NCBI GenBank assembly: GCA_900317905.1
Contig: ONIN01000013.1
Coordinates: 1 to 48,399, forward strand
Length of the DNA: 48,399 nt
Direction: 5' to 3'
Source of the DNA: an uncultured Eubacteriales bacterium
GTDB lineage: Bacteria > Bacillota > Clostridia > Oscillospirales > Oscillospiraceae
Part shown: piece by piece, positions 1 to 48,399 of the stretch
Layout: every line of letters begins with the position of its first letter
How positions within the stretch are numbered: position 1 is the first letter of the stretch
Made by a program: the position numbers and the translations under genes
The notes under the pieces: generated by a model
Told to the model about the DNA's origin: nothing
Database searches by the model: none
What the model saw: only the letters and a program-made list of their open reading frames with translations

Positions 1-528
1 GACAAGGGCCGCGGCTATGTGCCCGCGGACAAGAATAAGGGCGCGCAGCAGATCATCGGAACCATTCCGGTGGACTCCATCTACGCCCCGGTCCTGAAGG
101 TGAACTACACGGTGGAGAACACCCGTGTGGGAAACCAGACGGACTATGACAAGCTCACCATCGAGGTCTGGACCGACAAGACCACCACCGCGCGTGACGC
201 GCTGAGTCTCGGTGCCAAGATTCTCTGTGATCACTTCACGCTGTTCACCGATCTGTCCGACAGCATCGGCACCCGCAGCACCGTCGTCGAGCGGGAAGTC
301 CAGCAGACCGATTCCGTCCTGAAGATGACGATCGAAGAACTGGATCTCTCCGTGCGCAGCTTCAACTGCCTGAAGCGCGCCAATATCCACACCGTGGAAG
401 ATCTGACGACGAAGACCCAGGAAGAGATGATCAAGGTGCGCAACCTTGGCCGCAAGTCGCTGGAAGAGGTCGAGCACAAGCTCGCTACGATGGGTCTGTC
501 CCTCGCGAGTGACGACAGCCAGCAGTAA
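1..528 (+). CDS. rpoA: RNA polymerase alpha subunit, C-terminal part (5' end outside window)
   Basis: The frame is open from the first base, so the true start lies upstream. The visible 175 residues contain the end of the alpha N-terminal dimerisation domain (the VENTRVGxxTDYDKL motif) and then the complete C-terminal domain. The latter carries the helix-hairpin-helix motifs [13 protein letters not shown] and [12 protein letters not shown] that contact UP-element DNA and activators. It is followed 57 bases later by rplQ, the usual end of the ribosomal alpha operon. Family and context agree fully. Nothing odd is visible. Confidence 0.98.
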
Positions 529-585
529 TTGCCAGCAATTGCTTTTATGCAAAACCCCAACCGCTAACAAGGAGGAATAACCGAT

Positions 586-927
586 ATGCCCGGAACAAGG
601 AAACTCGGTAAGACCAGCGCGCAGCGCAAGGCGATGCTGCGTCAGCAGGTGACCGACCTGCTGGACAAGGGCCGCATGGAGACGACCCTGTATCGCGCCA
701 AAGAGATCGCGCCCATGACCGAGAAAATGATTACCCTTGGCAAGAAGGGTGGCCTGCCTGCATACCGTCAGGCTCTGGCCTACATCACCCGTGAGGATGT
801 TGCCAAGAAGCTGTTCGATACCGTCGCCCCCGGCTATGCCGAGCGCAACGGCGGCTACACCCGCATCACCCGCACCGGCCGCCGCAGAGGCGACGCTGCC
901 GAGACCGCGGTCATCGAGCTGGTGTAA
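586..927 (+). CDS. rplQ: Large ribosomal subunit protein bL17
   Basis: This 113-residue protein has the bL17 signature throughout: the start [18 protein letters not shown], a middle TTLYRAKE and the end [19 protein letters not shown]. It is a structural protein near the exit tunnel of the 50S subunit. Its length is normal for a Firmicute. The ATG at 586 is preceded by an AAGGAGGA ribosome site (569-576). It is cotranscribed with rpoA and is closed by a strong terminator at 949-979, which marks the end of the ribosomal operon. Confidence 0.98.
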
Positions 928-948
928 TCGAATTCACACAAACAAAAA

Positions 949-979
949 TGCTCTATCCAGATCGGATAGAGCATTTTTT
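949..979 (+). terminator. Intrinsic terminator of the rpoA-rplQ operon
   Basis: There is a perfect 10-bp stem, TGCTCTATCC (949-958) against GGATAGAGCA (964-973), with a 5-base loop. It is followed by T6 (974-979) and preceded by an A-run, so it could also work on the other strand. Confidence 0.92.
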
Positions 980-1098
980 GTTGTTCAGTTTAGGATTCGG
1001 ACTCGAGCGGCAAGAATCTGTCCGAATCCGGCCGTAATCCCGGAGTTGCTTTCCCTCATCGAAAAACGCAGATTTGTGCATCTTTTTGTCTGAAATAC

Positions 1099-1127
1099 TT
1101 GAATTATTTGAAGAAATAGACTAGAAT
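1099..1127 (+). promoter_or_regulatory. Sigma-A-like promoter for the E2-fold/acyl-CoA ligase pair
   Basis: TTGAAT (1099-1104) and TAGAAT (1122-1127) are separated by 17 bases in a locally AT-rich stretch. The predicted transcription start is near 1134, about 50 bases before the ATG at 1186. Confidence 0.65.
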
Positions 1128-1185
1128 AGCATAGCTTTAATATTTTTCTAATTTTTTGAGCAGGAATCTGAGAGGAGAACGCGAC

Positions 1186-2076
1186 ATGGCGGAAAAGCGC
1201 AAACGCAGATTTGGCGACCGACGGGATGGCTGGTGGGTGCGGGACGTATCCGGCCTGACCACCATCATGATGCACCTGATGCCCAAACGCACCCAGGCGG
1301 AGGTCTATGTAAATGAGAAGATCGATGCCACTGAGCTGGTGAAATACATCGAGCAGAAAAATCTCCAGCACCCGGACTACCGGACCACCCTGTTCCACTG
1401 CTTCATCGTGGCCATCGCGAGAATGATCCACGAGCGTCCGAAGATGAACCGCTTTATTCAGGGCCGCCGGATGTACGAGCGGTTTGACATCAGCCTCAGC
1501 TTTGTGGCCAAGCGGAGATTCTCCGACCACGCCGAGGAGGCGCTGATGTTCTTCACCCCGAAGGAGGAGGACACCCTGGACACCCTCAGCTGGAAGATCG
1601 CCGGCGAGGTGAAGGAGACCAAGAAGAGCGAGCACTCTACCGGCGGCATTGACGCCACCGTGGACGCCTTTGCCAAGATCCCGCGGCTGCTTCTGATGTT
1701 CGTCATCAAGATCATCCGCTGCCTGGACTTCTGGGGCGTGAACCCCAAGGCCCTCACCGACGGCGACACCAACTATTCCACCGTGCTGCTGACGAATCTG
1801 GGCAGCATCAAGGGCCCTGCGGTGTACCACCATCTGAACGACTACGGCACCAACAGCATTGTGGTGGCCATCGGCACCCTCCACAAGGAGGAAATGGTCA
1901 TGCCCGACGGCCACAAGGAGATCCGCGACGTGGTGGACATCGGCTGCACCCTGGACGAGCGCATCGCCGACGGCTTCTACTTCGTCCGCAGCCTGAAGCT
2001 GGTCAAGCACATCTTCGCCCACCCGGAACTGCTGGATCAGCCCATCGGCGAGCCCAGCGGATTCGACTTTAAATAA
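1186..2076 (+). CDS. 2-oxoacid dehydrogenase E2 / CAT-fold protein lacking the catalytic His
   Basis: This 296-residue protein resembles the C-terminal catalytic domain of dihydrolipoamide acyltransferases. It shows the segments for subunit-interface strands (TNLGSIKGPAVYHHLNDYG) and a degenerate form of the end motif. No lipoyl or subunit-binding domain is present. In active E2 and CAT enzymes the end motif is HxxxDG; here the same place reads DERIADG (about residues 257-263), so the catalytic His is replaced by Glu while Asp-Gly remains. I chose the ATG at 1186 because GAGAGGAGAAC lies directly upstream; an in-frame TTG at 1156 has no ribosome site. The gene is 22 bases from an acyl-CoA ligase and probably cotranscribed with it. 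It may be an acyl-binding or non-canonical acyltransferase; the exact function is unknown. Confidence 0.75.
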   Translation: MAEKRKRRFGDRRDGWWVRDVSGLTTIMMHLMPKRTQAEVYVNEKIDATELVKYIEQKNLQHPDYRTTLFHCFIVAIARMIHERPKMNRFIQGRRMYERFDISLSFVAKRRFSDHAEEALMFFTPKEEDTLDTLSWKIAGEVKETKKSEHSTGGIDATVDAFAKIPRLLLMFVIKIIRCLDFWGVNPKALTDGDTNYSTVLLTNLGSIKGPAVYHHLNDYGTNSIVVAIGTLHKEEMVMPDGHKEIRDVVDIGCTLDERIADGFYFVRSLKLVKHIFAHPELLDQPIGEPSGFDFK

Positions 2077-2098
2077 GAGAAAAAAGAAGGATAAATCA

Positions 2099-3832
2099 AT
2101 GGAAACCATTACCGCCAAAACGCCCTGGGAGCCGAATATGGGCGACCTGCCCATGCATCTGGACTACTTCGAGGGCTCCATGTATGATAAAGTGGCCGAA
2201 ATCGCGAAGCAGTACCCCACTAACGTCGCCTTTGACTTCATGGGCAAGAGCACGACCTATAAAACCATGATGCAGGAGATCGACCGCTGCGCCAAATCCC
2301 TGCGCACCATCGGCGTCCGGGAGGGGGACAAGGTCACCATCGCCATGCCCAACTGCCCCCAGGCCATCTATATGTTCTATGCCGTGAACCGGGTGGGCGC
2401 CATCGCCAACATGATCCATCCGCTGTCGGCGGAGAAGGAGATCGAGTTCTATCTCAACGAGTCCGAGTCCGTCACGGCCATCACGCTGGATCAGTTCTAC
2501 CACAAGTTCGAGCGCATCCGCGCCAACACCAAGGTGGTGAACATCATCATCGCCAGCATCAAGGATGCCCTCTCCAGACCCATCAAGGCGGGCTATATGC
2601 TCACTGAGGGCAGAAAGATCAAGAAGATCCCCAAGGACGCGCCCGTGATCCGCTGGAAGGAGTTCCTGAATCTCGGCAAGGCCTGCTTCTACCAGTATGC
2701 CGTGGCGCGCAAGAGCGAGGATCCCGCCGTGATCCTCTATTCCGGCGGCACCACCGGCACCACCAAGGGCATCGTGCTCACCAACAAGAACTTCAACGCT
2801 CTGGGCCAGCAGGTGGTGGCGGCGAACCCCATCTTCCGCCCCGGCGACAAGATGCTGGCTGCCATGCCGCTGTTCCACGGCTTCGGTCTGGGCGTTTGCG
2901 TCCACACCATGCTCAGCCAGGGCGGCCGCTGCATTCTGATCCCCAGATTCACCGCCGAGACCTACGCCAAGCAGATCACCAAGTACAAATGCAACTTCAT
3001 CGCCGGCGTGCCCACGCTGTATGAGGCGCTGCTCCGGCTGGACAGCATGGAGAAGGCCGATCTCAGCTGCCTGAAGGGCGTGTTCTCCGGCGGCGACAGC
3101 CTCTCCGTGGAGCTGAAAAAGAAGTTCGACAAGTTCCTCTACGACCACCACGCCACCATCCAGGTTCGGGAGGGCTACGGCACCACTGAGACCGTCACCG
3201 CCTGCTGCCTGACTCCGGCGCACATGTTCAAGGAGGGGAGCATCGGCCTTCCGTTCCCGGATACCTACATCAAGATCGTCAAGCCCGGCACCGACGAGGA
3301 ACTGCCCTACGGTGAGGAGGGCGAGATCCTGCTCTCCGGCCCCACGATGATGAAGGAGTACATGAACCACCCCGAGGAGACCGCTCAGACCCTCCGACAC
3401 CACGCCGACGGCCTCACCTGGGTCTACACCGGCGATCTGGGCATCATGGACAATGAGGGCTTCATCTTCTTCCGCGGCCGCGCCAAGCGGATGATCATCT
3501 CCTCCGGCTACAACGTCTATCCCGGCCAGCTGGAGAACATCCTGGACGCTCACCCCGCCGTGCAGATGAGCTGCGTCATCGGTGTGCCGGATCCCTACAA
3601 GATGCAGAAGGTCAAAGCCTTCGTGAAGCTGGCCGCCGGCTTTGAGCCCACGGAGGAGACCAAGAAGATGATCATGGACTACTGCCGCGAGCACATCGCC
3701 AAGTACGCCATGCCCTATGACATCGACTTCAAGGAGGACATGCCCAAGACCCTGGTGGGCAAGGTGGCATACCGTGTCCTGGAGGAAGAGGAGCTGGCGA
3801 AAATCAAAGCCGAAGAGGCAGTCGCCCAGTAA
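2099..3832 (+). CDS. AMP-forming acyl-CoA ligase (long-chain fatty acid CoA ligase type)
   Basis: This 577-residue member of the ANL superfamily would activate a carboxylic acid with ATP to an acyl-adenylate and then an acyl-CoA. Visible motifs are the P-loop-like YSGGTTGTTKG (214-224), GYGTTET (about 358), YTGDLG (about 446), the hinge region after FFRGRAKRMIISSG, and the C-terminal catalytic Lys in KTLVGKVAYR (about K555). No signal peptide or membrane segment is seen, so it should be cytoplasmic. The ribosome site AGAAGG lies about 8 bases before the ATG. Its substrate cannot be read from sequence. The upstream partner is the E2-fold protein, suggesting an acyl-activation and acyl-handling pair. 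Confidence 0.88.
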   Translation: METITAKTPWEPNMGDLPMHLDYFEGSMYDKVAEIAKQYPTNVAFDFMGKSTTYKTMMQEIDRCAKSLRTIGVREGDKVTIAMPNCPQAIYMFYAVNRVGAIANMIHPLSAEKEIEFYLNESESVTAITLDQFYHKFERIRANTKVVNIIIASIKDALSRPIKAGYMLTEGRKIKKIPKDAPVIRWKEFLNLGKACFYQYAVARKSEDPAVILYSGGTTGTTKGIVLTNKNFNALGQQVVAANPIFRPGDKMLAAMPLFHGFGLGVCVHTMLSQGGRCILIPRFTAETYAKQITKYKCNFIAGVPTLYEALLRLDSMEKADLSCLKGVFSGGDSLSVELKKKFDKFLYDHHATIQVREGYGTTETVTACCLTPAHMFKEGSIGLPFPDTYIKIVKPGTDEELPYGEEGEILLSGPTMMKEYMNHPEETAQTLRHHADGLTWVYTGDLGIMDNEGFIFFRGRAKRMIISSGYNVYPGQLENILDAHPAVQMSCVIGVPDPYKMQKVKAFVKLAAGFEPTEETKKMIMDYCREHIAKYAMPYDIDFKEDMPKTLVGKVAYRVLEEEELAKIKAEEAVAQ

Positions 3833-3850
3833 TCAAAAAAGTAAAAACAG

Positions 3851-3930
3851 TTGCTGCCGCCGGGTAGCGAATCTGCCGGAACTCATGTCGTTAGGCCTTT
3901 GAAGACATGAGTCCCGGCACATTTTTTGGG
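3851..3930 (+). promoter_or_regulatory. Candidate guanidine riboswitch (class IV / mepA-like) with terminator platform
   Basis: A long hairpin lies between the ligase and the SMR exporter: TGCCGG (3874-3879) plus ACTCATGTC (3881-3889) pair with GACATGAGT (3904-3912) plus CCGGCA (3914-3919), with one 1x1 mismatch and a 14-base loop. T6 (3922-3927) follows, and GGGAGG of the ribosome site comes directly after it. A terminator ending this close to a start codon suggests a transcriptional ON switch. The 5' flank GCCGCCGGGTAGCG (3856-3869) contains GCC units that could pair with the loop's AGGC as a pseudoknot. The downstream gene encodes a guanidinium-type exporter, which fits. The class assignment rests on gene context and on my memory of the mepA motif, not on a covariance search. 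Confidence 0.5.
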
Positions 3931-3940
3931 AGGAATATCA

Positions 3941-4255
3941 ATGGAATGGATCATGCTGTTGCTGGCCGGAATTTTTGAGATCACCTGGGCGGTGGCCATG
4001 AAGTACTCCGAGGGGTTCACGAAGCTGCTGCCCAGCGTTGTCACGGCGGTGGGGTATCTTGCCAGTGCGGTCTTTCTGGCGCTGGCGCTGAAAAAACTGC
4101 CTCTGGGCACCGCCTACGCCATGTGGACGGGCTTCGGCATCGTCGGCACCACCATCCTCGGGATCGTGCTGTTCAAAGAGGGACTCAGCCTGCCGCAGAT
4201 CGGCTGCGTCGCGCTGATCGCCGCGGGCATAGTGGGACTGAAGCTGCTTGCGTGA
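3941..4255 (+). CDS. gdx: SMR-family exporter of the Gdx/SugE guanidinium subtype
   Basis: This 104-residue protein has four predicted membrane helices. Helix 1 holds the essential Glu (LLLAGIFEITWAVAMKYSEGFT). The segments WAVAMKYSEGFT and PLGTAYAMWTGFGIVGTTILG are typical of the Gdx (formerly SugE) branch, which exports guanidinium in exchange for protons, rather than the EmrE polyaromatic branch. I chose the ATG at 3941, 5 bases after GGGAGGAAT. An in-frame TTG at 3926 lies inside the terminator T-tract and is unlikely to be used. The gene is alone behind its own switch-like leader and is followed by a promoter for the TetR gene. Confidence 0.88.
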   Translation: MEWIMLLLAGIFEITWAVAMKYSEGFTKLLPSVVTAVGYLASAVFLALALKKLPLGTAYAMWTGFGIVGTTILGIVLFKEGLSLPQIGCVALIAAGIVGLKLLA

Positions 4256-4266
4256 CATTTCGTGGA

Positions 4267-4312
4267 TTGACAGCAATCTGGAAATTAGCTATACTGTCTC
4301 ATAGATAAGACA
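4267..4312 (+). promoter_or_regulatory. Sigma-A promoter of the TetR gene with operator-like repeat
   Basis: TTGACA (4267-4272) and TATACT (4290-4295) are separated by exactly 17 bases. The start-site region contains the inverted repeat TGTCT (4295-4299) / AGACA (4308-4312), placed where a repressor would block initiation. This suggests autoregulation by the TetR protein. Confidence 0.7.
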
Positions 4313-4337
4313 CCATGTTCGACGGGAGGCGCATGCC

Positions 4338-4949
4338 ATGGCAGGAGCCAATACCGATCTCCAGAGCCAGATTGCCGACGCTGCGGTGCGGTGCTTTCGC
4401 AATCTGGGCTATGAAAACGTATCCGTAAACGACATCTGCAAGGAGGCGGGCGTCGCGCGTTCCTCCTTCTATCGCGTGTTTTCCAGCAAAAAAGACGTGA
4501 TCAGCTACCTCTTCGAGCACACGGACAAAAACCAGATCGTCAGCGTGGAGGAGCTGCTCGCGGCGGAGAATGACTTCGACCGGATGTGGATCATCGGCGA
4601 CCGCTACATCAGTCTCTCCAAGGAGCTGGGCGTGGAGTTCAACGCCGCCATGATGAGCATGACCGCCGCCGGTGAGATTGATCTCCTGTCACTGGGCCAC
4701 AGCGTGGACAGCTGGTTCATCCGTCTGACCCGAAACTGCCAGAAAACCGGCATCATCCGCAGCATGGAGCCGCCGGAGCTGCTGGGACCGCTGTTCGTGG
4801 ATCTGACCTATCAGATGATCTACACCTGGTGCAGCAAAAAGGGGAATTTCCCCCTCCGCGCCAGGGCCAGACAGGTGACGGAGATGCTGGCGGACGTGGC
4901 GCCGGAATACCGCTGGAGCCCGGAGCAGCTGGCGAACGCGGATAAGTGA
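4338..4949 (+). CDS. TetR/AcrR-family transcriptional regulator
   Basis: This 203-residue regulator has an N-terminal TetR helix-turn-helix at about residues 10-55 (AAVRCFRNLGYENVSVNDICKEAGVARSSFYRVFSSKKDV). The C-terminal ligand domain has no recognisable family signature. The ATG at 4338 follows GGGAGGCGC. An inverted repeat in its own promoter suggests self-repression. It sits between the SMR exporter and the molybdoenzyme operon, so either, or the upstream ligase pair, could be a target. The inducer is unknown. Confidence 0.88.
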   Translation: MAGANTDLQSQIADAAVRCFRNLGYENVSVNDICKEAGVARSSFYRVFSSKKDVISYLFEHTDKNQIVSVEELLAAENDFDRMWIIGDRYISLSKELGVEFNAAMMSMTAAGEIDLLSLGHSVDSWFIRLTRNCQKTGIIRSMEPPELLGPLFVDLTYQMIYTWCSKKGNFPLRARARQVTEMLADVAPEYRWSPEQLANADK

Positions 4950-4972
4950 ACATTCGAAAATCGGACATAATC

Positions 4973-5012
4973 ACCGGAACTGTCTCATGGTTAGAGACGG
5001 CTCCGGTTTTTT
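4973..5012 (+). terminator. Intrinsic terminator after the TetR gene
   Basis: ACCGGA (4973-4978) pairs with TCCGGT (5002-5007), with a further inner stem CTGTCTC/GAGACGG around an ATGGTTA loop. The T-run extends to 5012. Confidence 0.85.
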
Positions 5013-5069
5013 CATCGTTGAAGATGAAACGGAATTTTTGTGACCTTTTTAGAATCGGTTTTCCCGGCC

Positions 5070-5098
5070 TTGACGCCGGTTTTTGCGCTTTATAAAAT
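5070..5098 (+). promoter_or_regulatory. Promoter of redox operon 1
   Basis: TTGACG (5070-5075) and TAAAAT (5093-5098) are separated by 17 bases. The expected start near 5105 leaves a leader of only about 30 bases, with AAGGAGGG before the ATG. No riboswitch-like structure fits in this leader, unlike redox operon 2. Confidence 0.65.
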
Positions 5099-5133
5099 GA
5101 AGTTACACATTTGACAATTAAGGAGGGAACCGC

Positions 5134-7443
5134 ATGAGCGAATGGAAGAAAACCTGGTGCAATCTCTGCGCCGTGACCTGCGGACTGGAGATGGAGGTGG
5201 AGGACAACAAGATCATCAACGTCCGCCCCGACCCCAGCAGCCCGCGTTCCAACGGCTACTGCTGCCGCAAGGGCAGAAGCGCCAGACACTTCGTGGAAAA
5301 CCGCGACCGTCTGCTGTATCCGAAAAAGCGGGTGGGCGACCACTATGAGCGCATCAGCTGGGAGCAGGCCTACAAGGAGATCGCCGAGAAGGCCCGTGCC
5401 ATCATCGACCAGTACGGCCCCCGCTCCACGGCCTTCCTGGGCGGCGGCACCTATTCCATCACCACCCCGGCTGCTACCATGAAGCCGCTGATGTACGCCA
5501 TCGGCACCCAGTACTTCTTCAACCCCGTGGGCGTGGAGTTCATGGGTGACTGGTGGAGCCACGGCCGCATGTTCGGCTATCAGTTCCACTTCCTAGAGCC
5601 CGACGAGGAGAACAACGAGGTCATCGTTTACTGGGGCTCCAACGCCTACGTCTCCCACCAGATGCCCAACGCCAAGCGCACCATCCGCACCTTCTCCCAG
5701 GATCCGGACAAGATGGTGATCGTGGTGGATCCGCGGCTTTCGGAGACCGCCCGTATGGCGGATCTGCACATCATGCCGCGCATCGGTTCCGACTCCCTGT
5801 TCCTCCGTGCGCTGATCGCGCTGATCCTGGAAAAGGGCTGGCAGAACCAGGAGTATATCAACAAATACGTCAAAGACTTTGCCATGGTGCTGCCCTGGTT
5901 CAAGAGCTTTGACATCGACGCTGCCCTGGAGGTCTGCGAGGTCTCCAGAGAGACGGCGGAGAAGTTCGCCCGAATCCTAACCACGAAAAAGTGGGGCTGC
6001 CACCGGGACCTCGGCATCTTCTTCGGACGCCACTCCACCACCAGCAGCTATCTAGCCATCATGCTGGCCGTCCTCTGCGGTCAGGTGCTGGTGAAGGGCG
6101 GCGGCGTGATGCCGGAGCGCGTGCTCTATCTCGACAGCGTCGACGAGCACGACCCGAAAAACTGGCGCACCCCGGTGACCAACCGCTTCGCCGTTGCCAA
6201 CGCCTTCCCCGAGGGCTGCTTCCCGGATGAGGTGCTGGGAGACAACGAGGACCGCATCCGCATCGCCTTCAGCGCCCTGACGAACCCGGCCCGCAGCTAC
6301 CCCGACTCCCAGCGGATGGAGGAAGCCCTTCGGAAGCTGGATCTGTTCGTGGCGGTGGACTGCGTGGAGACCGAGACCACCATGATCGCGGACTATGTAC
6401 TGCCCAGCATGAGCGCCTACGAGGCCGACGGCGACTTCGACATGTTCACGCTGAATTACCCCGAGGTGGTTTGGGGCTGCCGCAGAAGGATCATTGAGCC
6501 CTTCGGCGAGGCCAAGGACGACGCCACCATCTTCGCGGAGCTGACCCAGGCCATGGGCTATCTCCCGGAGCTGCCCAAGAGCCTCTATGACGCGGCGGAA
6601 GAGGCCGTCCGCACCGGCGACCGGGTCAAATATTTCCTCAAGGTCGTTGGGTGGATCGCCAAGGGCAAGATGAAGTATTTCGACCAGGCGGCGACGGTCA
6701 TCTGCCTCACCCTGGGCAAGGCCATGGGCAGCGGCGGCCGCGCCATGAACTGGGCGGTGCTGATGACCAGCCCTGTGTTCAAGAGCGCCATCCCCACCGT
6801 GAAAGTCGATACGAAAAAGTACCCGATCCTCTCCAAGCTCCCGAAGTTCAAGGATTGGTGCATCGCGGACGCGGCCTTTGACGCGGTCATCGCCCACCCC
6901 GAGGGCGCCGTGATCGGCATGGCCGACGTGGAGCACATGATGGAAAAGCACGTGGTCCATAAGGATAAGAAAATCCACCTCTGGGCGCAGGAAGTGGAGG
7001 ACTACCTCTACGAGTTCATCACCCCCGAGGCCGAGCGCGAGGCGCTGGAATTCAAGGACGGCAACAACATGTTCCTGTCCTCCGGCAGACGCGACGAGGG
7101 CGGTGTGAACAACGCCATGCGCAACCCCGGCGTGAACCGCTACCGCAACATGTACACCCTGTGGATGAACCCCGTGGACGCGGAGAACATGGGCATCGCT
7201 GACGGCGAGACCGTGAAGCTCTCCACCAACCGCGGCAGCATCGAGATCCCGGTGGAATACACCTGGCGGGCCGCACCGGGCTACTGTCTCATGCCCCACT
7301 ATTTCGGCCTGCACTATCAGGGCAAGATGCGCGGCATGCACGCCAACTATCTCACGGACAATACGGATCTTGACGCGCTCACCGGCAACTCCCATTGGCG
7401 CCAGACGCCCTGCCGGGTCGAGAAGCTGAAAGGGAGGGCGTAA
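5134..7443 (+). CDS. Mo/W-bis-MGD oxidoreductase, Ser-ligand type, paralogue 1
   Basis: This is a 769-residue cytoplasmic catalytic subunit of the DMSO reductase superfamily; no Tat signal is seen. The N-terminal [4Fe-4S] motif is C9-x2-C12-x3-C16 with a fourth Cys at 43/44. The molybdopterin-binding domains follow (VYWGSN at about 165; VVDPRLSETARMAD), and the C-terminal MGD domain carries the NRGSIEIPVEYT region. At the metal-ligand position, where formate dehydrogenase has Sec/Cys followed by His, this protein reads W140-W141-S142-H143. No in-frame TGA or nearby Cys could replace it. Formate dehydrogenase activity is therefore unlikely, and the substrate is unknown. It heads an operon with NuoE-like, NuoF-like and HydA-like subunits, so it probably exchanges electrons with NAD(P)H and perhaps ferredoxin. 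A close paralogue of the same layout lies at 24236. Confidence 0.88.
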   Translation: MSEWKKTWCNLCAVTCGLEMEVEDNKIINVRPDPSSPRSNGYCCRKGRSARHFVENRDRLLYPKKRVGDHYERISWEQAYKEIAEKARAIIDQYGPRSTAFLGGGTYSITTPAATMKPLMYAIGTQYFFNPVGVEFMGDWWSHGRMFGYQFHFLEPDEENNEVIVYWGSNAYVSHQMPNAKRTIRTFSQDPDKMVIVVDPRLSETARMADLHIMPRIGSDSLFLRALIALILEKGWQNQEYINKYVKDFAMVLPWFKSFDIDAALEVCEVSRETAEKFARILTTKKWGCHRDLGIFFGRHSTTSSYLAIMLAVLCGQVLVKGGGVMPERVLYLDSVDEHDPKNWRTPVTNRFAVANAFPEGCFPDEVLGDNEDRIRIAFSALTNPARSYPDSQRMEEALRKLDLFVAVDCVETETTMIADYVLPSMSAYEADGDFDMFTLNYPEVVWGCRRRIIEPFGEAKDDATIFAELTQAMGYLPELPKSLYDAAEEAVRTGDRVKYFLKVVGWIAKGKMKYFDQAATVICLTLGKAMGSGGRAMNWAVLMTSPVFKSAIPTVKVDTKKYPILSKLPKFKDWCIADAAFDAVIAHPEGAVIGMADVEHMMEKHVVHKDKKIHLWAQEVEDYLYEFITPEAEREALEFKDGNNMFLSSGRRDEGGVNNAMRNPGVNRYRNMYTLWMNPVDAENMGIADGETVKLSTNRGSIEIPVEYTWRAAPGYCLMPHYFGLHYQGKMRGMHANYLTDNTDLDALTGNSHWRQTPCRVEKLKGRA

Positions 7444-7445
7444 CC

Positions 7446-7883
7446 ATGGCAAATTATCAGAAGATCATCACCTCCGCGCTGGCTGACGGCGGTCTGCTGG
7501 ACGCCCTGCTCTCTCTGCAGAAGGCAGAGGGTTATGTGAGCGAGGAGGGTTTGAAGGCGCTGGCCGCCTACATCGGCGTGAGCGCGGCGGAGCTCTACGA
7601 TACCGCGAGCTTTTATTCCATGCTGCGGTTTGAAAAGCCCGCCAAAACCGAGATCCGCGTCTGCCGCGGCACGGCCTGCCACTCCGGCGGCAATGCAGAG
7701 CTGGTCAAGGCGCTGGAGAAGGCAACCGGCGTGAAGCTGGGCGAAAGCAATGAGAAGTATTCCCTCGGCTGGGTCGAGTGCCTCGGCCAGTGCCAGGCGG
7801 CGCCCAACCTGCTCATCAACGGCGAGTTGCACACCAACGTTGATCTGAACAAGATCCCGGAACTGCTGGGAGGTGCCAAATGA
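7446..7883 (+). CDS. NuoE/HydC/HylC-like [2Fe-2S] thioredoxin-fold subunit
   Basis: This 145-residue protein of the complex I 24-kDa family has the four cluster ligands in CRGTAC (C-x4-C) and CLGQC (C-x3-C). The N-terminal helical part runs LSLQKAEGYVSEEGLKALAAYIGV. It would relay electrons to or from the NuoF-like flavoprotein. The ATG at 7446 lies two bases after the oxidoreductase stop, and its own end overlaps the NuoF-like start (ATGA at 7880), so translation is coupled. Length and motifs are normal for the family. Confidence 0.92.
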   Translation: MANYQKIITSALADGGLLDALLSLQKAEGYVSEEGLKALAAYIGVSAAELYDTASFYSMLRFEKPAKTEIRVCRGTACHSGGNAELVKALEKATGVKLGESNEKYSLGWVECLGQCQAAPNLLINGELHTNVDLNKIPELLGGAK

Positions 7884-9112
7884 ACGAAGTCAGAATCGCA
7901 CTGAGAAACGTGGGGCACATCGACCCCATGTCCATTGACGAATATATCAAGGCCGGCGGCTACAAAGCGCTAAAAAAGGCCCGCAAGATGGATCGCGGCG
8001 GCCTCATCGAGACCATTGAGGAGACCTCCCGACTCAGAGGACGCGGCGGCGCGGCGTTCCCCACCGGCAAGAAGTGGAGCAGCGCATTTAAAAACGACAG
8101 CGAAGTGAAGTACATCGTCTGCAACGCCGACGAGGGCGAGCCGGGCACCTACAAGGATCGCGTGATCATGGAGGGCGACCCCCACACCGTCATCGAGGGC
8201 ATCCTGATTGGGGCATACGCTGTCGGAGCCAAAGAGTGTTTCATCTATGTGCGCGGCGAGTATGAGAACTCCATTAAGTTGCTCCGCAATGCGGTCAAGC
8301 AGGTGGAGGAAAAGGGCCTCTGCGGCGATACGGTCATCAAGGTGGTCTCCGGCGCCGGCGCATATGTCTGCGGCGAGGGCACGGCGATTGTCAATTCTCT
8401 GGAAGGCGTGCGCGGCGAGCCCAGACTCAAGCCTCCCTCCATGGCGGTGGCCGGTCTGCACAAGAAGCCCACTATCGTGAACAACGTCGAGACTTTCGCC
8501 GTGATCCCGGAAATCATCACGAAGGGCGCGGACTGGTTCGGCGCCATCGGCTCTGAAAAGTACCCCGGCACGAAGCTCATGTGCATGTCCGGCGACGTGG
8601 AAAACAAGGTCTGCGTGGAGGTTCCCACCAACGCCACACTCCGCGACGTGGTCGAGGGATTCGGCGGGGGAGTGGCAAACGGCAAAAAGCTCAAGGCCAT
8701 CCAGCTGGGCGGCTCCAGCTGCGGCTTCGTGACGCCGGAGCAGCTCGACACCCCCATTGATTTCGACTCCATCCGCGCCATCGGCGCGTCCCTCGGTTCG
8801 GGCGCGGTCTACGTGATCGACGAGACCCGCAACATCGTGGACATTCTCGCCGAGATCGCGAAGTTCTACCGCCACGAGAGCTGCGGCAAGTGTTCCCCCT
8901 GCCGGGAGGGCACCATGCGCATCGCGGAGATTCTGGAGAAGTTTGCCGCCGGCGAGGGCTCCAGAGCAGATCTGGAGCTGATCCAGTCCATGAGCGGCTA
9001 CATGCAGAAAAGCTGCTTCTGCCCCCTGGGACAGAGCGCGACCACCGCATTCATGAGTGCTTTGAAACTGTTCCCCGAAGACTTTGACGCGAAGCTGAGA
9101 AAGGAGGCGTGA
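7880..9112 (+). CDS. NuoF/HydB/HylB-like NAD(P)H- and FMN-binding subunit
   Basis: This 410-residue protein corresponds to the core of the complex I 51-kDa subunit. It has the FMN/NADH loop GRGGAAFPTG (about 55-64), NADEGEPGTYKDR, the nucleotide loop GAGAYVCGEGTA (about 160-171), and the [4Fe-4S] ligands ESCGKCSPCREGT with a later Cys in SCFCPLGQ. It lacks the extra N-terminal thioredoxin-like and C-terminal ferredoxin domains of many HydB proteins. In most relatives the nucleotide loop is GEETA; here it is GEGTA, so the second Glu is lost. That could change NADH/NADPH preference. The gene overlaps the NuoE-like gene by four bases and is followed 3 bases later by the HydA-like gene, as expected for one complex. 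Confidence 0.92.
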   Translation: MNEVRIALRNVGHIDPMSIDEYIKAGGYKALKKARKMDRGGLIETIEETSRLRGRGGAAFPTGKKWSSAFKNDSEVKYIVCNADEGEPGTYKDRVIMEGDPHTVIEGILIGAYAVGAKECFIYVRGEYENSIKLLRNAVKQVEEKGLCGDTVIKVVSGAGAYVCGEGTAIVNSLEGVRGEPRLKPPSMAVAGLHKKPTIVNNVETFAVIPEIITKGADWFGAIGSEKYPGTKLMCMSGDVENKVCVEVPTNATLRDVVEGFGGGVANGKKLKAIQLGGSSCGFVTPEQLDTPIDFDSIRAIGASLGSGAVYVIDETRNIVDILAEIAKFYRHESCGKCSPCREGTMRIAEILEKFAAGEGSRADLELIQSMSGYMQKSCFCPLGQSATTAFMSALKLFPEDFDAKLRKEA

Positions 9113-9115
9113 CCC

Positions 9116-10555
9116 ATGGCGAACGTGAACATTACCATCGACGGCAAGCAGCTGTCCGTGCCTGCGGACATGACCATCCTGGCTGCCGCGAAGCAGAATG
9201 ATATCTACATTCCGACCCTGTGCTTCCTGGAGAAGCTGGATCCCCACGCCTCCTGCCGCATGTGCGTTGTGGAGGTGGAGGGCGCCCGCACCTTCCAGCA
9301 CGCCTGCGCCGCCAAGGTCAAGGAGGGCATGGTGGTACACACCAACACCGAGGCCGTCAGAGCCAGCCGCAAGCTGACCCTGCAGCTGCTTTTGAGCGAC
9401 CACAGCGTGGACTGCCACCACTGCCTGCGCATCGGCAGCTCCAAGTGCAACGATCTGGATCCGAAGTTCTGCGAGTGGTGCTTCCTATGCGACTGTGAAA
9501 AGGACGGCTTCTGCGACCTGCAGCGTCTGGCCCGGGAGTACGAGGTGGACAAGCTGCCCTTTGAGCAGAAGCACAACACGAAACCCATCGACAAGTCCAC
9601 CGTCATCGTCCGCAACCCCAACAAGTGCATCAAGTGCAAGCGCTGCGTGGACGTCTGCGGCAAGGTGCAGACCGTACACAATCTGGCGGCCTCCGGCAGA
9701 GGCTGCGAGGTGGTCATCGCCCCCGCTTTCGGAAAGACCATGGCGGACAGCGACTGCATCGGCTGCGGCCGCTGCGTGGAGGTCTGCCCCACCGGCGCCA
9801 TCTACTGCAGAGAGCACAAGGATGAGGCGGTCTACTTCGCCCACCGGGACGGCATCAAGACCGTGGCCCAGGTGGATGAGAAGCTGATCCCGGAGCTGGA
9901 GAAGGTCTGGAAGTGCGAGCCCGGCACCGTCACCAAGGAGCAGGTTGCCGGCGCGTTGAAGAAGATCGGAATCGACCGGATCGTGGACGCGCAGGACGGC
10001 GCCGCCCTCGCCAGAGCGGAGGCAGAGCAGCTGCTCACTCTCCATCTCGGCAGCAAGCCGGTGATCCTGGCGCAGAGTCTCGCTGCCCAGAAGTTCGTGC
10101 AGAAGAATTGGCCGGAGCTCATGAGCGGCTTCGTCTTTGCTCCCTCGGCCATGGAGGCCTTCGGCCGCGCCGCGAAAGCCGCTTTCTTCCCGGAGGCTGT
10201 GCAGGTGAAGACCTACCACTTCGGCCCCGTTGGCCCGGACGCCGCAGAGGCCGGGGAGTCCGGCTGCGTGGACTTTGCCATCAACGCCAGAGAGCTCTAC
10301 CGGATCATGGTCCGCACCGGCTCTGAGCCGAATCCGAAGCGGGTGTCGGAGTTTGCCAAGCTCCCCGCGGCGGAGCTGGATCCCGCTTTTGATCCGCTGT
10401 TCGCCTCTGCCGAATGGCAGCTGGACGGGGAGCCGGAGACCTTGGAGATCAAGGTCGGCCGCAAGAAGCTTTCCTGCGCCATCTGCCGGAATCTGGGTCA
10501 GGCCAGAATCGCCATCGACGCCGGTACTTTTGACGTGATCCGCGTCATCGCATAA
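9116..10555 (+). CDS. HylA-like subunit: ferredoxin domains plus H-cluster-less [FeFe]-hydrogenase domain, paralogue 1
   Basis: This 479-residue protein starts with a [2Fe-2S] domain (C36, C47, C50, C64). Next comes a NuoG/HydA-type His-Cys3 site (H96, C100, C103 and C133 in FCDLQ) interrupted by an insert of about 29 residues with extra cysteines C119, C122, C125 and C127. Two [4Fe-4S] motifs follow (CIKCKRCVDVC at about 171; CIGCGRCVEVCP at about 214). The remaining 240 residues follow the [FeFe]-hydrogenase H-domain: GTVTKEQVAGALKKIGIDRIVDA, KPVILAQSLAAQKFVQKNWPEL, FAINARELYRIM, CAICRNLGQARIAID. All H-cluster cysteines are gone: the TSCCP and MPC sites are replaced, and the protein stops just before the last CxGGC motif. 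It should therefore be an electron-transfer scaffold, as in Hyl/Stn complexes, and not a hydrogenase. It is the last gene of the operon. Confidence 0.87.
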   Translation: MANVNITIDGKQLSVPADMTILAAAKQNDIYIPTLCFLEKLDPHASCRMCVVEVEGARTFQHACAAKVKEGMVVHTNTEAVRASRKLTLQLLLSDHSVDCHHCLRIGSSKCNDLDPKFCEWCFLCDCEKDGFCDLQRLAREYEVDKLPFEQKHNTKPIDKSTVIVRNPNKCIKCKRCVDVCGKVQTVHNLAASGRGCEVVIAPAFGKTMADSDCIGCGRCVEVCPTGAIYCREHKDEAVYFAHRDGIKTVAQVDEKLIPELEKVWKCEPGTVTKEQVAGALKKIGIDRIVDAQDGAALARAEAEQLLTLHLGSKPVILAQSLAAQKFVQKNWPELMSGFVFAPSAMEAFGRAAKAAFFPEAVQVKTYHFGPVGPDAAEAGESGCVDFAINARELYRIMVRTGSEPNPKRVSEFAKLPAAELDPAFDPLFASAEWQLDGEPETLEIKVGRKKLSCAICRNLGQARIAIDAGTFDVIRVIA

Positions 10556-10581
10556 GCCTTTCAAAACGAAATCACCGACTC

Positions 10582-10625
10582 GTCGGGGCAGTTTGTTCCA
10601 AAACAGACTGCTCCGACTTTCCTTT
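10582..10625 (+). terminator. Terminator of redox operon 1
   Basis: An 11-bp stem with one G-U pair, GTCGGGGCAGT (10582-10592) against ACTGCTCCGAC (10607-10617), is followed by TTTCCTTT. The T-tract is interrupted, so it may leak. Confidence 0.75.
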
Positions 10626-10656
10626 GCTTCAAATGGAGAAAAAGCGGGAAATCCAA

Positions 10657-10685
10657 TTGAAAATGGCGCCTCGGTCTGGTAAACT
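10657..10685 (+). promoter_or_regulatory. Promoter of the regulator-moeA operon
   Basis: TTGAAA (10657-10662) and TAAACT (10680-10685) are separated by 17 bases, about 50 bases before the ATG at 10734. Confidence 0.6.
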
Positions 10686-10733
10686 GGAGAGAAGAAAATC
10701 GGTGGATTCCCATTCGGAAACGGAGGTGCGCCC

Positions 10734-11675
10734 ATGAGCAATTCACGTTCGCTCTCCACCCAGGAGGTGGCGGAGCTGCTGCATGTCAGCCGATCCACCA
10801 TCTATGACCTGATCCGCCGGGGGGAGCTGCACTCCTACCGCATCGGCAGGAAGGTGCGCTTCACCCAGGACGACGTGGACGCCTACATCGCCAGAGCCCG
10901 GCACGAGCAGAAGGTGCGCCGGGTCCAGCGCTCCGAGGTGCAGAGTACGCTTTTGCATCCGGAACCGCCGAAAAACGGGAGGCTGATCCTCTCGGGGCAG
11001 GATGTGATCCTGGATCTGCTGGCCAACCAGCTGGCAAAGCAGGAAGTGGGCGCGGAGCGCTGCTACTTAAACAGCTTTGAGGGGCTTTTGAGCCTCTATC
11101 AGGGCAGAGTCAACGCCGCCGCCTGTCACCTCTATGACGCGGAGGAGGACGCCTTCAACGTGCCTTTTGTAAAGAAGCTCCTGCCGGGGATCCCAGTGGT
11201 TCTGGTGAACCTCTCTTACCGCGCGGTGGGCTTTTACGTGGCCGCCGGAAATCCCAAGGGGATCGAAGGCTGGGAGGATCTGAAGAGATCGGATCTCTCC
11301 ATTCGCAACCGCGCCCCCGGCAGCAGCCCGCGGATTTTGCTGGATGGACAGCTCAAACGCATGGGCGTGGACGCCCGAAAACTGCGGGGCTATGACATCG
11401 AAATGAAAAACCACCTCACCATGGCGGCGGCCATCGCCGCGGGGGAGGCGGATCTCGCCATCGGCACTGAGCGGATCTCCGGTCAAATTGAGGGACTGGA
11501 CTTCATCCGGCTGATGACAGAGCGGCTGGATCTGGCCATCCGGCGTCAGGATCTGGAGACGCCCGCCGGAGAACAATTGATGGAGGCGCTGAACGCCGGT
11601 GTGTTTCGCAGAGCGTTGCGGGGCATCAGCGGAAACGATTATCAGGATCTGGGCAAGATCCTTTGGGAGGGCTGA
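10734..11675 (+). CDS. Excisionase-type HTH regulator with PBP-like sensor domain
   Basis: This 313-residue protein has an N-terminal excisionase/MerR-like winged helix (residues about 6-55, LSTQEVAELLHVSRSTIYDLIRRGELHSYRIGRKVRF). A periplasmic-binding-protein-like domain of the type found in molybdenum cofactor regulators and fused to MoeA (PBP_like family) fills residues about 80-310, including NRAPGSSPRILLDG and AAAIAAGEADLAIGTE. No signal peptide is present, so the binding domain is inside the cell and probably senses a pterin, molybdate or tungstate. It starts the operon that contains moeA and a moeA fused to the same domain, four bases before the first moeA. It likely controls this operon or its redox neighbours. 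The ligand is inferred. Confidence 0.82.
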   Translation: MSNSRSLSTQEVAELLHVSRSTIYDLIRRGELHSYRIGRKVRFTQDDVDAYIARARHEQKVRRVQRSEVQSTLLHPEPPKNGRLILSGQDVILDLLANQLAKQEVGAERCYLNSFEGLLSLYQGRVNAAACHLYDAEEDAFNVPFVKKLLPGIPVVLVNLSYRAVGFYVAAGNPKGIEGWEDLKRSDLSIRNRAPGSSPRILLDGQLKRMGVDARKLRGYDIEMKNHLTMAAAIAAGEADLAIGTERISGQIEGLDFIRLMTERLDLAIRRQDLETPAGEQLMEALNAGVFRRALRGISGNDYQDLGKILWEG

Positions 11676-11678
11676 GAA

Positions 11679-12896
11679 ATGCTGAATGTGCTTACGCCGG
11701 ATCAGGTGCTCCGGCTGATCGAATCGGCTTTTCAGCCGCGGCAGAATGTGATCCTCCGGGAGCATGGCGCCGTGGCAGGCGACGTACTGGCGGAGGATGT
11801 GGCGGCTTCGGAATATGTGCCGGATTTCGACCGCTCCACCGTGGACGGCTATGCGGTTCTCTCGAAAGACACCTTCGGCTGCTCCGACGCGATCCCCGCG
11901 ATCCTGCCGGTGATCGGCGCGGTGCAGATGGGCGAGACGCCGGATTTCAAGCTCTCTCCCGGCACCTGCGCCGCCATCCCCACCGGAGGCGCCCTGCCGG
12001 AAGGGGCGGATGCCGCCGTGATGGTGGAGTATACCGAGGATTACGGCGACGGCACCGTCGGCATCCTGAAAAGCGCTGCCCCGGGGCAGAATCTGATCTT
12101 CCGCGGTGATGACGTCAAACCGGGGGACGTGCTGTTCTCCAAAGGCAGAACGCTGACCCCTTCGGACATCGGCGCTTTGGCTGCGCTGGGAAAAACGAAG
12201 CTGTCAGTGGTCGCTCCGCTGAAGGTCGGCGTGATCTCCACCGGGGATGAGCTGGTCGCACCGGAGGAAGTACCCGGGCCGGGCCAGGTGCGGGACGTGA
12301 ACACCCCGATGCTTTTGGCGCTGCTGAAAGATTGGAATGTGGAAGCTGTGGATTTCGGCCGGGTGCCGGATGTGGAGGCGGAGCTTCTGAAGCGCGTTTC
12401 TGAGGCGGCGGAGCGCTGCGACCTGGTGCTGATCTCCGGCGGCAGCAGCGTGGGCCAGAAGGACGCGGTCTGCAGAGTTCTGGAGACGGTGGGCGAGGTG
12501 CTGATGCACGGCATCGCCATTAAACCGGGCAAACCCACGATCCTCGCCAGAACCAAGGACGGAAAACCGCTGGTGGGCCTCCCGGGACATCCGGCGGCGG
12601 CCTATTACATCGCAAGACTGTTCGTGCGGCCGCTGGTGGATCGGCTCCGTGGGGAGAACCATCCGGAGCGGACGGTGACTGCTTTGCTCACCGAAAGCGT
12701 GAACGCCAACCACGGCCGGGCGCAGATCACCGCCTGCAAACTGGAGCAGAGAGACGGAGCGGTCTTCGCCGTCCCGATCCGCTCGAAATCCGGACTGATC
12801 ACGCAGCTTGCGAGAGCCGACGGTTTTTTCGTCATCCCGCGGGACTGCGAGGGACTGCCGCAGGGCGCTGCGGTGGACGTCATTCTAAATCACTGA
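11679..12896 (+). CDS. moeA: Molybdopterin molybdenumtransferase MoeA (copy 1)
   Basis: This 405-residue enzyme inserts molybdate or tungstate into adenylylated molybdopterin. The family motifs are intact: DFDRSTVDGYAV (about 48-59), PTGGALPEGADAAVMVE (about 103), the metal/nucleotide loop STGDELV (about 187), LISGGSSVGQKD (about 251) and LPGHPAA (about 298). Length is normal for MoeA. It follows the HTH-PBP regulator after 3 bases and is followed 13 bases later by a second, different moeA. Having several MoeA proteins next to separate molybdate and tungstate importers suggests metal specialisation. Confidence 0.92.
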   Translation: MLNVLTPDQVLRLIESAFQPRQNVILREHGAVAGDVLAEDVAASEYVPDFDRSTVDGYAVLSKDTFGCSDAIPAILPVIGAVQMGETPDFKLSPGTCAAIPTGGALPEGADAAVMVEYTEDYGDGTVGILKSAAPGQNLIFRGDDVKPGDVLFSKGRTLTPSDIGALAALGKTKLSVVAPLKVGVISTGDELVAPEEVPGPGQVRDVNTPMLLALLKDWNVEAVDFGRVPDVEAELLKRVSEAAERCDLVLISGGSSVGQKDAVCRVLETVGEVLMHGIAIKPGKPTILARTKDGKPLVGLPGHPAAAYYIARLFVRPLVDRLRGENHPERTVTALLTESVNANHGRAQITACKLEQRDGAVFAVPIRSKSGLITQLARADGFFVIPRDCEGLPQGAAVDVILNH

Positions 12897-12909
12897 GGGG
12901 GAGAGCAAT

Positions 12910-14826
12910 ATGGCCTTTACCTATCTGACCAATGTTTCGCTGGCGGAGGCCCAGCGGGAATACTTTGAGCATATGCGGAAGCTGGGCTTTGCCGCCGGTG
13001 CGGAGATGATCCCGGTTTCCGACGCCTGCGGGCGCGTGACCGAGAAGGCGGTCTACGCCCACATCAGCGCGCCCCACTATGCCGCCAGCGCCATGGACGG
13101 CGTGGCTCTGAAGGCAATGGACACCTTCGGCGCCACGGAGACCACGCCGGTGACACTGAGTGCCGGGCGGTTTACCGTAGTGGACACCGGCGACCCCATC
13201 CCGTCCGACTGCGATGCCGTTATCATGGTGGAGGACATCGTCAGCCACGAGAATGGCAGCATCACCATCCACGCCCCCGCCGCTCCCTGGCAGCACATCC
13301 GCCAGATCGGCGAGGACGTCTGCGCCGGAGAGATGATCCTCCCCGGCGGCACCGAGATCACCCCTGCTGCCATGGGCGCCATGCTGGCAGGCGGTGTCCT
13401 GGAGGTCAGCGTGCTGAGAAGGCCGGTCATCGGCATCATCCCCACCGGCGACGAGATCGTGCCGCCCTGCGCCGATCCGAAGCCCGGGGACATCATCGAA
13501 TTTAACTCCACGATATTTTCTGCCATGGTTTCCGGCTGGGGGGCGACGGCAAAGACCTATCCCATCGTGCCGGATCAGTTTGACCAGATCCGGGACGCGG
13601 TTTCGAAGGCCGCCGACGAGTGCGACGTGGTGCTCTTGAACGCGGGCTCCTCCGCGGGCAGAGAGGACTATTCCTCCTCCGTGATCCGCCAGCTTGGCGA
13701 AGTGCTGTACCACGGCATCGCCATCAAGCCGGGCAAGCCCACCATCCTGGGCAATGTGGGCAGCACGCCGGTTCTGGGCGTGCCGGGATATCCGGTCTCC
13801 GGCATCATCGTCATCGAGCAGCTGCTGAGGCCCCTGATCGACCTGTGGTTCCGTCGGGATGCCGGTGCGGCAGAGAAAGTCAAAGCCGTTTTGACCCGGC
13901 CGGTGGTCTCGGGTCTCAAATATCAGGAGTTCGTCCGCGTCCGCATGGGCGAGGTGGGCGGCAGACTCACCGCGTCGCCTCTCGCCAGAGGCAGCGGCGT
14001 GGTCACCAGCTTCATGAAGGCCGACGGCATCCTCACCGTGCCCCAGGGCACCGAGGGCTTCGAGGCCGGGCAGGAGGTGGAGGTCACCCTGCTGCACGCG
14101 CCGGAACGGCTGCGGCAGACCCTGGTGGTCATCGGCAGCCACGACCCGCTGCTGGATGAGCTGGGCGACCTGCTGCATCAGGAGGACCCGAACCTCTTCA
14201 TGAGCTCCTCCCACGTGGGCTCCATGGGCGGCATCATGGCCGTCAGAAGGGGAGAGGCCCACGCCGCCGGCATCCACCTGCTGGATACGGAATCCGGCGC
14301 TTATAACATCTCGTTCCTGAAAAAGCATTTCCCCCAGGGCGGCGTGCATCTGATCCGCTGCGTTGGGCGCCAGCAAGGGCTGATGGTGCAGAAGGGCAAC
14401 CCCCTCGGCATCACCGGATTTGCCGATGTAGCCAAGCCAGATTTGCGTTATGTAAACCGACAGAAGGGCTCCGGCACCCGTATCCTGATGGACTACCTCT
14501 GCAAGACGGAAGGCGTGGATCCGGCTGCGGTCTACGGCTATGACCGGGAGGAGCTGACCCACACCTCTGTGGCGGTGCAGATCGCCTCGGACAGCGCGGA
14601 CGCGGGCCTCGGCATCTACTCGGCGGCCCAGCTGTATGATCTGGACTTCCTCCCGATCTGTATCGAGGAATATGATCTGTTGATCCCGGATTCCGCCTGG
14701 GAGACCCCCATGGTGCGGCAGCTGATCCGAACGCTTCAGAGCGATGCCTTTAGGGATCGGCTCATGGCCATGGGCGGCTACACGCTGGATCGCCCCGGGG
14801 AGGAGATCCCCTGGATGGAGTTATGA
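12910..14826 (+). CDS. moeA: MoeA-PBP fusion protein (copy 2)
   Basis: In this 638-residue protein, residues 1-400 form a full MoeA: SAMDGVALK (about 58-66), IIPTGDEIVPP (about 178), LLNAGSSAGRED (about 240, with GG changed to AG) and VPGYPVSG. Residues about 410-635 form a PBP-like domain with the ESGAYNISFLKKH, NRQKGSGTRILMDY and DSADAGLGIYSAAQLYDLDF segments. The same domain occurs in the regulator two genes upstream. MoeA-PBP fusions are a known arrangement in Clostridia. The added domain may deliver or sense the oxyanion or the pterin. Its last codons overlap the start of the next FAD gene (ATGA at 14823), so translation is coupled. Confidence 0.88.
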   Translation: MAFTYLTNVSLAEAQREYFEHMRKLGFAAGAEMIPVSDACGRVTEKAVYAHISAPHYAASAMDGVALKAMDTFGATETTPVTLSAGRFTVVDTGDPIPSDCDAVIMVEDIVSHENGSITIHAPAAPWQHIRQIGEDVCAGEMILPGGTEITPAAMGAMLAGGVLEVSVLRRPVIGIIPTGDEIVPPCADPKPGDIIEFNSTIFSAMVSGWGATAKTYPIVPDQFDQIRDAVSKAADECDVVLLNAGSSAGREDYSSSVIRQLGEVLYHGIAIKPGKPTILGNVGSTPVLGVPGYPVSGIIVIEQLLRPLIDLWFRRDAGAAEKVKAVLTRPVVSGLKYQEFVRVRMGEVGGRLTASPLARGSGVVTSFMKADGILTVPQGTEGFEAGQEVEVTLLHAPERLRQTLVVIGSHDPLLDELGDLLHQEDPNLFMSSSHVGSMGGIMAVRRGEAHAAGIHLLDTESGAYNISFLKKHFPQGGVHLIRCVGRQQGLMVQKGNPLGITGFADVAKPDLRYVNRQKGSGTRILMDYLCKTEGVDPAAVYGYDREELTHTSVAVQIASDSADAGLGIYSAAQLYDLDFLPICIEEYDLLIPDSAWETPMVRQLIRTLQSDAFRDRLMAMGGYTLDRPGEEIPWMEL

Positions 14827-16196
14827 AACGACTGGATGTCATCGTCATCGGCGGGGGCCTGCTGGGCTGCTTCACGGCCCGGAACCTCTGCCGATGGGAT
14901 CTGAACGTTGCGCTTCTGGAGGCGCGGGAGTACGTCTGCACCGGCATCTCCCGCGCCAACACTGCCGTGGTCTATCCCGGCTACGATCATAAGCCCGGTA
15001 CGCTGAAGGCGGAACTGACCCTTCGCGCGAACCGGGCCTTTGGTATGCTCTGCGGGGAACTGGACGTGCCCTTCTCCCGCTGCGGTTCCCTGATGGTGGC
15101 CTGCGGCGAACAGGGGGAGGCGGTGCTTCGGAAAAAGCTCCGAAACGGTTTGGAAAGCGGCGTCCCGGATCTGCGGCTTCTGCAGCGGGAGGAATTGCTG
15201 AAGCTGGAGCCGGAGCTGACGCCGGAAGTGACGCTGGGGCTCTGGTCCCCCAACGCCGGGACGGTGAATCCCTGGGCGCTGGGCATCGCCGCCATGGAGA
15301 ACGCGGTGCAGAACGGCGCGGAATACTACGCCAATGCGCCGGTGACCGCCATCTGGGAGACCGAGGGCGGTTACGTGGTGGAGACGGAAGGGGAGACCTT
15401 CTTCACCCGCGCCATCGTCAACTGCGCGGGGCTGCAGTCCGTCGCGGTGCAGGAGCTGGTCTACTCCAGCCCGGTGCGGCTGCGCATCACAGCCGGGGAC
15501 TATCTGATCCTGGATAAGCTGACCGCCCACGCGCCAAGTCACATCGTGCAGTATGAGCCGGAGCGGGGCAAGGGTCTCACGGCAGTGCCCACGGTGGAGG
15601 GGAACCTCCTGCTGGGCCCCTCGGAGCGGGAGGGTTCCGATTTCGGCACCGATCGAAGGGGCCTGGACTTCGTCCGGGAGTTGACCCGAAAGGTGCTGCC
15701 CAAGGTGGAATTGAACGACACCATCCGCACCTTCGCCGCCCTGCGTCCCAACCCGGAGCGACCCGACGGCAGCAGCATCCGCAGCTTCGTCATCGACCGG
15801 CCGGCGGAGGGATTCTGGAGCTTCCTGGGCGTCAAGACCCCGGGGCTGACCTGCGCCGACGAGCTGGGCATGTATGTGGCCAGGCAGGCAGCAGAGGCTT
15901 TGAACGCAAAAGAAAACCCGGACTTTCAGCCGGTTCGGAAGGGGATCCCCAAGGCCCACGGTCTGGATCTGGAAGCCAGACAGCGGCTGATTGCGGAAGA
16001 TCCCGAATACGGTAATGTGGTGTGCTTCTGTGAGGATGTGACCCTGGCGGAAATCCGCGCCGCAATCCGCGCCGGAGCCACTACGGTGGACGGCGTGAAG
16101 CGGCGGGTGGGCGCCGCCATGGGCCGCTGCCAGGGCAGCCGCTGCCGGCTGAAAATCGAAGCATTGCTGCGGGAGGAGGGCATCTATGCATTGTGA
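14823..16196 (+). CDS. FAD-dependent oxidoreductase with BFD-like [2Fe-2S] domain (GlpA-like)
   Basis: This 457-residue protein belongs to the DAO family, close to anaerobic glycerol-3-phosphate dehydrogenase. The N-terminal dinucleotide motif is VIVIGGGLLGC (about 6-16). Its C-terminus carries a BFD-like iron-sulfur domain: CFCEDVT (about 399) with CQGSRC (about 439), giving CxC and Cx4C ligands. It overlaps moeA copy 2 by four bases and the next FAD gene by eleven. GlpA/GlpB-like pairs usually have a small DUF1667 partner, which is missing here. The substrate could be glycerol-3-phosphate, an amino or hydroxy acid, or something linked to cofactor metabolism; sequence alone does not decide. 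Confidence 0.8.
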   Translation: MKRLDVIVIGGGLLGCFTARNLCRWDLNVALLEAREYVCTGISRANTAVVYPGYDHKPGTLKAELTLRANRAFGMLCGELDVPFSRCGSLMVACGEQGEAVLRKKLRNGLESGVPDLRLLQREELLKLEPELTPEVTLGLWSPNAGTVNPWALGIAAMENAVQNGAEYYANAPVTAIWETEGGYVVETEGETFFTRAIVNCAGLQSVAVQELVYSSPVRLRITAGDYLILDKLTAHAPSHIVQYEPERGKGLTAVPTVEGNLLLGPSEREGSDFGTDRRGLDFVRELTRKVLPKVELNDTIRTFAALRPNPERPDGSSIRSFVIDRPAEGFWSFLGVKTPGLTCADELGMYVARQAAEALNAKENPDFQPVRKGIPKAHGLDLEARQRLIAEDPEYGNVVCFCEDVTLAEIRAAIRAGATTVDGVKRRVGAAMGRCQGSRCRLKIEALLREEGIYAL

Positions 16197-17058
16197 CCTT
16201 CTCATCATCGGTGCCGGGGCTGCTGGCCTCTCTGCCGCACTGGGCGCCTGGGAGGCGGGCTGCCACAGCATCCTGATCGCCGACCGCCGCAGCCATCCCG
16301 GCGGCATTCTGGAACAGTGCATCCACAAAGGGTTCGGCGCAGAGCTCACCGGGCCGGAATATACCGCCCGGCTACTTGCACAGCTGGCACAGACAGGCGC
16401 GGCGCTTCGGCTGGAGACGGAGGTGCTGTCGGTCTCGCCATCGCGGGAGGCGGTGCTCTCCTCCGGAGACGGACTGGAGCGGGTTCGGTTTTCTCATCTG
16501 ATCCTGGCCGCCGGCTGCCGGGAGCGGCCGCTGGGGACTTTGAACATCACCGGCACCCGGCCCGACGGCGTATTCACCGCGGGACAGGCACAGGAGATGA
16601 TGAATCTCCACGACCGGGATCCCGGCGAGCGGGTTTTGATCCTCGGCAGCGGCGATCTTGGGATGATCGTCGCCAGGCGCTGCGTCCTCAGAGGGGAACA
16701 GGTGATCGCCATCCTGGAGCAGGCGGAGAAGTACACCGGCCTTGCGAAGAATTACCACGGCTGCGTGGAGGCCCATTCGATCCCACTTTGGACGCGCACC
16801 ACGGTTACAGAGCTCCACGGGACACCCCGGCTCACTGGCGTCACGGTGCGGGAACTGGACTCCGGCGCGGAACGCTTTGTCCCCTGTGACACCCTGCTGC
16901 TGGCCACCGGCCTGATCCCGGAGCAGACCTTGGTCTCCAACCTCGGCGCGCCTTCGTGGCTGCATCTGGTCGGCAACTGCAACCGGGTCCACGATCTGGT
17001 GGACTCCGCCGCCCATGAGGCCCGAACCATCGGATCGGAAATCATAAAAAAACCCTGA
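16186..17058 (+). CDS. FAD/NAD(P)-binding oxidoreductase (partner of the GlpA-like protein)
   Basis: This 290-residue pyridine-nucleotide-disulfide-type flavoprotein has an N-terminal FAD motif IIGAGAAGLSAALGA (about 7-21), a second nucleotide motif VLILGSGDLGMIVARR (about 150) and the ATGL segment near the C-terminus. No redox-active CxxC is seen. It overlaps the preceding gene by eleven bases, so the two proteins probably form one complex: the GlpA-like protein would oxidise a substrate and this one would pass electrons to NAD(P). Its stop codon lies inside the terminator hairpin. Confidence 0.8.
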   Translation: MHCDLLIIGAGAAGLSAALGAWEAGCHSILIADRRSHPGGILEQCIHKGFGAELTGPEYTARLLAQLAQTGAALRLETEVLSVSPSREAVLSSGDGLERVRFSHLILAAGCRERPLGTLNITGTRPDGVFTAGQAQEMMNLHDRDPGERVLILGSGDLGMIVARRCVLRGEQVIAILEQAEKYTGLAKNYHGCVEAHSIPLWTRTTVTELHGTPRLTGVTVRELDSGAERFVPCDTLLLATGLIPEQTLVSNLGAPSWLHLVGNCNRVHDLVDSAAHEARTIGSEIIKKP

Positions 17059-17087
17059 GCTGCTGAAGATAAGCAGCTCAGAGTTTT
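17045..17087. terminator. Bidirectional terminator between the FAD genes and tupC
   Basis: There is a perfect 10-bp stem, CTGAGCTGCT (17055-17064) against AGCAGCTCAG (17072-17081). TTTT (17083-17086) lies on the plus side and an A-run (17045-17052) serves as the T-tract for the convergent tup operon. Confidence 0.85.
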
Positions 17088-17739
17088 AGATTCCGTAAAA
17101 TTCAAGGAATTGTCTGGTTTTTTCTTCCTTCGGGGTGTTGAGGAGCGTCTCGGCGCTGCCCTGTTCGATCAGCTTTCCGCTCTCCAGATACAGCACCTCG
17201 TCAGCGATCCGCCGCGCCTGCTGGAGACTGTGGGTGATCAGCAGCACCGCGCAGCCGGTGTCCTTGGCGTAGCTTTCGATCAGCTTTTCGGCCGCGAGGG
17301 TGGAGGCCATGTCCATGGCGGCGGTGGGCTCGTCGAGGATCAGCAGATCGTAGCTCCCCAGCAGACTCCGCGCCAAAGCCATTTTCGCCGTCTCACCGCC
17401 GGAGAGCCGTTTTGCCCGGCTGCGGCGGAGGGACATGAGACCCAATGCATCCAGCAGTTCGGTGCGCTTCTTTTCATCTCCGCCGTTCAGTGCGAGATTC
17501 TGTTCCACGGTCATCCGGAAGGCAAAGGGCTTTTGAGGCAGGTACCCCACCCGGCCGGAGATAACAGCGCGCTTGCTGTCGTCGGCGGTCTCGATCCCGG
17601 CGAGGATCTTCGCCATGGTGGATTTTCCGCTGCCATTGGCGCCGATGACCGCGGTGACCGCACCGGACTGCAGCGTGATCGCCGGCAGGTCCAGTACCTT
17701 CCGTCCGGCGTAGGTCCTTGCAAAGGCGTTGGTTTTCAT
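17086..17739 (-). CDS. tupC: Tungstate ABC transporter ATP-binding protein
   Basis: This 217-residue ABC ATPase has Walker A GANGSGKST (about 37-45), signature LSGGETAKMALARSL (about 112), Walker B LLILDEPTAAMD and the H-loop ITHS. It lacks the C-terminal MOP/TOBE domain present in the ModC of this window, which fits TupC. I chose the ATG at 17739 because AGGAGG (plus-strand 17748-17753) lies upstream; a much longer frame beyond it has no support. It overlaps the tupB stop by 3 bases, the usual coupled arrangement. Confidence 0.88.
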   Translation of the reverse strand: MKTNAFARTYAGRKVLDLPAITLQSGAVTAVIGANGSGKSTMAKILAGIETADDSKRAVISGRVGYLPQKPFAFRMTVEQNLALNGGDEKKRTELLDALGLMSLRRSRAKRLSGGETAKMALARSLLGSYDLLILDEPTAAMDMASTLAAEKLIESYAKDTGCAVLLITHSLQQARRIADEVLYLESGKLIEQGSAETLLNTPKEEKTRQFLEFYGI

Positions 17740-18422
17740 CGGTGGAACCTCCTTTGCATCACGCTCAGCACGATGTTCACCAGCAGCGACAGCACCATCA
17801 GGATCAGCCCCAGTGCGATGCCGAGGGAGAAGTTGCCCCGGTTGGTGTACTGCATGATGGCGGTGGTCATCACGTTGGTTTTCCAGGCGATGGCGCCGCC
17901 CACCATGCTCACCGCGCCAACCTCCGCGATGGCTCTGGCGAAGGCCAGCAGGTAGACCGTGATGATGGGGTAGAGGCATTCGTTCACCAGGAGCACAAAC
18001 CGTTTCCAGCCGCTGAAGCCGAGGCCTTTTGCTGTCTCTCTCAGCGGCGGCGCCAGCTCGGCGGCGTAGGTCTCCATGTTGCCGATGACGATGGGGGTGA
18101 TCAGCACCACCTGGGCCAGGATCATGATCGGCACGGTGAACAGGAGTTTCAGGTGTCGGAAGGGCCCCACACCGGAGAACAGCAGATAAAACAGCAGACC
18201 GCAGACCACCGGCGGCATGCCCATCAGCGTCCGGTTGAGTACCACGAGGGCGCCCCGACCGCGAAATCGGCAGGCGCCCAGCCAGATCCCCAGCGGCACC
18301 CCCAGCAGCAGCGCGATGACGGAGCTGGTGAGACTGACCCTGGCGGTGGTGGAGAGGATGTTCACCAGCTCCCGATCCGCGGTCAGGATCAGCTGTATGG
18401 CTTTTTGAATGGCAGAACCCAT
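17736..18422 (-). CDS. tupB: Tungstate ABC transporter permease
   Basis: This 228-residue integral membrane permease has about five to six hydrophobic segments and the ABC permease loop (ETAKGLGFSGWKRFVLL ... ARAIAEVGAVSMVGG) that contacts the ATPase. The EVGAVSMVGG version is typical for TupB/WtpB. It lies between tupC and tupA. About 90 bases with a perfect palindrome separate it from tupA, which may lower its expression relative to the binding protein. Confidence 0.9.
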   Translation of the reverse strand: MGSAIQKAIQLILTADRELVNILSTTARVSLTSSVIALLLGVPLGIWLGACRFRGRGALVVLNRTLMGMPPVVCGLLFYLLFSGVGPFRHLKLLFTVPIMILAQVVLITPIVIGNMETYAAELAPPLRETAKGLGFSGWKRFVLLVNECLYPIITVYLLAFARAIAEVGAVSMVGGAIAWKTNVMTTAIMQYTNRGNFSLGIALGLILMVLSLLVNIVLSVMQRRFHR

Positions 18423-18462
18423 GGGGTGGCTCCTTTGAACGAAATGGTTCCCAAGTTACAAA

Positions 18463-18488
18463 ACAGGGTATGCAGCTGCATACCCTGT
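18463..18488. repeat. Perfect 26-bp palindrome between tupA and tupB
   Basis: ACAGGGTATGCAG (18463-18475) is directly followed by its reverse complement CTGCATACCCTGT (18476-18488). In the tup transcript this forms a stem followed by a short U-run (UUUUGU). That is a plausible leaky attenuator or an mRNA end that keeps tupA more abundant than tupBC. Confidence 0.7.
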
Positions 18489-18514
18489 CAGTTTACTTCA
18501 ATCGGTTCGGTTCG

Positions 18515-19525
18515 TCAATCCATGACGCCGTCGTTGGCAACGAAGGTGAGGAAGGTGGCCTTATCGGTGAGGATGTAGGCGCCCATCTCCTCGGCCATCA
18601 CCAGGCATGCGCCCATGCCGGCATTGGCGGAGGTGTACCAATCGGTGTAAGCCTCGAAGGTGGTGGGATCGTCGGTGATGCCCAGGCTCTCGGGCCAGAG
18701 GGAGAGCTCCTTGGTGTGGGTGCCGGAGCCGTCACCACGGCTGACGAAGGGATACTTGCCGTCGGCGATTGCGGCGAAGGCGGTGAGGACATCCTCAGCG
18801 TCCTTCACGCCCGCGGGATCCTCCTGGGGACCGCAGAGGACGAAGTAGTTGTACATGTAGGTCATGCGCTCGGACTCCATGCCGTCCAGAACGTAGGCGA
18901 AGCCCTCCTCAACGAAGGCCTCCTCCTGGGCCTTGGCGTGAACCAGGATCAGGTCGGCATTGCCCATCTTGGCATTGGCGATGGCCTTGCCGGTACCGGC
19001 GGAGAAGACTTCGACTTCATAGCCGTACTTTTCCTCGAACATGGGCAGCAGGTAGCCCAGCAGGCCGGAGTCGTTGACGCTGGTGGTGGTGCTCAGACGG
19101 ATGAGCTTGGTCTCTTCGGTGGCCTCGGGGATCTCGGCAGTGGAGATCGGGCGGTCCTCCTTGAGATAGAACAGGTACTCGCCATACTCAGCATAGCCGT
19201 ACTCGGCGGCGGCAGCCTCGCCCTCCTCGCTCAGCAGCCAGTTGATCAGCGCGGCGGCGCCCACGGTGTTCAGCTGCACGTCAGAGACGGCGTTCCCGTC
19301 CGCATCCACAAAGGGGGCATCGGGATTGACCGCCATGAGGGTGTAGTTGTTGATCATGCTGTCGTCGGCCTCTTTGAGGATGACGGTGTTCAGCGTGACC
19401 TCCGGTGCGGCGGCTTCTTCCGCAGCGGAGCCATTGGGCCCCTCGGAATCGATCTTCGATGATGCGCAGGCGCACAGGGCAAAGACCATGACCAGCACCA
19501 GAAGCAGGGATAGATACTTCTTCAT
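18515..19525 (-). CDS. tupA: Tungstate-binding lipoprotein TupA, apparently circularly permuted
   Basis: This 336-residue protein has a lipoprotein signal peptide (residues 1-20, lipobox LCAC with C20). The TupA fingerprint TTTSVNDSGLL is present but starts only at about residue 147; it normally sits close to the mature N-terminus. The segment normally found at the C-terminal end (NPYxVIAVNP, then a WL.S.EGQ helix and a YGEPLF-type end) is here at residues 47-122: NNYTLMAVNP, ALINWLLSEEGEAAAAEYG, YGEYLFYL. The protein instead ends at DKATFLTFVANDGVMD, where ordinary TupA continues into that segment. All parts of the fold are present once, in permuted order. Start chosen: ATG 19525 with GGAGG upstream. 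Confidence 0.9.
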   Translation of the reverse strand: MKKYLSLLLVLVMVFALCACASSKIDSEGPNGSAAEEAAAPEVTLNTVILKEADDSMINNYTLMAVNPDAPFVDADGNAVSDVQLNTVGAAALINWLLSEEGEAAAAEYGYAEYGEYLFYLKEDRPISTAEIPEATEETKLIRLSTTTSVNDSGLLGYLLPMFEEKYGYEVEVFSAGTGKAIANAKMGNADLILVHAKAQEEAFVEEGFAYVLDGMESERMTYMYNYFVLCGPQEDPAGVKDAEDVLTAFAAIADGKYPFVSRGDGSGTHTKELSLWPESLGITDDPTTFEAYTDWYTSANAGMGACLVMAEEMGAYILTDKATFLTFVANDGVMD

Positions 19526-19594
19526 TTTGTTTTGTCCTCCTAAACAAAAAGATTGTAACCCCATTACGACTGTCCCAAAGTTCGCATGGGGAGC

Positions 19595-19656
19595 GCGAGG
19601 GGATGGGCTTCCCCTCGCATTTAAAAATGCTTTTTTCAAGTCGTTCCCGACTTGAA
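19595..19656 (-). promoter_or_regulatory. Two further hairpins in the tup leader
   Basis: In transcript order the first is UUCAAGUCG-GGAA-CGACUUGAA (plus 19635-19656), extendable by its flanking U- and A-tracts to about 15 bp. The second is GCGAGGGGA/UCCCCUCGC (plus 19595-19618). The first can sequester the U-run that directly follows the upstream structured element, so it could act as an antiterminator. Neither is followed by its own U-tract in the tup direction. Confidence 0.5.
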
Positions 19657-19659
19657 AAA

Positions 19660-19740
19660 AATCGGCCTCTTTACAGACCCAGTCGGACACAGATTTCTCT
19701 GTGCCTGTCTGGCTCCGGAAAGAGGCTCGTCCACCCGATT
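19660..19740 (-). promoter_or_regulatory. Structured leader RNA of tupABC, candidate tungsten/cofactor riboswitch
   Basis: The first ~90 bases of the predicted tup transcript fold into nested stems. An outer stem is AAUCGG/CCGAUU (plus 19660-19665 and 19735-19740). Next is GCCUCUUU/AAAGAGGC (plus 19665-19672 and 19719-19726). The inner arm has CCAG/CUGG and CACAGA/UCUGUG, capped by a GAAA tetraloop (plus 19688-19703). The outer stem is followed at once by U7, so the folded element itself looks like an intrinsic terminator. That fits an OFF switch for a metal importer. I do not recognise it as the same class as the 24104 and 28021 leaders. Confidence 0.55.
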
Positions 19741-19758
19741 TCGGATCAATTCGACCCC

Positions 19759-19787
19759 ATTCTAACACTCTGTATATAGGAATGCAA
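19759..19787 (-). promoter_or_regulatory. Promoter of the tupABC operon
   Basis: Reading the minus strand, TTGCAT (plus 19782-19787) and TAGAAT (plus 19759-19764) are separated by 17 bases. The start near 19752 lies just before the structured leader, giving a 5' UTR of about 225 bases. Confidence 0.65.
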
Positions 19788-19797
19788 GGAAAAAATG

Positions 19798-19817
19798 GAT
19801 GTTAAAGTTTAAACATC
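19798..19817. repeat. Inverted repeat upstream of the AOR fusion gene
   Basis: GATGTT (19798-19803) and AACATC (19812-19817) flank an AT-rich 8-base spacer in the space between the divergent tup and AOR promoters. It could be an operator shared by both; no protein can be assigned. Confidence 0.35.
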
Positions 19818-19873
19818 TGCGCGAACTGGACTGTATGGTTACGAAATGAACTGTAAAATGGAAGTGATCCCTC

Positions 19874-19902
19874 TGTTCAAATTAAATAAAGTGCGTTATA
19901 AT
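19874..19902 (+). promoter_or_regulatory. Promoter of the AOR-ADH fusion gene
   Basis: A perfect TATAAT (19897-19902) has a weak -35 TGTTCA (19874-19879) 17 bases upstream. The weak -35 suggests an activator. The predicted start leaves about 27 bases before the ATG at 19936. Confidence 0.55.
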
Positions 19903-19935
19903 CAAATGAAATACACCGATTCGAGGTGATCGCAA

Positions 19936-22900
19936 ATGACCAATTACTGCGGCTATATGGGCAAGGTCGTGCTGCTGGATCTTGACGCCAAAACCACAAC
20001 GGAGTATCCTTGGAGTGACCGGGATCGAGAGCTGTACATCGGCGGCAAGGCCATGGCCTCCAAAGTCCTGTACGACAACCTGACCGGAACCGAGGATCCC
20101 TTCGGGCCGGAAAATCTGATCGTCATTTCCACCGGCCCGCTGACCGGCACCGGCGCCCCCAGCTCCAACCGATTTGACATCTCGGCGCTGAGCCCGCTGA
20201 CGGGCATCACCACCAGCTCCAACTGCGGCGGCAACTTCGGCCACTATCTGAAGAAGGCCGGCATGGATGCGCTGATCATCCGGGGCAGGTGTGAGTCGCC
20301 CACCTGGATCGAGATCGAGAACGACAAGTTCACCTTCCATGACGCCTCAGATCTTTGGGGCATGCGTACCACGGAGACCCAGACGGCCATGCAGGCGATC
20401 CTGGACGAGGCTGCGGGGAAGACGGTGCGCGGCGGCATGCTGGCCATCGGCCCCGCAGGTGAAAACCTGGTTCGTTACGCCTGCGTCATGTCCGGCGAGC
20501 GCGCGGCAGGACGCGGCGGCGTGGGTGCGGTCTTCGGCAGCAAGAACATCAAGGGTATGACCGTCACCGGCACGGCCATGGCCTCCGTCCACGACAAGGA
20601 CAAGACCGGCGCCTTCCACAAAAAGTGGGTCAATAAGATTCGGAACCACCCCATCACCGGCGAGCGGCTTCCGAAGGAGGGCACGGCGACGCTGTTGAAT
20701 CCCATGAACGACCACAGCATCCTGGCCTCCCACAACTTCGAGTACGGCACCTACGAGTACCACGACGACATCAGCGGCGAGACCCTGGCCAACACCCTCC
20801 ATGTGGGCAACAACGGCTGTCTCACCTGCCCGATCCGCTGCTCCCGAAGAGTGCCGGTGGACGGCAAGATCGTCAAGGGCCCGGAGCTGGAGACCCTGGG
20901 TCTGCTGGGCAACAACATCGACAACAACAACCTGCAGCAGATCTGCGACTGGAACTACACCCTCGACGAGCTGGGGCTGGACACCATCTCCGCCGCCGGC
21001 ACCGTGGCCTGGGCTATGGAGGCCAACGAGAAGGGCATCTGGAGCTGCGGCCTGGAGTTCGGCAAGACCGAGAACGTCAACCAGATCTTCGAGGATATCG
21101 CCTTCCGAAGAGGCGTGGGCAACGAGCTGGCCGAGGGCAGCAAGCGCCTGAGTGAGAAATACGGCGGCACGGAGTTCGCCATCCAGTCCAAGGGCATGGA
21201 GCTGTCCGCCTACGAGCCCCGCCACGCGGTGGGCCAGGGCCTGGGCTATGCGGTCTCCAACCGCGGCGGCTGCCACCTGAACGGCGGCTATCTGGTGGTG
21301 CTGGAGGGCCTCGGCATGAACGTCAACGGCCTTAAGACCGGGGCGAAGGCCGACCTGTGCATGTTCATGCAGGATCTGATGGAGAGCGTCTCCATGGGCG
21401 GCCAGTGCCTGTTCACCTCCTTCGCGGTGTTCCCTGGCTTTACGGTGGAGGGGCACAAGAAGTGGTACAACCGGATCATCAACGCGGTGGTGCCCTTTGT
21501 GGGGCCCTTTGTCCGCATCCTCAACCGGTTCCCGGAGATCGCCTGCTTCCATCTGCCGCTGGTGCCGTATTCTTACGAATACCCGAACATCGTCGGCATG
21601 AAGATGACCCTCGGAAAGCTGATTCGCGCCGGCGAGCGCAGCTACAACGTGGAGCGTGCGGTGAACGCCCGCTTCGGCGTCTCGGCGGAGAACGACAAGC
21701 TGCCGAAAAAGCTCACGGACGCGCTGCAGGATCCCAAGAATCCCAAGACTCGCGTTCCGCTAGAGAAAATGAAAAAAGTCTATTACCGCGCCAGAGGCTG
21801 GATGAAAAACGGCCTTCCCAGTGAAAAGAAGCTCAAGCGTCTCGGCATCCGGCACGGCAGTGTAGAAAAAAGAGAAGGGAGCAACATCATGAGTTTTCTG
21901 AGAAATGCCTACTATCGCGTGTATCAGTTCATCTTCAACATCGGCGCCCACTTCCTGTACTGGCGCAGACCCATCCAGGTCTCCGGCATCGGCAGCGCGG
22001 AGAAGATCCCGGAGATCCTCCGGAAAGAGGGCGTGAACAAGGCCCTGATCGTCACCGGCCCCAGCGTCGGCAAGCGCCTGGCGCCCATCGTTACCGCCGC
22101 TTTGGACAAAGCCGGCATCGGCTGGGTCATGTTCGCTGAGGTGGAGGCCAACCCCAAGGTCAGCACCGTGGAGAAGGCCCGCAGCATCTATGTGGAGAAC
22201 GGCTGCAACGGCTTCATTGCCATCGGCGGCGGCTCCCCCATGGACTGTGCCAAGGCTGCGGCTGCCCGCATCGTGCGGCCCAACAAATCCGTCGGCCAGA
22301 TGGGCGGCCTGCTGAAGGTTCTCAAGAAGCTGCCTCCCTTCGTTGCCGTGCCCACCACCTCCGGCACCGGCTCTGAGACCACCATCGCCGCCGTCATCAC
22401 CGACGATGAGACCCACCACAAGTATGCCGTCATGGATCTGCAGCTGGTGCCGAAGTACGCCGTGCTGGATCCTGAGATGACCCGCGGCCTGCCGCCGAAA
22501 ATCACCGCCGCCACCGGCATGGACGCGCTGACCCACGCCGTGGAAGCTTACGTCTGCTGGACCTACAACACCAAGGAGAGCCTCCAGTGCGCCGAGGAGG
22601 CCACCGTGGCTATCTTCAAGTATCTGGAGCGCGCCTATCAGAACGGCGATGACATGGAAGCCAGAACCGAGATGCTGATCGCCAGCTTCAAGGCCGGCTT
22701 CGCCTTCACCCGCGCCGGTGTCGGCAACGTCCACGCCATCGCCCACACCCTGGGCGGCCTGTACAACACCCCCCACGGTCTGGCCAACGCCGTCATCCTG
22801 CCCATCGTCCTGGAGGACTACGGCGAGGCGGTCTACCCGAGACTCAGCCGTCTGGCGGAGCTCACCGGCGTCTGCACCAGCGGCACTCAGGAGCAGAAGG

Positions 22901-23100
22901 CCAAGGCCTTCATCAAGGAGATCCGCGCCATGAACCAGCGCATGGACATTCCCACCGGCTTCGACCACATCCAGGAGAAGGACATCCCGCAGATGATCAC
23001 CTGGGCACTGAAGGAGGCCAACCCCTTCTATCCCGTGCCGGTCATCTACGACCGCGACCGCTGCAACAAGGTCATCCACCGCATCATCGACGAGGCCTGA
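19936..23100 (+). CDS. Tungsten aldehyde oxidoreductase fused to iron-containing alcohol dehydrogenase
   Basis: This is one open frame of 1054 residues. Residues 1-~640 are an AOR-family protein (tungsten-pterin plus one [4Fe-4S]): GGKAMASKVLYDNL, STGPLTGTGAPSSNRFD, cluster ligands C295-x2-C298-x3-C302 and C491, ending in the typical AOR tail RGWMKNGLPSEKKLKRLGI. Residues 652-1054 are a full type III Fe-dependent alcohol dehydrogenase with GGGSPMDCAK, TSGTGSETT, the metal ligands Asp and His in MDALTHAVEAY, and His in HAIAHTLGG and PHG. The ADH part begins with Met 652 (ATG 21889) preceded by AAGGGAG at normal spacing, and a TAG lies one base out of frame at 21863. So the fusion looks recent, and separate ADH could also be made. 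The pair could interconvert acid, aldehyde and alcohol using ferredoxin and NAD(P)H. It is adjacent and divergent to tupABC. Confidence 0.88.
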   Translation: MTNYCGYMGKVVLLDLDAKTTTEYPWSDRDRELYIGGKAMASKVLYDNLTGTEDPFGPENLIVISTGPLTGTGAPSSNRFDISALSPLTGITTSSNCGGNFGHYLKKAGMDALIIRGRCESPTWIEIENDKFTFHDASDLWGMRTTETQTAMQAILDEAAGKTVRGGMLAIGPAGENLVRYACVMSGERAAGRGGVGAVFGSKNIKGMTVTGTAMASVHDKDKTGAFHKKWVNKIRNHPITGERLPKEGTATLLNPMNDHSILASHNFEYGTYEYHDDISGETLANTLHVGNNGCLTCPIRCSRRVPVDGKIVKGPELETLGLLGNNIDNNNLQQICDWNYTLDELGLDTISAAGTVAWAMEANEKGIWSCGLEFGKTENVNQIFEDIAFRRGVGNELAEGSKRLSEKYGGTEFAIQSKGMELSAYEPRHAVGQGLGYAVSNRGGCHLNGGYLVVLEGLGMNVNGLKTGAKADLCMFMQDLMESVSMGGQCLFTSFAVFPGFTVEGHKKWYNRIINAVVPFVGPFVRILNRFPEIACFHLPLVPYSYEYPNIVGMKMTLGKLIRAGERSYNVERAVNARFGVSAENDKLPKKLTDALQDPKNPKTRVPLEKMKKVYYRARGWMKNGLPSEKKLKRLGIRHGSVEKREGSNIMSFLRNAYYRVYQFIFNIGAHFLYWRRPIQVSGIGSAEKIPEILRKEGVNKALIVTGPSVGKRLAPIVTAALDKAGIGWVMFAEVEANPKVSTVEKARSIYVENGCNGFIAIGGGSPMDCAKAAAARIVRPNKSVGQMGGLLKVLKKLPPFVAVPTTSGTGSETTIAAVITDDETHHKYAVMDLQLVPKYAVLDPEMTRGLPPKITAATGMDALTHAVEAYVCWTYNTKESLQCAEEATVAIFKYLERAYQNGDDMEARTEMLIASFKAGFAFTRAGVGNVHAIAHTLGGLYNTPHGLANAVILPIVLEDYGEAVYPRLSRLAELTGVCTSGTQEQKAKAFIKEIRAMNQRMDIPTGFDHIQEKDIPQMITWALKEANPFYPVPVIYDRDRCNKVIHRIIDEA

Positions 23101-23121
23101 GCCTTACACACCAAATGAAAA

Positions 23122-23151
23122 AGAGACGGACTCCGGTCCGTCTCTTTTTTT
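23122..23151 (+). terminator. Terminator of the AOR-ADH gene
   Basis: There is a perfect 9-bp stem, AGAGACGGA (23122-23130) against TCCGTCTCT (23137-23145), followed by T-rich sequence to 23151 and preceded by an A-run. Confidence 0.88.
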
Positions 23152-23265
23152 GATGGTTTGGACAATTTTTGAGATTCTGTCCAAAAGAAAAGGCAGAAAA
23201 GCAAGTTTCGTCAGCGAATGAAAAACGGTGTTTTTGTGAGTATTTGAGAATCGTTTTTCAATGGA

Positions 23266-23294
23266 TTGACGCGGTTTTCTTGTTTTTTTATAAT
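23266..23294 (+). promoter_or_regulatory. Strong plus-strand promoter aimed into the minus-strand TetR gene
   Basis: TTGACG (23266-23271) and a perfect TATAAT (23289-23294) are separated by 17 bases. Its start near 23301 is only 14 bases before the 3' end of the convergent TetR gene, so its transcript would be antisense to tetR. It lies after the AOR terminator. It could give an antisense RNA or a very long leader for redox operon 2. Confidence 0.55.
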
Positions 23295-23314
23295 ACAAAG
23301 GATGCGGTTTTGTC

Positions 23315-23896
23315 TCATTCCGTCGGCGGCTCCGCTTTGCGGAACTGTTCGGATTTCTGATAGGAGCGCAGAATGGCGTCTGCCGTGGCAAGCGCCACAG
23401 ATTTGCTGAGGGCCTCAAACTCCTCCCAGGGCATGGGATCCTTTTTTTCCAGCCACCAGATGTAGCCGTCAAAGAAGGCATAGACGTACCGGCGGATCAC
23501 GAACCGCGCGGTCTCTTCGTCTGGGAAGATGTCGCCGAAATCATTCATGATCAGCGGGAAGAGCTTTTCAAAGCAGAAGGCCCGGAAGGAGTTCTGCCCG
23601 GTGAAGACGAAGGCGTTGCAGTAAAACTCTGGGTCGGCCCGGAGAGATTTCAGAATGTCCGGATAGTATTCCCAGATGGACTTCTCCGGCCGCACGTCCA
23701 CGAAGCGGCAGAACTCATAGTCGTAGATCCACTCCACCAGATCGTATTTGTCTTTAAAATACCGATAGAAGCTGCGGCGGCTGACCCCGGCCTTTTCGAG
23801 GATCTGGGTGGTGGTGATCTTCTCGATGGGCATGGTGCGCATCAGTGCCTTCATGGCCTCCGCGATGGCCAGCTTGTTCTGTTCCGACTCGGACAT
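23315..23896 (-). CDS. TetR/AcrR-family transcriptional regulator (DhaS-like)
   Basis: This 193-residue regulator has an N-terminal HTH (residues about 10-50, TTTQILEKAGVSRRSFYRYFKDKYDLVEWIY) of the DhaS/TetR_C_8 kind and an aromatic-rich helical C-terminal domain (YVYAFFDGYIWWLEK). I chose the ATG at 23896 because GGGTGAG lies just upstream; an in-frame ATG at 23920 has no ribosome site. It lies between the AOR-ADH gene and redox operon 2 and is divergent from the latter, making that operon a likely target. A strong opposing promoter lies at its 3' end. Confidence 0.85.
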   Translation of the reverse strand: MSESEQNKLAIAEAMKALMRTMPIEKITTTQILEKAGVSRRSFYRYFKDKYDLVEWIYDYEFCRFVDVRPEKSIWEYYPDILKSLRADPEFYCNAFVFTGQNSFRAFCFEKLFPLIMNDFGDIFPDEETARFVIRRYVYAFFDGYIWWLEKKDPMPWEEFEALSKSVALATADAILRSYQKSEQFRKAEPPTE

Positions 23897-24033
23897 GGGC
23901 TCACCCCGCTTATGAATCATTCTATTCAGTATTGTATCGTTTTACGGGCTGATTGTCAAAGAAAAACATGTCATCCGGGACACTTGGTGGCACAGAAATG
24001 TTATTCTGTGTCAGGAAATGTGCGATAACCAGA

Positions 24034-24062
24034 TTGCGAACCGAGAACCTGTCTGTTAAAAT
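24034..24062 (+). promoter_or_regulatory. Promoter of redox operon 2
   Basis: TTGCGA (24034-24039) and TAAAAT (24057-24062) are separated by 17 bases. The start near 24069 leaves a leader of about 165 bases containing a structured element. The stretch 23897-24033 upstream holds AT-rich divergent-promoter sequence for the TetR gene and nothing else I can name. Confidence 0.6.
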
Positions 24063-24103
24063 AAATCCAAGCATCTTTTTAATACGCCTGTAATGGATTT
24101 CGA

Positions 24104-24192
24104 GCCTGTGCAGCCTAAGCCGATCTCGGTATGGCGGCAGGCCGTGTGCCCGGGCACACCGGGGCGCCGCAGGAAACGGCTGCGCCTTCCCA
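24104..24192 (+). promoter_or_regulatory. Candidate molybdenum-cofactor riboswitch, leader of redox operon 2
   Basis: A closing stem of GTGCAGCC (24108-24115) and GGCTGCGC (24178-24185, one G-U) encloses a stem GCGGC/GCCGC (24134-24138, 24166-24170) and a self-complementary hairpin GTGTGCCC/GGGCACAC (24144-24159). The 3' block GGAAACGGCTGCGCCTTCC (24172-24190) and a 5' GCCTAA-GC element recur almost exactly in the leader at 28021, which precedes the cofactor operon. CCTTC at its end could pair with the AAGGAGG ribosome site at 24222-24228, suggesting translational control. It is probably of the Moco RNA family by context; no covariance search was possible. Confidence 0.55.
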
Positions 24193-24235
24193 AGTGAAAA
24201 GAGATCTGACTTTTTCAGTCAAAGGAGGATTTTCT

Positions 24236-26554
24236 ATGGGCGAATGGAAGAAAACACAGTGCGGCATCTGCGGCGTCAGCTGCGGCCTCGAGGTGGAAGT
24301 GGAGGACGGGAAGATCATCTCCTCCAGACCCGATCCCGACAGCCCCCGCAGCCACGGCTACGCATGTCGCAAGGGCCGCAACAACAAGTATCTCGTGCAC
24401 CACGGCGACCGTCTGGATTACCCCATGAAGCGGGTCAACGGCGAGCTGGTTCGGATCAGCTGGGATCAGGCGATCCTGGAGATCGGCAGCAAGCTGCGCA
24501 GCATCGTCGATCAGTACGGCCCCCGCGCCGTCTGCGGCATCGGCGGTGCCTCCGGCGGCGGCCAGAGTGAACTGATCTTCCTCAAGGCTCTGATCAATGG
24601 CCTGGGCGGTCAGTACATTTTCAACCCCATCGGCTTTGAGTTTCTGGGCAACTGGTGGAGCCACGGCAAGATCTTCGGCGATCAGGTCTGCTTCACCGAG
24701 CCGGACGACGTGGGCGTGGAGACGCTGGTGCTCTGGGGCTCCAACTCCTTCGTCACCCACCAGATGTGCGACGCCAGAAAGAACATCCGCGACGCCGCTG
24801 AAAGCCCGGATCGGAAGCTGGTCGTTATCGACCCCCGCATGTCCGAGTCTGCCCGCATGGCGGATATCCACATTGCCAACCGTCCCGGCTCCGACGCCAT
24901 CATGCTCAAGGGCCTCATCGCTCTGATCCTCCGCAAGGGCTGGGAGAACAAAGAGTACTGCAAAAAGTACGTCAAGGATCTGGACAAGATCCGCCCCTGG
25001 TTCTACACCACGAATATTGAAGAATGTTTCCGCGTGGCGGGCGTCACCTACGAGGAGATGGAAAACCTCGCCAAGGTGCTCACCACCACCAAGTGGGGCT
25101 GCCATCAGGATCTGGGCATCTTCTGCGGCCGCCACAGCACCCTCTGCAGCTATCTGATCGTCATGCTGGAGGTCCTCTGCGGCGTGGCGCTGGTGCCCGG
25201 CGCTACCATCGTGCACGAAGCCTGGGCTGCCCGCGGCGAGACCATCCATGAGGACACCGATCCCAAGGTCTGGCGCACCCCGGTCACCAACCGCTTCCCG
25301 GTGCTGGAGACCTTCCCCTCCTGCGTCATGCCGGTGGAGATGCTCTCCGACCGCCCCGACCGCATCCGCGCCGCCATCCGCACCCTGGGCGCGCCCATGC
25401 GTTCCTATCCCGACTCCAAGCTGGTGGAGGAGGCCTTCAAGAGCCTCGACCTGCTGGTGGTCTGCGACATCGCCTGGACCGAGGACTGCGAGTACGCCGA
25501 TTACGTTCTGCCCGCCAAGAGCCAGCTGGAGCGCTATGAGTTCAACGCCTTCCAGATGAACTTCCCTGAATGCGTCATGTCCCTGCGTCCTCCCGTCATC
25601 GAGGAAAATATCGGAGAGCGCCGTGATATGTGCGACGTGTTCATCGAGATCATGAAGGTGGCCGGCGCCCTGCCGAAGCTGCCCAAGTGGTTCTACAAGG
25701 CCGGCGAGAAGGCCGTCGAGACCGGCGACCGCATGCCGTACCTCTTCGCGCTGCTGGCGTACCTCGGCGGCACCGGCATGAAGCATTATGCCATCCGCAC
25801 CGCCATCCTGGGCGAGACCCTTGGCAAGCCCATGGGCTCCGCCACCAAGGCTGTCTCCTGGGGCGCGCTGATGACTACCCCCATGGCTGCCGGACTCTCC
25901 GCCAAGGCAAAGAATCCGAAGCTGGGCTTCCATCCGATCATGGAGAAGATGCCTGCCATGGACAACTTCTGCGCCCTTGACGCCGCTTTTGAGCAGGTTT
26001 TGAAGCACCCCGAGGGCGCCGTGGTTGGCATCGCGGACAACGACAAGCCGGAGTCCTACCTCCTGCAGCACGTGAAGCACAAGGATCACAAGATCCACCT
26101 CTACTGCGACGAGATCTTCGAGGCTGTGATGAATCTGACTCCTGAAAAGGAGGCCGAGGCCATCACGCCCACGGAGGAGTTCCCCTTCATCATGTCCTCC
26201 GGCCGCCACACCGAGGACGGTCTGAACTCCATGACCCGCTACATGAAGAACATGAACCGTTACCACAGAAGCTACTACACCTTCCTCGTGAACCCCGACG
26301 ACGCGAAGGAGCTTGGCTTCGAGGACGGCCAGATGGTGCGCGTCACCACCAAAGGCGGCACCGCCGAGATCCCGGTAGAGATCACCTATCAGGTCAACCG
26401 CGGCTACATGATGTTCCCCCACCACTACGGCCTGAAGTTTGAAGGCGAGGTCGAGGGTGTCAGCGGCGGACATGTCTTCAACTGGGACAACATGGATGAG
26501 ATCACCGGCAACCCGTGCGTACGCTTCGTTCCCTGCCGGGTCGAGGCAGTCTGA
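24236..26554 (+). CDS. Mo/W-bis-MGD oxidoreductase, Ser-ligand type, paralogue 2
   Basis: This 772-residue paralogue matches the protein at 5134 along its whole length with nearly identical numbering. The [4Fe-4S] ligands are C9, C12, C16 and C44; the domains include VLWGSN and VIDPRMSESARMAD; and the metal-ligand position again reads W140-W141-S142-H143 in place of Sec/Cys-His. The N-terminus MGEWKKTQCGICGVSCG starts at the ATG 24236 with AAAGGAGGA upstream. An in-frame upstream ATG at 24131 lies inside the structured leader and is rejected. It is followed 14 bases later by a second HylA-like subunit but has no NuoE/F genes of its own. It may share those of redox operon 1 or use ferredoxin. 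The substrate is unknown. Confidence 0.88.
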   Translation: MGEWKKTQCGICGVSCGLEVEVEDGKIISSRPDPDSPRSHGYACRKGRNNKYLVHHGDRLDYPMKRVNGELVRISWDQAILEIGSKLRSIVDQYGPRAVCGIGGASGGGQSELIFLKALINGLGGQYIFNPIGFEFLGNWWSHGKIFGDQVCFTEPDDVGVETLVLWGSNSFVTHQMCDARKNIRDAAESPDRKLVVIDPRMSESARMADIHIANRPGSDAIMLKGLIALILRKGWENKEYCKKYVKDLDKIRPWFYTTNIEECFRVAGVTYEEMENLAKVLTTTKWGCHQDLGIFCGRHSTLCSYLIVMLEVLCGVALVPGATIVHEAWAARGETIHEDTDPKVWRTPVTNRFPVLETFPSCVMPVEMLSDRPDRIRAAIRTLGAPMRSYPDSKLVEEAFKSLDLLVVCDIAWTEDCEYADYVLPAKSQLERYEFNAFQMNFPECVMSLRPPVIEENIGERRDMCDVFIEIMKVAGALPKLPKWFYKAGEKAVETGDRMPYLFALLAYLGGTGMKHYAIRTAILGETLGKPMGSATKAVSWGALMTTPMAAGLSAKAKNPKLGFHPIMEKMPAMDNFCALDAAFEQVLKHPEGAVVGIADNDKPESYLLQHVKHKDHKIHLYCDEIFEAVMNLTPEKEAEAITPTEEFPFIMSSGRHTEDGLNSMTRYMKNMNRYHRSYYTFLVNPDDAKELGFEDGQMVRVTTKGGTAEIPVEITYQVNRGYMMFPHHYGLKFEGEVEGVSGGHVFNWDNMDEITGNPCVRFVPCRVEAV

Positions 26555-26568
26555 AGGAGGTGCTGAAC

Positions 26569-27981
26569 ATGGCAAATGTGAATCTGACCATCAACGGCAT
26601 TGCCGTTTCCGTCCCCAGCGGGACCACCATTCTGGACGCGGCCAAAGCCGCCGGCGTCCGCATCCCCACCCTCTGCGCCTATGAGGGCATGGGTCCCCAC
26701 GCCAGCTGCAGACTCTGCATCGTGAACGTGGCCGGCGATGACAAGGAAAAGCTCGCCTGCGCCGTCAAGGTCGCGGAGGGCATGGAAGTCACCACTGACA
26801 GCGAAGCGCTGTTTGAAAAGCGGAAAGCCACCCTCACTGAGATGTTCCGCCAGCACAAGGTGGACTGCCACCACTGCGCCCGCGTGGGCGGCTCCAGAAT
26901 CGAGGATCTGGATCCCTGGTTCTGTGAGAACTGCTTCTACTGCGACTGCCAGCGGGACGGCTTCTGCGAGCTGCAGGCCCTGGCGAGAGAGTTCGGTATC
27001 GGCCAGCTGCCCTTCGAGCCCCAGCAGAATGATTTCGCGGAGGACTGCTCCACCGACGTGATCCTCAGAGATCCCAACAAGTGCGTCAAGTGCCGCCGCT
27101 GCGTGGATGTCTGCAAGAACACCCAGGCTGTCGGCGTCCTCGGCATGGTGAAGACCGAAGCCGGCCAGACCGTCGGCGTCGCCACCGCTGCCACGCTGGC
27201 AGAGAGCGCCTGCATCCGCTGCGGCCGCTGCGTGGATGTATGTCCCACCGGCGCGGTGTATCTCAAGGAGCACAAGGACGAGCTGCCCTACTACGCCCAC
27301 GCCCGGAATGTCAAGACCGCGGCCCTGGTGGACGAGAGCGTCCTGCCGGAGCTCTCCAAGCTCTACGGCGGCGAGATCAGCCTCGAGCAGCTCAGCGGCG
27401 CCCTCCGGAAGATCGGCGTGGACGCTGTCTACGACGCGGAGGAAGTCCGCACCGTCATCGCCTTGGAGGTTGCCCAGAAGCTCTCCAAGCGGCGGAAAAA
27501 GGCTCCCGCCATCCTGGCTATGGATCCTGCCGCCAAGAAATTCCTGGAGGCCAATTTCGCCGACCGTAAGGCCGATTTCCTCTTCCCGGAGACCGCCCAG
27601 GTTCGCTTCGCGGAGCTGGCAAAAGGGAAGTTCGATAAGATCTACCGTCTCAGCGGCAAAAACGCCCTGGCCTACGAGGTCAAGGCCACCGGCTGCGCGG
27701 ACTACTTCTACAACGCCAGAGAGCTGTTCCGCGTCCTGAAGCGCACCGGCGCCAACCCGCTCAGAGCCGTTCCGGCGGCGCTGGATACCCTCGGCGTCGC
27801 GGCGGAGAAGACCGCCTACGAGCCCGTGCTCGCCAGCGTCTGCTGGCAGTTGGGCGGCGAGGCCGAGGCGATTACCCTCGACGTGAACGGCAAGGAAGTC
27901 AAGGCTGTGGTCTGCCATAATCCCGCGCAGGTGAAGAAGGCACTGGACGCCGACTGCGCCGTCATTCGCGTCAACGCTTGA
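26569..27981 (+). CDS. HylA-like subunit with H-cluster-less hydrogenase domain, paralogue 2
   Basis: This 470-residue paralogue of the protein at 9116 has the same order: [2Fe-2S] (C36, C47, C50, C64), His-Cys3 site H96/C100/C103/C133 with the Cys-rich insert (C119, C122, C125, C127), two [4Fe-4S] motifs (CVKCRRCVDVC, CIRCGRCVDVCP), then an H-domain remnant (EQLSGALRKIGVDAVYDAEEVR, YNARELFRVLKRTG, VVCHNPAQVKKALDADCAVIRVNA). H-cluster cysteines are missing and the chain stops before the CxGGC motif. C111 of paralogue 1 is not conserved, but the four insert cysteines are. ATG 26569 follows AAGGAGG. It would carry electrons for the oxidoreductase at 24236. Confidence 0.86.
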   Translation: MANVNLTINGIAVSVPSGTTILDAAKAAGVRIPTLCAYEGMGPHASCRLCIVNVAGDDKEKLACAVKVAEGMEVTTDSEALFEKRKATLTEMFRQHKVDCHHCARVGGSRIEDLDPWFCENCFYCDCQRDGFCELQALAREFGIGQLPFEPQQNDFAEDCSTDVILRDPNKCVKCRRCVDVCKNTQAVGVLGMVKTEAGQTVGVATAATLAESACIRCGRCVDVCPTGAVYLKEHKDELPYYAHARNVKTAALVDESVLPELSKLYGGEISLEQLSGALRKIGVDAVYDAEEVRTVIALEVAQKLSKRRKKAPAILAMDPAAKKFLEANFADRKADFLFPETAQVRFAELAKGKFDKIYRLSGKNALAYEVKATGCADYFYNARELFRVLKRTGANPLRAVPAALDTLGVAAEKTAYEPVLASVCWQLGGEAEAITLDVNGKEVKAVVCHNPAQVKKALDADCAVIRVNA

Positions 27982-28006
27982 CAAACGCCGCTTTCTGCGG
28001 CAAAAT
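27978..28006 (+). promoter_or_regulatory. Promoter of the cofactor/molybdate operon
   Basis: TTGACA (27978-27983, overlapping the previous stop codon) and CAAAAT (28001-28006) are separated by 17 bases. The start near 28013 leads directly into the structured leader. Confidence 0.65.
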
Positions 28007-28020
28007 AGAGAACGAAAAAT

Positions 28021-28105
28021 GTTTCCGATCCGCAGGGGCCTAAAGCATCCGCCATGGCCCTGCGGACGGGGTACAGACCGGAAACGGCTGCGCCTTCCTG
28101 TTTTG
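28021..28105 (+). promoter_or_regulatory. Candidate molybdenum-cofactor riboswitch, leader of the cofactor operon
   Basis: The outer stem is GTTTCCG (28021-28027) with CGGAAAC (28079-28085), and the inner stem is CCGCAGGG (28030-28037) with CCCTGCGG (28058-28065). The block GGAAACGGCTGCGCCTTCC (28080-28098) is shared with the leader at 24104. The 3' tail CCTGTTTTG (28097-28105) is exactly complementary to CAAAACAGG (28172-28180) inside the downstream terminator, so the two structures exclude each other. Context (11 Moco and molybdate genes) supports a Moco-type sensor. Confidence 0.6.
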
Positions 28106-28155
28106 AAAAGGAAACACTGTCTTTGCCTATAGGGGTATTCTACCCATATCGGAAC

Positions 28156-28192
28156 AGGGATGGTCTGTTTTCAAAACAGGCCATCCCTTTTT
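28156..28192 (+). terminator. Leader terminator (riboswitch expression platform) before the cofactor operon
   Basis: A 16-bp hairpin forms from AGGGATGG-T-CTGTTTT (28156-28171) pairing with AAAACAG-G-CCATCCCT (28173-28188), with one T-G pair and a minimal one-base loop in the strict model. T5 ends at 28192, 16 bases before the ATG at 28209. The right half can instead pair with the aptamer tail at 28097-28105. Confidence 0.75.
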
Positions 28193-28208
28193 GTTTTGAG
28201 GTTTTGTT

Positions 28209-29231
28209 ATGAAAGAGATCCGAACCGAAGAAGCCGTCGGCCATGTGCTGTGCCACGATATGACCCAGATCATCCCCGGGGTCACCAAGGACGCCCGCTT
28301 CCGCAAGGGGCATATCGTTCAGCCGGAGGACGTTCCGGTGCTGCTGAGCATGGGCAAGGAGACCCTGTTCGTCTGGGAAAAGAAGCCCGGCATCCTCCAC
28401 GAGGACGAGGCGGCGGACCGCCTGCGGGCCCTCTGTCAGGGAGCGCACATGCATGCTACCGCGCCGAAGGAGGGCAAGATCGAGCTGATTGCCGACATGG
28501 ACGGCCTGCTTTTGGTGGACGCGGATCGGCTGGAGCAGGTGAACGATCTGGAGCAGATCATGATCGCCACCCGCCACGGCAACACCCCGGTGAAGGCCGG
28601 GGACAAGCTGGCGGGGACCCGGGTCATCCCCCTGGTCATCGAGGAGGAAAAGCTTAACAGGGCTGCGGAGGTCTGCGGCGACAAGCCCCTTCTGGAGATC
28701 CGCCCCTATCAGCTGAAAACTGCCGGCCTCATCACCACCGGAAACGAGGTGGCCAAAGGCCGCATCGACGATGCCTTCACCCCGGTGATCCTCAAGAAGC
28801 TGGCACAGTACGGCATCGAGGTCACCCATCACTGCACCCCCGGCGACGATATGGAGGCCATCACCAAGGCTGCGCTGGAGTACCATGCGGCGGGTGTGGA
28901 CATGATCCTCTGCACCGGCGGCATGAGCGTGGATCCCGACGACCGCACCCCCGGCGCCATCAAGGCCACCGGCTGCGAGATTATTTCCTACGGTGCTCCG
29001 GTGCTGCCCGGCGCCATGTTCCTGCTGGGCTATTTCGACGACGGCACGCCCATCATGGGCCTCCCAGGCTGCGTCATGTATGCCAGAACCACGATTTTTG
29101 ATCTGATGCTGCCGCGGATCGCGGCGGGCGTCAAAGTTACGAAAAAGGATCTTGTCCGTCTGGGCCACGGCGGCCTCTGCCTTGGGTGTGGGGTCTGCAC
29201 CTGGCCCAACTGCGGCTTCGGAAAGGGATAA
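28209..29231 (+). CDS. Molybdopterin-binding domain protein with Cys-rich C-terminus
   Basis: This 340-residue protein has a MoCF_biosynth (MPT-binding) domain at about residues 170-320: AGLITTGNEVAKGRIDDAF, ILCTGGMSVDPDDRTPGAI, LPGAMFLLGYFDDGTPIMGLPGC. It is neither MogA nor MoeA in layout. The N-terminal 160 residues (VGHVLCHDMTQIIPG, DARFRKGHIVQPEDV) resemble the conserved extension of clostridial molybdopterin-binding proteins. The last residues contain LCLGCGVCTWPNC, four cysteines that could bind metal or form a persulfide. It is the first gene after the riboswitch-like leader, with GAGG 7 bases before the ATG. The role is probably cofactor assembly or delivery; the exact step is not known to me. 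Confidence 0.78.
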   Translation: MKEIRTEEAVGHVLCHDMTQIIPGVTKDARFRKGHIVQPEDVPVLLSMGKETLFVWEKKPGILHEDEAADRLRALCQGAHMHATAPKEGKIELIADMDGLLLVDADRLEQVNDLEQIMIATRHGNTPVKAGDKLAGTRVIPLVIEEEKLNRAAEVCGDKPLLEIRPYQLKTAGLITTGNEVAKGRIDDAFTPVILKKLAQYGIEVTHHCTPGDDMEAITKAALEYHAAGVDMILCTGGMSVDPDDRTPGAIKATGCEIISYGAPVLPGAMFLLGYFDDGTPIMGLPGCVMYARTTIFDLMLPRIAAGVKVTKKDLVRLGHGGLCLGCGVCTWPNCGFGKG

Positions 29232-29234
29232 GCC

Positions 29235-30443
29235 ATGGAGACCGGAATTTCTGTTGAAAGAGCCATCGAGCTGATTCATGCTTATACAAATCCCGTCGGC
29301 ACGGAGCAGATCCCGGCAATCAAAGCCCACGGCCGGGTGCTGGCGGCGGATGTGAGATCCCCCATGGACCAGCCGCCCTGGCCCAGATCGCCCCTGGACG
29401 GCTATGCGCTCCGATCCGAGGATACGAAAACCGTTCCGGTGAAGCTGAAGGTAGTGGACACCATCTACGCCGGCGGCTGGTCGGATAAGACCGTCGGAGC
29501 GGGGGAGTGCCTACGGCTCATGACCGGGGCACCGATCCCCGACGGCTGCGACTGCGTCATTCGTCAGGAGGACACCGACGGGGGAGCATCGGAGGTTTTG
29601 ATCTCGAAATCTCTGCGGCACTATGAAAACTACTGCTTCGCCGGCGAGGATTTTCAAGAGGGGGACGTTTTGCTCCCCTCCGGCACCCGGCTCAGCGGTA
29701 ACGCCTATGGGGTGCTGGCCGCGGCGGGCCTGCTGCGGGAGGATGAACTGCTGACGGTTTTCAAGCCTGTCCGCTGCGCCGTCCTCTGCACCGGGGACGA
29801 GCTGGTGCCGAACACCGTCCGCCCGCTTCCGAAGGGGAAGATCTATTCCTCCAACGAGGCGGTGCTGGCAGCCCGATTGCAGGAACTGGGAATCGAGATC
29901 ACCACCGTTCAGGGGGAGTTTTCCGATGATCCCAACGCGCTGGCTGACGCCATCGGTCAAGCTGCCAAGGATGCGGACGTGATCCTAACCACCGGCGGTG
30001 TCAGCGTTGGCGCCAAAGATATTCTGCATGAGACGCTGCCGCTTCTGAACGCGGAGCGGATCTTCTGGCGCGTCCGGCTCAAGCCCGGAACGCCGCTGAT
30101 GTTTTCGCTGTTTGAAGGAAAGCCGATCCTGAGCCTCTCCGGCAATCCCTTCGCCGCCAGCGCCACCTTTGAGCTGTTCGCAAGACCGCTGCTTGGGAAA
30201 CTGGCGGGATGCGCCGATCTGGAGGCCCGGATCGTGGAAGCAACCCTGGCTACCCCCTTCGAGAAATTCGGCAAGGGCAGGCGATTCGTCCGGGCGGTGC
30301 TGGAAAACGGCCGTGTCACCCTGCCGAAGGGGCACTCCTCGGGGCAGCTGGCCTCCTCTGTGGGCACCAACTGTCTGGCGGAGATCCCGCCGTCGGACGC
30401 TCCTATCGAGGCCGGAGCCATGGTGCGGGTGTGGATCCTATGA
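29235..30443 (+). CDS. moeA: Molybdopterin molybdenumtransferase MoeA (copy 3)
   Basis: This 402-residue MoeA has WPRSPLDGYALRS (about 50), MTGAPIPDGCDCVIRQED (about 96), LCTGDELVP (about 179), LTTGGVSVGAKD (about 250) and LSGNPFAA (about 295). It is divergent from copies 1 and 2, and has no added domain. It starts 3 bases after the MPT-binding protein and overlaps mobB by four bases. In this operon, together with ModABC, it is the natural candidate for the molybdenum-specific insertase, leaving the copies near tup for tungsten; that split is inference. Confidence 0.92.
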   Translation: METGISVERAIELIHAYTNPVGTEQIPAIKAHGRVLAADVRSPMDQPPWPRSPLDGYALRSEDTKTVPVKLKVVDTIYAGGWSDKTVGAGECLRLMTGAPIPDGCDCVIRQEDTDGGASEVLISKSLRHYENYCFAGEDFQEGDVLLPSGTRLSGNAYGVLAAAGLLREDELLTVFKPVRCAVLCTGDELVPNTVRPLPKGKIYSSNEAVLAARLQELGIEITTVQGEFSDDPNALADAIGQAAKDADVILTTGGVSVGAKDILHETLPLLNAERIFWRVRLKPGTPLMFSLFEGKPILSLSGNPFAASATFELFARPLLGKLAGCADLEARIVEATLATPFEKFGKGRRFVRAVLENGRVTLPKGHSSGQLASSVGTNCLAEIPPSDAPIEAGAMVRVWIL

Positions 30444-30940
30444 AACAAAAAATACTCGCCGTCTCCGGGGTGAAAAACTCCGGCAAGACGACGTTACTGG
30501 AACAGCTGATTCCGGCGCTGAATGCCCGGGGCCTGCGTGTGGCGATCGTCAAGCATGACGGCCACGGCTTCGCTGCCGATCGGGAGGGGACGGACACCTG
30601 CCGCCTTCTGCAGGCCGGGGCAATGGGCGCAGCGATCTTCGACGGGGAGAAGTTCCAGATGGTGAAATACGCCGCCGTCTCGGAAGAAAATCTGATCGCT
30701 TTTTACCCGGAGGCGGATCTCGTTCTGCTGGAGGGGTTCAAGTGGACAGACTACCCGAAGATCGAGCTGGTGCGAAAGGGCAACTCCGAAGCCCCGGCCT
30801 GCGATCCCGCGACGCTGATCGCGCTGGTGACGGACACGGAGGCCCGTGTGCCCGGCGTGCCCACCTTCGATTATTCGGAGATCGACGCCCTGGCGGATCA
30901 TATTGTGAATTGGCGAAAGGCGGGTGAGGCCGATGCATGA
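30440..30940 (+). CDS. mobB: Molybdopterin-guanine dinucleotide biosynthesis adapter MobB
   Basis: This 166-residue P-loop GTP-binding protein has Walker A GVKNSGKTT (about 10-18), KHDGHGF and DLVLLEGFKWTDYPKIELVR, all typical of MobB. It assists MobA in making MGD. The start ATG 30440 overlaps the moeA stop (ATGA); the longer upstream reading has no support. Its end overlaps moaA. The presence of both mobA and mobB agrees with bis-MGD enzymes in the window. Confidence 0.92.
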   Translation: MKQKILAVSGVKNSGKTTLLEQLIPALNARGLRVAIVKHDGHGFAADREGTDTCRLLQAGAMGAAIFDGEKFQMVKYAAVSEENLIAFYPEADLVLLEGFKWTDYPKIELVRKGNSEAPACDPATLIALVTDTEARVPGVPTFDYSEIDALADHIVNWRKAGEADA

Positions 30941-31901
30941 CGGATTCGGAAGAACCATCGACTATCTGCGCCTGTCCATCACCGACCGCTGCAGCCTTCG
31001 GTGCACCTACTGTATGCCGGAAGACGGCGTCCAGTGGCTGCCCCACGGGGAGATCCTGCGATATGAGGAGATCCTGCGGCTGGTTCGTGTGTTCGCCGCC
31101 ATCGGTGTAAAAAAGATCAAGATCACCGGCGGCGAGCCGCTGGTGCGAAAAGGCGTGTCAGGTCTGATCTCCGAGATCAAGGCCATCGACGGCATCGAGC
31201 AGGTCACCCTGACCACCAACGGCGTGGCGCTGAAGGAGCAGCTGCCGGATTTGCTCTCTGCCGGCATCGACGGCATCAACCTGAGCCTCGACACGCTGGA
31301 TCGGGCGCGATTCGCGGAAATCACGCGCAGAGACGCGCTGCCCCGGGTGCTGGAGGGATTGGAGACTGCCTGGAACGTGCCGGGCCTGAATCTGAAACTC
31401 AACTGCGTGGCCCAGGCGGGCAGAGCCTCCGACTGGGCGGCGCTGGCGGGACTGGCAAAAGAGCACAACATTGCCGTCCGGTTCATCGAGCCCATGCCCA
31501 TCGGTCTCGGAGGCGACATGGAGACCTGTACCGAGACAGACATCCGCGCCGTGCTGGAGACCGCTTATGGAACGCTTGAACCCTTTGACGCGGTGCTCGG
31601 CAACGGCCCGTCGAAGTATTTCACGCTACCGGATTTTCAGGGCAAAATCGGCTTCATCAGCGCCGTGAGCCATCAATTCTGCGACCAGTGCAACCGGGTG
31701 CGGCTTACGGCCACCGGATACTTGAAAACCTGCCTCCAGTACGACGTGGGCGCCGACCTGCGGCCGCTGCTGGCGGGATCGGACGAAGAACTTCAGGCGG
31801 CCATCAAGGCTGCCATTCAGAACAAACCCAAGGCGCACCGGTTTTCCGAAAAGACCGTGGAGAACCGGGAGGCGCACATCATGAGTCAGATCGGAGGATA
31901 A
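30933..31901 (+). CDS. moaA: GTP 3',8-cyclase MoaA
   Basis: This 322-residue radical SAM enzyme carries out the first step of molybdopterin synthesis. It has the N-terminal SAM cluster C-x3-C-x2-C in DRCSLRCTYCMP, the GGEPL motif, the second cluster FCDQCNRVRLTATGYLKTCL near residue 250, and the required C-terminal Gly-Gly. I prefer ATG 30933 (MHDGFGRTIDYLR), which fits the family N-terminus; an in-frame GTG at 30924 would add three residues and cannot be excluded. It overlaps mobB by 8 bases. MoaC is encoded further down the same operon. Confidence 0.95.
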   Translation: MHDGFGRTIDYLRLSITDRCSLRCTYCMPEDGVQWLPHGEILRYEEILRLVRVFAAIGVKKIKITGGEPLVRKGVSGLISEIKAIDGIEQVTLTTNGVALKEQLPDLLSAGIDGINLSLDTLDRARFAEITRRDALPRVLEGLETAWNVPGLNLKLNCVAQAGRASDWAALAGLAKEHNIAVRFIEPMPIGLGGDMETCTETDIRAVLETAYGTLEPFDAVLGNGPSKYFTLPDFQGKIGFISAVSHQFCDQCNRVRLTATGYLKTCLQYDVGADLRPLLAGSDEELQAAIKAAIQNKPKAHRFSEKTVENREAHIMSQIGG

Positions 31902-31905
31902 CGCC

Positions 31906-32340
31906 ATGGGAAACGTACTGGCGGTCTGCATCAGCCCGAAAAAGGGCACGGAAAAGAAAAACGTGGGCTCCGCCAAATTCATTGAGGACTGGGGCCTGGA
32001 GAATGACTCCCACGCAGGGAAATGGCACCGGCAGGTGTCTCTATTGAGTCACGACAAGGTGGAGGAATTTCGCGCCCGGGGCGCTGAGGTGGAGCACGGA
32101 GCCTTCGGAGAGAATCTGGTGGTCTCCGGCATCGACTTCCGCACCCTCCCGGTGGGCACCCACTTTGTCTGCAACGACGTGGAGCTGGAGCTCACCCAGA
32201 TCGGCAAGGAGTGCCACTCCGGCTGCGCGATCTATCAGAAGATGGGCGAATGCATCATGCCCCGTGAGGGCGTCTTCGCCAAGGTGATCCACGGCGGCAC
32301 CATCTCCGTGGGTGACACCCTGACCATTAAGGAGGACTGA
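31906..32340 (+). CDS. MOSC domain protein
   Basis: This 144-residue stand-alone MOSC domain (the C-terminal domain type of Moco sulfurases) has DSHAGKWHRQVSLLS, GAFGENLVVSGIDF and the conserved Cys region GKECHSGCAIYQKMGECIM. Such proteins bind Moco and may transfer sulfur or carry the cofactor to target enzymes. It starts 4 bases after moaA and ends 2 bases before mogA, so it is fully embedded in the cofactor operon. Confidence 0.9.
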   Translation: MGNVLAVCISPKKGTEKKNVGSAKFIEDWGLENDSHAGKWHRQVSLLSHDKVEEFRARGAEVEHGAFGENLVVSGIDFRTLPVGTHFVCNDVELELTQIGKECHSGCAIYQKMGECIMPREGVFAKVIHGGTISVGDTLTIKED

Positions 32341-32342
32341 AC

Positions 32343-32837
32343 ATGGCCTTTCGAGTTTTCATTTTGACCGCCAGTGACGCCGGTTCCAGAGGGGAGCGGG
32401 AGGACAAATCCGCCCCGGCGGCGCAGAAGCTTCTGGAGGAGGCCGGATACGAGATCGCGGGCTACTGCATGCTGCCGGACGACCGGGAGCAGCTGGCCGC
32501 AAAGATGCGCGAGGTCTGCGACAACGACCTTGCGGATCTGCTTGTGACCACCGGCGGCACCGGGTTCTCGCCCCGGGACTGCACCCCGGAGGCCACCGCC
32601 GATGTGACCGAGCGGGTCGTCCCCGGCATCCCCGAGGCCATGCGGTATTATTCTCTCCAGATCACGCCCCGCGCCATGCTCTCCCGCGCCTCTGCGGGCA
32701 TTCGGAAGGGCACCCTGATCGTGAATCTCCCCGGCAGTCCCAAGGCTGTGGCGGAGTGTCTGGAGTTCATTCTCCCCAGCCTGGAGCACGGGCTGGAGAT
32801 TCTCAGAGGTACCGCGCACAACTGCGCTCGGCAATAA
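32343..32837 (+). CDS. mogA: MogA/MoaB-type molybdopterin adenylyltransferase
   Basis: This 164-residue protein has LTASDAGSRGEREDKSAP (about 8-25), the TTGGTGFSPRDCTPEAT active-site loop (about 75-91) and NLPGSPKAVAECLEFILP. It would activate molybdopterin by adenylylation so that MoeA can insert the metal. MogA and MoaB cannot be told apart safely by sequence alone. It lies between the MOSC gene and modA, with modA starting 21 bases later. Confidence 0.9.
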   Translation: MAFRVFILTASDAGSRGEREDKSAPAAQKLLEEAGYEIAGYCMLPDDREQLAAKMREVCDNDLADLLVTTGGTGFSPRDCTPEATADVTERVVPGIPEAMRYYSLQITPRAMLSRASAGIRKGTLIVNLPGSPKAVAECLEFILPSLEHGLEILRGTAHNCARQ

Positions 32838-32858
32838 AAAAGAAAGGAAGTACCGAAC

Positions 32859-33707
32859 ATGAAGAAAATCCTCGCCCTGCTGCTGTGTGCAGCGATGCTG
32901 TTCGCCCTGGCGGCCTGCAGCAGCAAACCCGCCGCCGAGCCCGAAGGCTCCGAAGCCGCCGAAGAACCTGCCGCGGAGGAAGTGACCCTCTACGTCTTTG
33001 CCGCCGCCTCCATGACCGAGACGCTGGATCAGATCATCGAGCTCTACAAGGCTGTGGCGCCCAATGTGACCATCGTCCCCACCTATGATTCCTCCGGTAC
33101 CCTGAAGACCCAAATCCAGGAGGGCGCAGCCTGCGACATTTTCATCTCCGCCGCTCAGAAGCAGATGAATCAGCTGGATGCTGCCAAGGACGCCGAGGGC
33201 GGCAACGAGGAAGGCCTGGACTTCGTCCTCTCCGACACCCGCGTTGACCTGCTGGAGAACAAGGTCGTCCTGGCGGTTCCCGATGCCAACCCCAAGGGCA
33301 TCGAGACCTTCGCCGATCTCGGCACCGACAAGCTGAGCCTCCTGTGCATCGGCAACGAGGATGTGCCCGTTGGCGCTTACTCCGAGGAGATCCTCACCAA
33401 CCTGGGCATTCTGGAGACTCTGGAGCAGAGCGGTAAGCTGACCTACGGTTCCAACGTCAAGGAAGTCACTACCCAGGTCAAGGAGGGCACCGTGGACGCC
33501 GGCATCATCTATGCCACCGGTGCCTTCTCTGCCCAGCTCACCGTGGTCGACCAGGCCACCAGCGACATGTGCAAGCAGGTGATTTATCCCGCTGCAGTAT
33601 TGAACATCACCCAGAACGAGCAGGCTGCCCGCGACTTCCTGGCCTTCCTCCAGTCTGACGAGGCTATGGCCGTGTTTGAGGCTGTCGGCTTCGCCCCAGC
33701 TCCGTAA
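32859..33707 (+). CDS. modA: Molybdate-binding lipoprotein ModA
   Basis: This 282-residue protein has a lipoprotein signal peptide (FALAAC at about 15-20) and an Ala/Glu-rich linker. The ModA fold follows: [52 protein letters not shown]. It captures molybdate (often also tungstate) at the outer membrane face. The ribosome site AAGGAAG lies before ATG 32859. Order is ordinary here, unlike the permuted TupA. It is separated from modB by moaC. Confidence 0.94.
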
Positions 33708-33708
33708 T

Positions 33709-34188
33709 ATGAGCGACTTTACCCACTTCAACGAAACCGGACACGCCCACATGGTGGACGTGTCCGAGAAGGCAGCCACGGTGAGAACCGCCGTGGCTGC
33801 CGGCCGCGTCAAAATGAGCCGGGAGACCTTCGAGTTGGTGAAATCCGGCGGTATGAAGAAGGGTGACGTTCTGGGTACCGCCCAGATCGCGGGTATCATG
33901 GCGGCGAAAAAGACCTCTGAGCTCATCCCCATGTGCCACACCCTGCTGCTAAACGGCGTGGATCTCAGCTTTGACTTAAACGAAGCAGACTGCACTGTGG
34001 ACATCACCGCCACGGTCAAGTGCACCGGGGTCACCGGTGTGGAGATGGAGGCCCTCACAGCGGTCAGCGTCGCGGCCCTCACGGTTTACGACATGTGCAA
34101 GGCTGTCCAGAAGGACATGGAGATCACGGACATCCGCCTGCTGAAAAAGACCGGCGGCAAGTCCGGGGTATTTGAAAGAGCAGAGTAA
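33709..34188 (+). CDS. moaC: Cyclic pyranopterin monophosphate synthase MoaC
   Basis: This 159-residue enzyme has [15 protein letters not shown] at the start, then [22 protein letters not shown] and [23 protein letters not shown], the catalytic region with Lys and His residues. It works directly after MoaA. The ATG at 33709 lies one base after the modA stop, and its own stop shares bases with the modB ATG (TAATG at 34186-34190). Its insertion between modA and modB is unusual. Confidence 0.95.
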
Positions 34189-34856
34189 TGGATCTCTACC
34201 CATTATATAATGCCCTCAGGATCGCGGCCATCAGCTGCGTGATCGTGTTTTTCCTCGGCATCTTTTTCGCCCATTGGGTGGCAAAGCTGCCGCGGGTGCT
34301 GAAGGGTATTCTGGACGTGGTGCTCACGCTGCCGCTGGTGCTGCCGCCGACGGTCGTGGGCTATTTTCTGCTGCTCGCTTTCGGGCCCAATCGGGCCTTC
34401 GGCGCCTGGATGATGAGCACCTTCCACGTGCGGCTCACCATGGTCTGGTATTCGGCCATCTTCGCCTCGGTGGTGGTGGCGTTCCCGCTGATGTACCGCA
34501 CGGCCAGAGGCGCCTTTGAAAGCTTCGACCCCACTCTCCGGGCCTCGGCCCAGACGCTGGGGCTCTCCAACAGCTACATCTTCTGGCGGATCCAGATGCC
34601 CTACTGCCGGCAGGGGATCCTGGCCGGCACGGTGCTGGCTTTTGCCAGAGCTTTGGGCGAATACGGCGCCACCAGCATGATCGCGGGCTATACCCCCGGC
34701 CGCACCGCCACGATCTCCACCACGGTCTATCAGCTCTGGCGCACCAACAACGACGCCCTGGCCTTCAAGTGGGTGCTGATCAACGTGGCCATCTCCTTCG
34801 TGGTGCTGATGGCCGTGAACCTGCTGGAAAAGCGGGATCGAAGGGAGGCGCGGTGA
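34188..34856 (+). CDS. modB: Molybdate ABC transporter permease ModB
   Basis: This 222-residue permease has five to six membrane segments, LPLVLPPTVVGYFLLLAFG and the ATPase-contact loop LGEYGATSMIAGYTPGRTATI near residue 165. It starts by TAATG overlap with moaC and ends directly before modC. It forms the channel of the molybdate importer. Confidence 0.94.
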   Translation: MDLYPLYNALRIAAISCVIVFFLGIFFAHWVAKLPRVLKGILDVVLTLPLVLPPTVVGYFLLLAFGPNRAFGAWMMSTFHVRLTMVWYSAIFASVVVAFPLMYRTARGAFESFDPTLRASAQTLGLSNSYIFWRIQMPYCRQGILAGTVLAFARALGEYGATSMIAGYTPGRTATISTTVYQLWRTNNDALAFKWVLINVAISFVVLMAVNLLEKRDRREAR

Positions 34857-35894
34857 ATGTCCGTCAAAGTCGACATCGAAAAGCGCCTGGGAGATTTCTG
34901 TCTGAACATCTGCTTCGAAGCCGCTGACGTTGTCTACGGTCTGCTGGGCGCCTCCGGCTGCGGCAAGAGCATGACACTCCGCTGCATCGCCGGCGTCGTC
35001 ACGCCGGATCGGGGCCACATCGAAGTGAACGGCCGGGTGCTGTTCGACAGCGAGAAACGCATCAACCTCACCCCGCAGCAGCGGAAGGTGGGACTGCTGT
35101 TTCAGAATTACGCCCTGTTTCCCAACATGACCGTGGAGGGGAACCTCCTGGCCGCTCTCCGGGGGCAGGAGCGGGAAACGGCTAAGAAAAATGTATCGGA
35201 GATGATCCGCCGCTTCCGTCTGGAGGGCTTGGAGCGCAACCGCCCCAGCCAGCTTTCCGGCGGCCAGCAGCAGCGAACTGCGCTGGCGAGGATCCTGCTG
35301 ACGGAACCGGAGATCCTGATGCTGGACGAGCCTTTGTCCGCATTGGACAGCTACCTCCGCTGGCAGACGGAGCTGGAGCTCATGGACATCCTCGATCGGT
35401 TTTCCGGCACGACGCTGCTGGTGACCCACAGCAGGGAAGAGGTACGGCGACTCTGCGACACGGTTACGGTGCTGGACGCCGGAACGGGCAAAGGCTCCAT
35501 GCCGGTGCAGGCGCTGTTTGACGCCCCCGAGACCCTCTCCGCCTGTCTGCTCTCCGGCTGCAAGAATTACAGCCGCGCCGAGAAGATCGGGGCCAAATGC
35601 ATCCGGGTTCCGGACTGGGGCGCGGAGCTCACCTGCGGCCAGGTGCCGGAGCATCTGCAATACGCTGCCGTCCGTGCCCATCACATCGAGATCGCGGACG
35701 GCCCGGGGGAGAACGTGATCCCCTGCCGGGTGCAGCGGGTGATCGAGGACGTGTTTTCCACTATCCTCATGGCGGAAACCAGCGGCAGAACGCCGCTGCG
35801 CCTGGAGCTGGAAAACGCGGATCATTTGCAGACAAAAGCGGGGGAAATTCTGTATCTGAGGATCCCGGAAGCGCGGATCATGCTGCTGAAATGA
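34857..35894 (+). CDS. modC: Molybdate ABC transporter ATP-binding protein ModC
   Basis: This 345-residue protein has Walker A GASGCGKS (about 32-39), Q-loop LFQNYALFPNMTV, signature LSGGQQQRTALARIL (about 132), Walker B LMLDEPLSALD and switch HSREE. A C-terminal region of about 110 residues corresponds to the TOBE/MOP molybdate-sensing domain typical for ModC, in contrast to TupC. It follows modB without a gap and precedes mobA by nine bases. Confidence 0.94.
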   Translation: MSVKVDIEKRLGDFCLNICFEAADVVYGLLGASGCGKSMTLRCIAGVVTPDRGHIEVNGRVLFDSEKRINLTPQQRKVGLLFQNYALFPNMTVEGNLLAALRGQERETAKKNVSEMIRRFRLEGLERNRPSQLSGGQQQRTALARILLTEPEILMLDEPLSALDSYLRWQTELELMDILDRFSGTTLLVTHSREEVRRLCDTVTVLDAGTGKGSMPVQALFDAPETLSACLLSGCKNYSRAEKIGAKCIRVPDWGAELTCGQVPEHLQYAAVRAHHIEIADGPGENVIPCRVQRVIEDVFSTILMAETSGRTPLRLELENADHLQTKAGEILYLRIPEARIMLLK

Positions 35895-35903
35895 GGTGAA
35901 CCT

Positions 35904-36464
35904 ATGCGGCCGTTGGAAATCTCCGCCGCGGTGCTGGCGGGTGGGTATTCCACCAGAATGGGGCGGGACAAGGCGACGCTGTCCTTTGGGGACGGCACGC
36001 TGCTGTCCCATCAGATCCGAAAACTGAAAAGCCTCGGCGTCGATGAGGTGCTGATCTCCGGAACCGCCGATGGAATCCCGGACGTGTACCCCCACCGGGG
36101 GCCGTTGAGCGGGATTCACGCCTGTCTGAAACAGGCGAAGCACGACGCAGTGCTGTTTCTCAGCGTGGACGCGCCACTGGTGCCGCCGGAGACGCTGCTG
36201 TCTCTGATCGATGCCCACAAAAGCGGCATCACTCTACTGGAGCATGGCGGTGAGATCGAGCCGCTGATGGGAGTCTACGACCGGGCGCTGGCAGAGACCT
36301 GCGAAAGCATTTTACAGACCGAGCGCACCTCGGTGCGGCGGCTGTTGGATCAGGCGGCGGTGCGAACCGTGCCCTACACCGGCGATTCCATGCTGCTCAT
36401 GAACTGCAACACCCCGGAGGCATATCAAAAGCTTTTGAACGCAAACAGACCTTCTTTCTCGTGA
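35904..36464 (+). CDS. mobA: Molybdenum cofactor guanylyltransferase MobA
   Basis: This 186-residue nucleotidyltransferase has the motif LAGGYSTRMGRDKATL (about 11-26), the GTP-site region HRGPLSGI, and SVDAPLVPPETL with the metal-binding Asp. It joins GMP to molybdopterin to make MGD for the two bis-MGD enzymes. It is the last gene of the operon. Its last six codons form the left arm of the terminator hairpin, so the protein end and the transcript end are encoded by the same bases. Confidence 0.93.
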   Translation: MRPLEISAAVLAGGYSTRMGRDKATLSFGDGTLLSHQIRKLKSLGVDEVLISGTADGIPDVYPHRGPLSGIHACLKQAKHDAVLFLSVDAPLVPPETLLSLIDAHKSGITLLEHGGEIEPLMGVYDRALAETCESILQTERTSVRRLLDQAAVRTVPYTGDSMLLMNCNTPEAYQKLLNANRPSFS

Positions 36465-36487
36465 ATGGAGAAAGAAGGTCTGTTTTT
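36445..36487. terminator. Bidirectional terminator between mobA and the DUF92 gene
   Basis: A perfect 16-bp stem pairs ACAGACCTTCTTTCTC (36445-36460) with its complement (36468-36483). The 7-base loop includes the mobA stop. T5 follows on the plus side. Confidence 0.92.
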
Positions 36488-37256
36488 ATATGGTCAGCAG
36501 CAGAGACAGCGCAAAGCTGAACAGGTTGCTGAGAAAGTTGACTGCATCGTTGTTGAGCCAGCGAAGGCCGGAGGCGAGCCGGGTATCTTCGCCGCAGTGG
36601 GTCTCCCGCTCGGTGACCGTGCCGCAGACAGTGCAGAGGTACTTCGCCTGGGCTCTGGAGCCCAAAACGCTGTCGAAGGCGGCGCCGAGAAAGCCCGCCA
36701 GGATCACGGTCAGCAGCGCTTTTGGATTCCCGGTACCAAGGCTGAACACCAGCGCGATGACGGCGGCGCCCAGCAGCTCCGACAGGGTGCCGATCATACT
36801 CACGCCGCCGGAGAGCCCTGTGGGGATGGGCTTCATGGTGCAGATGTCTCTGGGCGGAGTTTTCGAGAGCGGCCCCAGCTTGGAAGCCAGAGAGTCCGCC
36901 AGACTCTCCGCCATCACACCGGCGTAGGCAAGAAAGAAGCCCTTCCACCCGGTGATTGCGTAGAGCAGCATGGCGCAGCCCGCAACGCCCACGTTGCAGA
37001 GCACTCGTACCGCGTCGCGGCTGCCGGATTTGCGGCGAACGGCGTAAGGGTCAGTCCGTTCGCCGGCAAACCGGTCGGCGGCCACCGTACCAAGCAGCGT
37101 CACCGCCAGAATCGCGAAGGCGGCGCCTCCGCCGTTTGCGGTGATCAGAAGGCAGAGCGCCCAGGCCAGCATGGTGCCGCCGGGGGTGAGCGCCCGCTTC
37201 CGGAGAGCCAGCCCCGCCAGCGCGGAGCTGAGCAGGAGAGCATACAGGACTTGCAT
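36486..37256 (-). CDS. DUF92 family integral membrane protein
   Basis: This 256-residue protein has about six to seven hydrophobic segments. It carries the DUF92 (TMEM19-like) fingerprints: a Thr-Pro-Gly start region (RALTPGGTMLAWALC), AGVMAESLADSLASKLG, and MKPIPTGLSGGVSMIGTLSELLGA. Plant relatives act in isoprenoid phosphate metabolism, but the bacterial role is not established. ATG 37256 follows AAGGAGG. It converges on mobA and shares its terminator, with no evident link to the cofactor operon. Confidence 0.85.
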   Translation of the reverse strand: MQVLYALLLSSALAGLALRKRALTPGGTMLAWALCLLITANGGGAAFAILAVTLLGTVAADRFAGERTDPYAVRRKSGSRDAVRVLCNVGVAGCAMLLYAITGWKGFFLAYAGVMAESLADSLASKLGPLSKTPPRDICTMKPIPTGLSGGVSMIGTLSELLGAAVIALVFSLGTGNPKALLTVILAGFLGAAFDSVLGSRAQAKYLCTVCGTVTERETHCGEDTRLASGLRWLNNDAVNFLSNLFSFALSLLLTI

Positions 37257-37296
37257 CGGTATGTCCTCCTTCTTGAAAAGAGATTATATAGGAGAA

Positions 37297-38286
37297 TCAG
37301 TCGGCGTGCTCCACGTACTGTTCGCCGCCGTGGATGTAGCCGGGCTGCTTGGTCGAAATGATGTCCGCCTCCCGGGGGTCAGAGTCCATCAGGTGCATCA
37401 TGCTGCCGGCAAAGTGCTTATAGAACCACACGCCGGGGGTGAAGACCAGCTTCACATAGAGCACCGACAGCCAGACCCGGAAGCGGCTGGGCTCGGTGAC
37501 CTTCTGTACGCGGCTTTCGGTGTAGACCATCTTGCCGATGTGCTTCGGGCAGTTGGATTCGCAGATGCCGCAGCCCAGGCACTTGTCCAGATCGATCTTG
37601 TGATTGCCGTTTTCGTCAAAGCTGAGGGCCTGGACGGGACATGCCTTCACGCACTTCTGGCAGTGGACGCATTCGCTCTCTTGAAATTGGGGCAGGTAGG
37701 GACCGTTGTAATTCACGAAGGGGACGTGATACTGGGTCTTCAGCGTCAGCGGCATGCAGCAGCAGGGGCAGCAGAAGCAGAGATTGTCCTGATAGGGCTG
37801 GACACAGCTCTCCACCACGGCGATGAGGTTCCGCTCGTGGGCCATCTCCGCCACGGCGAGACATTCCTCCACGCTGACGGCCCGCTCGCCGGCCTTCTTT
37901 TTCAGCTTGCCGTAGAAGTTCAGGCCGAAGCAGGTGTTGATGGGGTTGTCGCAGTTGCCCCGCACCGTGCGGCAGACACAGGGGCTCACGGCGATGTCCG
38001 TGGTGTTTTTGATGATGTCCTTGGCCACCTCAATGGGCACCACCACGGAGTTGGTGTGGATGTAGCGGTAGTGGAGCTCCAGACTCTTGCGGATCAGGGG
38101 GCCGATGATGGGCTTCACTGCCAGCTGGCCCATCATGTAGGAAAACCGCACCACGTCCACGGTGTTCTTCAGATGCTTTTTTAGGAAATTGGCGCGGAAT
38201 TTCGCGTCGCTGTCATAGAGGGTGATGCCGTCCACCTCCACCTTGCGGGAGGTGTAGCGGTTGGTGCTCTGTACTTCAGTTGCCAT
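37297..38286 (-). CDS. Cys-rich 4Fe-4S dicluster ferredoxin-like protein
   Basis: The 329-residue protein has a Cys-rich middle part and a C-terminal pair of [4Fe-4S] motifs (CVHCQKCVKACP at about 206; CLGCGICESNCP at about 236). The middle contains SPCVCRTVRGNCDNPINTC (about 101-119) and the dense run C170-F-C-C-P-C-C-C177. No signal peptide is seen; a hydrophobic stretch near residue 270 could associate with the membrane. I chose ATG 38286 because AGGAG lies 7 bases upstream. It is divergent from a LysR gene across an 11-bp-arm palindrome. The function is unknown beyond electron transfer. Confidence 0.8.
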   Translation of the reverse strand: MATEVQSTNRYTSRKVEVDGITLYDSDAKFRANFLKKHLKNTVDVVRFSYMMGQLAVKPIIGPLIRKSLELHYRYIHTNSVVVPIEVAKDIIKNTTDIAVSPCVCRTVRGNCDNPINTCFGLNFYGKLKKKAGERAVSVEECLAVAEMAHERNLIAVVESCVQPYQDNLCFCCPCCCMPLTLKTQYHVPFVNYNGPYLPQFQESECVHCQKCVKACPVQALSFDENGNHKIDLDKCLGCGICESNCPKHIGKMVYTESRVQKVTEPSRFRVWLSVLYVKLVFTPGVWFYKHFAGSMMHLMDSDPREADIISTKQPGYIHGGEQYVEHAD

Positions 38287-38391
38287 ATCCATTCTCCTTT
38301 TTGTGTGTCCGATGGGTGAAAATCTCTTCGAAGCCAGTGTAGCAGACACGCCATAAAAAAGATAATATTTTGTCAAACGAAGTTGATAACA

Positions 38392-38420
38392 CCTCCGGTT
38401 ATGAACTTGATAACCGGAGG
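38392..38420. repeat. Long perfect inverted repeat between the ferredoxin and LysR genes
   Basis: CCTCCGGTTAT (38392-38402) and ATAACCGGAGG (38410-38420) flank a 7-base centre. A related half (AGTTGATAAC, 38381-38390) repeats the inner part just before it. The position between divergent promoters and the T-N11-A-like symmetry fit a LysR operator. Confidence 0.65.
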
Positions 38421-38425
38421 GATAT

Positions 38426-38454
38426 TTGACTTTTGCCGGACGGAACAGTAGAAT
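38426..38454 (+). promoter_or_regulatory. Promoter of the LysR gene
   Basis: TTGACT (38426-38431) and TAGAAT (38449-38454) are separated by 17 bases, directly downstream of the palindrome. Confidence 0.65.
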
Positions 38455-38487
38455 AGTGTCGGAAAACAAAGCGAAGGAGGCGGGTAG

Positions 38488-39396
38488 ATGGAACTGCGGG
38501 ATCTCAGGTATTTCTGCGTCACGGCGGAGCTGGAGAGCGTCACCCGGGCGGCGGATACCCTGTGCGTGTCACAGCCCTTTGTGACGAAGGTGATCCACCG
38601 TCTGGAGGAGGAGCTGGGCACCCAGCTGTTCGATCTGGAGAAGAGGCGGATCGTTCTGAATGAGAACGGCGCCTACTTCTACCGGGAGGCCAAGGACATC
38701 TTAAACCGTCTGGACCGCCTGATCGACAACATAGCGACGAGACAGGAGCAGGCGGAGTTCACCACCCAGCTTCTGTACAACAACGCCGGGTACCTCAGCG
38801 CGCTGAACAACGCCTTCATGGAGCACTATCCCAAGGGCGTCCTCTCGGAGACCTTCGCCCGCCGCAGCGAGATCATCGACCTGCTGAATACCGGCAAGGC
38901 GGACTTCGCCATCACCCTGCCGCCCATCACCGGGGAGGAGTCCCGGATGATCGAGACCATCACGGTCTTAAAAGATACCGGCAGCATCATGGTGCCGCCG
39001 GATCATCCATTGTATGAAAAGAGCTTTGTCACCTTCGAGGAGCTGGCGCCGTATCCCATCGTCATCGCCCCCAAGGGCAGCGGCATGCGGGATACCATTG
39101 ATTCCATCTACGCCAAACACGGCATGACTCCCAACGTGGTCTATGAGACCAACGACATGGATCTGCAGCAGCGGGCCGTGCTGGTGAATAAGATCGGCAT
39201 CGCCTTCATGTCCATCATCCACACCAGAGATCCGCTGATCGGCCAGTACTGCCGCAAGACGGTTTCGGATCAGTGCTTCGGCACCGTGGGCCTCAGCTAC
39301 AACAAATTCCGTCCTATGACTGCGGGGATGCAGGAATTCAAGCGCTTCGCCATAGCCTTCTTCTCCAAGCTCCAGGAGATGGCCGACGAGATTTAA
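38488..39396 (+). CDS. LysR-family transcriptional regulator
   Basis: This 302-residue regulator has an N-terminal LysR winged helix (residues 1-62, LRDLRYFCVTAELESVTRAADTLCVSQPFVTKVIHRLEEELGTQLFD) followed by an effector-binding domain (GKADFAITLPP at about 132). AAGGAGG precedes the ATG. It is divergent from the Cys-rich ferredoxin gene, the standard arrangement for a LysR controlling its neighbour and itself through the palindrome between them. The effector is unknown. Confidence 0.92.
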   Translation: MELRDLRYFCVTAELESVTRAADTLCVSQPFVTKVIHRLEEELGTQLFDLEKRRIVLNENGAYFYREAKDILNRLDRLIDNIATRQEQAEFTTQLLYNNAGYLSALNNAFMEHYPKGVLSETFARRSEIIDLLNTGKADFAITLPPITGEESRMIETITVLKDTGSIMVPPDHPLYEKSFVTFEELAPYPIVIAPKGSGMRDTIDSIYAKHGMTPNVVYETNDMDLQQRAVLVNKIGIAFMSIIHTRDPLIGQYCRKTVSDQCFGTVGLSYNKFRPMTAGMQEFKRFAIAFFSKLQEMADEI

Positions 39397-39400
39397 AATA

Positions 39401-39440
39401 AACACGCTCCGGCTGAGACTTCAGCCAGAGCGTGTTTTAT
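39401..39440. terminator. Bidirectional terminator between LysR and Crp/Fnr genes
   Basis: AACACGCTC (39401-39409) pairs with GAGCGTGTT (39428-39436), and the inner GGCTGA pairs with TCAGCC. TTTTATTT follows on the plus side, and an A/T-rich tract lies on the other. Confidence 0.85.
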
Positions 39441-40096
39441 TTCAAAACAAAGGTGTTTCCGTCAAATTCAATGAGCCCGTCGGCCTGCATCTCGCTGAGG
39501 GCACGGGTCATGGCGCTGCGGTTGGCGTGGAGGAAGCTGGCCATCTCGGTGCGGTTCAAGGGGACGGTAATGTATTTGCTCCCCTGCCGCTGGGTCTGGA
39601 TGGAGAGGAAGGCCAGGATCTTTTCTTTTAAAGAGCTTTTGGCGGCGATCTCGATCTTCTCCATCAGACGGAGATTGTTTTCCCCCAGCATGGTGCAAAG
39701 ATTCTTTGCCACCGTGGTATGGAAATCGCACTGCTTCTTACATGGGGTCAGGACGTGATCCAGCGGCAGGAACAGCACCTCGGTCTCCGCCGCCGCGAGG
39801 AAGGAGACGTGGCTGGCCTGCTCCCGGCACAGGGCGGAGGTCTCCCCGAAGAGCTCGCCCGGCCCCATGTAGGACAGCAGCGTCAGGTGGCCCCAGACGT
39901 CCTCTTTGAGCATGTGCACCAGTCCGCTGCACACGATGCCCACGTCCTGTACATGGTCCTGCTCCAGATGGATGTATTCTCCCTTTTTGTAGGAGCGGCT
40001 GTAGGTCTTGAGACAGCCCAGCAGCGCGGCGCGGTCCTGGTCGCTGATTCCCTGAAACAGCGGCAGCTCGACGGTTGCCTTCAGATCCGAACCCAT
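39437..40096 (-). CDS. Crp/Fnr-family transcriptional regulator
   Basis: This 219-residue protein has an N-terminal cyclic-nucleotide-type beta-roll (GEYIHLEQDHVQDVGIVCSGLVHML, GPGELFGETSALC), a long dimer helix and a C-terminal HTH (LNRTEMASFLHANRSAMTRALSEMQADGLI, about 168-197). Several scattered cysteines are present but no FNR-type N-terminal cluster. GGAGGG lies 7 bases before ATG 40096. It is divergent from nrfA, and a CRP/FNR-type palindrome lies between the two, so it likely activates nrfA in response to nitrite, NO or anoxia and controls itself. It is similar in layout to HcpR/Dnr-type regulators. Confidence 0.88.
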   Translation of the reverse strand: MGSDLKATVELPLFQGISDQDRAALLGCLKTYSRSYKKGEYIHLEQDHVQDVGIVCSGLVHMLKEDVWGHLTLLSYMGPGELFGETSALCREQASHVSFLAAAETEVLFLPLDHVLTPCKKQCDFHTTVAKNLCTMLGENNLRLMEKIEIAAKSSLKEKILAFLSIQTQRQGSKYITVPLNRTEMASFLHANRSAMTRALSEMQADGLIEFDGNTFVLK

Positions 40097-40136
40097 CCTC
40101 TATCCCTCCACTCTCTCTGGTTTTTCTCCAAACCCT

Positions 40137-40142
40137 ATTATA
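40137..40142 (-). promoter_or_regulatory. -10 element of the Crp/Fnr gene promoter
   Basis: On the minus strand there is a perfect TATAAT. The -35 region is weak, which fits dependence on the palindrome centred about 42.5 bases upstream of the predicted start. Confidence 0.55.
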
Positions 40143-40164
40143 CGCCGAAATGGTTACACGAATA

Positions 40165-40180
40165 TGTTGCCTGTGCAACA
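40165..40180. promoter_or_regulatory. CRP/FNR-type operator between the regulator gene and nrfA
   Basis: TGTTGC (40165-40170), CTGT and GCAACA (40175-40180) form a perfect palindrome with the 4-base spacing typical for TTGNN-N4-NNCAA sites of this family. Its centre (40172.5) is about -41.5 from the predicted nrfA start and about -42.5 from the predicted regulator start, the class II activator position. Confidence 0.75.
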
Positions 40181-40201
40181 ACGTGATGGGATCTTTTCCT
40201 G

Positions 40202-40207
40202 TACAAT
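40202..40207 (+). promoter_or_regulatory. -10 element of the nrfA promoter
   Basis: TACAAT has no good -35; the operator occupies that place. The predicted start is near 40214, with GGAGG (40256-40260) before the nrfA ATG. Confidence 0.6.
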
Positions 40208-40268
40208 AAGACTAGATCAGTGTCTGATTGGATTCTGATCGGAATTATCCTTTTCGGAGGACAATGCA

Positions 40269-41864
40269 ATGTATGAGAATAGAGAAAAGAAAGAGAAGCT
40301 AAGCAATGTCGCCGGTATTCTGTGCGGCCTGTTCCTGGTGTGCGTTCTGGTGTTCAGCATCGTCAGCGCCCACACCATCCCCACCGTCGGTGTGCGGAGC
40401 AATGAAATCCCCGACGCGGCCATGACCGTTCAGGGCACCGCAGACGGACGCAACGGCCCCGTCACCGTCGAGGTCGTGGCGGACAACGAGAACATCTACC
40501 AGATCCGTGTCCTCTCTGAAGAGGAGACGGAGGGCATCGGATCCGTGGCCGTCAAGCAGCTGCCCAAGGACATTTTCGACGGGCAGGATCTGAATGCGGA
40601 CGCCGTCAGCGGCGCCACCATCACCTCCGAGGCCCTGAGAAACGCCATCGTCAACGCCTTGAAGGACGCCGGCATCGAGACCAAGGCTTTCGGTCTGCGC
40701 ACCGTGAAGCTGGAGCAGGTGGCCGAGCAGGTGGAAGAGGGCGCCGGCATCCAGGTCATCAAGTCCGCCGACTGGGCGGAGATGTATCCCGACGAGTACA
40801 ACTCCTGGCAGTCCAACGAATCCAACAGCGAGTTCCACAGCTATCTGGAGCGCTTCCCCTATTTGAAGACCCTCTACGACGGCTACGGCTTCGCCAAGCA
40901 GTATGAGAGCGCCCGCGGCCACATGTACGTCATCGACGACGTCACCGGCACCGCGAGACCGCACCCCCTGGCCAACTGCTTCACCTGCAAGACCCCGGAC
41001 TTCACCGTCATGACCAACAACATGGGCGACGAGGCCTATGCCCTGAAGTTTGAGGACGTGCTGCAGCAGGTCAACGAGCCGCTGAGCTGCTACAACTGCC
41101 ACGCCAACGAGCCCGGCGACAATCCCGGCCAGATCGTCATCACCCACGCCTATCTGGCAGACTCCGTGGGCGAGGACTTCGCGGAGATCGACGCTGCCAA
41201 CCTGGCCTGCGGTCAGTGCCACGTGGAGTACTACTTCGATCCCGGCACCAAGGCCACCACGCTGCCCCACAACAGCCTGGCCTCCATGTCCCCGGACGAG
41301 ATCCTGAACTACTACAACACCCAGCTTCTGGTGGACGGCGAGCCCTTCGCGGACTACACCAGCCCCAACACCGGCATCCGCGTCATCAAGGTGCAGCACC
41401 CCGAGATGGAGACCTATCTCGGTGAGGGCAGTGTCCACCGCGGCAAGTTCACCTGCGCCGACTGCCACATGACCGAGGCGGTCAACGACAAGGGTGAGAC
41501 CTACATGAACCACTACCTCTCCAGCCCGCTGGAGAACCAGGAGCTCATCAACAACACCTGCTCCAAGTGCCACGCCAATCTCGTCGGTGAGATCGAGGCC
41601 CTGGAGGAGAAGGTCATCGCCCGCACCACCGAAGTGGGCGAGAATCTGGAGCAGCTCCACTTCAAGCTGGCGGACGCCATTGCCTCCGGCAGCTACAGCG
41701 ATGCGGAGCTGGACGCCATCCGCAGCGTGGCCCGCGACGCCCAGTTCTATTGGGACTTCGTGTTCGTGGAGAACTCCAACGGCGCCCACAACTCCAAGCT
41801 GACCTATGACTGCCTGGACAAGGCCGCGGCCCTCACCGAGCAGGCCATGGGCATGTTCAAGTAA
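40269..41864 (+). CDS. nrfA: Ammonia-forming cytochrome c nitrite reductase NrfA with N-terminal FMN-binding domain
   Basis: This 531-residue protein reduces nitrite to ammonia. Residues 14-34 form a single membrane helix (uncleaved anchor or signal). Residues about 60-135 form an FMN_bind domain with the covalent flavin motif SGATIT (114-119), as in RnfG and NqrC. Residues about 160-530 are NrfA: the catalytic heme motif C237-x2-C240-K241, and CxxCH at 274, 314, 396 and 431, five hemes in total. HVEYYF after the third motif holds the active-site Tyr. No NrfH-type quinol-oxidising partner gene is nearby; the flavin domain may replace it. resB and ccsA follow, and the Crp/Fnr regulator is divergent. 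Confidence 0.93.
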   Translation: MYENREKKEKLSNVAGILCGLFLVCVLVFSIVSAHTIPTVGVRSNEIPDAAMTVQGTADGRNGPVTVEVVADNENIYQIRVLSEEETEGIGSVAVKQLPKDIFDGQDLNADAVSGATITSEALRNAIVNALKDAGIETKAFGLRTVKLEQVAEQVEEGAGIQVIKSADWAEMYPDEYNSWQSNESNSEFHSYLERFPYLKTLYDGYGFAKQYESARGHMYVIDDVTGTARPHPLANCFTCKTPDFTVMTNNMGDEAYALKFEDVLQQVNEPLSCYNCHANEPGDNPGQIVITHAYLADSVGEDFAEIDAANLACGQCHVEYYFDPGTKATTLPHNSLASMSPDEILNYYNTQLLVDGEPFADYTSPNTGIRVIKVQHPEMETYLGEGSVHRGKFTCADCHMTEAVNDKGETYMNHYLSSPLENQELINNTCSKCHANLVGEIEALEEKVIARTTEVGENLEQLHFKLADAIASGSYSDAELDAIRSVARDAQFYWDFVFVENSNGAHNSKLTYDCLDKAAALTEQAMGMFK

Positions 41865-41886
41865 TCCACAGTAAAACAACTTCATC

Positions 41887-41913
41887 GAGCCGTCTGCGAA
41901 TCGTAGACGGCTC
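41887..41913 (+). terminator. Hairpin between nrfA and resB, probably an attenuator
   Basis: GAGCCGTCT (41887-41895) pairs with AGACGGCTC (41905-41913), but no proper T-tract follows. Some transcription should therefore pass into resB-ccsA. Confidence 0.6.
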
Positions 41914-41938
41914 CGATTCTGTTTCCAGAGGCATACGA

Positions 41939-43201
41939 ATGAATAAAATTTGGAATTTTCTGAGATCCATGCGCTTCGGGATCCTCCTTTTGCTGCTGAT
42001 CGCGCTGTGCTCCGTGGCGGGCTCTGTCATTCCCCAGCAGCGGGAGGTCGCCTATTACGCCCAGAACTACGCCCAATTCCACCCGGCGATCCTGTTTTTG
42101 AAGCTGGACAACGTCTTTGAAAGCTGGTATTTCATCGTCTTGCTGGCGCTGCTGTGTCTGAATCTCACCCTCTGCTCCGTGGTGCGTGTGGTCGCTCTTG
42201 TGAAGGACAAGCGCATTCTCCAGCGGGCCGGACTGATGAAAGATTCGGAGCAGCTCACCGAGGCGGGCGTGGAAAAGCTGAAAGCCCATCTGACCAAGGA
42301 TCTCCACTGCAAGGCGACGCCGGTGGGGGAGAGCACGGTCTACTCCAAGCGGCTCTACGGGCGCTACGGCACCTTCCTGACCCATTTGGCCATTTTGCTC
42401 ACAGTGGTGTTCGGCGCCCTGGCGCTGTATCTCCCCACGGTGACGGACGAGACCTGCATGCCGGGGGAGGCCATCACCATGCCCGACGACACGAAAATCA
42501 CCGTGGAGTCCTTCCGGATCGAGAACGACAGCGGGGATCTGGACTACTCCAGCGAGATCCGCGTGACCCTCCCTGATGGCAGAGAGAGCGAGGTCTCCCG
42601 CATCCGGGTCAACTATCCCATGCACTTCGGCCCCTATAAAATCTACCAGCAGACCTACGGCACCGCGGGCTCCGTCACGGCGGAGAATGTGGAGAACGGC
42701 GAGAAGGAGGACTTCACCCTCACGGAGAGCGTGTTCCTCACCCTGGACGGGCAGAACGGCCTCTGGTACGACGCCCTCTATCCCGGCTATATCCTGGGGG
42801 AGGACGGCAACATCACGCTGATCAACAACATGGTCGGCAGCTATGAAGACCCGGTCTATCAGGTGCAGCTGGCGGAAAACGGCGAGTACATCTCCGCCCT
42901 GGCCTTCCCCGGGGACGAGTTCGAGGTGGGCGGCCTGAAGTTCACCTTCAACGATCCCATCGACTATCCCGGCCTGCGGATCAAGCACACCCCCACGGTG
43001 GTGAACCTCCTGCTCCTGGGAGCCTTCACGCTGATGACGGTGGGACTGTACATCACCTTCTTCCTGCAGCCCGTGGTGGTGAAGGTGAGCCCGACCGGTT
43101 ACGCCGTCGGCGGGCCGAAGCCGGAGGGCATGCGCCTTTCTTTGGAAGAGCTGCTGGAATCTGAGCTTATGCAAAAAACCAATGAGGAGGAATCCCCATG
43201 A
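41939..43201 (+). CDS. resB: Cytochrome c biogenesis protein ResB (System II)
   Basis: This 420-residue ResB/Ccs1 protein has two N-terminal membrane helices (FGILLLLLIALCSVAGSVIPQ; FIVLLALLCLNLTLCSVVRVV), a third after residue 135, a large outer domain rich in beta strands, and a last helix near residue 355 (LLLLGAFTLMTVGLYITFF). It works with CcsA to deliver heme to apocytochrome c, here NrfA. Its end overlaps the ccsA start by four bases. Confidence 0.9.
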   Translation: MNKIWNFLRSMRFGILLLLLIALCSVAGSVIPQQREVAYYAQNYAQFHPAILFLKLDNVFESWYFIVLLALLCLNLTLCSVVRVVALVKDKRILQRAGLMKDSEQLTEAGVEKLKAHLTKDLHCKATPVGESTVYSKRLYGRYGTFLTHLAILLTVVFGALALYLPTVTDETCMPGEAITMPDDTKITVESFRIENDSGDLDYSSEIRVTLPDGRESEVSRIRVNYPMHFGPYKIYQQTYGTAGSVTAENVENGEKEDFTLTESVFLTLDGQNGLWYDALYPGYILGEDGNITLINNMVGSYEDPVYQVQLAENGEYISALAFPGDEFEVGGLKFTFNDPIDYPGLRIKHTPTVVNLLLLGAFTLMTVGLYITFFLQPVVVKVSPTGYAVGGPKPEGMRLSLEELLESELMQKTNEEESP

Positions 43202-43998
43202 GTACTTTGATGAATGTCCTGTTTTTCGGCGCCATCGTGCTGTATTTCCTGGGCGCGGTGCTGCAGTTCGTGGGCTCCAGCTTCAAAAAGCCGGGGCTGC
43301 GCAAGGCCGCGTGGATCATTTTTCTGGCGGGCTTCTGCGCCCATACGGTGTATCTGGTGGTCCGCGGCGTGATCGCCCACCGGCTGCCGCTGGCAAACCA
43401 GTTTGAGTTTGCCGCCGCCTTCGCCTGGGGTGTGGGTCTCATCATGATCATCCTGAACGCCAGATTCCACGCCGACTGGATCGCCGTGGCCGCCATGCCG
43501 GCCGCCTTCCTGATCCTGAGCTACGCCGCCCTGCAGCCGAGAGAGATCACCGAGCTGATGCCGGCTCTCCGCAGCGCATGGTTCGGCTTCCACATCGGGT
43601 CCGCCGCCATCAGCTATTCCTGCTTTATCCTGGCCGGCGGCGCGGGACTCCGCTGGCTGCTGCTGGAGCGGAAGGACGCCTCCGACACCCATCGCCTCCA
43701 CCAGATGGACTACATGGCCTACCGGCTGATTGCGGTCGGCTTCCTGCTGCTGACGGTCACGATCCTCACCGGCGCCATCTGGGCCGAGCAGGCCTGGTCC
43801 GCCTTCTGGACCTGGGATCCCAAGGAGGTCTGGGCGCTGATCACCTGGATCATCTACGCGGTTTACCTCCATCTGCGCCTCAGACAGAAGCGCTCCGGCA
43901 AGGTCATGGCCTGGTTTGCCATCATCGCGGTGCCTGTGGTGCTGTTCACCTTCGTCGGCGTCAACACCCTCATGCCGGGGCTCCACTCCTACGGCTGA
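43198..43998 (+). CDS. ccsA: Cytochrome c biogenesis protein CcsA/ResC (System II)
   Basis: The 266-residue membrane protein has about eight helices and the heme-handling WWD motif (AIWAEQAWSAFWTWDPKEVWALITW, described by its key W, W and D residues at about 195-215). Conserved His residues flank it. It is translationally coupled to resB. Together with ResB it supplies the cytochrome c maturation needed for the pentaheme NrfA, so nrfA-resB-ccsA is a self-contained nitrite ammonification cassette. Confidence 0.92.
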   Translation: MSTLMNVLFFGAIVLYFLGAVLQFVGSSFKKPGLRKAAWIIFLAGFCAHTVYLVVRGVIAHRLPLANQFEFAAAFAWGVGLIMIILNARFHADWIAVAAMPAAFLILSYAALQPREITELMPALRSAWFGFHIGSAAISYSCFILAGGAGLRWLLLERKDASDTHRLHQMDYMAYRLIAVGFLLLTVTILTGAIWAEQAWSAFWTWDPKEVWALITWIIYAVYLHLRLRQKRSGKVMAWFAIIAVPVVLFTFVGVNTLMPGLHSYG

Positions 43999-44018
43999 TC
44001 TAAATGAATAAAAAAGTG

Positions 44019-44046
44019 ATCCCCGTTGGCTATCCAACGGGGATTT
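44019..44046. terminator. Terminator between ccsA and the convergent MBL gene
   Basis: A perfect 11-bp stem pairs ATCCCCGTTGG (44019-44029) with CCAACGGGGAT (44034-44044) around a CTAT loop. TTTGTTA lies on the plus side and an A-run on the other. Confidence 0.85.
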
Positions 44047-44064
44047 GTTATGGGAAAAAGGGGA

Positions 44065-44919
44065 TCAGAGGTCGTAGATCTCACCGTCTTCGGGAATGCG
44101 GACACGCTCCCGGAGACCTTTTTTCTTCAGCTTTTTGGCCAGGGTCTTTCTGGTGAGGGTGGCGTGGGGCACATTGTCCATGTGGCTGGCGATCACCACG
44201 GCCTCAGGGGCGGCGGCGCAGACCTTGGACAGGTCGTTGTCGTCCATGATCAGGCGGCCGTTTTTCACCAGCATGGCGGCGGCGTTGTTCGTGATGATCA
44301 CGTCGGGGTGATACTTTTTGATGGTCTCGGCCACGTCGTCGCACCAGACGGTGTCACCGCAGACATAGAGGGTCTTCTCGTTGGGGTTGCGGAAGATGAA
44401 GCCGGCGGCGTCGCAGCAGGGAATCTTTGTGCCGTGGACGGCGTTGACCTTGATGATCTCCGCGTCGCCGAAGGTAATCCGATCCTCCACCACCCGGACG
44501 TCCTTCATGCCGGAGTACGTCAGATAGTCCGCGTCCTGCCGGTTGATGGCGTAGATCGGGCGCTTCTTGTCCAGACCCTGGCAGGCCTTCCCGCTGAAGG
44601 GGGCGAGACCGATATGATCCAGGTGCACGTGGGTGCAGATGTAGGCGTCCACGCCCTCATTGACCTCCTTCACGGACATGGGCAGGGCGTGCAGCGGGCA
44701 GGGGAGAAACTTGTGCTTCACATTCACGGCCTCCCAGGTGGAGCACTCGTCGAAGACATACTTTTTCCGCGGATCGCCGCCGCGGTTCATGGCGCAGATC
44801 ATCGGGATCATGGCGAGACATCCGCCCATAAAACGCGGCGCCAGCCACGGATCAATCAGAAAGGTTTTTCCGGCGTAGGTGATTTTGATGGTCGCACTGC
44901 GGATCTGCTGGAATTTCAT
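44065..44919 (-). CDS. Metallo-beta-lactamase-fold hydrolase
   Basis: This 284-residue protein of the UlaG/UPF0173-like branch has the metal motif THVHLDHIG (HxHxDH, about 96-104), a further His in NAVHGTKI, the Asp in VCGDTVW and a terminal His in ASHMDNVPH. No transit or membrane segment is seen. GGAGG lies 8 bases before ATG 44919. It is divergent from a LysR gene, which probably controls it. The substrate is not evident; relatives hydrolyse lactones or phosphodiesters. Confidence 0.87.
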   Translation of the reverse strand: MKFQQIRSATIKITYAGKTFLIDPWLAPRFMGGCLAMIPMICAMNRGGDPRKKYVFDECSTWEAVNVKHKFLPCPLHALPMSVKEVNEGVDAYICTHVHLDHIGLAPFSGKACQGLDKKRPIYAINRQDADYLTYSGMKDVRVVEDRITFGDAEIIKVNAVHGTKIPCCDAAGFIFRNPNEKTLYVCGDTVWCDDVAETIKKYHPDVIITNNAAAMLVKNGRLIMDDNDLSKVCAAAPEAVVIASHMDNVPHATLTRKTLAKKLKKKGLRERVRIPEDGEIYDL

Positions 44920-44960
44920 AGGGGATGCCTCCTTGTTTGTTTCTGTGTCTTAAAATTAAC

Positions 44961-44988
44961 ATACTATTCAGGAAAAGCACAGAAACAA
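44961..44988 (-). promoter_or_regulatory. Candidate promoter of the MBL hydrolase gene
   Basis: On the minus strand TTGTTT (plus 44983-44988) and TAGTAT (plus 44961-44966) are separated by 16 bases. Confidence 0.4.
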
Positions 44989-44997
44989 AGCCCTTTC

Positions 44998-45026
44998 TTG
45001 CCGCAACAAAAATGTTGTGGTAGAAT
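44998..45026 (+). promoter_or_regulatory. Promoter of the second LysR gene with internal palindrome
   Basis: TTGCCG (44998-45003) and TAGAAT (45021-45026) are separated by 17 bases. The spacer contains CAACA-AAAA-TGTTG (45004-45017), a likely operator for autorepression. Confidence 0.6.
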
Positions 45027-45044
45027 GAGGCGGGAGGGGATCTG

Positions 45045-45932
45045 ATGAACCAAAAACAGCTTTCTTACTTCCTGGAGGTCTATTACTGCCGCAACATTCA
45101 GGCGGCGGCAGACAAGCTCTATCTGACCCATCAGGGGCTGAGCCGGGTGATCCGCACGCTGGAGGAGGAGCTGGGGAGCCCACTGTTCACCCGCTCCAAC
45201 CGGGGGCTGGAGCCCACGGACTTCGCCACCACGCTGGTGCCCCACGTCCAGCGGCTGCTGGACGACTACGCCACCATCCAGGGGGTGCACACCCTCACCA
45301 GTCAGGCGAAATCCGCGGTGACGGTCTACGCCCTGGATCACCTGTTCGGGCACTTCGGCGCGGACATGCTGCTGCAGTTCCATGAGCAGCACCCGGAGAT
45401 CACCCTGAGCATCCTGGACACCACCGACGAGTACGCGCTGGAGAGCCTTTCCGCCGGCAGATGCGACTTCGCGGTGGTCAACGGCCCCATCGACAATACC
45501 CGTTTCACCGCCACGCCGCTGTTTTATTCGCGCTACGCCTTCCGGATGCGGCGGGACCACCGGCTTGCGCAGAAGGAGAAGTTGACCTTCGCGGATTTTC
45601 AGGGCGAGACCATCCTCGGAAAGGGGAGGGCCTACCACTGCTTCCGCACCAACATCGACCAGCACATGCTCTCACAGGGGCTCTACGTGGATGTGCCCGT
45701 CGAGACCCCGGACGAAAATCTGCTGCAGCAGTTGGTGGAGGCGGGGCTCGGCATCGCGGCGACGTATGACTTCACAGCCGTGTCTCACTGCGGAGAAAAC
45801 ACCGTGGTGCGTTATCTGGACGACGACCGTGCCGGGCACCACATCTATCTGGTGGAGAAGGCTGGCACCCTGCCTACCAGAGCAGGGCGGGCATTTAAGC
45901 AGTTTCTGTTGGAAAAACTGGAAATTACTTAA
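45045..45932 (+). CDS. LysR-family transcriptional regulator
   Basis: This 295-residue regulator has an N-terminal LysR winged helix (residues 1-60, KQLSYFLEVYYCRNIQAAADKLYLTHQGLSRVIRTLEEELGSPLF) and an effector domain (SAGRCDFAVVNGP at about 140). GGGAGGGG precedes the ATG. It is flanked by two metallo-beta-lactamase genes, one divergent and one downstream in the same direction; both are plausible targets. Confidence 0.92.
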   Translation: MNQKQLSYFLEVYYCRNIQAAADKLYLTHQGLSRVIRTLEEELGSPLFTRSNRGLEPTDFATTLVPHVQRLLDDYATIQGVHTLTSQAKSAVTVYALDHLFGHFGADMLLQFHEQHPEITLSILDTTDEYALESLSAGRCDFAVVNGPIDNTRFTATPLFYSRYAFRMRRDHRLAQKEKLTFADFQGETILGKGRAYHCFRTNIDQHMLSQGLYVDVPVETPDENLLQQLVEAGLGIAATYDFTAVSHCGENTVVRYLDDDRAGHHIYLVEKAGTLPTRAGRAFKQFLLEKLEIT

Positions 45933-45958
45933 CAGAAATCGGAAATTATGATGATAAT
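45929..45958 (+). promoter_or_regulatory. Candidate promoter of the MBL-rubredoxin gene
   Basis: TTAACA (45929-45934, overlapping the LysR stop) and GATAAT (45953-45958) have an 18-base spacer in an AT-rich stretch. GGAGG (45981-45985) precedes the ATG. Confidence 0.45.
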
Positions 45959-45992
45959 ATAGAAAACAGATTTTATAAATGGAGGTAGTACT

Positions 45993-46934
45993 ATGGTTAT
46001 CAAAGCAGTGAAATTCAGAAAAGACGGCTTCTACTCCCAGCCCTTCGCCTTCGGCGGCGAGGAGGGAATGGAGAAGTATGATCTGAACGTCCGATATCGC
46101 GGCAGCCTGCAGAACTATGTGATCGACACCGGGGACGAAGTGATCCTCGTCGACACCGGCCTGCCCGCAGGCACCCCGGAGGAATCCCCCAACGAGACCA
46201 GTCTGGCCTACACCGGCAAGGACATCTGCAGCTACATGGAGGCCTTCGCCGCTTTGGGCTATCAGCCGGAGGAGGTGACCGCGATCCTCCTGACCCACAA
46301 GCATGCCGACCACTCCGGCGAACTGAAGTCTTTCCCCAAGGCGAAGATCTACGTGAACGCCGACGAGGTGTCTGCGGCTGAGCTGCAGGGTCTGGAAAAC
46401 ATCGTCCCGGTGACCTTCACCGACGGCGCTTATTATGAGTTCCCCGCATGTCAGAAGATCCGCGACGGGATCTATTACATCAAGGCCAAGGGCCACACCA
46501 ACGGCAACAGCATCATCGTCGTAGAGAACGACGGCCTGTTCTACATGATCCACGGCGACATCACCTACGTGGACGAGGCTCTGTACGCCAACAAGCTCTC
46601 TGTGGTGTTCGAGGACATCGCCGCCGCTAGAGAGACTCTGGACAGAGTCCGTGCCTTCATCCGCAATCACCCCACGGTCTACTGCGGCACCCACACGCCC
46701 CAGGGTTATGAGAATCTGGAGACCAAGCGGGTGATGGATCTGGATCACCCGGTGGAGACCGTGTTCGAGGAGTATGATTTCTCGAAGCAGGAGGCCTCCG
46801 GCAAGTACGTCTGCTCCATCTGCGGCTATGTTTACGACCCCGCCGAGCATGACGGTACCGCCTTCGCCGATCTGCCGGATGACTGGAAGTGCCCCCGCTG
46901 CAAGCAGGGCAAGGAAAAGTTCAACCAGGCCTGA
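45993..46934 (+). CDS. Metallo-beta-lactamase-fold protein fused to rubredoxin
   Basis: In this 313-residue protein, residues 1-~255 are a metallo-beta-lactamase domain with THKHADH (101-107), a later His in KGHTNG and Asp in MIHGDITY. Residues about 270-311 are a rubredoxin with Fe ligands C274, C277, C300 and C303 and the [11 protein letters not shown] segment. Flavodiiron proteins use HxExD; this has HxHxDH, so it is closer to the hydrolase or thiol dioxygenase type than to an O2/NO reductase. It is followed 14 bases later by an FMN-type reductase, a plausible electron donor. A role in oxidative, NO or sulfur stress is possible but unproved. Confidence 0.87.
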
Positions 46935-46948
46935 CGGGAGGCAGATCC

Positions 46949-47584
46949 ATGGCAAAGAAAATCGTCGTCGTCAACGGCAGCCCCCGCAAGGGCTGGAACA
47001 CCGATACCCTGGTCTCCGAAGCAGCCAAAGGCGCCGAGAGCGCCGGGGCCGTGGTGGAGAAATTCGATCTCTACAAATTGGAGAAGTACACCGGCTGCAT
47101 CTCCTGCTTCGGCTGCAAAAAGGAGAAGTTCAAGGGCCGCTGCATCTGCCGGGACGGTCTCACCCCGGTGCTGGACGCCATCCGGGAGGCGGACGGCCTG
47201 ATCCTCGGCACGCCCAACTATCTCAGCGAGGTGAGCGCGGGATTCCGGGCCCTCTATGAGCGGCTGATCTTCCAGAATCTCACCTACAACGCGGAGCATT
47301 ACTGCTGCAACCAGAATGTGATCCCGGTGCTGATGATCATGACCAGCAACGGGCCGGACACCTACTACGCCGATCTGGTGGAAAACTACCGGCAGACCCT
47401 CAGCCGCTTCGTGGGCCCCACCGAGACCCTCATCGTCGGAGACACCCTCCAGCTGAAGGACTACTCCAAAACCGACTGGCCCTGGTCGATCTTCGATCCC
47501 GAGGAGAAGCAGCGCCGCCATGAGACGGTCTTCCCCCAGGAATGTCAGAAAGCATTCGAACTGGGCGCCGCCCTGGTTAAATAA
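46949..47584 (+). CDS. NAD(P)H-dependent FMN reductase / iron-sulfur flavoprotein-like
   Basis: This 211-residue flavodoxin-fold protein has the start KKIVVVNGSPRKGWNTDTLV (FMN phosphate loop), a Cys-rich region C-x2-C-x2-C with two later Cys (GCISCFGCKKEK..CICRDG, about 49-70), and GTPNYLSEVSAGFRALYERL. The Cys spacing recalls iron-sulfur flavoproteins. I chose ATG 46949 with GGGAGG before it; an upstream in-frame start would overlap the previous gene strongly. It is cotranscribed with the MBL-rubredoxin protein and probably passes electrons to it. Confidence 0.87.
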   Translation: MAKKIVVVNGSPRKGWNTDTLVSEAAKGAESAGAVVEKFDLYKLEKYTGCISCFGCKKEKFKGRCICRDGLTPVLDAIREADGLILGTPNYLSEVSAGFRALYERLIFQNLTYNAEHYCCNQNVIPVLMIMTSNGPDTYYADLVENYRQTLSRFVGPTETLIVGDTLQLKDYSKTDWPWSIFDPEEKQRRHETVFPQECQKAFELGAALVK

Positions 47585-47591
47585 CAAAAAA

Positions 47592-47625
47592 AAGACTCTG
47601 ATCTTTCGGTCAGAGTCTTATTTTT
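47592..47625. terminator. Bidirectional terminator after the flavoprotein gene
   Basis: AAGACTCTGA (47592-47601) pairs with TCAGAGTCTT (47610-47619). TATTTTT follows on the plus side and A8 lies on the other side. Confidence 0.88.
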
Positions 47626-48098
47626 CAGAGAAAGAGGACGCCCAGCATTACGCAGCCCTGGGCGAAGGCGTTGATGATCTGCTCGATCCAGTTGCCTTTC
47701 ACGTCGTGATGGTCGAACTTCTTTGCGCAGAGGATCATGCCGATCAGGCCCAGGATCCCGAGAATAAAGAACAGCGCCGAGGGCATCTGCACCGCCGCCT
47801 GCAGCAGCGTTTTCAGCTGTGCGCGGTCAGAGAACACCGCCCCGAGGATCATCAGCAGAAAGCCCAGCGGCATCAGATACCGCAGCTGTGCTCCCAAAAG
47901 GGGAACGTCTTTTCCCTGCAAGGCGATCAGCAGCTTCCAGAGGACTTTTCCCGCCCCTGCCAGCAGGCAGAGGATCGCGCCGATGAAAAACAACACACTG
48001 TGGAGCTTCAGCCCCAGCACCACCGCCGCGACTCCGAAAAACAGCACCGGCAGGGCATCCACCGCTGCCAGCTGCACTGTGAATGTCTCTTTTTTCAT
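47625..48098 (-). CDS. Small integral membrane protein of unknown function
   Basis: This 157-residue protein has four to five hydrophobic segments (VDALPVLFFGVAAVVLGL, VLFFIGAILCLLAGAG, LMPLGFLLMILGAVF, ALFFILGILGLIGMIL, FAQGCVMLGVLFL). I do not recognise a family. I prefer ATG 48098 (MKKETF), since GGAGGG is at normal distance; an in-frame ATG at 48110 lies before that ribosome site. It converges on the flavoprotein gene. Confidence 0.7.
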   Translation of the reverse strand: MKKETFTVQLAAVDALPVLFFGVAAVVLGLKLHSVLFFIGAILCLLAGAGKVLWKLLIALQGKDVPLLGAQLRYLMPLGFLLMILGAVFSDRAQLKTLLQAAVQMPSALFFILGILGLIGMILCAKKFDHHDVKGNWIEQIINAFAQGCVMLGVLFL

Positions 48099-48182
48099 GT
48101 GACCCTCCATCTTCCGGTGATGGAATCAGTATACCACACCGAATCCGGTTTCTCAACCAGGCGGAAAGATGCGGCGGGATTC

Positions 48183-48211
48183 TTGACAGAATCCGGGTTT
48201 CCCACTATGAT
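48183..48211 (+). promoter_or_regulatory. Strong sigma-A promoter near the window end
   Basis: TTGACA (48183-48188) and TATGAT (48206-48211) are separated by exactly 17 bases. It is followed by AGAGGAG (48254-48260) and a small ORF. Confidence 0.75.
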
Positions 48212-48267
48212 ACAGACAGTACCAACCCAGCCCGGAACGGGTGAAAAAAGATAAGAGGAGAAGAAAT

Positions 48268-48348
48268 ATGAAAGAACTGAACACCATTCAGTCCCTGGCC
48301 AAATGCTCATGTACGGTAAGGAAGCAAGCAACCGAAAACAAGAGATAG
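48268..48348 (+). CDS. Short ORF (26 codons) behind a strong promoter, possibly frameshifted
   Basis: ATG 48268 lies 7 bases after AGAGGAG and starts MKELNTIQSLAK, then reads CSCTVRKQ and stops at 48348. The -1-shifted frame from 48303 (MLMYGKEASNRKQEIDR...) is open to the last base of the window, reads like protein and could be the true continuation after a one-base change. The last ~100 bases are less GC-rich than the rest. It could be a small Cys peptide or the start of a broken or longer gene; I cannot decide. Confidence 0.4.
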   Translation: MKELNTIQSLAKCSCTVRKQATENKR

Positions 48349-48399
48349 ACCGCCAGCACTACACTATTCCGAACCAAAGACCAAAAGATAAGCATTGTG

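Follow-up and report, generated by a model that had tools for sequence, protein, structure and literature searches.

The closest described systems to the gene analyzed here are the TupA proteins of Desulfovibrio alaskensis (5my5) and Geobacter (3lr1). In these linear proteins the TTTS loop comes directly after the point of chain entry, and the available portions of the literature propose T9-T11, S12, H59, R118, T124 and D170 as the oxyanion ligands of TupA (PMC5517513). Natural permutation of binding proteins is already known. TpMglB-2 (Tp0684) is described, in the accessible part of its report, as a glucose-binding lipoprotein of Type I with a permuted chain. Its authors regard the permuted topology as a possible adaptation to tethering that would ease tether strain on the ligand site, and leave open how permutation affects the binding protein of an importer (PMC4990184). 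Circular permutation has also been described between glycine-betaine- and molybdate-binding proteins, two-lobed binders whose relationship, as far as the available text goes, is structural, with <24% identity between families of different ligand (PMC2395249).

The window, a stretch of 48,399 nucleotides, encodes a protein homologous to the TupAs of D. alaskensis and Geobacter over both parts of its chain, as an ordinary TupA would be, and shares with them the proposed ligand residues and an operon with TupB and TupC. Unlike them it carries its C-terminal part first, has two inserts relative to the alignment with a linear TupA profile, and has new ends that map to lobe B. Like TpMglB-2 it is a tethered binding protein of two lobes in which circular permutation has arisen naturally, although TpMglB-2 is a sugar binder of another fold type (PMC4990184) and the Pfam scan of permuted TupA brings up no sequence family common to the two. 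The Type I sugar-binding sequence family is not among the Pfam matches of permuted TupA at E up to 1, which are PBP_like_2, SBP_bac_11, SBP_bac_8 and PBP_like only. In contrast to the betaine and molybdate binders as described in the accessible text (PMC2395249), the permutation here separates members of a single family, and a linear sister has 58% identity across the N-terminal part. No report of a permuted TupA was found among the literature matches listed, in a search that mostly stopped short of subscription papers. The preferred reading, given a probability of about 0.88, is that the gene encodes the binding lipoprotein of a putative TupABC tungstate importer, and that its chain was circularly permuted a single time, in the class Clostridia or close to it.

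The Permuted tupA Locus

The gene lies on the minus strand at the coordinates originally given for it, and the residue numbers first assigned to its parts are also correct (Table 1). A ggagg sequence precedes the start codon. The TupA core extends from T146 to about F328; PF12849 (PBP_like_2) matches residues 139-328 (profile 7-207 of 267) and NF041772 (TupA) matches residues 142-331 (profile 17-192 of 266). The NF041772 score of 129.7 bits is below the curated cut-off of 400, which the linear TupAs found in the order do not reach either (0 of 295 genomes above it, best 237.2 bits). Ahead of the core, SBP_bac_8 gives a weak, sub-threshold match at residues 52-111, near the end of that profile. 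Between the two parts of TupA, the spacing provided by the linker is constant in the BLAST coordinates of 120 permuted frames, duplicates included.

Table 1. Features of the window around the permuted tupA gene.
Feature	Position	Strand	Basis
Permuted TupA gene, 336 aa	18515..19525	-	ATG at 19525, stop 18515-18517
Signal ending in lipobox-like LCAC (Cys 20), residues 1-20	19466..19525	-	Read from sequence
C-terminal part of TupA, now first, residues 44-121	19163..19396	-	Profile 182-248 of 251; identity to L113
Linker joining old C and N ends, residues 122-136	19118..19162	-	Profile search
N-terminal part of TupA, residues 137-328	18542..19117	-	Profile 3-179, 231.3 bits
TupB-like permease	17736..18422	-	NF041773 147.4 bits (cut-off 320); NF038017 179.9 (cut-off 100); PF00528
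TupC-like ATPase	17086..17739	-	PF00005
Aldehyde ferredoxin oxidoreductase (AOR)-iron alcohol dehydrogenase fusion, divergent neighbor	19936..23100	+	PF02730, PF01314, PF00465 and PF25137 in one frame
Moco/Tuco riboswitch RF01055	24086..24220	+	73.1 bits, gathering 36
Ordinary collinear ModA	32859..33707	+	TIGR01256, residues 49-276 = profile 1-216 of 217, 132.1 bits

Ligand Residues and Gene Neighborhood

Hand-mapping from the 5my5 alignment places the equivalents of the proposed ligands at T146-T148, S149 (the TTTS of residues 146-149), H196, R263, T269 and D321, all within the N-terminal part. Across 31 rows they show little or no variation. The divergent neighbor encodes 1054 aa comprising a complete aldehyde ferredoxin oxidoreductase and a complete iron alcohol dehydrogenase, a pairing that would turn an acid into an alcohol in two steps. 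The same fusion is present in three relatives (L001-L003) and the two enzymes are separate genes in two others (L008, L014); AOR matches occur in 24 of 80 related loci, most with flanks of 3 kb or less. MoeA, MobB, MoaA, MOSC, MoaB-like, ModA and ModB genes lie downstream of the riboswitch. The region 24086-34853 on the plus strand also holds formate-dehydrogenase-like and hydrogenase-like genes after the riboswitch. Tungsten imported by the system would serve the neighboring aldehyde oxidoreductase and the nearby cofactor genes. Tungstate is the likely ligand of permuted TupA in this window, because the same stretch also encodes a molybdate importer.

Could a TupA-like fold here bind a different ligand, such as molybdate or another anion? 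Tungstate binding is deduced from sequence and gene context, a divergent descendant has lost the ligand motifs, and much change has accumulated along the long stems of both the permuted TupA clade (0.7) and its TupB clade (1.29). Against this stand the conservation of the proposed tungstate ligands and of the TupBC operon, the tungsten-type enzyme gene on the opposite side, and the linear ModA that the window encodes separately, together with ModB, so that a change of ligand appears improbable.

Evidence for a Rotated Chain

A linear TupA profile of length 251 was built from 28 ordinary TupAs, leaving out L138, L140 and L146 (short or masked) and one paralog with a helix-turn-helix (HTH)-like appearance. 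Against this profile the window protein gives two domains in reversed order, the first of 35.1 bits (independent E 3.5e-7 at a fixed database size of one million) and the second of 231.3 bits. The front match, residues 44-121, bears out the original assignment of residues 47-122 to the C-terminal part of TupA; the failure to align that would have spoken against a permutation did not occur, and both parts are present once each, as first noted. When the sequence is rotated in silico, a single collinear match to profile 7-248 results, at 274.7 bits (full-sequence score 275.4). For twenty rotated controls with a shuffled C-terminal part the scores are 230.6-235.6 bits, and a rotated score so far above them excludes chance. 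The C-terminal part by itself scores 38.9 bits. The ModA of the same window serves as an internal control for order and is ordinary and collinear.

BLAST ranks L113 (genome G252) as the nearest linear relative, with 58.5% identity in the N-terminal part and 48.7% over 76 residues of the C-terminal part (E 2.8e-13). In phmmer searches of PDB the C-terminal stretch appears as a weak second domain of 3-6 bits, not significant alone, and in the TupA chains of PDB the matching stretch comes after the core. Since the C-terminal part precedes the N-terminal part, the protein is a permuted variant and not an ordinary TupA. Its new ends fall where the ordinary chain passes from the 'DRATYLSM' helix to the 'DLEIV' strand.

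Might the front instead be an unrelated domain that merely resembles the C-terminal part, fused to a truncated TupA core? Pfam assigns only the core, as PBP_like_2, and the front part alone has no significant matches in PDB, which would suit such a fusion; the profile match with its shuffled controls, the identity to the linear relative and the equal lengths of structural elements in permuted and linear models make it very hard to sustain. Circular permutation of TupA, the central claim of the original prediction, is supported by the profile, the relatives, the predicted structure and the tree.

Distribution of the Permuted Family

A pattern scan of genomes from 84,980 species found 278 relatives, of which 80 were kept. 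In all 80 the C-terminal part stands ahead of the N-terminal part in one frame. TupB lies downstream in 76, the other four stopping <=140 bases from a contig end, and a TupC match is present in 72. Classification against the linear profile, with frames sharing identical last 200 residues counted once, gives 147 distinct TupA-like frames (98 permuted, 43 linear, 6 fragments or other); the proposed search for proteins of the same order returned these 98 distinct permuted frames. That misjoined contigs produced this order is a negligible prospect: the window and the majority of its relatives are contigs assembled from metagenomes, but the order recurs in these 98 frames, in a single-contig genome of 4.31 Mb (G1124) and in Flavonifractor sp. 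An92 (L047), which is not titled as a metagenome-assembled genome, and its presence in independent genomes excludes an assembly artifact.

Of 300 genomes in the family of the window, 43 have a match at E 1e-20: the permuted form in 34, the linear form in 8 and a divergent permuted form in 1. None of the 43 holds both kinds (counts include L088 and L089). Another family yields 6 matching genomes out of 200, three permuted (one cut by a contig end) and three linear. In the class sample 49 of 391 genomes match and 4 are permuted, own genome included, while in a phylum draw of 398 genomes the own genome alone is permuted at E 1e-60 or better. The order sample has 8 of 295 genomes matching NF041772, with permuted genes in G000, G129, G299 and G142 and linear ones in G016, G099, G191 and G252. 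G142 also holds a second, divergent linear gene, and the two kinds can thus share a genome. Of 72,556 plasmid records 116 match, and in no record does a single place reach 80% coverage of the query; ten plasmid rows among the matches listed cover only residues 132-332, 59% of the query. Phages gave no match to permuted TupA. Matches to about residues 1-85 alone were set aside as common lipoprotein signals. Judged by sequence, many gut Clostridia carry permuted TupA, which is a widespread family of one origin and not one odd gene. Searches with collinear TupA detect only about 60% of the permuted protein, and tungsten uptake in gut Clostridia could consequently be missed or misnamed.

Origin and Inheritance

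A TupA tree of 65 rows in common register groups all 29 permuted rows as a single clade (bootstrap 100, SH-aLRT 100). This clade branches from within linear TupA, next to L113 together with L151 and L152, both of the latter being genes from outside the class. A tree of the N-terminal part only recovers the same permuted clade with SH-aLRT 99. The TupBs of 27 permuted loci likewise group in a single clade (100/100), apart from 24 TupBs of linear loci, and the single clades of both partners indicate that TupA and TupB were inherited together. Rows of different families are intermixed within the permuted TupA clade; transfer between lineages is likely. Against ten relatives pN is less than pS in the C-terminal part, the linker and the N-terminal part, and all three segments are under purifying selection.

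Tandem duplication followed by loss of the outer halves, the route originally suggested, may have given rise to the permutation. No doubled or fused intermediates occur among the 147 distinct TupA-like frames, and no second TupA copy was seen by eye in the long upstream extensions of four permuted loci (L036, L053, L054, L072). One candidate, a second TupA-like frame beside the linear TupA of L129, was rejected, as by eye it has an HTH-like start and is not permuted. Weaker rows resembling this second frame are present in G385 and G567.

The family offers a natural permutant with a linear sister, one origin, a co-inherited permease and many descendants, and lets the effects of permutation on folding, anchoring and docking be asked.

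Predicted Structure, Lobes and Tether

The predicted model of permuted TupA has a pLDDT of 91.7, and its structural elements are those of the linear relative in rotated order. The structural comparison first proposed holds in part: the front elements match the last five of the linear TupA model and equal them in length, with the C-terminal part placed by element order and not by superposition. VIA-align covers the N-terminal part only (model 98..295 on 3lr1 and 100..294 on 5my5), which aligns to 5my5 2..185.

The protein would fold as a normal two-lobed TupA with the fixed-length linker joining its old ends and a lobe B loop as the site of its new ones. Tungstate would be bound between the two lobes, and docking to the TupB dimer would proceed as usual. 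The lipid tether is predicted to leave lobe B instead of lobe A and would no longer immediately precede the TTTS ligand loop; the continuous lobe would now be lobe A and the interrupted one lobe B. Exchange of lobes is termed 'domain dislocation'. Tungstate sensors might also be built on a scaffold whose ends lie in lobe B.

What could such a rearrangement offer? By analogy, the tether-strain idea raised for TpMglB-2 fits permuted TupA. That permutation was selected because it moved the tether from the TTTS loop to lobe B, with TupB re-fitted to its partner, is a speculative and rather doubtful proposal, its re-fitting element drawn from the long stems of both partner clades. If true, permuted TupABC would give Gram-positive bacteria a mechanically distinct solution for their anchored binding proteins.

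A rough pattern finds a lipobox in 75 of 99 distinct permuted frames, an AxA site without a lipobox in 15 (one of which, L038, has a near-lipobox Cys), and other or cut signals in 9. The AxA signals without a lipobox cysteine include those of L004, L007, L010, L016, L017, L022, L023, L028 and L033, and with 15 of 99 frames of this kind the tether is not universal, a point that weighs against the tether-strain idea. One AxA copy without a lipobox (L031) shares an assembly with a lipobox copy (L018). Some linear TupA-like proteins have a domain ahead of the binding domain, SH3 in L136 and L139 and LysM in L115, indicating that anchoring varies; these domains are perhaps wall anchors.

Atypical Relatives

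L193 holds a lipoprotein-like frame (465-1565, plus strand) that is collinear with the permuted profile at 102 bits and in which, by eye, the TTTS, His and Arg ligand positions are lost. No TupB was seen beside it, and no close copy besides its own was found in 180 genomes. Two loci, L003 (at about 3001-3009) and L084, have an in-frame TAG as the third codon after the ATG of permuted TupA; their contigs are of equal length and they are probably one genome. The permuted TupA of L087 (G004) ends abruptly near residue 196, where it meets the 3' part of an opposite-strand alcohol dehydrogenase, a break due to either deletion or misassembly. A permuted TupA is also present in a record titled Coriobacteriales (L039), on a short contig of 4765 bases that is possibly misbinned.
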